DNA of 39,291 nucleotides, from assembly GCA_013373595.1 (NCBI GenBank), contig JABXHO010000114.1:1-39291 (forward strand), written 5' to 3'. This document shows, in pieces, positions 1 to 39,291 of this stretch. The DNA comes from Flavobacteriales bacterium (GTDB lineage Bacteria > Bacteroidota > Bacteroidia > Flavobacteriales_D > Crocinitomicaceae). A program made the translations under genes and the position numbers. The notes under the pieces are model-generated. The model did no database searches and had not been told where the DNA came from. It saw nothing but the letters and a program-made list of their open reading frames with translations. Every line of letters starts with the position of its first letter. Within the stretch, counting starts at the first letter, position 1.

Positions 1-749
1 GTAAAACGTTCAATGATATTTTGAGCATCCGCGGTTTGTCCAATGAGGGAATCGTTAAGAGTGCCGATCGAATTACAACCATCAAAACACGTGTGATTGG
101 AAACAATCAACACTTGCTAAGAATTGATGAAGAAGTACTTTCGGATATTTCAGCAGAGGAAGAGCAGGAGTTTATTGAGCGTGTTCGGTCATTGATGGAT
201 ACAAACGTCGATGCTATCATTTTGGAGGATTACAACAAAGGATTGCTTACACCGAAGGTGATCGAATCCATTATTTCTTTGGCAAATGAACGTCAGATTC
301 CTGTAACAGTAGATCCAAAGAAAGACAATTTCTTCGCATACAAAAATGTGACGTTGTTTAAGCCTAATTTGAAAGAACTCAAGGAAGGTGTCGGACGAAG
401 TACCTTGGATGTCACGGATAGAAATGCGTTCGAAGAGGCGGTTCACGAACTTGAAGCTCAACTCGACAATCAGATTACATTGGTCACGCTTTCTGAGCAT
501 GGCGTTTTTGTGAAACGAGATCAAGGGAAACATTATATTCCTGCTCATATTCGAAATATTGCAGATGTAAGTGGTGCAGGTGACACGGTAATTGCTGTGG
601 CAACGCTGTGCTTGGCTGCAGGACTCGAAATTGAACACATTGCAGACATTGCAAATCTTTCTGGAGGACTTGTTTGTGAGGTGAGTGGAGTGGTTCCCAT
701 TGAAGCGAATCTACTCCGAAAAGAAATCGCTAAACTCCAGTTGGCATGA
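1..749 (+). CDS. hldE: D-glycero-beta-D-manno-heptose-7-phosphate kinase (PfkB family), 5' end outside window
   Basis: The reading frame is open from base 3, so this is the 3' part of a gene that begins upstream; the TTG at 21 is internal. The product is a PfkB/ribokinase-fold sugar kinase that phosphorylates heptose-7-phosphate at O-1 in the cytoplasm, for ADP-heptose and LPS core synthesis. Visible features are an RVIGNNQHLLRIDEE segment typical of HldE/RfaE1 kinases and the PfkB signature DVSGAGDTVIA near the C-terminus, with the GAGD anion hole and catalytic Asp. The protein ends shortly after the kinase fold, so no adenylyltransferase domain is fused. This is the split form often called RfaE1/HldA. 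Its stop overlaps the next start in an ATGA at 746-749, which suggests translational coupling with trkH. Another PfkB sugar kinase is possible but less likely. Confidence 0.82.
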   Translation, partial: KTFNDILSIRGLSNEGIVKSADRITTIKTRVIGNNQHLLRIDEEVLSDISAEEEQEFIERVRSLMDTNVDAIILEDYNKGLLTPKVIESIISLANERQIPVTVDPKKDNFFAYKNVTLFKPNLKELKEGVGRSTLDVTDRNAFEEAVHELEAQLDNQITLVTLSEHGVFVKRDQGKHYIPAHIRNIADVSGAGDTVIAVATLCLAAGLEIEHIADIANLSGGLVCEVSGVVPIEANLLRKEIAKLQLA

Positions 750-2581
750 ACATAAAGGAACTAAGAGAAAGAGCGAATCTTTATTTGTACGGTTCGAAAT
801 CTAGAGTACTTCGTATTCTTTCTTTTCTCAATGTCCTTGTTTCGCTGACAGCACTCGGTGTACTGATTTATTACTACGGTTTTAAATTAACGCCTGAAGC
901 GGAAGAAATTTCGTTCAATATCCTAGAAACGAGTTTTGCCTTTTACATTTTGAGGTATGTTGTCAAGTTTATTTATGATTTCAATCCTCGACAATTCATA
1001 CGAAACAATTGGTTTGAAGGCGTCATTGTGATAATGCTACTGATAGAAGGGATTTCCTATAATTTCTTCGATCAGATGGTGATTGAATCCATGTTTATTT
1101 CGCTTGGATTCAAGTCCTTTGGGGCATTTTCTACCATCTTCGTTCAGTTGTTTATCTTCATTATTATCATTAGCAATTTACTGAAAGAGCGTAAGTTAAA
1201 GCCTTGGCTGAAAATTCACCCTGGATGGCTCTTTACAATTTCCATTGCATTAATGACGCTGATTGGAGGATTGCTACTGATGCTACCCGAAATGTCAAGG
1301 ATTGAAGGCGGAATGGATTTCACTGATTCTTTATTCTTGTCAATGTCTTCGGTGAGTGTAACGGGGCTCTCAACAGTCGACGTTGCCCAAACATTGACGT
1401 TCAAAGGACAAATGGTGGTGATGGTTCTCATCAAGCTAGGAGGATTAAACACCATTGCCTTCGGAGCGCTCATGCTCGTTGTGGCGAAGTTTGGTGTTGG
1501 AATTAAATACCACGAAGTCATTGAGGATTTTGTAAATAGAGATTCCATCCTGAAAGCGAAATCAATGTTGGCTAAAATTGTGATCTGGGCGACAACAATT
1601 GAGATTATCGGGATCATCCTTTTGTTCATTGGATTTGGTGATAAAGGTGTTTTTGCGGATACAGGAAATCGGGCATTTCAGGCCGTCTTCCATGGGATTT
1701 CTGGGTTCAATAACGCTGGATTGTCCACCTTACCAGGAGGGATGATGCACCCCGATGTAATCAACAGTACATTTGTTCAAACAATTATTATGATCCTGTT
1801 CTTCCTCGGAGGATTTGGGATGATTTACTTATTTGATTTATTCGAAATAAGGCGTTTGCGTGAGCGAATGAAGAAACCTTGGAAAACAATTGAGTTTGGA
1901 ACCAAAATTTCCTTGTACTTCACGTTAGGATTGATTGCCTTTGGAGCCATCGTTTTCATGATTGCTGAATGGAATCGGAGTTTGTCTGATGAAGGAACGT
2001 TAAGTTCTGTGGTAATTTCCCTCTTTGAATCACTCACTACGCGAAACGCTGGGTTTAATGTTGTAGACACGTCGGAACTGGCAATGCCTGTATTGATCAT
2101 CTTCCTCTTCCTGATGTTTATTGGAGCGTCATCGGGTTCTGCCGGTGGAGGTATTCGAACATCGACCTTTGCGATTATGTGGGCATCGGTAATTTCAACA
2201 ATCAAAGGAAAGAAACATACGGAATTGTTTAAGCGAACGATTGCCAACGATACTGTACTTAAGGCGTACGCCATTTTCATTTTCTTCGTGATTGGAAATG
2301 TGGTGGGACCATTTGTGTTGTCCATTACAGAGGCCGATTTGCTGGCTTCTCCTGAGTACGACTACGATTTTATGGATTTAGTCTTTGAACACGTTTCGGC
2401 TGCAAGTACCGTTGGATTATCAACAGGAATGACGGCCGATTTAAGTGTTGCAGGAAAATACGTACTCATCGTGGCTATGTTCATTGGTCGTGTAGGAACA
2501 CTCACACTGGCATACTTGGTTGGAAAAAGAGTGATTAGTAAAAATTATAAATATCCATCGGGACATACGATGGTAGGATAA
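746..2581 (+). CDS. trkH: TrkH/KtrB family potassium uptake membrane protein
   Basis: This is a 611-residue inner-membrane K+ translocating subunit of the Trk/Ktr superfamily. Four selectivity-filter P-loops are recognisable: VTGLST (about 205-210), NNAGLST (322-328), TTRNAGF (431-437) and TVGLST (555-560). The glycine-rich intramembrane gate ASSGSAGGGIRTSTF (461-475) is typical of KtrB. Before the first repeat lie about 155 extra residues with roughly four hydrophobic segments, making the protein longer than classic KtrB (about 450 residues). No KtrA/TrkA RCK subunit is encoded beside it here, so the regulatory partner must lie elsewhere. The ATGA overlap with the preceding kinase and a 10-base gap to ubiE place it inside an operon. 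Confidence 0.93.
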   Translation: MNIKELRERANLYLYGSKSRVLRILSFLNVLVSLTALGVLIYYYGFKLTPEAEEISFNILETSFAFYILRYVVKFIYDFNPRQFIRNNWFEGVIVIMLLIEGISYNFFDQMVIESMFISLGFKSFGAFSTIFVQLFIFIIIISNLLKERKLKPWLKIHPGWLFTISIALMTLIGGLLLMLPEMSRIEGGMDFTDSLFLSMSSVSVTGLSTVDVAQTLTFKGQMVVMVLIKLGGLNTIAFGALMLVVAKFGVGIKYHEVIEDFVNRDSILKAKSMLAKIVIWATTIEIIGIILLFIGFGDKGVFADTGNRAFQAVFHGISGFNNAGLSTLPGGMMHPDVINSTFVQTIIMILFFLGGFGMIYLFDLFEIRRLRERMKKPWKTIEFGTKISLYFTLGLIAFGAIVFMIAEWNRSLSDEGTLSSVVISLFESLTTRNAGFNVVDTSELAMPVLIIFLFLMFIGASSGSAGGGIRTSTFAIMWASVISTIKGKKHTELFKRTIANDTVLKAYAIFIFFVIGNVVGPFVLSITEADLLASPEYDYDFMDLVFEHVSAASTVGLSTGMTADLSVAGKYVLIVAMFIGRVGTLTLAYLVGKRVISKNYKYPSGHTMVG

Positions 2582-2591
2582 ATTGTAGGAA

Positions 2592-3338
2592 ATGACTGAG
2601 GAGAAGAAAGTAGTGAAGCCTTACAACAAGGAAACTAGCTCGAAGAAGGAGGAAGTAGCAGAGATGTTCAATAATATCTCGAAGCGCTACGATTTTTTGA
2701 ACCATTTTCTGTCATTGGGAATTGACAAAATTTGGAGAAAGAAGGCCATCAAACAGTTACGTGACGTACAACCGAAGAAGATTTTGGATATCGCCACAGG
2801 AACGGGAGACTTCGCAATTGCAGCGATGAAATTAAACCCAGAAGAGGTGATCGGTGTGGACATTTCGCAAGGAATGCTGGATGTTGGAATTGAAAAAATG
2901 AAACGAAAAGGACTCGATCACGTTATTCAAATGAGAATTGGTGATTCGGAACAACTTCCTTTCGATGAGGGGTACTTCGACGCACTTACTGTTGGATTCG
3001 GTGTTCGGAACTATGAGAATCTCGAAAAGGGATTAACAGATATGCTCCGCGTGCTTCGTCCTGGAGGGAAAGCAATTATTTTGGAGTTTTCAAAACCGAA
3101 GAAATTTCCGATGAAGCAAGCGTTTGGTTTCTATTCGAAGCGAATTATTCCATTCTTCGGAAAACGTATTTCGAAAGATAAACGTGCGTACGAATACTTG
3201 CCAGAATCGGTAGCTGCTTTCCCAGAAGGAAAGGCATTTACGGATATTCTCGAAAAAATCGGTTACACGAAAATATCAGCGACACCTGTTTCGGGAGGAA
3301 TCGCAACGATATATGCTGGATCGAAAAAAGAACAATAA
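2592..3338 (+). CDS. ubiE: Demethylmenaquinone methyltransferase (UbiE/MenG)
   Basis: This 248-residue class I SAM-dependent methyltransferase performs the final C-methylation of demethylmenaquinone. Menaquinone is the usual quinone of Bacteroidota, so MenG activity is inferred rather than ubiquinone synthesis. The family signature is present as [19 protein letters not shown] (about 34-52). SAM motif I is [15 protein letters not shown] (about 65-79), followed by the acidic GVDIS loop, and [15 protein letters not shown] and [18 protein letters not shown]. Length and motifs are standard, with nothing missing. It sits between trkH and porT with gaps of about 10 to 25 bases; a ubiE-porT neighbourhood is common in Bacteroidota. 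Confidence 0.96.
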
Positions 3339-3364
3339 GAAAGAGTTGCATGCGTTCAGTTAAT

Positions 3365-4072
3365 ATGAAATTTCTAAGCATCTGTTTTATCCTTGTTTCC
3401 TTTGCGGGGTGGTCTCAACGCGAAAAGCCAATGAATTACCGTCGTTTTGATGAAAAGACCTTTCATTTTGGATTCATGTTGGGAGCAAATTCAGCAGATT
3501 TTACCTTGTATCAAGTGCCAAAGGCATACGAGCAATTTGGTGTGAAATCCGTTTCGAATATTTCTCAACCTGGAGGACAAGTTGGACCGGTTGTTACCAT
3601 GAGCCTAGGAACACCGATTGTACGTATGCGCTTCATTCCGACATTGTCGTTTCAAGAACGCATTATTCGTTACCAGTTCGAAGACGACTCCTACGTTGGG
3701 AGCGAGTTCAATGATGAACGTGTACAATCAACGAATTTGGATTTTCCGCTCATGTTGCAATTCAGAACATTGCGCGTGAACAATTTCGCAGCATATGCGC
3801 TCGGAGGATTTCAATATTCACTCGACTTGCAATCGCAAGAAGATGCGAGTCAAACTTTCTTTGATCCATTTATTAAAATCAAGCGCAGCGATTGGCAAGG
3901 ACAAGTAGGAGCGGGAGTAGAGTTTTTCGCCACTTATTTCAAGTTTGGAATGGAGTTGAAATACTCTCATGGTATCGGAAATGTGTTCATTCAAGATGGA
4001 ACAACGGTGTCCAAGCCTATTGACAAATTGTACAACCGCGTGTGGTGGTTCTCGCTTATTTTTGAAGGATAA
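3365..4072 (+). CDS. porT: PorT family protein, type IX secretion/gliding system component
   Basis: This is a predicted outer-membrane-associated beta-barrel-like protein of about 235 residues. A compact signal peptide (MKFLSICFILVSFAGWSQ) favours the ATG at 3365; the ATG at 3350 would add MRSVN and cannot be excluded. The mature part begins with RRFDEKTFHFGFMLGAN, alternates hydrophobic and polar residues like an 8-stranded barrel, and ends in aromatic strands (VWWFSLIFEG). PorT is required for T9SS function in Porphyromonas and Flavobacterium. The call rests on overall form plus the adjacent ubiE and agrees with three T9SS substrates in the window. A generic PorT-like outer-membrane protein is the alternative. 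Three bases separate it from the next gene. Confidence 0.82.
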   Translation: MKFLSICFILVSFAGWSQREKPMNYRRFDEKTFHFGFMLGANSADFTLYQVPKAYEQFGVKSVSNISQPGGQVGPVVTMSLGTPIVRMRFIPTLSFQERIIRYQFEDDSYVGSEFNDERVQSTNLDFPLMLQFRTLRVNNFAAYALGGFQYSLDLQSQEDASQTFFDPFIKIKRSDWQGQVGAGVEFFATYFKFGMELKYSHGIGNVFIQDGTTVSKPIDKLYNRVWWFSLIFEG

Positions 4073-4075
4073 TTC

Positions 4076-5617
4076 ATGGAAACAGTCCAGTTTCAGGTCA
4101 CTCCAGAGCAAGCCAAAGATGAAGCTTTCTTGCGTCAGAAAATTGCTAAAGCGCTCGGAATTGACGCCGATGACTTCCGTTATCGTTGGAAACGTAGATC
4201 AATTGATGCGCGAAAGCGACAAGTGAAAATCAATTGCTCATTTGAGGTGTTTTCTGAACAAGAACAGATTCCTTCTCCAGCAGCTTTCTTTCCCAAAGAT
4301 GTGAGCAGTGCTCCCAAAATTGCAATTATTGGAGCGGGACCTGCAGGGTTGTTTGCTGGACTTCGCGCATTGGAAATTGGACTAAAGCCGATCATTTTTG
4401 AGCGTGGAAAAGACGTACGCTCTAGACGTAGAGATCTCGCGAAACTCAATAAGGAAGAAATTGTAAATCCTGAATCGAATTATTGTTTCGGTGAAGGAGG
4501 TGCAGGAACGTATTCCGATGGAAAATTGTACACGCGCTCAAAGAAACGTGGCGATGTCCGCAAAGCACTGGAATGGTTCGTTGAGTTTGGTGCAACCGAA
4601 GATATTTTGGTAGACGCACATCCGCATATCGGAACGAACAAATTGCCGCAAATCATCGTGGGAATGCGCGAAAAGATCATTGAGTTCGGAGGTGAGGTGC
4701 ATTTCGATTCTAAACTGACAGATTTTCGAATTGAAGAAGACAAAATCACGGGAATTGAGATCAACCACGAGAAGATGCTCGACTTCGATCAGGTGATTTT
4801 GGCAACAGGTCATTCCGCTCGAGATATTTATGATTTGCTTTTCAGAAAAGGGATTCAAATCAATGCAAAACCCTTCGCACTAGGTGTTCGCATCGAGCAT
4901 CCGCAAGAACAAATTGACAAAATCCAATACCACGGACGCGTAAACGACGAGTTTTTGCCGCCAGCTTCGTATAGTTTGGTGACGCAGGTCGATGGAAGAG
5001 GAGTGTACTCTTTTTGTATGTGTCCCGGAGGAATTGTAGCGCCGTGTGCAACAGATCAAGAAGAAGTCGTAACGAATGGTTGGTCGCCTTCGAAACGAAA
5101 CAATCCTTATTCCAACTCTGGAATTGTAGTAGCGGTATACCCCGAAGATTTCAAAGGACATGAATCGAACCCGTTGGTGTGTCTGGATTTTCAGAAAAGT
5201 GTCGAGCGCGCGAGTTGGGAAGCCGCAGGAAGAACTCAACATGTTCCAGCGCAACGCATGAAGGACTTCGTGGATGGAAAGGTATCGAAAACCTTACCGC
5301 AATCGTCTTATCAACCGGGATTAACTTCGGTGGATTTAAATACCGTTCTTCCTCCGATGATCGCGGATCGCCTGCGCAAGGCATTTGTGGATTTCGGAAA
5401 CAAAATGAAGGGTTATTTGACCAATGATGCGATTTTGCACGCTCCTGAATCACGAACGTCTTCGCCCATTCAAATTCCACGAGAAAAAGATTTTCAGCAT
5501 CCACAAATTTCGGGCTTGTATCCATGCGCGGAAGGAGCAGGTTTCGCAGGGGGAATTATTTCTGCGGGCATTGACGGAATGAAGTGCGTAGATGCAATTT
5601 GGGAGAAACTTTCGTAA
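4076..5617 (+). CDS. FAD-dependent dehydrogenase, COG2509 type
   Basis: This 513-residue flavoprotein belongs to the uncharacterised COG2509 family. A small N-terminal domain (about 1-75) with a KRRSIDARKR segment precedes the dinucleotide-binding motif IAIIGAGPAGLFAGLRALE (about 82-100). The family-typical NYCFGEGGAGTYSDGKLYTR follows near 138-157. A second FAD-contacting motif near the C-terminus reads CAEGAGFAGGIISAGIDG. The reaction and electron acceptor are not established for the family, so no pathway is assigned. It starts three bases after porT stops, so the two are probably co-transcribed. No signal peptide or membrane segment is visible, so it should be cytoplasmic. Confidence 0.88.
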   Translation: METVQFQVTPEQAKDEAFLRQKIAKALGIDADDFRYRWKRRSIDARKRQVKINCSFEVFSEQEQIPSPAAFFPKDVSSAPKIAIIGAGPAGLFAGLRALEIGLKPIIFERGKDVRSRRRDLAKLNKEEIVNPESNYCFGEGGAGTYSDGKLYTRSKKRGDVRKALEWFVEFGATEDILVDAHPHIGTNKLPQIIVGMREKIIEFGGEVHFDSKLTDFRIEEDKITGIEINHEKMLDFDQVILATGHSARDIYDLLFRKGIQINAKPFALGVRIEHPQEQIDKIQYHGRVNDEFLPPASYSLVTQVDGRGVYSFCMCPGGIVAPCATDQEEVVTNGWSPSKRNNPYSNSGIVVAVYPEDFKGHESNPLVCLDFQKSVERASWEAAGRTQHVPAQRMKDFVDGKVSKTLPQSSYQPGLTSVDLNTVLPPMIADRLRKAFVDFGNKMKGYLTNDAILHAPESRTSSPIQIPREKDFQHPQISGLYPCAEGAGFAGGIISAGIDGMKCVDAIWEKLS

Positions 5618-5665
5618 GTTTAGCTTCTCACAAATCGATTTCAGTATTTACATTCAAGACGAATA

Positions 5666-6196
5666 ATGACTTTCACAAACCCCGAAACAGGCGTGTCGCT
5701 TCGGAAATTTAAGCTTGAAGATAAGCAGGGACTTATCGAGTTGGCCAACAATCCAAACATCGCAAAGAACCTACGCGATGGATTTCCACATCCGTATACG
5801 GAGGAAGATGCGGACAATTTCATTCAAAGTTCGATTGAGTCCGAGCCTACAACACGTTTTTGTATCGAGAAAAATGGCGTGTACGTCGGGAATGTTGGGT
5901 TGCATCCAGATAGCGACATCTACCGAAAAAATGCAGAGATTGGTTATTTCATTGGAGAGCCTTTCTGGGGACAAGGAATTGCGAGTCAAGCCGTAAAAAT
6001 GATGGTCGAATATGGCTTCAAGGAGTTAAAGTTACACCGAATTCAAGCGGGCGTTTTCGATTATAATGTTGCCTCTCGAAAAGTACTGGAAAATGCTGGC
6101 TTCGAATACGAAGGAACAGCGAAAGAAGCCATTTTCAAACACGGAAAGTTCTATGATGAGCTGAAATTTGGAATCTTGAACCCATACGAGAAGTAG
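5666..6196 (+). CDS. GNAT family N-acetyltransferase (RimJ/RimL-like)
   Basis: This is a 176-residue acetyl-CoA-dependent transferase of the RimJ/RimL (Acetyltransf_3) subgroup. The acetyl-CoA pyrophosphate loop is visible as GYFIGEPFWGQGIASQAV (about 93-110). It is followed by LHRIQAGVFDYNVASRKVLENAGF, the conserved C-terminal motif of this subgroup. The start MTFTNPETGVSLRKF lies directly before the first strand. The substrate cannot be read from sequence; candidates include ribosomal-protein N-termini, spermidine, aminoglycosides or small amines. It follows the flavoprotein gene by 48 bases and is the last gene of the plus-strand run, facing the convergent methyltransferase. Confidence 0.9.
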   Translation: MTFTNPETGVSLRKFKLEDKQGLIELANNPNIAKNLRDGFPHPYTEEDADNFIQSSIESEPTTRFCIEKNGVYVGNVGLHPDSDIYRKNAEIGYFIGEPFWGQGIASQAVKMMVEYGFKELKLHRIQAGVFDYNVASRKVLENAGFEYEGTAKEAIFKHGKFYDELKFGILNPYEK

Positions 6197-6212
6197 AGGG
6201 GAGATGAGCTCG

Positions 6213-6932
6213 CTAGCTGTTTACACGTTTGTATTCAGCCAAAATAATTCCTGTTGCCATCGCGGCATTTAAGGATTCAGCGGCACCGTATTTGGGAATA
6301 AGAATGGGATGCGTCACTTGTTCTTTGATCGATTCAGAGATTCCATTGCCTTCATTTCCAATGACCAAAATGGCTTTTTCTTGAATGGGAGTCGTGTACA
6401 TGTCAACTCCATCGAGCAAGGCTCCGTAAACGGGAAGGTCCGATTCCGACAAGTAGTCATTCAGATCTACGTATTCAATCGACATGCGAAATAGCGACCC
6501 CATGGTTGACTGCACAACTTTCGGATTAAAACAGTCGACCGTTTCTTTGGAACAAACAATAGAGGAAATTCCAAACCATTCAGCGGTACGAATGATGGTT
6601 CCCATGTTCCCCGGATCTTGAATACCGTCCAAGGCAAGAATTAGATTTCCTTCGTTATTTTCATGTTGAGGAAAGCGCACAACAGCGAGAATATTTCCAG
6701 GATTCTTTTGAGAACTGATTGCCTTCATTCCTCGTTCGTCGGTGTGGTAGCAGCGGTCAAAATAGAAGTGATTATCCGTTGTGCAGATAAACTCAATCAT
6801 GTCCGCATTCTCGGTGAGCAATTCGTGTACAATTTTTTCTCCTTCAACAACAAATAGTTGCTCAGAATCCCTGTTCTTTTTGAGTCGAAGAGAACGAATT
6901 AATTTAATCTTATTTTTGGATAAATTTTCCAC
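6213..6932 (-). CDS. TrmH family (SpoU) RNA 2'-O-ribose methyltransferase
   Basis: This 239-residue SPOUT-fold enzyme transfers methyl from SAM to a ribose 2'-OH, most likely in 23S rRNA. An N-terminal RNA-binding segment (EQLFVVEGEKIVHELL) precedes the catalytic domain. Motif 1 is LDGIQDPGNMGTIIRTAEWFG, with the family Asn and Arg; motif 2 is VIGNEGNGIS; motif 3 is ESLNAAMATGIILAEY, forming the SAM-binding knot. The start codon is GTG; no upstream alternative fits, and MENLSKNKIKLIRSLRLKK matches the usual beginning of this family. The gene is divergent from tamL with only about 40 bases between coding starts, an arrangement often seen in Bacteroidota. Exact target nucleotide unknown. Confidence 0.93.
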   Translation of the reverse strand: MENLSKNKIKLIRSLRLKKNRDSEQLFVVEGEKIVHELLTENADMIEFICTTDNHFYFDRCYHTDERGMKAISSQKNPGNILAVVRFPQHENNEGNLILALDGIQDPGNMGTIIRTAEWFGISSIVCSKETVDCFNPKVVQSTMGSLFRMSIEYVDLNDYLSESDLPVYGALLDGVDMYTTPIQEKAILVIGNEGNGISESIKEQVTHPILIPKYGAAESLNAAMATGIILAEYKRVNS

Positions 6933-6944
6933 GATTGCTTTTAT

Positions 6945-6952
6945 TACTTTTG
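6945..6952 (+). promoter_or_regulatory. Candidate -7 box (TACTTTTG) for tamL
   Basis: This is an exact TAnnTTTG match 19 bases before the TTG at 6971. If used, transcripts would begin near 6959 and exclude the TTG at 6935, which supports 6971 as the start. No well-spaced -33 TTG is seen. Confidence 0.35.
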
Positions 6953-6970
6953 TTCAAACTCATTGGGGAT

Positions 6971-9631
6971 TTGAATCGACTTTTCAAACATACAATTATT
7001 CTTTTAATTCTGGCGCTCACAGCGCTTTCTTGCAAGCAGACCAAGAATGTTCCGCAAGGCAAATACTTATTGAAAAAGAACAAAGTAGAGATTCAGGGAG
7101 ATAAAATAGATGAAGATGAAGTCATCGAGATTATCCGACAAAAACCGAATTTCAAACGCCTTGGAGTGAAGTGGAACTTGATGATCTACAATGCGGTGGA
7201 CTCTGCAAAAGTGGCCGAAAAACGTGCTCGAAAGAATCAGCAGTTGCGCGAAAAGAATCAGGAATTACGGGAAAAAGAAGATCGAATCAATGCGAAGCGA
7301 ATTGAGCGCGCCCGAAGAAAGAACAAAGAGTATTACACGGAGAAAATCATCCCACTAAAAGATACGGTAACGCCGCGTAAATTTTTCCGTGAGTGGCTTA
7401 AATACAAAATTGGAAAGCCGCCTGTGGTGTTTGACAGCATTCCATACGAGAAAACCTTGGAGCAAATGTCTGCGTACATGCGGAGTCGTGGGTATTACTA
7501 TTCTTCTGTAGATGGTTTGGTTCAATACAAGCGTCGAAAAGCGAAGGTTTTGTATAGTATTGTTACGGGAGAGCGTTATTTCATCGATTCGGTGAGTGTG
7601 GAATGTGATAATCCGAGCGTTGAAGGAAATTACGCTAGGTACGTGAGTAAACAACCTGAACCTCCGTTGAAAGGGCAACCGTTTGATGTTGAATTGCTAG
7701 ACGATCATCGATCGGATGTTGCCACTTACATGCGCAATCAGGCATTGTATGGGTTCAGTCCAACACACATTCAATACGAGGTAGATACGAACCGCCGAAA
7801 TATGAAGGTGAATTTGAGAGTTGTCTTTCTCGATCGTCTTGTTCGTCCAAAAGATAATCCCGACACACTCATTTCAGTGCCCCATCAAACGACCTATATT
7901 CGGGATGTTTATTTCCACATTGCCGATACGAGTTTGTACGAAGGGAATTTCAAAGCATACGTGAATAGCTTGGGATTGGATGTAATGAACGGACAAACCA
8001 TACGTGCAATTGATACATTACATTACAAAGAAATCAAGAAGGCAGGTTCTGATGAATACGACCCGTTCCGCATTGCAACGTTTATTTACAATGGAGAAAT
8101 GTTGCTCAATCCTGAGTTGCTTGAAATGCAAAACTATTTGGAAAGCACGAATTTTTACAAAGAGGAATATGGCGAACGATCGTACACGCGCTTGCTTCAA
8201 TTAGGTTTGTTTGAGGGGATCAAAACGGAGATCATTGAGATTCCTGGAACGCGTAAGTTAGATGTTCATTATTACCTCACACCTTTGAAAAAGCAAAGCT
8301 TTGGGGTAGAACCGAAAGCGACGAACTCCAACGGTTTCCTAGGAGTTTCTGCCTCATTGAACTATTCGAACCGAAATCTCTTTAAAAATGGAGCGAAACT
8401 TACCATCGCGCTTTCTGGTGGTTTTGAGTCGCAGCCAGCCGTTTTTGATGAAACACTCGATGGGCAAAAAATCGAAACAGCAAGCCGTAGTTTTAATACC
8501 TTCGAAATAGGTCCAAGTATTAAATACGAAGCGCCGAGTTTGCTTCCTGTGAAGATCACACGCTTTTCAAAACGACACCGTCCACGAACAGTAATTTCGT
8601 CGGCATACAACTACCAACAACGAAATGATTTTACACGTGGTGTCTTCCAGTTGAATTATTTATGGCAATTCTACGTTGGAAAAAATCAGTTATTCCAAGC
8701 TGGATTACCAGGTGCTTCAGTGATCAAGTTTGTAAACATCAAAAAGAGTACGGTCTTCGAAAATACCTTGCTCGGATTGAACGATCTTTTCTTACTGAAT
8801 TCGTACAGTGATCAATTTATTTGGCAAGATTGGCGATTTACCTTTGAGTATACCATGCGCGAAAAGAAGAACGATAAGTCGAAAACAATGGCCTATTTCA
8901 CGTCTTCGTTTGATCCTGCTGGAAATCTTCTTTCACTTTTTGATAATTACCTCGACACATTGAACAATGGGCAGCGTAAGATTTTCGGTGTGGCTTATGC
9001 GCAGTTCTTGCGATTGGATAATGAATTGATCGTTTCTCAGCCAGTAGGGAAGGAGAAATCATTTCACTTTAAAGTGAATGCTGGGGCAGGTTTGCCTTAT
9101 GGGAACTCGCAAAACTCATTGCCGTACGATTACAGTTTCTTTGCAGGTGGAGCCAACGATAACAGAGGGTGGCGCGCTCGATCGTTAGGACCGGGTGTGT
9201 ATCGATACTACTTAGACACGAACCGAACAGCTACGCAAATTGGTGATGTGCGTGTTGGAGGATCAGCAGAATATCGATTCCCGTTTAGTTCATTGATAAA
9301 AGGTGCGCTCTTTGTTGATGCAGGAAATATTTGGACCATTCGAGATGATGTGAATCGACCGGGAGGACAATTTACCAAAGATTGGTACAAGCAGATCGCA
9401 TTGGCAACAGGGATTGGTTTCCGATTGGATTTCGATTTCTTCATTATCCGTTTGGACCTCGGTATTCCTCTTAGAAATCCAACGTTGCCGCAAGGATCAC
9501 AATGGATATTCCAGTCTAGAAAAGCCTACGAAGAGGTTTTATTCAATGAGTTTGGCGCGTCTTATTTAACCATGGATATTCCACGTCCATTTTCGCCTCA
9601 GGTGCATTTCGGGATCGGATATCCGTTCTAA
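6971..9631 (+). CDS. tamL: TamL, lipoprotein-type BamA/TamA outer-membrane assembly protein
   Basis: This Omp85-superfamily protein has POTRA-like N-terminal domains and a C-terminal 16-strand barrel (surface-antigen/Omp85 region from about residue 440 on, ending QVHFGIGYPF). I prefer the TTG at 6971 over 6935. It gives MNRLFKH plus a hydrophobic stretch and lipobox LTALSC, with Cys21 lipidated, and it lies downstream of a candidate TACTTTTG box. A lipidated TamA is characteristic of Bacteroidota and was named TamL. A barrel motif GGANDNRGWRARSLGPG corresponds to the family's conserved loop. Residues 80-125 hold a strongly charged K/R/E-rich insert. TamL usually pairs with TamB, but no TamB gene follows here; a secreted protein gene converges instead with a 4-base overlap. 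Confidence 0.9.
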   Translation: MNRLFKHTIILLILALTALSCKQTKNVPQGKYLLKKNKVEIQGDKIDEDEVIEIIRQKPNFKRLGVKWNLMIYNAVDSAKVAEKRARKNQQLREKNQELREKEDRINAKRIERARRKNKEYYTEKIIPLKDTVTPRKFFREWLKYKIGKPPVVFDSIPYEKTLEQMSAYMRSRGYYYSSVDGLVQYKRRKAKVLYSIVTGERYFIDSVSVECDNPSVEGNYARYVSKQPEPPLKGQPFDVELLDDHRSDVATYMRNQALYGFSPTHIQYEVDTNRRNMKVNLRVVFLDRLVRPKDNPDTLISVPHQTTYIRDVYFHIADTSLYEGNFKAYVNSLGLDVMNGQTIRAIDTLHYKEIKKAGSDEYDPFRIATFIYNGEMLLNPELLEMQNYLESTNFYKEEYGERSYTRLLQLGLFEGIKTEIIEIPGTRKLDVHYYLTPLKKQSFGVEPKATNSNGFLGVSASLNYSNRNLFKNGAKLTIALSGGFESQPAVFDETLDGQKIETASRSFNTFEIGPSIKYEAPSLLPVKITRFSKRHRPRTVISSAYNYQQRNDFTRGVFQLNYLWQFYVGKNQLFQAGLPGASVIKFVNIKKSTVFENTLLGLNDLFLLNSYSDQFIWQDWRFTFEYTMREKKNDKSKTMAYFTSSFDPAGNLLSLFDNYLDTLNNGQRKIFGVAYAQFLRLDNELIVSQPVGKEKSFHFKVNAGAGLPYGNSQNSLPYDYSFFAGGANDNRGWRARSLGPGVYRYYLDTNRTATQIGDVRVGGSAEYRFPFSSLIKGALFVDAGNIWTIRDDVNRPGGQFTKDWYKQIALATGIGFRLDFDFFIIRLDLGIPLRNPTLPQGSQWIFQSRKAYEEVLFNEFGASYLTMDIPRPFSPQVHFGIGYPF
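6985..6992 (-). promoter_or_regulatory. Candidate -7 box (TATGTTTG) for the TrmH gene
   Basis: This is an exact TAnnTTTG match on the minus strand, 53 bases before the GTG start. It lies within the tamL signal-peptide codons, so the two divergent promoters would overlap. No -33 element is evident. Confidence 0.3.
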
Positions 9632-10218
9632 AAGAACGTAGACTTCAGAAAAGGACGAAGTTCCTCCCACGTAATCAGCAATTTTTTGCTAGGCCAGTTG
9701 TCGTACGAATCCATCGAAATCTTCATTCCTTCTTCAACCAATTCTACTTGGCAATTTTCTATAGAGATAGATGAAATGAAATCATCGGATGGAGCGTCGT
9801 TTCCTTCTTCAATGATGTGCTTTGTGATATGATCAGCGAAGAATGACTCGTAGTGCTTTTTCTGTTTTTCTAAGAATAAAGAAGTAATGGCGCATGTTTC
9901 ACCCGTATTCAGGTCGAAAAAGTGATTTTCCGTCTTGCTATCATCCAAATCGATACAATGGAAATAGAAGTTCACCTGAAGAAAATTCGCTTTCTGAACA
10001 TAGCCGAACTGTCCGATACAATAATCTTGTTCTTGGTACTCAGAAATAATTGTCCCAATATTTGCATTGAGCTCTTCCTGTGCATCGGCATTTCCCATTA
10101 GTTCAATAATAGGGTAAACCAAACCGTTATCGAGCTGGCCGTTTTTAAATCGTACGTTTTGAGCCTGTGCTAATTGAAGAATAAGCAAAAAGGAGAGTAG
10201 CGTAAGTTGTTTTACCAT
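9628..10218 (-). CDS. Small secreted protein, possibly DUF3298/RsiV-like
   Basis: This 196-residue protein has a clear signal peptide (MVKQLTLLSFLLILQLAQAQ), so it should be periplasmic or outer-membrane associated. The mature domain has a pattern reminiscent of DUF3298-type domains: NHFFDLNTGETCAITSLF, resembling the usual FDLxTGxxLxLxDLF stretch, followed by an amphipathic helix. Two Cys in the middle (DYCIGQF, FHCIDLD) could form a disulfide. The DUF3298 link is pattern-based and tentative. Its stop overlaps that of tamL (9628-9631). It lies downstream of uvrD on the same strand, separated by about 60 bases without an obvious terminator, so it may be read as the second gene of that unit. 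Confidence 0.65.
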   Translation of the reverse strand: MVKQLTLLSFLLILQLAQAQNVRFKNGQLDNGLVYPIIELMGNADAQEELNANIGTIISEYQEQDYCIGQFGYVQKANFLQVNFYFHCIDLDDSKTENHFFDLNTGETCAITSLFLEKQKKHYESFFADHITKHIIEEGNDAPSDDFISSISIENCQVELVEEGMKISMDSYDNWPSKKLLITWEELRPFLKSTFF

Positions 10219-10279
10219 GATTGGATCATTTTATTGTATAATACTTACGATAAAAGTCCAGAAAAGGTTCTAAAACGAC

Positions 10280-12574
10280 TTAGCTGTCAAGAATTGTGAG
10301 TTTCGCAAACCGTAGCAATACCGTCTTTGATCCGTGTCGAGGGAAGAAGATGGTCGCCTTAGTATTGTCTCCTGTTCCTTCGAGTTGGGTCACTTTTCCT
10401 TTTCCGAAACGATCATGCTCAACATTGTAACCTACCTTTAATGAAGTCGGTGGTCCTGTCGGTTTTTCCGAACGACCTAACGGTTTGTTGACGGAGCTTA
10501 TCGGTTTCAAAGAACGCGATCCCATTTGTCTATTCAATCCACCTGAATGCGTCGGTTCAGAGAAGCGACTGGTTCGACCCGTAACGAGAGATCTTCCTCC
10601 TGCGCGGGCAGGCGTTTCGTGATTCAAGTATTGTTGATCAATCTCGTCGATGAATCGGCTGGGTTCGCACGTAATGAGATTTCCCCACTGAAAGCGCGAA
10701 GTGGCATAAGATAAATTACAGGTTTCTTTTGCTCTGGTAACGGCTACGTAGAACAAACGACGTTCTTCTTCCAGTTCTGTGCGTGAGTTCAACGAGAGTT
10801 GAGAAGGGAATAAGTTTTCTTCCAATCCAACGAGATACACATGCTGAAACTCCAATCCTTTACTTGAGTGAATGGTCATCATGGTCACGTGATTGCGATC
10901 TTCATCTTCTTTCTGATCTGCATCTGTGAGCAAGGCAACGTCCAACATGAATTCGGACAGCGCTTTTGACTCTCCTTCTTGTCGTGAGATGGTAAACTCC
11001 TTAATTGCGGCCAAGAGTTCCTCGATGTTTTGGTAGCGCTCTACTTCCTCTGGACCTTTGTCTTTTTCAGAACTCAATTCTTTTAAAACTCCAGATGAAC
11101 GCGCAATTTCTTGAGCCAGTACATCCGCATCCATACGATCCAATTGTGCTGAGAAGCTTTGAATCATCGTAACGAATTCACTGATTCGGTTTTTCGCTCC
11201 TGTATTGATTTGAACTGGGTAGCGACTAAAATCTGAAATAACATCCCACGGACTCACACCATACTGACTCGCTGCAATGATGATTTTCTCAAAAGATGTT
11301 TTTCCAATTCCTCGTTTTGGATAATTGATGACGCGTTTGAGTGCTTCTTCATCGTGATGATTGGCTGTCAATCGGAAATACGCCAATAAATCCTTAATTT
11401 CTTTTCGTTGGTAGAATGATAATCCTCCGTAGATTTTATACGGAACATTCAATTTTCGCAAGGCTTCCTCAAACGAACGCGATTGGCGATTGGTGCGGTA
11501 CAAAATGGCAAATTCGTTGTAGGAAAGTCCTTCATTTTTTGCCTTATCGTAAATCTTTTGGGTAACGAGCTTTCCTTCTTCGTTATCGGTAAGCGTTCGC
11601 GTTACACTGATTTTTTCGCCGCCATCATTGTCTGTCCAAACCGTTTTCTTGATTTGATCTTTGTTTTTGGCAATTACGCCATTGGCAGCTTCAACAATAT
11701 TTTTGGTACTTCGGTAGTTTTGTTCAAGCTTGTAAAGTGAAAAATCAGGATAGTCTTTCTTGAAATTGAGAATATTCTGAATGTTCGCCCCACGGAAGGA
11801 GTAGATACTTTGTGCATCATCCCCAACCACGCATATATTTTCGTACACCGCAGCCAATTTTTTAACAATCAAGTACTGCGCGTAGTTCGTATCTTGGTAC
11901 TCATCTACCAACACGTAGCGAAACTTTTGTTGGTAGTAGCTCAAAACATCAGGGAAATCGCGAAGCAAGACATTTGTTTGATAGAGAAGATCATCAAAGT
12001 CCATCGCTCCCGCCTTGAAACAACGAGCTGCGTAGGTTTTGTAGATACGCGCCATTTCTGGCCGTTTCGACATCTTGTCTTCCATCATGATTTCAGGATT
12101 TTTCTCGTAAGATTCAGGAGAAATCAAGTTGTTTTTTGCGGAAGAAATACGTCCAAGGACGTTCCCAGGTTTGTACGCTTTGTCATCAAGGTTGAATTGT
12201 TTTACAATGTCCTTGATTAAACTTTTCGAGTCCTGCGTATCGTAAATGGTAAAGTTGCTAGGATATCCCAATCGGTCTGCATTGATTCGAAGAATACGTG
12301 AGAATACAGAGTGAAAGGTTCCCATCGTGATGTTTCGGGCTTCTCCCGATCCAACGATATTTCCAATACGCTCGGTCATTTCTTTTGCGGCCTTGTTGGT
12401 AAAGGTTAGCGCAAGTATGTTGAAGGGATCAACACCTTGTTCCATCATGTAGGCAATACGAAATGTAAGTACACGCGTTTTTCCTGAACCAGCTCCGGCA
12501 ATCACCATTGTTGGTCCTTCAATATGTTTTACAGCAGCAAGCTGACTTTCGTTTAATTCTTCTAAATATCCCAT
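10280..12574 (-). CDS. pcrA: UvrD/PcrA-type ATP-dependent DNA helicase
   Basis: This superfamily 1A 3'-5' helicase of about 764 residues acts in nucleotide-excision and mismatch repair and in removing protein blocks. The helicase motifs appear in order: Walker A AGAGSGKTRVL, ALTFTNKAAKEM (Ia), LVDEYQDTNYAQY (II), VVGDDAQSIYSFRGA (III), LEQNYRS (IV), TIHSSKGLEF (V) and FYVAVTRAKE (VI). The Gly/Arg/Ser-rich tail ends in a PcrA-like C-terminal domain (VGYNVEHDRFGKGKV). The ATG at 12574 (MGYLEELNESQ) is preferred to an upstream TTG two codons earlier. A candidate promoter, TTG-N16-TATATTTG, lies just upstream on the minus strand. Whether to call it UvrD or PcrA is a matter of convention. Confidence 0.96.
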   Translation of the reverse strand: MGYLEELNESQLAAVKHIEGPTMVIAGAGSGKTRVLTFRIAYMMEQGVDPFNILALTFTNKAAKEMTERIGNIVGSGEARNITMGTFHSVFSRILRINADRLGYPSNFTIYDTQDSKSLIKDIVKQFNLDDKAYKPGNVLGRISSAKNNLISPESYEKNPEIMMEDKMSKRPEMARIYKTYAARCFKAGAMDFDDLLYQTNVLLRDFPDVLSYYQQKFRYVLVDEYQDTNYAQYLIVKKLAAVYENICVVGDDAQSIYSFRGANIQNILNFKKDYPDFSLYKLEQNYRSTKNIVEAANGVIAKNKDQIKKTVWTDNDGGEKISVTRTLTDNEEGKLVTQKIYDKAKNEGLSYNEFAILYRTNRQSRSFEEALRKLNVPYKIYGGLSFYQRKEIKDLLAYFRLTANHHDEEALKRVINYPKRGIGKTSFEKIIIAASQYGVSPWDVISDFSRYPVQINTGAKNRISEFVTMIQSFSAQLDRMDADVLAQEIARSSGVLKELSSEKDKGPEEVERYQNIEELLAAIKEFTISRQEGESKALSEFMLDVALLTDADQKEDEDRNHVTMMTIHSSKGLEFQHVYLVGLEENLFPSQLSLNSRTELEEERRLFYVAVTRAKETCNLSYATSRFQWGNLITCEPSRFIDEIDQQYLNHETPARAGGRSLVTGRTSRFSEPTHSGGLNRQMGSRSLKPISSVNKPLGRSEKPTGPPTSLKVGYNVEHDRFGKGKVTQLEGTGDNTKATIFFPRHGSKTVLLRFAKLTILDS

Positions 12575-12626
12575 GGGCAAAATAATCCTCGGATGGAGAT
12601 CAATTTGAGGTGAGTTTCTAAACGAT

Positions 12627-12653
12627 CAAATATACGCAAAAGCAGATCGGCAA
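12627..12653 (-). promoter_or_regulatory. Candidate Bacteroidota promoter for the helicase gene
   Basis: Read on the minus strand, TATATTTG (12634-12627) matches the Bacteroidota -7 box TAnnTTTG exactly. A TTG (12653-12651) lies 16 bases upstream in the -33 position. The implied transcription start is about 45 bases before the helicase ATG. Confidence 0.6.
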
Positions 12654-12793
12654 TCGACTTTTAAGAGGAAATAGTTTGATTTTTTTGACGTTTTAATCAT
12701 TCAGTTCTACCTCTCAGTAACCAGATGGATGTTTGTGTTGCTTCCTTGAATTTCAAGCTATACATTGAGATCAAATCACCTAATCAATTCACC

Positions 12794-14347
12794 ATGAGAG
12801 TAGTATTATTCTTTTTTATCCTTTTAATTTCTGGAGCGATTAATGCCCAGTCTAATTACGTTTCGACCTATTTGGAGAATCCTAATTATTACGCATCCCA
12901 ATTGCATAAAATTCCATGGGATTCAACCCGATTAATTCAATACAGGAATTCTTATGACGGAGGATTTCCAGTATTAATCATGGAAGACGTAACAAACGGT
13001 GTAATCACTCCAATCGTTCCGCCCTTGTGTTCAGAAATCAGAAGTATTCCTGTGATTGTGGATGATGGCTATTTGTTTGCGGGAGAGACAATTTCTGGCG
13101 TAGAGTTGCTGTACTTTGATGAAGTAAACTCTACTGTTTTCGATCTCAACATAGGCGTGAATGATAGTGATCCAGTTATTTATGAGTTAAATGATCGTGT
13201 TTTTGTCATTGCATTCGACGGGACACATAAACAATTGTTCGAGTTCGATAAATCAACGCATGCAGTTGTGCAAATCACAAATAACGCCATCGATGTAAAC
13301 TCCGTTTGTGCAGTGTGGGGAAGTGATGTGTATTACAGCACAAAATATGTCAATGCAATCAATGGACTTGACGAGTATACATTGGTGAAGGCTGTTCCTG
13401 TTGTGAGTGGATTCGACCATTTTTTCATTCAAAACATCAACATTCCGACGAGTGCAGATCGCTATGTTGATTGGAAAACACCGCAATTGATGTGGGGAAA
13501 GCTTTATTTGGCTGCTGTTGATGTCTCTCCATATATCTACGATTCAAATACCATGGGTATTTCGGTTATTCTTCCTAACGATCAGGTATCTACGGCAAAT
13601 ATTACCCTGCCAAGTTTTGGAGGAGAATTTTCACTGGTACAGTGGGACGGAAAGTTGGGAATCTACTGTTCTGAACATAACGAGTTTTTTGTGAGTTCTG
13701 ATGGCGTAAATTTTGACGCTGAAGCTGTCCCTTCGAATGGAAAGCTGGTAGAATGTATGGTATCACAAAACGACAAACTCTATTTCAATTGTATGTATTT
13801 GGATGAAACACGCGAAATATTTCAATACGATAACGGATTTCAGTCTAAGTACTACGGCGATCATATTCATTTCTTAGGTGAGGAAGAAGGAATTATCTAT
13901 TCTGCTGATTACGTCCAAGCTGATTCATCATCCATTGTTTTATTGTATACGACAATGGATGTGGTCGATGAAGTGAAAATGTCACCAACGTTTCACCCTC
14001 CGTATGGAAACACAGCTGTAATGCACGAAGGCTTTTTCACCTTTCTTTTTGGTACCGATGGCCCCCTTGAAGATCATGATATTTTCCAGTTGACCGGATC
14101 ACCTAGCGCAGCTCTTGACGAATTGGATATTGAATTCAGTGTCTATCCGAACCCTGTAGCGTCGGGTTCAACAAGTTTTATTCGAACGAATAGGGAAGGA
14201 GAAGTTGAACTATTGACATTGGATGGACAGAAAGTGAGTTCTTTTAATGTCACTCCAGGTACTAATTTAATTCCCTGCTCACAACTCCCTTCTGGCGTGT
14301 ATTTAATTTCATTTGAGAATCGTACACATCGGATTGTTGTAAACTAA
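12794..14347 (+). CDS. T9SS type A sorting domain-containing secreted protein
   Basis: The frame is open from 12725, but the ATG at 12794 gives a proper signal peptide (MRVVLFFFILLISGAINAQ), so I place the start there (517 residues). The last roughly 75 residues form a T9SS type A C-terminal sorting domain: FSVYPNPVASG, then GEVELLTLDGQKV, then LPSGVYLISFENRTHRIVVN. The product is therefore exported by Sec, crosses the outer membrane through T9SS and is released or surface-anchored. The middle has repeated short beta-strand units with Asp/Tyr-rich turns (VYELNDRVFVIAFDG, KLYFNCMYLDE), suggesting a beta-propeller-like fold. I recognise no enzyme motif. It stands alone between divergent uvrD and fbaA. 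Confidence 0.85.
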   Translation: MRVVLFFFILLISGAINAQSNYVSTYLENPNYYASQLHKIPWDSTRLIQYRNSYDGGFPVLIMEDVTNGVITPIVPPLCSEIRSIPVIVDDGYLFAGETISGVELLYFDEVNSTVFDLNIGVNDSDPVIYELNDRVFVIAFDGTHKQLFEFDKSTHAVVQITNNAIDVNSVCAVWGSDVYYSTKYVNAINGLDEYTLVKAVPVVSGFDHFFIQNINIPTSADRYVDWKTPQLMWGKLYLAAVDVSPYIYDSNTMGISVILPNDQVSTANITLPSFGGEFSLVQWDGKLGIYCSEHNEFFVSSDGVNFDAEAVPSNGKLVECMVSQNDKLYFNCMYLDETREIFQYDNGFQSKYYGDHIHFLGEEEGIIYSADYVQADSSSIVLLYTTMDVVDEVKMSPTFHPPYGNTAVMHEGFFTFLFGTDGPLEDHDIFQLTGSPSAALDELDIEFSVYPNPVASGSTSFIRTNREGEVELLTLDGQKVSSFNVTPGTNLIPCSQLPSGVYLISFENRTHRIVVN

Positions 14348-14404
14348 CTAGTGAGATTCGAACATTCTTCCCATTTTGCTGATTCGATACTTCCAATAAT
14401 TATT

Positions 14405-14412
14405 TAACTTTG
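14405..14412 (+). promoter_or_regulatory. Candidate -7 box (TAACTTTG) for fbaA-accD
   Basis: This is an exact TAnnTTTG match 24 bases before the fbaA ATG, which would give a leader of roughly 18 bases. No clear -33 TTG stands at the expected distance, so support comes from the -7 box and its position only. Confidence 0.45.
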
Positions 14413-14436
14413 TTGCTCGAATTAAATAAAAATAGG

Positions 14437-15504
14437 ATGAGTCACGGTATCAAATCTGGGGTTGCAACAGGAGATGAAGTACAAGCAATTTTTGCGTATG
14501 CAAAAGAAAAAGGCTTCGCACTTCCAGCAGTCAATGTAACATCAACAAGCACTGTAAATGCAGTGATGGAAGCTGCATCAATGATGAATGCACCCGTTAT
14601 TATTCAATTCTCTAATGGAGGAGCGCAGTACTTTGCAGGAAAAGGTTTGATTAATGATATGTACAGAGCAAGTATCTTGGGAGCGATCTCAGGAGCACGA
14701 CACGTACACACTTTAGCAGAATACTACGGTGCAACGGTTATTTTGCACACGGATCACGCAGCACGAAAATTGTTGCCTTGGATCGACGACTTATTGGATG
14801 CTGGAGAGAAGTTCTACGAAGAGCATGGTAAGCCGCTTTACAGCTCACACATGATTGACCTTTCAGAAGAAGACTTGAAAGAAAACATCGAAACGTGTAA
14901 GCATTATTTGGAGCGCATGTCCAAGATTGGAATGACATTGGAAATTGAACTTGGAATTACTGGTGGAGAAGAAGATGGTGTGGACAACTCGAATGTAGAC
15001 GTTTCAAAACTGTACACGCAACCAGAAGAAGTAGCATATGCTTACGAGGAGTTGAGTAAAATCAGTGATCGCTTTACAATTGCAGCATCATTTGGAAATG
15101 TACACGGTGTGTACAAACCAGGAAATGTGAAATTGACGCCAAAAATCTTGTTGAATTCTCAGAATCACATTCAAGAGAAATTCAATACAGAGCATAATCC
15201 TGTAAACTTCGTATTCCACGGAGGATCAGGTTCTTCAGTAGAAGAAATTCGCGAAGCAATTGGATATGGTGTGATCAAGATGAACATCGATACAGATTTA
15301 CAATTTGCCTTCACTGAAGGGTGTCGCGATTACATCACCGAAAATATTGATTACCTAAGAACGCAAATCGGTAACCCAAATGGAGCCGATGAGCCGAATA
15401 AAAAATACTATGACCCAAGAAAATGGCTCCGAGAAGGAGAGTTGTCATTTATCAAGCGTTTGGAAAGATCATTCCGCGATTTGAATAACGTGAACACACT
15501 TTAA
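14437..15504 (+). CDS. fbaA: Class II fructose-bisphosphate aldolase
   Basis: This 355-residue zinc-dependent aldolase interconverts fructose-1,6-bisphosphate with DHAP and glyceraldehyde-3-phosphate in glycolysis and gluconeogenesis. The ATG at 14437 (MSHGIKSGV) is preferred to a TTG at 14410 that overlaps the candidate -7 box. Catalytic Asp106 and zinc ligand His107 (HTDHA), the acidic ELGITGGEEDGVDN, His223 (GNVHGVY) and His261 (VFHGGSGSS) are all present. They are offset by three from the E. coli FbaA numbering as I recall it (D109/H110/H226/H264). KMNIDTDLQFAF forms the DHAP-binding end. It precedes accD by 35 bases on the same strand and is probably co-transcribed with it. Confidence 0.97.
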   Translation: MSHGIKSGVATGDEVQAIFAYAKEKGFALPAVNVTSTSTVNAVMEAASMMNAPVIIQFSNGGAQYFAGKGLINDMYRASILGAISGARHVHTLAEYYGATVILHTDHAARKLLPWIDDLLDAGEKFYEEHGKPLYSSHMIDLSEEDLKENIETCKHYLERMSKIGMTLEIELGITGGEEDGVDNSNVDVSKLYTQPEEVAYAYEELSKISDRFTIAASFGNVHGVYKPGNVKLTPKILLNSQNHIQEKFNTEHNPVNFVFHGGSGSSVEEIREAIGYGVIKMNIDTDLQFAFTEGCRDYITENIDYLRTQIGNPNGADEPNKKYYDPRKWLREGELSFIKRLERSFRDLNNVNTL

Positions 15505-15539
15505 TCATTGATTGGGTAGAAAACTAGATTTTTAAAACT

Positions 15540-16388
15540 ATGAGTAGTTGGTTTAAAAGAAGTAAAGAAGGGATTACCACTTCTACACACGACAAGAAAG
15601 AAACTCCGGAAGGACTGTGGAAAAAATGTTCGAACTGTAAGACCATCTTTGGTGCAGACGACTTGAAGAACAATTCGTATGTGTGTGATCGTTGTAATCA
15701 TCACGAGCGTATTGGATCGCAGGAGTATTTTGAAATTCTTTTTGATGATCAAAAATTCAAGGAATTGAATCCACGATTGTCTTCAGGAGATCCGTTGAAG
15801 TTCGAAGACACGAAAAAATACAAAGACAGAATTGCTGCTTCGCAGAAAAAAACGGGGTTGAAAGATGCCGTGCGTACAGCTATCGGAAAATTGGAAGGGC
15901 AGGACATCGTTATTGCAGCGATGGATTTCTCATTTATTGGTGGTTCCATGGGATCGGTAATGGGAGAGAAAATTGCTCGTGCGATTGATGCAGCAATCAA
16001 AGCGAAATGTCCATTTATGATTATCTCGAAATCAGGTGGAGCACGTATGATGGAAGCTGGATTGTCGTTGATGCAAATGGCGAAAGTGTCTGGGAAACTT
16101 GGCGAATTGTCAGAAGCTGGATTGCCATACATTTCATTTCTTACCGATCCAACAACAGGTGGAGTTACCGCTTCATTCGCGATGTTGGGAGATTTGAACA
16201 TCGCTGAGCCAGATGCATTGATTGGTTTCGCAGGACCGCGTGTTGTGCGTGAAACAATTGGTCGTGATTTGCCAGATGGTTTCCAACGTTCGGAGTTCGT
16301 ACTTGAGCACGGATTCTTGGATTACATCGTGGAGCGTACGCAATTGAAAGAAACGCTTGCTTTGTCGCTAGAATTCTTTAGATCTTAA
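15540..16388 (+). CDS. accD: Acetyl-CoA carboxylase carboxyltransferase subunit beta
   Basis: This 282-residue beta subunit of the carboxyltransferase half of acetyl-CoA carboxylase works with AccA to move carboxyl from biotin to acetyl-CoA, giving malonyl-CoA for fatty-acid synthesis. The N-terminal zinc ribbon is intact: [11 protein letters not shown]...[12 protein letters not shown], a C-x2-C...C-x2-C arrangement (about 30-55). The crotonase-fold domain shows [21 protein letters not shown] and [18 protein letters not shown], then [19 protein letters not shown] and [15 protein letters not shown] strong intrinsic terminator follows at 16413-16454. AccA and the biotin subunits are not in this window. 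Confidence 0.97.
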
Positions 16389-16412
16389 TTAGAACAAGAT
16401 AAAAATTGAGAA

Positions 16413-16454
16413 GGAGAGCTGTTCCGGTAACGATCGGAATGTTCTCCTTTTTTT
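16413..16454 (+). terminator. Intrinsic terminator of fbaA-accD
   Basis: GGAGAGCTGTTCCG at 16413 pairs imperfectly with CGGAATGTTCTCC ending at 16447, followed by seven T. It lies 25 bases after the accD stop. Confidence 0.85.
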
Positions 16455-16539
16455 GTGCTAAAAATTTCCAGAATTCAGATAGAAGTTTTTTGATGGTGAC
16501 ATAAGTTAAAATAACAGCTTCTTAGTACTTCGTAAGCAC

Positions 16540-16572
16540 AAAAAAAAACGGACTGCCTTGCACAGTCCGTTT
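16540..16572 (-). terminator. Intrinsic terminator of the aldehyde dehydrogenase/DUF779 operon
   Basis: On the minus strand the stem AAACGGACTG/CAGTCCGTTT (16563-16572 with 16546-16555) has a 7-base loop and is followed by a run of T, seen as A16540-A16548 on the plus strand. It lies 28 bases past the DUF779 stop and faces the accD terminator. Confidence 0.88.
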
Positions 16573-16599
16573 AAATAGATAAGTTATTGCTATATCACT

Positions 16600-16965
16600 T
16601 TAGAACACAACTTTATCTAACTCTTCTTCAGTGAATAAACGTGATTTGGTCACGAAACGAAAGCCAGTTGGAATCTCCAATGAAAAACTGGATCCACGTC
16701 CCTGAACAATATCAATGATCAGTTGTGTATGCTTCCAATATTCATATTGGTAGGACGACATGTAGAATTCGCACCCCTCAATTTCTCCTATCAACACATC
16801 GGTTTCATTCATCATGAGTTCTCCTTTTTCGAAGCACATGGGAGCAGAGCCATCACAGCAGCCTCCACTTTGATGAAACACCAATTCTCCGAAGCGAGAT
16901 TTCAACTTAGAAATCATTTCCGCCGTGGCATCCGTTGCAACTACACGTTGTATTTCCGTTTTCAT
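16600..16965 (-). CDS. DUF779 domain-containing protein
   Basis: This 121-residue DUF779 protein has the family core FHQSGGCCDGSAPMCFEKGE (about 31-50), whose closely spaced cysteines suggest metal or redox chemistry. It continues with VLIGEIEGCEFYMSSYQYEYW and a C-terminal EIPTGFRFVTKSRLF. DUF779 proteins are habitually encoded beside acetaldehyde-type aldehyde dehydrogenases, and here the gene starts two bases after the dehydrogenase stops. A role as accessory or maturation partner of that enzyme is inferred from context; biochemistry is not established to my knowledge. It is the last gene of the operon, followed by a strong terminator. Confidence 0.92.
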   Translation of the reverse strand: MKTEIQRVVATDATAEMISKLKSRFGELVFHQSGGCCDGSAPMCFEKGELMMNETDVLIGEIEGCEFYMSSYQYEYWKHTQLIIDIVQGRGSSFSLEIPTGFRFVTKSRLFTEEELDKVVF

Positions 16966-16967
16966 CT

Positions 16968-18488
16968 CTAAAAGAAACCTAAAGGTGACTTATCGTAAGA
17001 AATCAACATGTTTTTTGTTTGACGGTAGTGATCCAACATCATTTTGTGTGTCTCACGACCAATTCCTGATTTCTTGTACCCTCCGAATGGGGCATGCGCT
17101 GGATACGAGTGGTAATTATTAACCCAAACGCGACCTGCTTCAACCTTACGAGCAATTTGATAGGCTTGGTGTGTATCTCGTGTCCAAACTCCAGCTCCCA
17201 ATCCGTATGGCGTGTCGTTGGCTATTTCTAACGCTTCTGCTTCGTCCTTAAACGTTGTTACACAAACAACAGGTCCGAATATTTCCTCTTGGAATACGCG
17301 CATTTTGTTGTTTCCTTTCAAAATAGTTGGTTGGATGTAGTATCCTCCAGAAAGTCCGTCATTGTAAGCAGCAGCTCCTCCGGCAAGTACTTCACATCCT
17401 TCCTCTTTTCCTATTTCGATGTAGTTCAAGATCTTTTCATATTGATCATTTGAAGCTTGTGCTCCCATCATGGTATCTGGATCCATTGGGTTCCCCATTT
17501 TGATAGCTTTTGTACGGGCAACAACGCGCTCCATGAACTTTTCGAAAATGCTCTCTTGAACGAGAAGTCGAGAAGGACATGTACAAACTTCACCTTGGTT
17601 GAAGGCAAATAATACAGCTCCCTCAATGGCTTTGTCCAAGAAACTGTCGTCGTGATCCATTACACTTTCAAAGAAAACGTTAGGAGATTTCCCTCCTAGT
17701 TCCAATGTCACAGGAATGATGTTTTTAGAAGCGTACTGCATGATCAACTGACCAGTTGTTGTTTCACCAGTGAATGCCACTTTATTGATGCGTGGGTTGG
17801 ATGCTAATGGCTTTCCTGCCTCAATTCCGAATCCGTTCACGACGTTAAGAACACCAGCTGGAAGAATTCCTTCGATCAATTCCATCAAAATCATGATGCT
17901 TGTTGGCGTTTGCTCTGCTGGCTTCAAAACAACACAGTTTCCTGCGGCCAATGCTGGAGCAATTTTCCAAGCAGCCATCAAAATTGGGAAGTTCCACGGA
18001 ATAATTTGTCCGACAACTCCAAGCGGTTCTGGAATGTTAATGGAAACGGTATTTCCATCAAGTTCGCTCGCACTTCCTTCTTCCGCGCGAATCACACCTG
18101 CGAAGTAGCGGAAATGATCTACAGCTAATGGAATATCTGCGTTAATGGTCTCACGAATTGGTTTTCCGTTGTCCCATGTTTCTGCTCTTGCCAAAACTTC
18201 GATGTTGTTTTCCATTACATCCGCAATCTTTAATAGTAGATTACTTCTGAAAGTTGCAGAGGAGTTGTTCCATTCTGGAGCGGCAGCCCAAGCTGCATCC
18301 AATGCCAATTCGATGTCTTCTGCAGTAGATCGCGCGATCTTTGTAAAAGGTTTCCCATCCACTGGTGAGATGTTGTCAAAGTATTCACCGTTCGTTGGTG
18401 GGGTCCATTTTCCACCTATAAAATTATCGTATTGATCTTTGAATTTAACCGAAGCGATTTGCTGTTGGTCTGTTGTTTTTGAATCCAT
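16968..18488 (-). CDS. NAD(P)-dependent aldehyde dehydrogenase (AldB/ExaC-like)
   Basis: This enzyme oxidises aldehydes, probably acetaldehyde or another short aldehyde, to acids. The ATG at 18488 ([10 protein letters not shown]) gives 506 residues, the usual length of the AldB/ExaC group; the frame is open to 18557, but that extension does not look coding. Motifs in order are [15 protein letters not shown] (161-175), VLKPAEQTP (187-195), FTGETTTGQ (239-247), [12 protein letters not shown] (262-273, catalytic Glu263), [12 protein letters not shown] (296-307, catalytic Cys302) and [10 protein letters not shown]. The Cys-x-Cys at 302/304 is noteworthy. It is transcribed with DUF779 and divergently from an AraC-family gene, its likely regulator. 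Confidence 0.95.
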
Positions 18489-18571
18489 AGTATTTAGTTT
18501 ATGTTTAACAATTCCCGATTGCTTTAGCGTATTCAAAGTTGATTTGAAAACAGGCAAGAAAAGGGCTGACT

Positions 18572-18579
18572 CAAATGTA
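18572..18579 (-). promoter_or_regulatory. Candidate -7 box (TACATTTG) for the aldehyde dehydrogenase operon
   Basis: This is an exact TAnnTTTG match on the minus strand, 84 bases before the dehydrogenase ATG, in the 239-base divergent region. No -33 TTG is seen at the expected spacing, which would fit a promoter that needs the AraC-type activator. That last point is inference. Confidence 0.35.
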
Positions 18580-18727
18580 GATGGTTCGTTTTGGATTGTG
18601 TGTGAACAATTCTCTCATTCACATGACGTATTGTATCAATTTCAAAATCTTATTGGGCTAGCGTATTGAAATTCAATCATATTTTGGTAATTTCAAGACG
18701 ATTGTTGTTCAAATAATCTGCTGAAAC

Positions 18728-19636
18728 ATGGAACTATCAAATCGATTTTATCAGGAAAGAAAGTTGGAAACATTGGTGGAGAACCAAACTTCCTACAATC
18801 TAGAACATGCGGAAATGCACGTCTTCGAGACGCATCAGAAAGCGGAAAGTGTGTTGCTAAGGTTCGATCAACCTGTTTTAGCCAGTATGATTAGTGGAAA
18901 GAAAGTAATGCATTTACATGGAGCGAATCCATTTGAATTTCATCCAGGAGAATCATTAATTATGCCTTCAAAGGAATTAATGCGCATTGATTTTCCTGAA
19001 GCAACATCGATGGAACCCACGCGTTGTTTGGCGATGACCATAGATGAGCACAGAATTAGGCAAGTTTTGGATATGATGAACGAAAAAATGCCGAAAGCAG
19101 ATCGAATCTTGTGGGGCGATATCGATGGGAACTTTCACTTTTCGAATGATCAAGGAATCTATCAAATCATTAAGCGCTTGTTGTTCCTGTGTACCGAAAA
19201 ACATCCGTCCATTGATTTGTTCGTTAACAATATGTTGGTAGAATTGATTGTACGGATTATGCAAACGAACTCTTTGGAGCTACATCGAAATGCAACTCCA
19301 GACATGAAAAACAACAATCGAATTTCCGCCGTTATCAACTACATACACCTGAACATTGAAAGAAACTTATCCGTGGAGGAGTTGAGTAGGGTAGCGCATA
19401 TGAGTGCTTCAAACTTTTACAAGGTCTTTAAGCACGAAACAGGTATGTCGCCTGTAAACTATATCAACATTGAGCGTATTCGAAAGGCTATGGAGATGTT
19501 GCGAAATCCTAACGTAACGGTGAAAGAAGTGTACTTGAGATGCGGATTTCAAAATCGTTCCTACTTCAATCGACTTTTCCGAAAGGTGAGTTCACTCACT
19601 CCCAATGAGTATCAATCAAAAATGATTGTTGAGTAG
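18728..19636 (+). CDS. AraC family transcriptional regulator
   Basis: This 302-residue regulator has an AraC_N-type (PF06719-like) ligand-sensing half and a C-terminal double helix-turn-helix. The DNA-binding region is clear from about 200: LSVEELSRVAHMSASNFYKVFKHETG, then SPVNYINIERIRKAMEMLR, then VKEVYLRCGFQNRSYFNRLFRK and the closing LTPNEYQSKM. It is divergent from the aldehyde dehydrogenase/DUF779 operon across a 239-base gap. AraC proteins with this N-terminal domain are frequent neighbours of such dehydrogenases, so activation of that operon in response to an alcohol or aldehyde signal is inferred. I could not pick out a convincing operator pair by eye. Confidence 0.92.
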   Translation: MELSNRFYQERKLETLVENQTSYNLEHAEMHVFETHQKAESVLLRFDQPVLASMISGKKVMHLHGANPFEFHPGESLIMPSKELMRIDFPEATSMEPTRCLAMTIDEHRIRQVLDMMNEKMPKADRILWGDIDGNFHFSNDQGIYQIIKRLLFLCTEKHPSIDLFVNNMLVELIVRIMQTNSLELHRNATPDMKNNNRISAVINYIHLNIERNLSVEELSRVAHMSASNFYKVFKHETGMSPVNYINIERIRKAMEMLRNPNVTVKEVYLRCGFQNRSYFNRLFRKVSSLTPNEYQSKMIVE

Positions 19637-19673
19637 TTTGTTCCGATAAATAGGAAGCTACCTTACGAGTTCA

Positions 19674-19688
19674 ATCTTCGCAGAAGAT
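19674..19688. other. Short hairpin after the AraC-family gene
   Basis: ATCTTC-GCA-GAAGAT forms a perfect 6-bp stem with a 3-base loop, 37 bases after the regulator stop. There is no T-run, so it is at best a weak terminator. Confidence 0.3.
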
Positions 19689-19761
19689 GCGTTTACTCTA
19701 CATTCCAATGCCGCAAAGCCAACTTTTGAAATATTTCGAAGAAGAAATGTAAGAATAGACA

Positions 19762-19788
19762 TTGGTTAAGAAAATATGTCTATCTTTG
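19762..19788 (+). promoter_or_regulatory. Bacteroidota-type promoter of rpsO
   Basis: TTG at 19762-19764, 16 bases of spacer, then TATCTTTG at 19781-19788 form a full -33/-7 pair. The implied transcription start is near 19795, about 40 bases before the S15 ATG. This is the best promoter match in the window. Confidence 0.75.
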
Positions 19789-19834
19789 CGACGTCGAAAG
19801 TCGGCATACATAAAAATGATTAAATAATATTGGA

Positions 19835-20104
19835 ATGTATTTATCACAAGAAAAGAAAAAAGAAATCTTCGCGAAATACGCAGGATCAGAGTCAAACACA
19901 GGATCAGCAGAAGGACAAATTGCTTTGTTCTCTTACAGAATCTCACACCTTACTGAGCACTTGAAAAAGAACCGTAAAGATTACGGAACGCAAAGAGCAC
20001 TTCAATTGTTGGTTGGTAAGCGTCGTAGTTTGCTTGATTACTTGAAAGCGAAAGATATTGAAAGATATCGTGCAATTGTAAAAGAATTAGGACTTCGTCG
20101 CTAG
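19835..20104 (+). CDS. rpsO: 30S ribosomal protein S15
   Basis: This 89-residue S15 binds the central domain of 16S rRNA early in 30S assembly. Typical features are the start [20 protein letters not shown], the helix [27 protein letters not shown] with the conserved HLTxHLKxxxKD motif, and the end [32 protein letters not shown]. It is followed by a terminator-like hairpin and then pnp, the same rpsO-pnp order seen in many bacteria. S15 represses its own translation in several species; no recognisable equivalent leader was seen here. Confidence 0.98.
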
Positions 20105-20127
20105 TTTTTACAAGCACAATTTTATTG

Positions 20128-20169
20128 GAGGGGGCATTCGAATTCGATTCGGCTGCCCTTTCTTTTTTT
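20128..20169 (+). terminator. Terminator or attenuator between rpsO and pnp
   Basis: GGGCA (20132-20136, extendable by G-T pairs) pairs with TGCCC (20154-20158), enclosing an inner TTCGAATTCG segment. A TTTCTTTTTTT tail follows at 20159-20169, about 25 bases after the rpsO stop. No TAnnTTTG box lies between it and pnp, so partial read-through into pnp is plausible. Confidence 0.65.
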
Positions 20170-20189
20170 AGAATTAGAAGATTTTTTTG

Positions 20190-20301
20190 ATTGAAAGATT
20201 AAAAAAAAGAATTGAAAGAGGATTGAATAATGGCAGAATATCAGTTGAAAGAATTGGCTTTTTCGATATCGAAAACTGAATTCTCACTTAAATCTTTCAA
20301 T
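20190..20301 (+). promoter_or_regulatory. Structured leader of pnp: distant 11-bp complementary arms around a palindromic hairpin
   Basis: ATTGAAAGATT (20190-20200) is perfectly complementary to AATCTTTCAAT (20291-20301), which ends 23 bases before the pnp ATG. Between them lie two further TTGAAAGA copies (20212, 20244). There is also a hairpin whose core TTTTCGATATCGAAAA (20260-20275) is a perfect 16-base palindrome, flanked by a second pairing, GAATT (20251-20255) with AATTC (20279-20283). Enterobacterial pnp leaders carry an RNase III-cleaved stem used for autoregulation; a comparable role here is inference only. Confidence 0.5.
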
Positions 20302-20324
20302 AATTAATTAGTAAACAAATAAAT

Positions 20325-22460
20325 ATGAATATAGGAATAACAAAGTCCATCACTACCGGAGGAAAAGAAATCTCCATTGAGACGGGAAAATTGGCAAAAC
20401 AGGCCGACGGTTCTGTAGTGTTACGAATGGGCGACACAATGATTCTTGCAACAGTAGTTGCAGCAAAAGAAGCACGAGAAGGAGTTGACTTCTTGCCATT
20501 GACAGTAGATTACAAAGAAAAATTCGCCGCAGATGGTCGAATCCCTGGTGGATTCTTCCGTAGAGAAGCACGTCCTTCTGAACGTGAAATTCTCGTAATG
20601 CGTATCGTAGATAGAGCGTTGCGTCCTTTGTTCCCAGATGATTACCATGCTGAGGTACAAGTAATGATGCAATTGATTGCTTATGATGGAGTAAACAGCC
20701 CAGATGCGTTGGTTGGTTTTGCTGCTTCAACGGCAATCGCCGTTTCAGACATTCCATTCAATGGACCAATGTCAGAAGTTCGTGTAGGTAGAGTAGATGG
20801 TCAATTTATCATCAACCCTACTTTGGAAGAGATGGAAGCATCAGACATCGACTGTATGATTGCAGGAACACTTGACAACATCGTGATGTTGGAAGGAGAA
20901 ATGCTTGAGATTTCAGAAGATGAAATGGTGGAAATCATCAAAGTAGCTCACGAAGCGATTAAAGAGCAATGTCAATTCCAATTGGATTTAGCAGCTCAAG
21001 TACCAGCGTCTTCTCCAAAGAGAGAATACTCACACGAAGATCACAACGATGAAATTCGCGATAAAGTAATGGCGTTCGCTTACGATAAGTGTAAAGCAGT
21101 TGCAAGTCAAGGTTTGGCTTCTAAAGAAAAACGTGCTGAATTATTCGGAGCGATAAAAGAAGAATACATTGCTTCACTTTCTGAGGAAGAATTGGAAGTT
21201 GAAGAAAAATACATCGGTGTTTATTTCAAAGCGGCTATGAAAAAAGCGGTTAGAGATACGATGTTGAACGATAACATCCGTTTGGATGGTCGTAAGTTTG
21301 ATGAAATCCGTCCAATCTGGTCAGAAATTGATTACTTGCCAACAGCGCACGGTTCTGCCATCTTCACACGTGGAGAAACACAATCGTTAACAACATTGAC
21401 GCTTGGAGGTAAAATGGACGAGCAAATGATTGATGATGTTACCTACAAAGGGACAACAAATTTCATGTTGCACTATAACTTCCCACCGTTCTCAACAGGA
21501 GAAGCTCGACCAATTCGTGGAACATCTCGTCGTGAGGTAGGACACGGAAACTTGGCGCTTCGTGCCTTGAAACCAGTACTTCCAGAAGATAATCCATACA
21601 CAATTCGTTTGGTATCTGAAATCTTGGAATCGAACGGTTCTTCTTCAATGGCAACCGTTTGTGCGGGTACATTGGCATTGATGGATGGAGGTGTACAAAT
21701 TAAAGCACCTGTATCGGGAATCGCAATGGGATTGGTTGCAGACAACGGAAAATTTGCAGTATTGTCTGATATCCTTGGAGATGAAGATCACCTTGGAGAC
21801 ATGGACTTTAAAGTAACAGGAACTGCAGCTGGAATTACAGCTTGTCAAATGGATATCAAAGTAGATGGACTTCCTTACGATGTATTGATTCAAGCATTGA
21901 ATCAAGCGAAAGAAGGACGTATGCACATCTTGGGTAAAATCACCGAGACAATCGCTGCACCAAATGCAGAATTGAAACCAATCACTCCACGTATCGAAGC
22001 ATTCAACGTGCCAAACGATATGATTGGAGCAATCATCGGACCCGGTGGAAAAATCATCCAACAATTGCAAAAAGATACCAACACAACGATCACAATCGAA
22101 GAGTTGGAATCAGGTGAAGGAAGAGTTCAAATTATGTCAAACAATGCTGACGATATGAAAGCTGCGGTTGATGCAATTAAATTGATCGCATTCCCACCAA
22201 CAGTTGAAGAAGGGAAAGAGTACGAAGGAAAAATCAAATCGCTTCAAGCGTACGGAGTTTTCGTTGAAATCGTTCCTGGAACTGACGGATTGATTCACAT
22301 TTCTGAATTTGCACACGAACGTATCAACAAGATGGAAGACGTTTGTAAAGAAGGAGATATCGTGAAATTCAAAGTAGTTGGTAAAGATCCAAAAACACGT
22401 AAGTGGAAACTTTCACGTAAAGTGCTTTTGCCAAAGCCAGAAGCTGCTGAGAAGAAGTAA
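20325..22460 (+). CDS. pnp: Polynucleotide phosphorylase
   Basis: This 711-residue 3'-5' exoribonuclease degrades RNA phosphorolytically in mRNA turnover. Its length equals that of the E. coli enzyme. Two RNase PH-type core domains are present: the first with [32 protein letters not shown] at about 55-90, the second around [18 protein letters not shown] to [22 protein letters not shown] domain ([19 protein letters not shown]) and a C-terminal S1 domain ([34 protein letters not shown]) follow. It lies downstream of rpsO with a structured 220-base spacer and ends in a strong terminator. It probably acts with degradosome partners encoded elsewhere. Confidence 0.98.
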
Positions 22461-22481
22461 GTTGCTTACTTGATATAATTG

Positions 22482-22531
22482 AACGCCCGTTCCTTCCGAT
22501 ATTTGTCGGGATGGTTCGGGCGTTTTTTTTT
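22482..22531 (+). terminator. Intrinsic terminator of pnp
   Basis: AACGCCCG (22482-22489) pairs with CGGGCGTT (22517-22524), followed by a nine-T run to 22531. The loop contains a second short stem (TTCCGA/TCGGGA). Confidence 0.88.
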
Positions 22532-22636
22532 GAATTTTCTTGTAATTGACTGGTTAGGTTATTTGAATAAATGAGAACCAAGTTTCGAACATAGCGGTCA
22601 TTCAATTCCTTTTGAAGACCCTTGAAAAGAAAACGT

Positions 22637-25528
22637 ATGAAAACATTTATCAAAAGCTCGAATCAGAGTAAACGGGAAAAGGAGAGAAAAATTCCACTTC
22701 CAAAGTTGGTGCATACAGTACCAATTGCACTTGTATTAATGGGAACCACCAGTTGTTCGTTAATGTGCAAGGTTTTTAAAACATGTGATGATCCGGACCC
22801 CGTAGTTGTGGTGACGCCAGAAGTAAAGGATACTGTCGTTTTAACCGATCATGTGTTTAACGAAACGCCTCCCACAAATAGAGACGCTACCTTTTTTGAC
22901 TTGCTTGCTCAGAATTCGGAACTGAGTTATTTTGATGTTCGGGATTCATTCAATGCCTTTTGGAATAATTTGAACGAACGGGAGAAAGAAGATCATGAGA
23001 GAGATAAGAAATTATTTGATCGATGGGATTACTTTTGGGCACCGCGTATTGCAGGGTTGGACGGATCATTCGATACACTCAATTACATTTTGGCCAATCA
23101 TTATTTGCAGAACCCTCCACAGAATTTGGTTTCAGGAAATCGATCTTCAAACAATAACTGGACGCCTGTTGGACCGGATGAAATTCCTGCGAATAATTCG
23201 AGTTACTCCCTAAATTACAAAGGTGTTGGTCGTGTAACCAAAGTGAAATTTCACAACAATTACGATGGAACCTATCCGATCGGAACACCAGAGCCATTAA
23301 CAGCAAAAGGACATAACACTTTGTATGCTGGTACACGAATGGGAGGACTTTGGAAATCTACCGATGGTGGAGCCAATTGGTTCAATCCTTCTCAGTTTCT
23401 TTTACCGCAAGGAGTGCAAGATCTCGAGCTTTTCGGAGCAGATAGAATTTATACTGTTTCGACGGTTCATGGATTCAACTACGGTGATCATGGTTTACCA
23501 ACCATTCAACGTTCGGAAGATGGGGGAGAGACCTGGTTTATTAGTGGGGCTCCTTTCGATTATTCCAGTGCTGTAAATTCATTAGCAACGGGATCAATTC
23601 GTATTAACGACTTAACCGTCCACCCAAGATGTTGGTACGTAGCAAGTCGATCTTCTGAAAACCAAGAAAATGGAAGCACGCGTGCACCAACGTGTAACAT
23701 GTCTAGACTACTTGTGGCTTCTTCGTTGGGAGTGCATTATTCTGATGACAATTGTTTAACATGGACAAAAGTGTTGGATGCAGCTAATTTGAATTATTCA
23801 TTGGGTCCAAATGAAGTGGTTGTCAATCCAAAACAAACAAACGAGCTCTACACCTTCGGATCAGTTAACTGGAACGATATGACACAAGGAAAAAATGCGA
23901 ATGAAGTGTATCGTTCGGTGGATGAAGGACTCAATTGGTATCTATGGAAGACATGTAATTTAGAAACAGGAACGAATGCGGGATTCAATTTAGGATTACC
24001 TGCTGCAAATTTGCCTGATGCACGTGTCAGTCAGATCAAACTAATTCCTTCCAAACAGTCAAAAGATAAGCTATACGCCGTTGTGTGGACTTATTACATG
24101 GGAAACTCCAGTTATAGCGGTAACGGAGTCTCGTATAACGCGAGTAACAGATCAAAGCAATGGCTGTTGAAAACTGAAGACCGAGGTGCTACTTGGACTA
24201 CGGTATTAAAAGGAACAAGCTACTTCAACCGAACGGTAGATTTCGAAATTGATCCATGGAACGATGATGTAATTCACTATTGTGACGCTGGAGGGTATGC
24301 GAGTACGGCTGTTTACTACCGCTTAACCATTAATCCAGCAACAAATGTGGCATCACGATTTCAACAACCTTCGTACAACTCGGGAATGCATGCAGATGTA
24401 CGCGACCTAGAACTTAAATACATTCCAAATGGTGGAAATCAAGGAGTGAATATTCTAGCCGGTACCGATGGAGGAATAAACATCACGCCAAATTCTACAG
24501 CATCAACGATGAACTGGACAAATATTACTGGAAAAGGTCTACACATTTCGGAAATTTACAAGTTTAGCAATACACAGATCACAGGAACAGATGCACTTGT
24601 GGCAGGACTTCAAGATAATGGCTCCTTCTCGTGTAATTACGATGCAATGGGAACATCAGACTGGAGAATGGTCGTGAGAGGAGATGGAATGGATTGCCAG
24701 TACGATCCTCAAAACGGAAGTCGCTATTTTTCTACAGATGGCCAAACGGGGAATGGTCAAGCCGTGTACCAGTATAACTCGTCAACGGCGAACGCGCCAT
24801 CATCCTCTAAAAACACCATGAGCATGGGCACGGGGGAATGGGTTTATCCAATTGAGTTCGATCAATCAAATCCTTCTAACTTATACATAGGAAAACAAAA
24901 CCTGTGGAAAAAGACAGGAAGTGTAGCAGGAACATGGCAAGCTGTTATGACGCCTACTCAACAGAGTCAATGGTTTCCAAATGGAACGACCGTTCGAGCA
25001 TTCAAAGTAGCGAACAGTAATTCTATGGTAATTGCGCGGAGATGGAATAGCTCCATTTATACGATAGATGCTGGTGCGACGTGGACACAATTATTAGATC
25101 CAGAACCAGATCCAACAAAGCGATTACACATTTGGGGACAGGTTCAATTCGCATACGATCCAGGAAATCCGACCACCTTGTTTGTGGCAATATCAGGATT
25201 TATCACGAACTCAGTTTCGGATGGTTCCCTTCAGAAAGTATATAAAATCACCAATTTAGGACAGCCAAATGAAAAGTGGACGAATTGGAGTAATGGTTTG
25301 ACTGTTGCGGATCAAGTAAACTGTATCGCTTACGATAACACGAGTGACATGCTCTACATCGGTACGGATCACGGAGTATACAGAAAAAGTGCAGTGACAA
25401 GCGGAAACTGGACGATGTACGGCAATAAGTTGCCAATGACGTACGTCACAGATATTGATTTTCGACACGACAAAAATGTTGTAAGAGCTTCAACCTTTGG
25501 AAGAGGCTTGTGGGAAATCCAAAAATAG
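22637..25528 (+). CDS. Asp-box/BNR repeat beta-propeller surface protein, probable lipoprotein
   Basis: This protein has about 963 residues from the ATG at 22637; an upstream TTG at 22622 is less likely. A long positively charged n-region (KREKERK) precedes a hydrophobic stretch and ALVLMGTTSC, so Cys40 may be lipidated, although the lipobox is weak. The body carries at least six Asp-box motifs of the sortilin/VPS10 and GH74 type: STDGGANW, SEDGGETW, SDDNCLTW, SVDEGLNW, TEDRGATW and IDAGATW. It closes with a typical propeller end (FGRGLWEIQK). No T9SS sorting domain is present, unlike similar proteins in this phylum. No catalytic residues can be assigned; surface binding or glycan processing are both possible. 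Confidence 0.82.
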   Translation: MKTFIKSSNQSKREKERKIPLPKLVHTVPIALVLMGTTSCSLMCKVFKTCDDPDPVVVVTPEVKDTVVLTDHVFNETPPTNRDATFFDLLAQNSELSYFDVRDSFNAFWNNLNEREKEDHERDKKLFDRWDYFWAPRIAGLDGSFDTLNYILANHYLQNPPQNLVSGNRSSNNNWTPVGPDEIPANNSSYSLNYKGVGRVTKVKFHNNYDGTYPIGTPEPLTAKGHNTLYAGTRMGGLWKSTDGGANWFNPSQFLLPQGVQDLELFGADRIYTVSTVHGFNYGDHGLPTIQRSEDGGETWFISGAPFDYSSAVNSLATGSIRINDLTVHPRCWYVASRSSENQENGSTRAPTCNMSRLLVASSLGVHYSDDNCLTWTKVLDAANLNYSLGPNEVVVNPKQTNELYTFGSVNWNDMTQGKNANEVYRSVDEGLNWYLWKTCNLETGTNAGFNLGLPAANLPDARVSQIKLIPSKQSKDKLYAVVWTYYMGNSSYSGNGVSYNASNRSKQWLLKTEDRGATWTTVLKGTSYFNRTVDFEIDPWNDDVIHYCDAGGYASTAVYYRLTINPATNVASRFQQPSYNSGMHADVRDLELKYIPNGGNQGVNILAGTDGGINITPNSTASTMNWTNITGKGLHISEIYKFSNTQITGTDALVAGLQDNGSFSCNYDAMGTSDWRMVVRGDGMDCQYDPQNGSRYFSTDGQTGNGQAVYQYNSSTANAPSSSKNTMSMGTGEWVYPIEFDQSNPSNLYIGKQNLWKKTGSVAGTWQAVMTPTQQSQWFPNGTTVRAFKVANSNSMVIARRWNSSIYTIDAGATWTQLLDPEPDPTKRLHIWGQVQFAYDPGNPTTLFVAISGFITNSVSDGSLQKVYKITNLGQPNEKWTNWSNGLTVADQVNCIAYDNTSDMLYIGTDHGVYRKSAVTSGNWTMYGNKLPMTYVTDIDFRHDKNVVRASTFGRGLWEIQK

Positions 25529-25536
25529 AGATATGA

Positions 25537-25576
25537 AAACGCCCTGACTCTAAATAATCTAGAGTGCAGGGCGTTT
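25537..25576. terminator. Hairpin between convergent propeller and orphan genes
   Basis: AAACGCCCTG (25537-25546) pairs with CAGGGCGTTT (25567-25576), with an inner ACTCTA/TAGAGT stem. The T-tracts are short on both strands, so it may serve both converging genes. Confidence 0.7.
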
Positions 25577-25620
25577 CGTAACCAAAAAAAATCTACTCTT
25601 ACTATAAAAGGTTACTCATT

Positions 25621-26043
25621 TTAAATTGCTACTGGAGGTAATTCTTTTGCAGCGCTTCCTTCGTTGAATCCAGCAGAAGTGAGAATTGTATCTCCATCCA
25701 TACCGAACATGATCGCTGCTTTTGGATTTTGTCCTTTTTCATCTGTGTCCAAGATTACACGGTAAATCACTACTTCAACCAATGCAATGGATTCATCATT
25801 AGTAGCGTTGACCATAAATTTTGTGGGCTGCATATCCGACATAAAATCCAACTGTCCCGCAATTCCAAGCGGATGCAAAGTAATATTTACGTGTGTTCCG
25901 TTAATCGAAATCAATTGGGCAAGTCCCATATTTTTTTCAAAGTCCCAGTGGTATGAAAACTCACAGTTTGGGTTCTTCAGTACTGATTCTCCTCTTAATA
26001 CTTGATCAAGCGTTAAACTAAACTGTTTGATAGTTTCTGACAT
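25621..26043 (-). CDS. Hypothetical protein, unrecognised family
   Basis: This 140-residue protein has no signal peptide or membrane segment and is therefore probably cytoplasmic. It begins MSETIKQFSLTLDQVLRGES and has a mixed alpha/beta composition, with a strand-rich middle (THVNITLHPLGIAGQLDF, ESIALVEVVIYRVILDT). It ends in a low-complexity tail (GSAAKELPPVAI). I do not recognise the family. An exact TAnnTTTG box lies about 32 bases upstream and a strong hairpin lies just past its stop, so it looks like a real monocistronic gene. It converges with the propeller gene and diverges from the ABC exporter pair. Confidence 0.75.
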   Translation of the reverse strand: MSETIKQFSLTLDQVLRGESVLKNPNCEFSYHWDFEKNMGLAQLISINGTHVNITLHPLGIAGQLDFMSDMQPTKFMVNATNDESIALVEVVIYRVILDTDEKGQNPKAAIMFGMDGDTILTSAGFNEGSAAKELPPVAI

Positions 26044-26074
26044 AATTTCTTATTTAATGATTAGATGTGTGTTA

Positions 26075-26082
26075 CAAACATA
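26075..26082 (-). promoter_or_regulatory. Candidate -7 box (TATGTTTG) for the 140-residue orphan gene
   Basis: This is an exact TAnnTTTG match on the minus strand, 32 bases before the ATG at 26043. No clear -33 TTG stands at a 16- to 19-base spacing. Confidence 0.4.
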
Positions 26083-26253
26083 ACGGGATCATTACAGTTC
26101 TATGTAGGTAGAAATACGGGTTTTGATGACTTTATAGCTGATTTACACCAAGATGATCACCCAGAAAGGCTCATCAGTCATTTTAAACTACCGCTTGTCC
26201 CTTTTCTTTTTTTTAGTCCATTCTCCATATTATCTTGGTTAAAAATTACGACT

Positions 26254-27162
26254 GTGGCTGAAAAAGTACTAAGCATTAAAGGCTTATCGAAAAATTATAA
26301 TGATTTCGCTGCTGTGAAAAACATCAGTTTTGATGTGGAGCAACAAATGGTTTTCGGACTGCTTGGACCGAACGGAAGTGGAAAGACAACAACCTTGGGT
26401 ATGCTAATGGGTGTGATCCGTCCATCCAGTGGAGAGTTTTCGTGGTTCAACAATGGACAGAAAGATGAAAACAGAAAACGAATAGGATCGCTCTTGGAAA
26501 CGCCGAATTTTTATCCCTACCTGACAGCGTGGCAAAACTTGGAAGTTGTCGCGAAAATCAAAGGCATCGACCCTCCAAAGGAAAGCATCGACCGTGTGTT
26601 AAAGATTGTAGGATTAACCAAGCGGAGCGATTCAAAGTTCAAAACATTCTCACTGGGAATGAAACAGCGTTTAGCAATTGGCGCAACTTTATTGGGAGAT
26701 CCTGAAGTATTGGTTTTAGATGAACCTACAAATGGACTTGATCCTCAAGGGATTGCTGAAATCAGAGAATTAATCATTCGTATTGGTAAAAGCGGAAAAA
26801 CAATTGTGATAGCCTCACATATTCTGGATGAAATCCAAAAAGTGTGTACGCATGCAGCCATTCTTCGCGATGGAAAATTACTCCAAGTATCAACAATTGA
26901 TTCCCTCATCGGAAATCAAGATGTACGCCTAATCAAAGTAGGAGCTGAAGAAATGACCAAGGTCAAATCAATCGTCGAACAAATACCTAGTTACTCCATC
27001 TACAAAGAAGACGACCATGCACTAATTATCCGTTGTCCAAGAGAAACAACGGCATCCATGATGAACAAGTTCTTTTTCGATCATGGAATTGTGCTGAACC
27101 AACTAAGCGTCTTCAGTGAAAGTCTGGAAAATCAATTTTTGGAAATTATCAAGAAATCATAA
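26254..27162 (+). CDS. ABC transporter ATP-binding protein (ABC-2 exporter type)
   Basis: This is the nucleotide-binding subunit of an ABC-2 export system, about 302 residues from the GTG at 26254 (MAEKVLSIKGLSKNY). The frame is open back to 26065, but that 63-codon extension reads as non-coding. Walker A is LLGPNGSGKTTTLGMLMG, the Q-loop region follows with LLETPNFYPYLTAWQNL, the ABC signature is FSLGMKQRLAIGATLLG, Walker B is VLVLDEPTNGLDPQG, and the switch His is in VIASHILDEI. The C-terminal roughly 80 residues form the family's accessory domain. It pairs with the permease 68 bases downstream. The substrate cannot be inferred; antibiotics, lipids and bacteriocins are all possible. Confidence 0.93.
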   Translation: MAEKVLSIKGLSKNYNDFAAVKNISFDVEQQMVFGLLGPNGSGKTTTLGMLMGVIRPSSGEFSWFNNGQKDENRKRIGSLLETPNFYPYLTAWQNLEVVAKIKGIDPPKESIDRVLKIVGLTKRSDSKFKTFSLGMKQRLAIGATLLGDPEVLVLDEPTNGLDPQGIAEIRELIIRIGKSGKTIVIASHILDEIQKVCTHAAILRDGKLLQVSTIDSLIGNQDVRLIKVGAEEMTKVKSIVEQIPSYSIYKEDDHALIIRCPRETTASMMNKFFFDHGIVLNQLSVFSESLENQFLEIIKKS

Positions 27163-27230
27163 AGCGAGCAAAGCGGTTGCGTGGATGCGGAATTATTTGT
27201 GCATGACCTCCCGCTGAAAAAAATATACTT

Positions 27231-28010
27231 ATGAAAAACTTAATTGCTATTGAATGGATGAAGCTCAAGCGGTCGGTTACTATGAAGGTAATTCTGATCA
27301 TCTATGCTGTCACGGTTCCACTTTTGTATTTTTGTTTGGGGTTCATAGAGGTTGGACCATTTTCGATGCCAGACTACATTTATGAGTTTCCTCACAGTTA
27401 CAACTTTGTTGCTTACATAGCTTCATATTTTAACCTTTTGGTAGGAGTGATTATTATGGTATTTACCTCAAATGAGATTAAGTATAGGACTCTTCGACAA
27501 AATGTTATAGACGGGCTCAGTAAGAAGGAGGTGATCTTCGCGAAATTTGGAGTGGTCTTTTTGTTTTCAGTATTGGTTACTCTTTATGTTTTGTTGGTCG
27601 GGTTGATTTTTGGATTATTACACAGTGATGATCTGTCCCAAATATTTAGTGGATTTGATCAAATAGGAGCCTATTTTATTTCGGTGCTTGGATTTTTTAC
27701 TTTTGCTTTTTTCTTTGCCAATGTTATCAGGCTTCAGATTTTGGCAATTTTATTATACATCTTTTCAACGTTAATTGAAGGTTTAATTGGATTAGCAGTA
27801 GCACGAGAATACTCTCAGTTTTTTCCTCTAAGAACATTTAGCAATCTCATTCGGAACCCATTTTTTGAAATGGTAGACCCAACAGTCGACGGACAAGCGA
27901 TTCCAGATCAGTTCATTCTCGGTCAAGGATGGAGCGCTGTATTTGCCGTTTTCTATATTGCTTGTTTTGTTCTTATTAGTTATTGGGTGATCAAACGCAG
28001 AGACATTTAA
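27231..28010 (+). CDS. ABC-2 type transporter permease
   Basis: This 259-residue integral membrane protein has about six hydrophobic helices: one near the N-terminus (VILIIYAVTVPLLYFCLGF), then YIASYFNLLVGVIIMVFTSN, FLFSVLVTLYVLLVGLIFG, YFISVLGFFTFAFFFAN, LQILAILLYIFSTLIEGLIG and the final WSAVFAVFYIACFVLISYW, before a basic tail KRRDI. The beginning MKNLIAIEWMKLKRS is typical of ABC-2 permeases. It follows its ATPase gene on the same strand and should form the membrane half of that exporter, probably as a homodimer. No auxiliary accessory gene is adjacent. Confidence 0.9.
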   Translation: MKNLIAIEWMKLKRSVTMKVILIIYAVTVPLLYFCLGFIEVGPFSMPDYIYEFPHSYNFVAYIASYFNLLVGVIIMVFTSNEIKYRTLRQNVIDGLSKKEVIFAKFGVVFLFSVLVTLYVLLVGLIFGLLHSDDLSQIFSGFDQIGAYFISVLGFFTFAFFFANVIRLQILAILLYIFSTLIEGLIGLAVAREYSQFFPLRTFSNLIRNPFFEMVDPTVDGQAIPDQFILGQGWSAVFAVFYIACFVLISYWVIKRRDI

Positions 28011-28114
28011 CTCACGTGAAATAGCGCGAAAAAACGTCGGGTGATCGAAACTTTCGGTTGTGCGATAACTTCGCGAAATAATTAAGTATATTTATCGCTA
28101 AAACTCAATAGGTA

Positions 28115-28372
28115 ATGGGCAGTAAAAGAGAAATTAAAAAAGTGGTAAAAGAAATGGTGTACGACATCATGGACGAATGTGATTACCACGTTGAAAATAT
28201 GAGTAAAAACGCTGAAGCTGCGGATAAATTGATGGATGAAGTTGTGGAATACCACGATAAGATGATGTCAAAAATTCGAACAACGAAAGACAAAGCAGGC
28301 TTCAAAGCACTTCGAGTACAACTCGAGGAAGATGCGGATGGTTTTGTTCAAAAAATCAACGATTTAAATTAA
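28115..28372 (+). CDS. Small helical protein encoded with PspA, unrecognised
   Basis: This 85-residue, highly charged protein is predicted to be almost wholly helical: KREIKKVVKEMVYDIMDECD at the N-terminus, and DEVVEYHDKMMSKI and LEEDADGFVQKINDLN later. It contains one Cys and no membrane segment. I do not recognise the family. It lies 25 bases upstream of the PspA homologue in the same direction and is very likely co-transcribed with it. A role as partner or modulator of that coiled-coil protein is inference. The 104 bases upstream include CGCGAA and TTCGCG inverted elements (28025, 28070). Confidence 0.8.
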   Translation: MGSKREIKKVVKEMVYDIMDECDYHVENMSKNAEAADKLMDEVVEYHDKMMSKIRTTKDKAGFKALRVQLEEDADGFVQKINDLN

Positions 28373-28397
28373 ACTTAAACTACGAAAACGAAGAATT

Positions 28398-29111
28398 ATG
28401 TGGGCTTGGTTAAAACGACTATTTAGAATTGGAAAAGCAGAAGCACATTCGGCATTAGATAAATTAGAAGATCCAGTAAAAATGACGGAACAAGGGATCC
28501 GTGATTTGAAAGCAAACCTCGAAAAAGCATTGGTTGCCATGGCAGAAGTAAAGGCGATGGGAATCCGTTCGAAAGGAGAGGTAGAGGATTACGAGAAAAA
28601 GGCTGCGGATTACGAAATGAAGGCAACGTTGCTTTTGAAAAAAGCAGCTGCTGGTGAAATGGATGCTGCTGAAGGTGACCGCTTGGCTGCAGAAGCTCTT
28701 TTGAAAAAGAAAGAAAATGAAGGTCATGCTGCATTGGCTAAGAAGAATCAGTTGTACTACGAGCAAAACGCAGACAAGCTGAAAAGCAACATCGATGATC
28801 TTAAAAAGAACATTTCGAAGTATGAAAGCGAGCTGAAAACACTGAAAGCGAGAGCGAAGGTGAGTAAAGCACAAAAGGACATCAACAAAGATTTGGCAGG
28901 AATTGATTCAGATTCTACCGTACAAATGCTTGAGCGCATGAAAGAAAAAGTGGCGCAAGAAGAAGCATTGGCGGAATCATACGGAGATATTGCTTCTGAA
29001 AGTCGTTCTTTGGATGAAGAAATCGAAGATGCTTTGGATTCTTCTTCAGCTGAAATGAAAGTAAAAAGCGATTTAGATGCATTGAAAGCGAAGATCGCTG
29101 ACGGAGAATAA
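28398..29111 (+). CDS. PspA/IM30 (ESCRT-III-like) family protein
   Basis: This is a 237-residue coiled-coil protein of the PspA/IM30 family (PF04012-type), which assembles on the inner face of the cytoplasmic membrane and helps preserve its integrity under stress. The N-terminal amphipathic start MWAWLKRLFRIGKAEAHSALDKLEDP matches the usual membrane-binding helix. It is followed by MTEQGIRDLKANLEKALVAM and long heptad-rich helices (about 35-220) with typical spacing of Ala, Lys and Glu. No PspF, PspB or PspC gene is adjacent; the only companion is the 85-residue helical gene upstream. A terminator follows. Confidence 0.9.
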   Translation: MWAWLKRLFRIGKAEAHSALDKLEDPVKMTEQGIRDLKANLEKALVAMAEVKAMGIRSKGEVEDYEKKAADYEMKATLLLKKAAAGEMDAAEGDRLAAEALLKKKENEGHAALAKKNQLYYEQNADKLKSNIDDLKKNISKYESELKTLKARAKVSKAQKDINKDLAGIDSDSTVQMLERMKEKVAQEEALAESYGDIASESRSLDEEIEDALDSSSAEMKVKSDLDALKAKIADGE

Positions 29112-29131
29112 GCACAAACTTTTGTATATTC

Positions 29132-29176
29132 AAATCCCGTTTTATTCCGTTTTCGACGGAAGAAACGGGATTTTTT
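29132..29176 (+). terminator. Intrinsic terminator of the PspA operon
   Basis: AAATCCCGTTT (29132-29142) pairs with AAACGGGATTT (29163-29173), with inner TTCCG/CGGAA pairs and a T-run to 29176. Confidence 0.85.
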
Positions 29177-29229
29177 ATTGAACACGAGGCGAGAATGAAT
29201 AAACTGTTCCGCAGAAGAATTACTCACAC

Positions 29230-30627
29230 ATGAAACTAACAACCAAACAACTTTTATTGATTGCGGGAATTCTCGCCTTTGTCGGGATGCTTTTTGTCAA
29301 TTTCGATAAACACGAAGATCAAATGCTTTTCCGTGCCAGTGCACTCGGTGGTTTGATGGTCTTTTTCTGGTTCTTCGATGTTATCCCGATGTATGTCACA
29401 GCAATGATTCCGCTCGCACTGGGCGTTCCAATGGGACTGATTACTGGAGACGGGATTGCAGGAGCCTACGCCAATAAGTTCATTTATCTATTTCTCGGAG
29501 GGTTTATTCTCGCGCTCGCGATGGAAAAATGGGACGTTCACAAGCAATTGGCACAAACAATTATTGGATTAGTAGGGCGATCTAAATCACGAATTTTACT
29601 TGGGTTTATGCTGAGCACTGGCGTGTTAAGTATGTGGATTTCCAATACAGCAACGACCATTATGATGTTGCCCATGGTGCTCGCAGTGATCAAAAATTTA
29701 GATCATGAAGAGGGTTCGCGCTTTCCCCGTTTTTTGTTGTTGTCGATTGCCTACTCAGCAAGTGTTGGAGGAATGGCAACACTCGTAGGTTCCCCACCGA
29801 ATAGTATTCTGGCTGGCTATTTATCCGAAAATCAAGGAATCACCCTCTCCTTCGCTGAGTGGATGAAATTTGGAATGCCGCTTTCATTGGGACTACTCAC
29901 CTTGTTGTATTTCTATTTCATTCTTCTCCTAAGAGGAGAAAAGGGAGGAAACGAAATCAAGCTTGAAATAGAGAAAAAGCCGTGGAATAAAGATCAGAAG
30001 CGTATCATTTACTTCTTTCTGCTGATTGTAGTGTTGTGGATCACCCGAGGCTTCATCATGGATTACCTCAAAGACCACGACATTCATTTCGCCTATGGAG
30101 ATGAACATATCGCCATTTTCGGAGCAATTCTCATGTTTATTCTTCCGAGCAGTGCGGGAAAACCTTTGTTAGAGTGGAGCGATACACAGAAATTGCCATG
30201 GGGCGTTCTATTGCTGTTTGGAGGAGGTTTGGCTTTGGCGAAAATGTTGGAGACGAATGGTGTAATCACAGAGATTTCAGAATTATTCGAAAGCTTCAAA
30301 AGTGTGAATGTCGGCGTTCTGCTGTTGATTGTGGTGACACTCGCCATTTTCGGAACAGAATTCATGTCGAATACCGCTATGGTGAGTGTTCTCATCCCCG
30401 TAATTGCCACCTTTGCGATTAGTGCAGGAATTTCCATCACAGAATTGTGTATTCCCGTTGCGCTTTCGGCAAGTTGCGCGTTCATGCTACCCATCGGAAC
30501 ACCTCCAAATGCCATCGTCTTTTCTGGAACCGACCTCAAAATAAAACACATGGTTCGAACTGGATTTGTATTGAATGTGATGGCGGTATTGATCGTGGTG
30601 GCGTATTCGATATTGTTTATTAAGTAG
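29230..30627 (+). CDS. SLC13/DASS family Na+-coupled anion symporter
   Basis: This is a 465-residue inner-membrane transporter of the divalent anion:Na+ symporter family (VcINDY-like), with about 11 hydrophobic segments. The two inverted-repeat signature motifs are present: WISNTATTIMMLPMV (about 136-150) and EFMSNTAMVSVLIPV in the second half, each containing the SNTA substrate and Na+-binding element. The matching hairpin ends are GSPPNSILAGY and GTPPNAIVFSG. The substrate is probably a dicarboxylate, sulfate or phosphate; sequence alone does not decide. It starts 53 bases after a terminator, so it likely has its own promoter, although no TAnnTTTG box was found. Confidence 0.93.
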   Translation: MKLTTKQLLLIAGILAFVGMLFVNFDKHEDQMLFRASALGGLMVFFWFFDVIPMYVTAMIPLALGVPMGLITGDGIAGAYANKFIYLFLGGFILALAMEKWDVHKQLAQTIIGLVGRSKSRILLGFMLSTGVLSMWISNTATTIMMLPMVLAVIKNLDHEEGSRFPRFLLLSIAYSASVGGMATLVGSPPNSILAGYLSENQGITLSFAEWMKFGMPLSLGLLTLLYFYFILLLRGEKGGNEIKLEIEKKPWNKDQKRIIYFFLLIVVLWITRGFIMDYLKDHDIHFAYGDEHIAIFGAILMFILPSSAGKPLLEWSDTQKLPWGVLLLFGGGLALAKMLETNGVITEISELFESFKSVNVGVLLLIVVTLAIFGTEFMSNTAMVSVLIPVIATFAISAGISITELCIPVALSASCAFMLPIGTPPNAIVFSGTDLKIKHMVRTGFVLNVMAVLIVVAYSILFIK

Positions 30628-30658
30628 TTGATGAAAGGAAACTGATTGATCCATCGAA

Positions 30659-31030
30659 ATGAAAAAATCAAATGTTCCATTTTTTGAAGAACAGACCAAA
30701 GCTGCATTAAACCAATTATTAAATGTTGAATATGACCAATCCATGTTTTTTCTTCTAGAATTGGATCAGGAAGACAAGTCTGACTTAAAAACAAATTTTG
30801 ATGAGATCATGAATTTTTGGGTTCTCCCAGAACAGATTGAAAAGAAGTTTAGACTGCATGAAATAGCTGAAATACTAACGACGCCTCGAAATGAAATTCC
30901 TTTGTGGATTAAACTATCGGAAGAAGAGAAAGGACAAACCTATAAGATGAGTATCAGCAGACGGTTTAGAAAACTGCGGGTGATTCGTGAAAGGCATGAA
31001 TATTCACCAACATTACCTTTTATTCAATGA
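30659..31030 (+). CDS. Hypothetical protein, unrecognised family
   Basis: This 123-residue basic protein has no signal peptide or membrane segment. It starts MKKSNVPFFEEQTKAALNQ, has a helical N-terminal half with acidic patches (LELDQEDKSDLKTNFDEI), and ends in a basic region (SISRRFRKLRVIRERHEYSP) that could bind nucleic acid; that is a guess from composition. I do not recognise the family. It begins 31 bases after the transporter stop on the same strand. The antisense frames here are shadows. A 171-base non-coding gap follows before yaaA. Confidence 0.6.
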   Translation: MKKSNVPFFEEQTKAALNQLLNVEYDQSMFFLLELDQEDKSDLKTNFDEIMNFWVLPEQIEKKFRLHEIAEILTTPRNEIPLWIKLSEEEKGQTYKMSISRRFRKLRVIRERHEYSPTLPFIQ

Positions 31031-31201
31031 GAAGATGGAGTACAAACTATTGCAACAATCCTTTCTTTCGATAGCGTTTCCAGCACGTCCATCCACAATA
31101 TCAAACAATCAGAATGCAATTTTCTTAGCAAGCGAATGTCCAAAATCGATCAAAAATAAATACCTTCAACAAAGTAAAATAAGACGTTAAAAATTGATTC
31201 A

Positions 31202-31963
31202 ATGAAAGTACTTCTTTCGCCTGCGAAGGCATTAGACATGGATAAAGAAATAAACGCACCTCGTGCAAGTGCACCGATCTTTTTAGACAAAAGTGAAGCG
31301 CTGGTGAAAAAACTCGCAAAGTTCTCTTCAAAGAAAATAGGAGAGATGATGCACTTGTCGCAAGATTTGTCCGATTTGAATCATGAGCGTTACCAGTCGT
31401 GGAAGGCAAGTACGGAACTAGATGGAAACAACACGTACGCAATTGCAGCCTTTAATGGTGAAGTGTATCGTGGGTTCGATGCAACGACACTTTCAGCAGA
31501 GAAATTAGAGGAAGCGCAAAATACCGTGCGCATTTTGTCGGGATTATATGGCGTATTGAAGCCCTTGGATCTGATTTATCCATACCGATTGGAAATGGGA
31601 ACGAAGTGGTCTGTAACGCCAAAAACAACTTCACTTTATAAGTTTTGGGGAACATCCATTGCAGATACACTCAACGAAGAAAATGAGGATGGAATCATTG
31701 TGAACCTGGCTTCCAATGAATACTTCAAAGCGGTGGATAAAAAAGCCTTGAAGGGACGTATCGTAACACCAACTTTCAAAGAGTTTAAGAATGGAAAGTA
31801 CAAAGTAATCATGGTATATGCGAAGAGAGCACGTGGTTTTATGGCGCGATACATCGTCGATCATTCGATTACCAACGTGGAAGACTTGAAAGCATTTGAT
31901 ACGGATGGTTACCGCTTCGACGAAAATCTTTCATCTGGAGACGATTGGGTATTTACCCGATAA
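31202..31963 (+). CDS. yaaA: Peroxide stress protein YaaA (UPF0246/DUF328)
   Basis: This 253-residue cytoplasmic protein is a member of the YaaA/DUF328 family. In E. coli YaaA limits intracellular iron and oxidative DNA damage during peroxide stress, and the fold contains a DNA-binding helix-hairpin-helix-like element. Recognisable motifs are the start MKVLLSPAKALDMD, DLSDLNHERYQSW, AAFNGEVYRGFDATTL, RILSGLYGVLKPLDLIYPYRLEMGT, and near the end KVIMVYAKRARGFMARYIVDH. Length is standard. It is followed after 34 bases by a four-Cys membrane protein gene. The exact biochemical activity of the family remains uncertain. Confidence 0.94.
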   Translation: MKVLLSPAKALDMDKEINAPRASAPIFLDKSEALVKKLAKFSSKKIGEMMHLSQDLSDLNHERYQSWKASTELDGNNTYAIAAFNGEVYRGFDATTLSAEKLEEAQNTVRILSGLYGVLKPLDLIYPYRLEMGTKWSVTPKTTSLYKFWGTSIADTLNEENEDGIIVNLASNEYFKAVDKKALKGRIVTPTFKEFKNGKYKVIMVYAKRARGFMARYIVDHSITNVEDLKAFDTDGYRFDENLSSGDDWVFTR

Positions 31964-31997
31964 ATGATCACCTGATTAACCTATCCAATTATACCTT

Positions 31998-32561
31998 ATG
32001 ACACGAGAAGAATACATCAAGATTTGTTCGGTGTGCACGAACCGAAAGTTTAGTCCGAAGGAAGGAATCATTTGTGGACTCACGGATAAACCGGCAAATT
32101 TCGAATTGTCTTGTCCAGATTATGAAGAAGATTCAAACGAGGTTCGTTTGGTTGAAATGAAGAATAATCATGACACAAAGCAGTCGAACAAGGTCGTTAA
32201 TCGCGCTCGTATTGTTCTTTTCGTTGTAGCGGGCCTTTACGCATTTGTGGGAGTGTATGAAGCATTCTTTATGCTCGGTGCTCACATTCTTTTCGGCACA
32301 ATTGACTGGATTGTATCAGCGATCTTCATCGGTCTGGCAATCTTCTCGTACAAAAAGGCATTTCTAGCATTGATTTTAGGGCTTGGCGTTTACCTGGGAT
32401 TAATCCTTTTACTTGCTGTATTAGATCCCATGACAATTGTGCAAGGCATCATCTGGAAAATTTTAATTGTTACGCTACTTGTACTTGGAATTAAGGAAGC
32501 AAAATCGTCTAAACCGAAAGAAGCAAAAACAACAAATGGAGAATTGTTGGATCAGCTGTGA
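31998..32561 (+). CDS. Membrane protein with N-terminal four-Cys (zinc-ribbon-like) segment
   Basis: This 187-residue protein has two parts. Residues 1-45 contain Cys10, Cys13, Cys26 and Cys39 (C-x2-C-x12-C-x12-C) and close with SCPDYEED, an arrangement compatible with one metal site and found at the start of many Bacteroidota membrane proteins. After a polar linker, residues 68-165 form about four hydrophobic helices (VLFVVAGLYAFVGVYEAFF, IDWIVSAIFIGLAIFSY, AFLALILGLGVYLGLILLL, IWKILIVTLLVLGI) and a Lys-rich cytoplasmic tail. Function unknown. It lies between yaaA and the dikinase-like lipoprotein gene, all in the same direction. Confidence 0.82.
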   Translation: MTREEYIKICSVCTNRKFSPKEGIICGLTDKPANFELSCPDYEEDSNEVRLVEMKNNHDTKQSNKVVNRARIVLFVVAGLYAFVGVYEAFFMLGAHILFGTIDWIVSAIFIGLAIFSYKKAFLALILGLGVYLGLILLLAVLDPMTIVQGIIWKILIVTLLVLGIKEAKSSKPKEAKTTNGELLDQL

Positions 32562-32577
32562 ATTGGTCGAACGAGAT

Positions 32578-32596
32578 AGGATATGACGGATATCCT
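32578..32596. repeat. Perfect 7-bp inverted repeat upstream of the dikinase-like gene
   Basis: AGGATAT-GACGG-ATATCCT forms a perfect 7-bp stem with a 5-base loop, 16 bases after the preceding stop and 42 bases before the next start. It has no T-run, so it could be a leader element or operator rather than a terminator. Confidence 0.4.
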
Positions 32597-32640
32597 CAGT
32601 TCTTGATCCTTTTCCTCCCTCAACTGTACAGCATAATATG

Positions 32641-34548
32641 ATGAAATCAATCTGCATCGGAATTGTCATACTTTGGAGCTTGTTAGCATGCTCGCAATTG
32701 CCTGTTAGCAAAACGGATGCGCAGATTCAGACGTTTTCAGATTTTAAATCACGTAGCTCACAACCACTGTATCAAAAATACGGTCAGGTGTCGGCGGTAA
32801 AAGTAGTATTGGACACAAAAACGAATAAACTTCACTTCATTTCTTCGTCGGATTACGAATATCATCATGAATTCTGTCGCGAAGAATTAGGGTATTACAA
32901 ATCATTGAGTGATTTCAATGATGAAAATTATTCGTCCGAAAGTACGCGAAGATTTTTGCTGGCGAACATCAATTACTATCAATCCATCGATAAGTTCACA
33001 TTGGAATTGGGGCCTTCAGATCGGATGAATGCCCAACACCTGGAAAAATTATTCAATGCAGTGAAAGCGGAGGTGTATTTCAGTCAGAATTTGTTTTTGA
33101 TGCTAAATACCTCTCACGTTGTTTCGTTAAAGCCAAGCCTTTCGAAGCAGATTCCTTCATTAACGCCTGAGGAAATCTACGCGAATCAAACCTATCAACC
33201 GCTTTCAAAGTATTCGAATTACGGGAGAGTGGTGATTGTTCGAGATTGGGAAAAACAGTCAAAAGATATCCGTTCAACAGATATTTTACTTCTAGAAGAT
33301 ATTCCGCCAAGTTTTCCGTTAGTAGCGGGCGTAGTGGTGACGCAATTTCAAACGCCATTGAGTCATGTTTCTTTACTCGGACAAAATCGTAAGATTCCCG
33401 TTTGTGCGTATACCAAGCTGTTCAGTACGGATCATTTGCTTGCATTGGAAGGGAAAACGGTGAAGTTTACAGTAGAACAAGATACATTCAAGTTGGATCT
33501 TGCGGACGTGACGCTGAAAGGGCAGAAGCGTAGTAAATCTCCCATCAAGTTGCGCTATGACTTCTCAATGGATACGCTAATCGCTGCAGAATACATTCGT
33601 GAAAGAGACAGCAAAAGTGTGGGCAACAAAGCAGCAAACTTTGCTTTATTGGTCGATTATACAGAGAAAATTGATTTCAAAACGCCAGAATCTGCTTTCG
33701 CCATTCCGTTTTCCTTCTACAAACAACACGCTACGAAATCAGGCATTGATCCGCTTTTGGCACAATTGCTCCAGAAAGATAATTTGAATCGACATCCGGA
33801 TTTGGTGAAGCGCGATTTGAAACTGATTCGAAAAATGATCAAGAAAACGCCTGTTGATGCTCAACTATTGGCAGATATCGAAAAAATGATTCTTCGACTG
33901 GGGACGCACCGACGTTTGCGCTTTCGATCTTCTACGAATGCGGAGGATCGGGATGGTTTTTCTGGAGCTGGATTGTATACGTCCAAAACGGGGGAGTTGT
34001 ATAGCGATAAGAAGCCAATCGATCGCGCGATTAAAAAAGTGTGGGCGAGTTTGTGGTCGTACGGTGCATTTATGGAGCGAGAAGCGTTTAACATCGATCA
34101 TCGAACAGTCGCAATGGGAATTCTGGCACATCGATCTTTCCCAAATGAAGAAGTAAATGGCGTGGCGATTACCACCAACTTATATCGTGACAATTACCTC
34201 GGATTTGTTGTCAATGCGCAATTGGGCAATGAAAACGTGGTAGATCCAACCAATGGAGTAGTGTGTGATCAATTTATTTGCTATCCCGATGAGGAAGTGT
34301 CTGGTTACGGACGAAACGGGGGAAGTATTGATATCATTACTTATTCGAGTCTTAATAATGGAAAGTTGGTCATGACGGATGAGGAGATTACTGCGTTGGC
34401 GAATACCCTGGAAAGGATAAAACGACTTTACTTGAGAAAGCACTATACGAATAAATCGTACCTTAATTTCGGTTTGGATTTAGAATTTAAACTGGATGCC
34501 GAAACGCGACAGCTGTACATCAAGCAAATGCGGATTTTCAATAACTAA
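32641..34548 (+). CDS. Lipoprotein with phosphohistidine and PPDK-type ATP-grasp domains (glucan water dikinase-like order)
   Basis: This protein has about 635 residues. Two consecutive ATGs (32638, 32641) are possible; the numbering below counts from the first. A signal peptide ends in the lipobox SLLAC (Cys18), predicting export and lipidation. Residues 20-220 are an unrecognised N-terminal region. Residues 225-285 form a swivelling phosphohistidine domain, with the predicted phosphoacceptor His243 in TPLSHVSLLGQNRKIPVC. Residues 325-636 form a PEP synthase/PPDK-type ATP-grasp domain: SVGNKAANFALL, RFRSSTNAEDRDGFSGAGLY, KVWASLWSYGAFMERE, and C-terminal DLEFKLD with IKQMRIF. The order His domain then ATP-grasp, with no PEP/pyruvate barrel, resembles glucan water dikinases rather than PPDK. 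The substrate is unknown, and ATP supply outside the cytoplasm is a puzzle. Confidence 0.82.
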   Translation: MKSICIGIVILWSLLACSQLPVSKTDAQIQTFSDFKSRSSQPLYQKYGQVSAVKVVLDTKTNKLHFISSSDYEYHHEFCREELGYYKSLSDFNDENYSSESTRRFLLANINYYQSIDKFTLELGPSDRMNAQHLEKLFNAVKAEVYFSQNLFLMLNTSHVVSLKPSLSKQIPSLTPEEIYANQTYQPLSKYSNYGRVVIVRDWEKQSKDIRSTDILLLEDIPPSFPLVAGVVVTQFQTPLSHVSLLGQNRKIPVCAYTKLFSTDHLLALEGKTVKFTVEQDTFKLDLADVTLKGQKRSKSPIKLRYDFSMDTLIAAEYIRERDSKSVGNKAANFALLVDYTEKIDFKTPESAFAIPFSFYKQHATKSGIDPLLAQLLQKDNLNRHPDLVKRDLKLIRKMIKKTPVDAQLLADIEKMILRLGTHRRLRFRSSTNAEDRDGFSGAGLYTSKTGELYSDKKPIDRAIKKVWASLWSYGAFMEREAFNIDHRTVAMGILAHRSFPNEEVNGVAITTNLYRDNYLGFVVNAQLGNENVVDPTNGVVCDQFICYPDEEVSGYGRNGGSIDIITYSSLNNGKLVMTDEEITALANTLERIKRLYLRKHYTNKSYLNFGLDLEFKLDAETRQLYIKQMRIFNN

Positions 34549-34551
34549 AAA

Positions 34552-34585
34552 TGCCACCTCATAGAAATAAGGTGGCACTTTTTAT
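34552..34585. terminator. Bidirectional terminator between convergent genes
   Basis: TGCCACCT (34552-34559) pairs with AGGTGGCA (34570-34577). CTTTTT follows on the plus strand and ATTTTTAG on the minus strand, so it suits both the dikinase-like gene and the T9SS gene. Confidence 0.82.
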
Positions 34586-34597
34586 ATCAAATAGAAA

Positions 34598-36421
34598 TTA
34601 CTTTTTGATCACAAATCGCTCTGTATTGTTTGCGTTTGTTCTCAATAAATAAACTCCTTCTGTCAAATCACTCACATCAATCGTTGTGCGTTGTTCAGCA
34701 TCTACAATCGTTGATTTTACAAGTTTACCATCTGTATTGTAGATGAACACTTCATTGATTCCAAGATTTCCGTCCCATTCCAATGTGATACTGTTCACCG
34801 CTGGATTCGGGTATAACTTAAGCATCGCAGGAGCTTCTTCTTCTTCTTCAATTGTTTCAGCAACGTACATTTTTGATCCTGCACATTTTCCGAATTGGAT
34901 ATCATCAATTCCATAATCGTTGAATCCAGTTCCTGAAGTTTGACGAATTTCAATAACCGAATTTGAAGAGGAGTACGTCGCATCCCAACTTACACAGTAT
35001 AGCGTCCAATCGTGTTCTGGTGCTGTTGCTGTGTTGAATGATCCTATCACATTTCCATCAATCAGTACATCGAATGTTTGCGTTGAATTGTTACTTGCGT
35101 TGTCCGAAATTTCTCGAATTTCCCAGAATTCAAAGATGTAAGTACTTCCAGAACTAACTGATACATTGTCTTTCCAAATAGTACCATTTGTACCGTCAAC
35201 AATCAAGAAGTGACCATCAGAAGTTCCCAATGTATGATCCCAAAGATCATCGATCCAAAGCAAGTTTCCACATTTGTCTCTTGGCTCGTGACCAACACAA
35301 ACAGATCCAACTGAACACGTACACGTTACGGTAAGTCCACTGGATACAGGAATAGATGTGTTTTCAAAGTCTCCATTCGGTAACTGATCATTAATCTCAC
35401 ATCCACATCCATCTTTTTTACAATCGACGTAAACAGTTTCGCAATAGGTCACATATGGTACGTTTGGATCATCACAACAGTAAATGCGAACGCACACTTC
35501 GTATTCTCCATCACCAGGGAAAGAATAAATAAAACTAGAGCTAGACGATACAGGTACTCCGTCTACAAACCAGAAGTAGCAGTATTCAGAACCAGAAGTA
35601 TAGGCGCTAAATTTATGGTTGTAGCAATCTTTTATAGATACAGAGTATTCAAAATAATCTTCCAGTTGTGGAATCTCACATTGAATTTCACATTGTCCGA
35701 ATTCGATATCATCAATTCCGTAATCATTGTATCCACTACCGGCAGTTTGTACAATTTCAATTGTTGCTGACAAAGAAGAGAAGTTGGCAGTCCATGTAGT
35801 ACAGTATTGTGTCCAAACATCTTCTGGAGCACTCGCTGTATTGAACGAAGCAATTGTTGTTCCATTCACTCTTAAATCGAAGGATTGAGTTGAGTTGTTT
35901 CCCCAGTTGTTGTCGGATACTTCTCTAATTTCCCAGAAAGAGAAAACATAATCTTGCCCTGCGGATACAGGAACTGTTTCGCTCCATACAGAACCGTTTC
36001 CTCCATCTACGATGAGAAAGTGTCCTGATGAGGTTCCGAAGGTGTGATCCCAAAGATCATCAATCCAGTAGGAGTTCAAACATTTGTCTCTTGGTTCATG
36101 ACCCACACATACAGATGAGGCACCACATGTGCAGTTAACACCCAAACCAGAGGTTACTGGGAGTCCACTTTCGAAATCTCCATCTGGAAGAAGGTTTGTT
36201 ACATTGCAGCCACAATTCCGAGATGTGATGGCTCCGAATTCCGCAAGTTCTGCAGGTGTTCGTAAATCAGGTGTATTGGTGTAATTCGGAAGACTGTCCG
36301 AAACAGATGTTGGTATGGTGATTTTCTTGTTGAGCGGAGCTTCAATTTGGCTCATACTAAAAAACGAAAAGCACGATACAATCGCGAGCACGAAATACGT
36401 GCGAATAGTGGTTGTTTTCAT
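34598..36421 (-). CDS. T9SS type A sorting protein with two copies of a Cys-rich module
   Basis: This is a 607-residue secreted protein. A signal peptide of about 25 residues ends near SMSQ. Two homologous modules (about 70-244 and 340-513) share SVCVGHEPRDKC, WIDDLWDHT, GTS.GHFLIVDG, FWEIRE and YGIDDI. Each opens with a Cys cluster and an N/DGDFE strand typical of jelly-roll binding domains. Between them lies a PKD-like domain (about 250-334) with several Cys. After a poly-Glu linker (EEEEEA), a T9SS sorting domain (533-607) reads LKLYPNPAVNSITLEW...LTEGVYLLRTN...RFVIKK. Export through T9SS is therefore expected. The modules could bind carbohydrate or protein ligands; no catalytic motif is seen. 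Confidence 0.88.
   Translation of the reverse strand: MKTTTIRTYFVLAIVSCFSFFSMSQIEAPLNKKITIPTSVSDSLPNYTNTPDLRTPAELAEFGAITSRNCGCNVTNLLPDGDFESGLPVTSGLGVNCTCGASSVCVGHEPRDKCLNSYWIDDLWDHTFGTSSGHFLIVDGGNGSVWSETVPVSAGQDYVFSFWEIREVSDNNWGNNSTQSFDLRVNGTTIASFNTASAPEDVWTQYCTTWTANFSSLSATIEIVQTAGSGYNDYGIDDIEFGQCEIQCEIPQLEDYFEYSVSIKDCYNHKFSAYTSGSEYCYFWFVDGVPVSSSSSFIYSFPGDGEYEVCVRIYCCDDPNVPYVTYCETVYVDCKKDGCGCEINDQLPNGDFENTSIPVSSGLTVTCTCSVGSVCVGHEPRDKCGNLLWIDDLWDHTLGTSDGHFLIVDGTNGTIWKDNVSVSSGSTYIFEFWEIREISDNASNNSTQTFDVLIDGNVIGSFNTATAPEHDWTLYCVSWDATYSSSNSVIEIRQTSGTGFNDYGIDDIQFGKCAGSKMYVAETIEEEEEAPAMLKLYPNPAVNSITLEWDGNLGINEVFIYNTDGKLVKSTIVDAEQRTTIDVSDLTEGVYLLRTNANNTERFVIKK
34883..35404 (-). repeat. Second copy of the Cys-rich module
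   Basis: Residues 340-513 of the T9SS protein repeat residues 70-244. Short blocks are also conserved at DNA level, including CATTTGTCTCTTGG on the plus strand in both copies. Confidence 0.88.
35690..36214 (-). repeat. First copy of the Cys-rich module
   Basis: Residues 70-244 of the T9SS protein match residues 340-513 almost without gaps, with the 12-residue block SVCVGHEPRDKC identical in both. Confidence 0.88.
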
Positions 36422-36618
36422 AAAAATGATTTTTTGTTCCCAAACAAACTAAGCATCATTTTTGAATATATCGTGAATCGGTTACATAATTTGTTTTTAA
36501 TTCATTGATTTTGCGCATATTATTCATGTATGGTTAGTTTTTTTCTCACACGTAAGCACATTTTTTGCATCATTCCATGATAGGAATAACGGTTTAGTAC
36601 AATGATCTGAAAGTAGAA

Positions 36619-36636
36619 ACCTAGTAGATACTAGGT
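36619..36636. repeat. 18-bp interrupted palindrome after the RDD gene
   Basis: ACCTAGTA-GA-TACTAGGT has two perfect 8-base arms around 2 bases, 11 bases past the RDD stop. On the minus strand it is followed by TTTCTACTTTC, so it may be a weak terminator; an operator site is the alternative. The rest of the 226-base gap 36422-36647 is AT-rich and shows no gene. Confidence 0.45.
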
Positions 36637-36647
36637 ATTCATTTGTT

Positions 36648-37001
36648 TCAAGGTTTGACTAATCGAGTTCGAGACAAAACATCATGAATTCCCTGTTCTT
36701 TTCCCATCAAATAGGAAAAACTGTCGAGAGGCGTAGCAAAACGAAGAAGTGTTCGCATAAAGATATGCAAGACGTTCGTACGTGTATTACGTGAAGATAC
36801 TACCTTGGTGCCTGTAAGCAATTTCCCGACGGTTTGGCTTAAGGTCAACTCCATTATGAAATAATACAAGAAATAGAGGAGAGCAGGGAATAAATAATAG
36901 TGAGTAAACTCAATAGGAAGTACGGTTAGAACACGCAAAAGAATGGTGTATACAATTGTGTCCAACAGGTAGTTAACAAGTCGATGATTTTTTGTGACCA
37001 A
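36648..37001 (-). CDS. RDD family membrane protein
   Basis: This is a 117-residue RDD-domain membrane protein. The family's conserved features are present: an N-terminal N-H-R-L-V-N-Y-L-L-D entry to the first helix, a second helix (YYLFPALLYFLYYFIMEL), the TVGKLLTGTKVV loop, and the end MRTLLRFATPLDSFSYL...GIHDVLSRTRLVKP. The only suitable start is TTG at 37001, since the frame is closed by a stop seven codons upstream and no ATG fits. It begins 11 bases after the subtilase stop, so it is read from the same transcript. The function of RDD proteins is mostly unknown; some are implicated in ion exchange. Confidence 0.85.
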   Translation of the reverse strand: MVTKNHRLVNYLLDTIVYTILLRVLTVLPIEFTHYYLFPALLYFLYYFIMELTLSQTVGKLLTGTKVVSSRNTRTNVLHIFMRTLLRFATPLDSFSYLMGKEQGIHDVLSRTRLVKP

Positions 37002-37011
37002 TGCTTGTCGA

Positions 37012-39174
37012 TTATTGTTTCACAAACTTTTGCTGCTCAACTTTACCATTGCGTACAATTCGCACGAAATACATACCGCTCGTTAATTCAGAAATGGGAA
37101 TTTGTTCGGATGAATTCGATTCCGAGACGATATTCCCTTGCATGTCGATAATCAGGATTGATTCACTTGGCATTTCTTCAAATCCTTGAAGCGAGATGTA
37201 ATCGGAAGTTGGATTTGGATAGATGGACCAGTTGAAAGATTGTTCCATTTCAACGGTTCCAACAACACCAAGTGCCAATTGAACAGCAAGGTAGGCATTG
37301 ATTTTTCCGTGTCCCCAATGCACGTCTCCCGTTGCAGGAATCACTCCTGTATGATTGTCTTCACGAGCTGTTTGAATCAAAATGTTTTTCACTTGAGCAG
37401 GAGTAAGTGTGGGGTTGGCATCTAAAATCAATGCAACAACACCTGCCACAACGGGCGATGACATCGAGGTACCGCTCAATCGCGCAAAATCATAGGTTCT
37501 ACCATTGAAATCGACACTTTCGATCGCGGTATATGCGGCATCAGTATAGGATGACATGGAAGATCCAACAGCAATACCCGGCGCTGCAATGTCTGGCTTC
37601 AAGGTATCATTAATTAAGGGACCAACACTTGAAAAGTTCGCCAATGCGCCACCAGCTAATGTACCACCAGCAGTGTAAAAGTTTGACGCATATGCTGCCA
37701 CTGAGATTGCTGAGAAAGTACAGGCGGGAGCGCCTATTCCATTTGAATCGTTTCCTGCAGTATAGCCAGAACCAAGAGAGGAGAAGGGCATTCCCCAGTT
37801 ACCAACGTCGGATGTTAGTTCCGTAACATTCCAAAAATGAACGGTACCTGATGCTGCTTGCGCCTTCAACACAATACGATAAGATCCAGTGGGTCGTTTT
37901 ACACGAAGTCGTGCCTGAGGTCGGCCATTACTAGGATAGGCAGCATCGCACGAAAGATTGAAAAAGATGGAATCTGCTCCCACTACTACAAAACTATCGA
38001 TATAGTTGAGGGTGGTCGCTGTTGAGTAATAATCACTTTCGGCTAACAATGTGTTGGTTGAGCTTAAGACTTTTATTCCTACGGAATAAGCCTCACCTGG
38101 TGTTCCCCAACTTTGAATGCTTTGTCCCCACAATGTGGACAGTGTTGCTGAGCTGTAAAAATTGATGCGTGTTAACAAAGAGTCGCCTTGAAAATCTTTC
38201 TGAATGTGGAAGTTTTCACCGCCGTTGTTTCCTGCGGAAGTCACGAACACGACACCAAGACTCGAATAATTGTCCAAGGCCTGACTTAGCAGAGATGTAC
38301 CATCAATCGATTGGAAGTGATACAAGCCCCAACTCATATTTATGACCAAGCGTTTGCCTTCAGCCGTTGCTTTGTTATACATCCATTCCCAGGCATCGAG
38401 CACCGCACTTTCATCCACTAAAAATGTTGTGAAGAGAAAGTTTGATTCGAAAGCAAGACCGCGATAGATTGTTCCTGCACCGCTACCTCCTGCAATCCCT
38501 GCAACGTGCGAACCATGCGTAGCATATGAATAAATGTTCGACGTATCCGATTCGGCATTGATGAGTTCTGTTGGAGTCGCGTATTCCGTTCCGTACGCAT
38601 ATCCTGCGGGTGCTGGACCAGCGTTTTTGAATTGATCCCATGCCGCCAAAATGCGTGTATTGGAAAGCAAGGTATCGTAGTAATTTGGCGAAGTGTAATC
38701 GAATCCCCAGTCAGTAATTCCAATAATCACATCTTTTCCCGTATATCCTTCAGGCAAATTGGCGCCCATCCAAACACTATCTGCTCGAACGTCGCTAATT
38801 ACTCTGTCCAAGTGCGGCTTCACCTTACCCGCTATCTCAATGTAACTCAAGTTTTCATTTGAAAGAAGGCTTGAGAGTTCACCAATTGGACATTTTAGAC
38901 TTAAGATTTCTCCTATTTTTGATCCGACTAAAATGCCATCACTTTCTAATTCATTCTGATGAAAAGGAGTATTCACCTTTGCTAAAAAGGAAACGTATTC
39001 TGTGCCGTGAATGTTATTCACTGGAAAACGCTCTCGGATTTCATCGGAGACGATTCCGTGGTTACGTCCTATTTCAACTTGTAAAAACTGGATGTCTGCT
39101 TTCGTATTGGCACTCGTTGTAACTTGAGAGAATCCAGCGAATGGAAACAATAGAAGAAGTAGAAAGAATCTCAT
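37012..39174 (-). CDS. Subtilisin-like (S8) serine peptidase with T9SS sorting domain
   Basis: This is a 720-residue secreted protease. The ATG at 39174 gives a clean signal peptide (MRFFLLLLLFPFAGFSQ); the frame is open slightly upstream to 39198, but that extension is not needed. The catalytic triad is complete: Asp155 (GITDWGFDY), His220 (THGSHVAGIAGG) and Ser570 (LSGTSMSSPVVAG), with oxyanion Asn316 (SAGNNGG). A beta-rich insert of about 130 residues (about 325-455) separates His and Ser regions, as in Kp43-like subtilases. The N-terminal 20-130 is a probable propeptide. The C-terminus is a T9SS type A sorting domain (SIYPNPTSDYISL...LTSGMYFVRIV...QKFVKQ). It is co-transcribed with the RDD gene. 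Confidence 0.95.
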   Translation of the reverse strand: MRFFLLLLLFPFAGFSQVTTSANTKADIQFLQVEIGRNHGIVSDEIRERFPVNNIHGTEYVSFLAKVNTPFHQNELESDGILVGSKIGEILSLKCPIGELSSLLSNENLSYIEIAGKVKPHLDRVISDVRADSVWMGANLPEGYTGKDVIIGITDWGFDYTSPNYYDTLLSNTRILAAWDQFKNAGPAPAGYAYGTEYATPTELINAESDTSNIYSYATHGSHVAGIAGGSGAGTIYRGLAFESNFLFTTFLVDESAVLDAWEWMYNKATAEGKRLVINMSWGLYHFQSIDGTSLLSQALDNYSSLGVVFVTSAGNNGGENFHIQKDFQGDSLLTRINFYSSATLSTLWGQSIQSWGTPGEAYSVGIKVLSSTNTLLAESDYYSTATTLNYIDSFVVVGADSIFFNLSCDAAYPSNGRPQARLRVKRPTGSYRIVLKAQAASGTVHFWNVTELTSDVGNWGMPFSSLGSGYTAGNDSNGIGAPACTFSAISVAAYASNFYTAGGTLAGGALANFSSVGPLINDTLKPDIAAPGIAVGSSMSSYTDAAYTAIESVDFNGRTYDFARLSGTSMSSPVVAGVVALILDANPTLTPAQVKNILIQTAREDNHTGVIPATGDVHWGHGKINAYLAVQLALGVVGTVEMEQSFNWSIYPNPTSDYISLQGFEEMPSESILIIDMQGNIVSESNSSEQIPISELTSGMYFVRIVRNGKVEQQKFVKQ

Positions 39175-39194
39175 AATTTGAAGTATTTCGACTT

Positions 39195-39222
39195 GCAAGT
39201 TACGGAAAAGATCGGTGTCAAA
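39195..39222 (-). promoter_or_regulatory. Candidate promoter of the subtilase-RDD operon
   Basis: On the minus strand TTTG (39222-39219), 16 bases of spacer and TAACTTGC (39202-39195) resemble the -33/-7 pair, with one mismatch in the -7 box. The implied transcription start is about 14 bases before the subtilase ATG. Confidence 0.45.
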
Positions 39223-39291
39223 AATGTGGTTAAACCTGCGAAAACTTAATCTTCAGCTTGAAATACGTGAATGAAACCATGCTTTTCCTGA

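Follow-up and report, generated by a model that had tools for sequence, protein, structure and literature searches.

A predicted exported, dikinase-like protein family of Bacteroidota whose phosphohistidine domain precedes a C-terminal ATP-grasp domain

The locus and its reading frame

The window analysed here is a stretch of 39,291 nucleotides from a Flavobacteriales bacterium, and its forward strand carries, at 32638..34548, the coding sequence of a dikinase-like protein with a predicted export signal. The frame can begin at either of two ATG codons, giving 636 amino acids from the ATG at 32638 and 635 from the second at 32641, and we number residues from 32641 throughout. A first-pass annotation of this DNA had described an exported lipoprotein with a dikinase-like core, and the frame is indeed open, with every motif listed there (SLLAC, LSHVSLLGQNRKIPVC, VGNKAANFALL, RFRSSTNAEDR, KVWASLW and IKQMR) found again; its residue numbers Cys18 and His243 are correct when counted from 32638, but from 32641, the start that it gave, the same residues are Cys17 and His242. 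The gene is single copy, a protein search of its own genome having returned no second one.

Full-length relatives reach down to 36-38% identity, and the substitutions that separate the gene from six close orthologues fall mostly at the third codon position, so the reading frame is more than a chance opening. Against orthologue L002, the substitutions by codon position number 113/55/327 over 633 codons. Because dS is mostly saturated, the selection analysis used only dN and codon-position counts, by which the gene is judged to be under purifying selection.

Two genes upstream of the dikinase-like gene, and in the same orientation, lies a yaaA-type peroxide-stress gene (31202..31963, forward). 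Just downstream, the reverse strand encodes a 607-aa type IX secretion substrate (34598-36421), with a module seen twice by eye and a sorting tail, and, also opposite in strand to the gene, a subtilase that is likewise a type IX secretion substrate with a sorting tail (37012-39198). A 968-aa open reading frame at 22622-25528 (forward strand) has no Pfam match at E <= 1e-4.

Domain architecture

The protein runs from an export signal through an N-terminal domain and a phosphohistidine domain to a C-terminal ATP-grasp domain. The N-terminal domain (about residues 30-185; 32728..33195) contains Lys54 (32800-32802) and His75 (32863-32865), and we infer for it a role in acceptor binding. The phosphohistidine, or swivel, domain (about residues 186-300; 33196..33540) carries the motif QTPLSHV with the predicted phospho-carrier His242 at 33364-33366. 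The PPDK_N-type ATP-grasp domain (residues 325-631; 33613..34533) holds Lys330, Arg429, Glu435-Asp436, Asp613-x-Glu615 and Gln629-x-Arg631. Pfam PPDK_N covers residues 325-631 (E = 4e-23; 82.6 bits, cut-off 27) and matches all 29 family members scanned, which bears out the earlier description of a dikinase-like core with the His domain ahead of a C-terminal ATP-grasp. The absence of a PEP/pyruvate barrel noted there likewise holds, no such match being found in the window protein with Pfam or NCBIfam.

The profile search suggested in the first-pass annotation gave a divided answer, with PPDK_N above its cut-off and the glucan water dikinase His-domain model GWD1_pHisD (PF22973) below it in the window protein (residues 219-285, E = 0.013, 15.5 bits against 27). 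The only further Pfam match there is Ig_mannosidase, at E = 0.16, and PF00391 does not match its His domain. One orthologue (L017, genome G069) does exceed the GWD1_pHisD cut-off, with 30.8 bits against 27; at E <= 0.05 the model matches 10 of the 29 members scanned and leaves 19 without a match, while none of 14 control genomes yields a match. A second GWD1_pHisD match, below the cut-off, lies in a 293-aa frame of genome G066. Together, the orthologue above the cut-off, the matches in 10 of 29 members and the empty control genomes support a kinship between this His domain and that of glucan water dikinases, as judged by profile similarity, with most members falling below the cut-off.

The N-terminal domain proposed to bind the acceptor is described by none of the searched libraries. 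Its profile matched nothing in the PDB, and Pfam gave no consistent family, with seven families each found in one or two of 14 members (best E 0.0079). Starch-binding modules (CBM45/CBM20) had no Pfam match at E <= 0.05 in the 29 members scanned.

Comparison with known dikinases

In glucan water dikinases a phosphohistidine domain with an LSHV-type His motif is followed by a C-terminal ATP-grasp domain. The window protein shares with the plant enzymes GWD and PWD this order, with a PPDK_N-type ATP-grasp, and the LSHV-type motif, and the GWD1_pHisD match is weak in it and above the cut-off in the one orthologue. It differs in being bacterial and, by its signal, exported, in having another N-terminal domain and in lacking a match to a starch-binding module. 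The earlier likening to glucan water dikinases thus does not extend to membership, given the 15.5 bits against 27 for GWD1_pHisD and the unmatched starch-binding module, and we rejected that assignment.

With PEP synthase and PPDK the window protein shares an ATP-grasp domain with the same residues and a phospho-carrier histidine; it differs by its reversed domain order, the lack of a barrel match, the unmatched PF00391 and the export signal. The NCBIfam PEP synthase models match the same ATP-grasp region with scores well short of what they require (75.5 bits, cut-off 598), and membership in this group was rejected on the position of the His domain before the ATP-grasp, the missing barrel and these scores. 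A profile built from clades A and B (defined below) also matches PEP synthase structures (hmmsearch; 8a8e, E = 3.8e-23), and in the alignment RSS..AED, DIE and Q-x-R fall on the corresponding segments of the family. The alignment also sets SH in the His domain of PEP synthase against LSH of the family, at 0.8 bits, which is not significant alone.

Rifampin phosphotransferase (RPH) and the prodigiosin ligases PigC/RedH resemble the window protein as dikinase-superfamily proteins with a common ATP-grasp and an acceptor other than pyruvate, to go by the accessible part of PMC4844700, which gives the order in RPH as ATP-grasp, acceptor (RIF-binding) domain and C-terminal His domain. In the window protein, by comparison, the His domain is central, the ATP-grasp comes last and an export signal is present. 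The RPH model scores 45 bits against a cut-off of 999, through the ATP-grasp part only, and with the difference in architecture this led us to reject RPH membership; the PigC and RedH models also give sub-threshold matches confined to the shared ATP-grasp domain.

Among the literature matches listed, as represented by titles and abstract openings and with subscription papers and preprints outside the search, none deals with an exported dikinase or with a lipoprotein resembling PPDK. The terms 'signal peptide', 'secreted', 'Bacteroid' and 'glucan' do not occur in the accessible part of PMC8100219, nor do 'dikinase', 'phosphoenolpyruvate' and 'pyruvate' in the main text of PMC10288586.

Distribution and three clades

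Matches at E <= 1e-3 occur in 32 of a set of 99 genomes made up of the source genome and relatives. A survey at the order level found matches at E <= 1e-90 in 64 of 299 genomes, which hold clade A or B, and one at the phylum level found matches at E <= 1e-20 in 28 of 395, eight of them being PPDK/PEP synthase-like as called from later scores and match starts. The distribution of the gene within the order is patchy. In the fetched loci, 122 ORF hits reduce to 80 distinct proteins, and with nine rows left out (eight PPDK/PEP synthase-like ORFs and one Streptomyces row) 71 are counted here, the window protein among them.

These 71 proteins form three clades. Clade A, to which the window protein belongs, comprises 35 proteins of about 630 aa; clade B comprises 24 proteins of about 830-1380 aa, some of them cut at the end of the locus; and clade C, whose 12 proteins measure about 975 aa except for one that is cut at 796, has a different N-terminal region. 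In the core tree A, B and C each lie on one side of a branch, with support of 94, 100 and 100, respectively. The tree comes from a quick search that returned a long-branch warning, and the points at which the Streptomyces relative, L017 to L020 and L074 join it are therefore unsure. Four genomes (G080, G022, G550 and G600) each have an A-size and a B-size match, which indicates that A and B are paralogues. Three members of clade B also match CARDB and SprB.

Clade C (L056-L064, L068, L074 and L035) is found in several families of Bacteroidota; its proteins carry an export signal, start with 'RGPY...WFC.DGS' and have VSHVQLLARN and RSDTNMED as motifs of the His/ATP-grasp core. The one member of this clade that was scanned reaches none of the curated NCBIfam cut-offs.

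Conserved residues

The survey of homologues proposed in the first-pass annotation shows the phospho-carrier His242 kept in 71 of 71 Bacteroidota proteins, together with Lys330, Arg429, Glu435 and Asp436, and the Q-x-R pair (Gln629 and Arg631) in all 69 that reach that far. Asp613 and Glu615 are kept in all 59 proteins of clades A and B. At this point the aligner shifts in clade C and the Asp613-x-Glu615 column is unreadable there; a D-x-E motif is found by pattern in 3 of 11 clade C proteins, and by eye in L061.

Within the N-terminal domain Lys54 and His75 alone are invariant, in 59 of 59 members of A and B, and both also occur in the Streptomyces relative described below. Rows of clade B were cut after the core for this alignment and those of clade C entered it without their first 420 residues, so the N-terminal columns carry no information on clade C. 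The retention of a large N-terminal domain with this invariant pair in A, in B and in Streptomyces suggests a real acceptor site.

Export signals and predicted location

In the window protein a short hydrophobic signal is followed by the lipobox SLLAC. The signal peptide takes up residues 1-16 (32641..32688, ending L-L-A), with the lipobox Cys17 at 32689-32691, and a competing signal peptidase I site lies before Gln19 (32695-32697), following the rule, given in the available part of PMC5837995, that Bacteroidetes signal peptidase I substrates mostly begin with Gln. Cleavage would thus take place before Cys17 or before Gln19, and the good lipobox and short hydrophobic stretch favour a lipoprotein. 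At least 90% of the 29 rows in the A2 alignment retain Gln at position 19, a level that Cys does not reach.

Signals were called by a home-made script for hydrophobicity and cleavage sites, not by SignalP, and it finds one in 33 of 35 proteins of clade A, 23 of 24 of clade B and 10 of 12 of clade C, or 66 of 71. In the five that it misses (L112, L115, L125, L062 and L074), which have no well-placed ATG or are located at a contig edge, a hydrophobic N-terminus can be seen by eye, as can an x-Q site. An export signal can accordingly be recognised in all 71 members, in keeping with the earlier proposal that the window protein is exported. When the script was applied to the nine rows outside the family (eight PPDK/PEP synthase-like and one Streptomyces), three appeared signal-like and none had a lipobox or Q site, as compared with 47 of the 71 members that have one or the other.

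The lipobox is less widely kept. It is present in 16 of 35 members of clade A and absent from 19 of them, from 24 of 24 in B and from 12 of 12 in C, a loss in most homologues that the first-pass annotation had named as evidence against its own proposal. On the tree its presence requires at least five changes within A if the doubtful L112, which is outside the 16, is taken as positive. Homologues that lack the lipobox keep another export signal, so the claim of export survives, while the lipoprotein character is lineage-specific and not a trait of the family: with a signal in all 71 and a lipobox in only 16 of 35 proteins of clade A, export is conserved and lipid anchoring is not.

According to the part of PMC5080379 that was available, lipoproteins are exported to the surface by an acidic signal directly after the Cys, of the type K-(D/E)2, SDDDD or SDDFE. 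No such signal follows the Cys of the window protein, where the residues are SQLPVSK, and among the 16 lipobox members 13 lack acidic residues at the six positions that follow, two have one and L007 has two. Surface display of the window protein, which had also been suggested, is therefore not indicated, and the periplasmic face of the membrane is the more likely location. Clade B presents a different picture: the type IX secretion tail (Por_Secre_tail) was found in all eight members scanned, seven of them over the curated cut-off and L028 just under it, and these proteins are expected, by this tail, at the surface or in the medium. The tail is absent from the window protein in the Pfam scan and from the three complete clade C members scanned, and clade C proteins are probably soluble exported proteins of the periplasm.

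Relatives outside Bacteroidota

Nine plasmid records match, the best being a Streptomyces protein of 668 aa (WP_142270066.1); viral or phage relatives were searched for and none was found. A profile comparison (hhalign) aligns WP_142270066.1 over nearly its full length, the N-terminal domain included (E = 1.2e-38). It keeps the full layout with Lys54 and His75, and differs in having no signal peptide from its annotated start, about 25% identity and an extra segment in the ATP-grasp part. The second Streptomyces relative, WP_331760287.1, is known from a tblastn hit alone. PLSDB annotates the Streptomyces relatives as 'PEP/pyruvate-binding domain-containing protein', a label that hides the reversed domain order and the missing barrel.

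On two Streptomyces plasmids (L075 and L128) the relative belongs to a cassette made up of a divergent PAS-domain gene, an ATP-grasp protein, the family member and an MFS transporter, and this cassette resembles a small biosynthesis-and-export unit. The full-length profile match suggests that the N-terminal, His and ATP-grasp domains are one old unit, and with the gene neighbours it hints at a small-molecule acceptor in the Streptomyces lineage.

A clade C query matched 28 plasmid records, none over more than 80% of the query. The 12 clade C matches listed cover about 35-38% of it, in the ATP-grasp part, and at least half of these 12 are annotated as ppsA or PEP synthase.

A possible extracytoplasmic phosphotransferase

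The dikinases, which use up two phosphate bonds of ATP, are regarded as enzymes of the cytoplasm (or of plastids). The family described here appears, on the features of its sequences, to be exported, catalytically conserved and dikinase-like, and to be neither a glucan water dikinase nor a PEP synthase. The most likely reading, which we consider somewhat probable, is that the window protein is an active extracytoplasmic dikinase-like phosphotransferase, in which His242 would be charged with phosphate and the acceptor bound at the N-terminal domain, by analogy with characterised members of the superfamily. After Sec export, as read from the signal, the protein would reside in the periplasm, probably lipid-anchored on Cys17. 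The C-terminal ATP-grasp would bind Mg-ATP and place its beta-phosphate on His242 in the swivel domain, with release of AMP and Pi, a step taken from the mechanism of PEP synthase, PPDK and RPH. For RPH, the accessible part of PMC4844700 describes a histidine that attacks the ATP beta-phosphate, removal of the gamma-phosphate by water and a swivel domain that moves to the acceptor domain. In the window protein the phosphohistidine domain may similarly turn towards the N-terminal domain and hand its phosphate to an acceptor (a hydroxyl, a carboxyl or something similar) bound around Lys54 and His75. As the acceptor, a small molecule and a glycan of the envelope or the environment seem about equally possible. 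The ATP would come from the periplasm or from outside the cell, through leakage and lysis; the review PMC7432876, in the part available, refers to periplasmic ATP in E. coli and to marine bacteria that release ATP. Levels of ATP beyond the cytoplasm are low, though real, and we counted this against the proposed phosphotransferase, along with the patchy distribution of the gene, a gene context that points to no pathway, and the weak His-domain matches to GWD1_pHisD and PEP synthase.

The same core would be placed outside the cell by type IX secretion in clade B and probably in the periplasm in clade C. More generally, the chances seem even that Bacteroidota hold an extracytoplasmic branch of the dikinase superfamily, as the sequences of its three clades would suggest, with a complete phosphohistidine/ATP-grasp core, three export routes (lipoprotein, soluble signal peptidase I substrate and type IX secretion) and the use of external ATP to phosphorylate an acceptor. 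If a conserved exported family of this kind is real, then either these bacteria can use ATP found outside the cytoplasm as a substrate, or an extracellular phosphorylation, be it of glycans, of the envelope or of small molecules, has escaped notice. The predictions for His242, Lys54 and His75 make the family directly testable.

A narrower form of the proposed phosphotransferase fixes the kind of acceptor: the family would phosphorylate or activate a small acid, amide or alcohol in the manner of RPH or a prodigiosin ligase, the reaction having moved outside the cell in Bacteroidota. The Streptomyces plasmids, where the relative lies between ATP-grasp and MFS transporter genes with the divergent PAS-domain gene adjoining, agree with this reading, and so do the sub-threshold RPH, PigC and RedH matches; but these matches are confined to the common ATP-grasp domain, and such neighbours were not recognised in the Bacteroidota loci compared by gene clusters, and we regard it as rather unlikely, if worth keeping in view.

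It is less likely still, and in our judgement improbable, that the exported core has no dedicated acceptor and, by autophosphorylation and hydrolysis, converts ATP to AMP and phosphate, acting as a scavenger or remover of ATP that would help to supply phosphate or to quench ATP signals. Invariant catalytic residues and the exported appearance of all 71 members would suit such a role, as would the existence of extracellular and periplasmic ATP and its hydrolysis there (PMC7432876, as far as its available part goes). Dikinase chemistry is, however, a complicated route to ATP hydrolysis, and A, B and the Streptomyces relative all retain the large N-terminal domain, in which Lys54 and His75 are invariant.

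The first-pass annotation had also considered that the protein might have become a binding protein. Such a former enzyme, now only binding a nucleotide or other ligand as a sensor or binding protein, would fit the scarcity of ATP outside the cytoplasm and the lack of the gene in most sampled genomes of the order, but the invariant catalytic residues speak against it, since the tested columns do not vary across three clades, which is unexpected in a pseudoenzyme, and we hold it to be very improbable. That the protein is a cytoplasmic PEP synthase-like enzyme whose N-terminus merely resembles a signal peptide, as the Streptomyces relative without a signal from its annotated start might suggest, is hardly credible against signal-type hydrophobic N-termini in 71 of 71 members, a lipobox or Q site called by the script in 47, and the type IX secretion tails of clade B.

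Gene neighbourhood and other dikinase-like genes

Of the 19 clade A loci examined, 10 have a same-strand YaaA gene upstream, either directly adjoining or separated by one gene; these ten are all from the same genus, and three loci (L008, L021 and L023) are cut upstream. Six of the clade A loci come from other genera. Four of these (L041, L042, L044 and L046) have no neighbour cluster in common with the loci of that genus; in L043 YaaA and one further common cluster occur at other places of the stretch, and in L045 an ABC-type gene is the single common cluster. Because the yaaA arrangement was confined to loci of one genus, it is probably not part of the function, and gene context was set aside as a clue to function because the linkage is limited to the genus and the context gives no pathway.

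Another contig of the source genome (C103; L080, 22000-38000) carries two PPDK_N/PEP-utilizer proteins and an aminotransferase, at 5301-7916 on the forward strand and at 7919-10378 and 10971-13829 on the reverse strand. In these two PPDK_N proteins the ATP-grasp comes first and the PEP-utilizers (His) domain last, no signal peptide is seen by eye and no pyruvate barrel is matched; their best models are of the PRK06241-type 'PEP synthase', below the cut-off, and the PigC and RedH models match them too, also below the cut-off. For the nearby 953-aa aminotransferase the best NCBIfam hit is the prodigiosin enzyme PigE, with 215.6 bits against a cut-off of 850, and the three genes are possibly a prodigiosin-like or other biosynthesis cluster.
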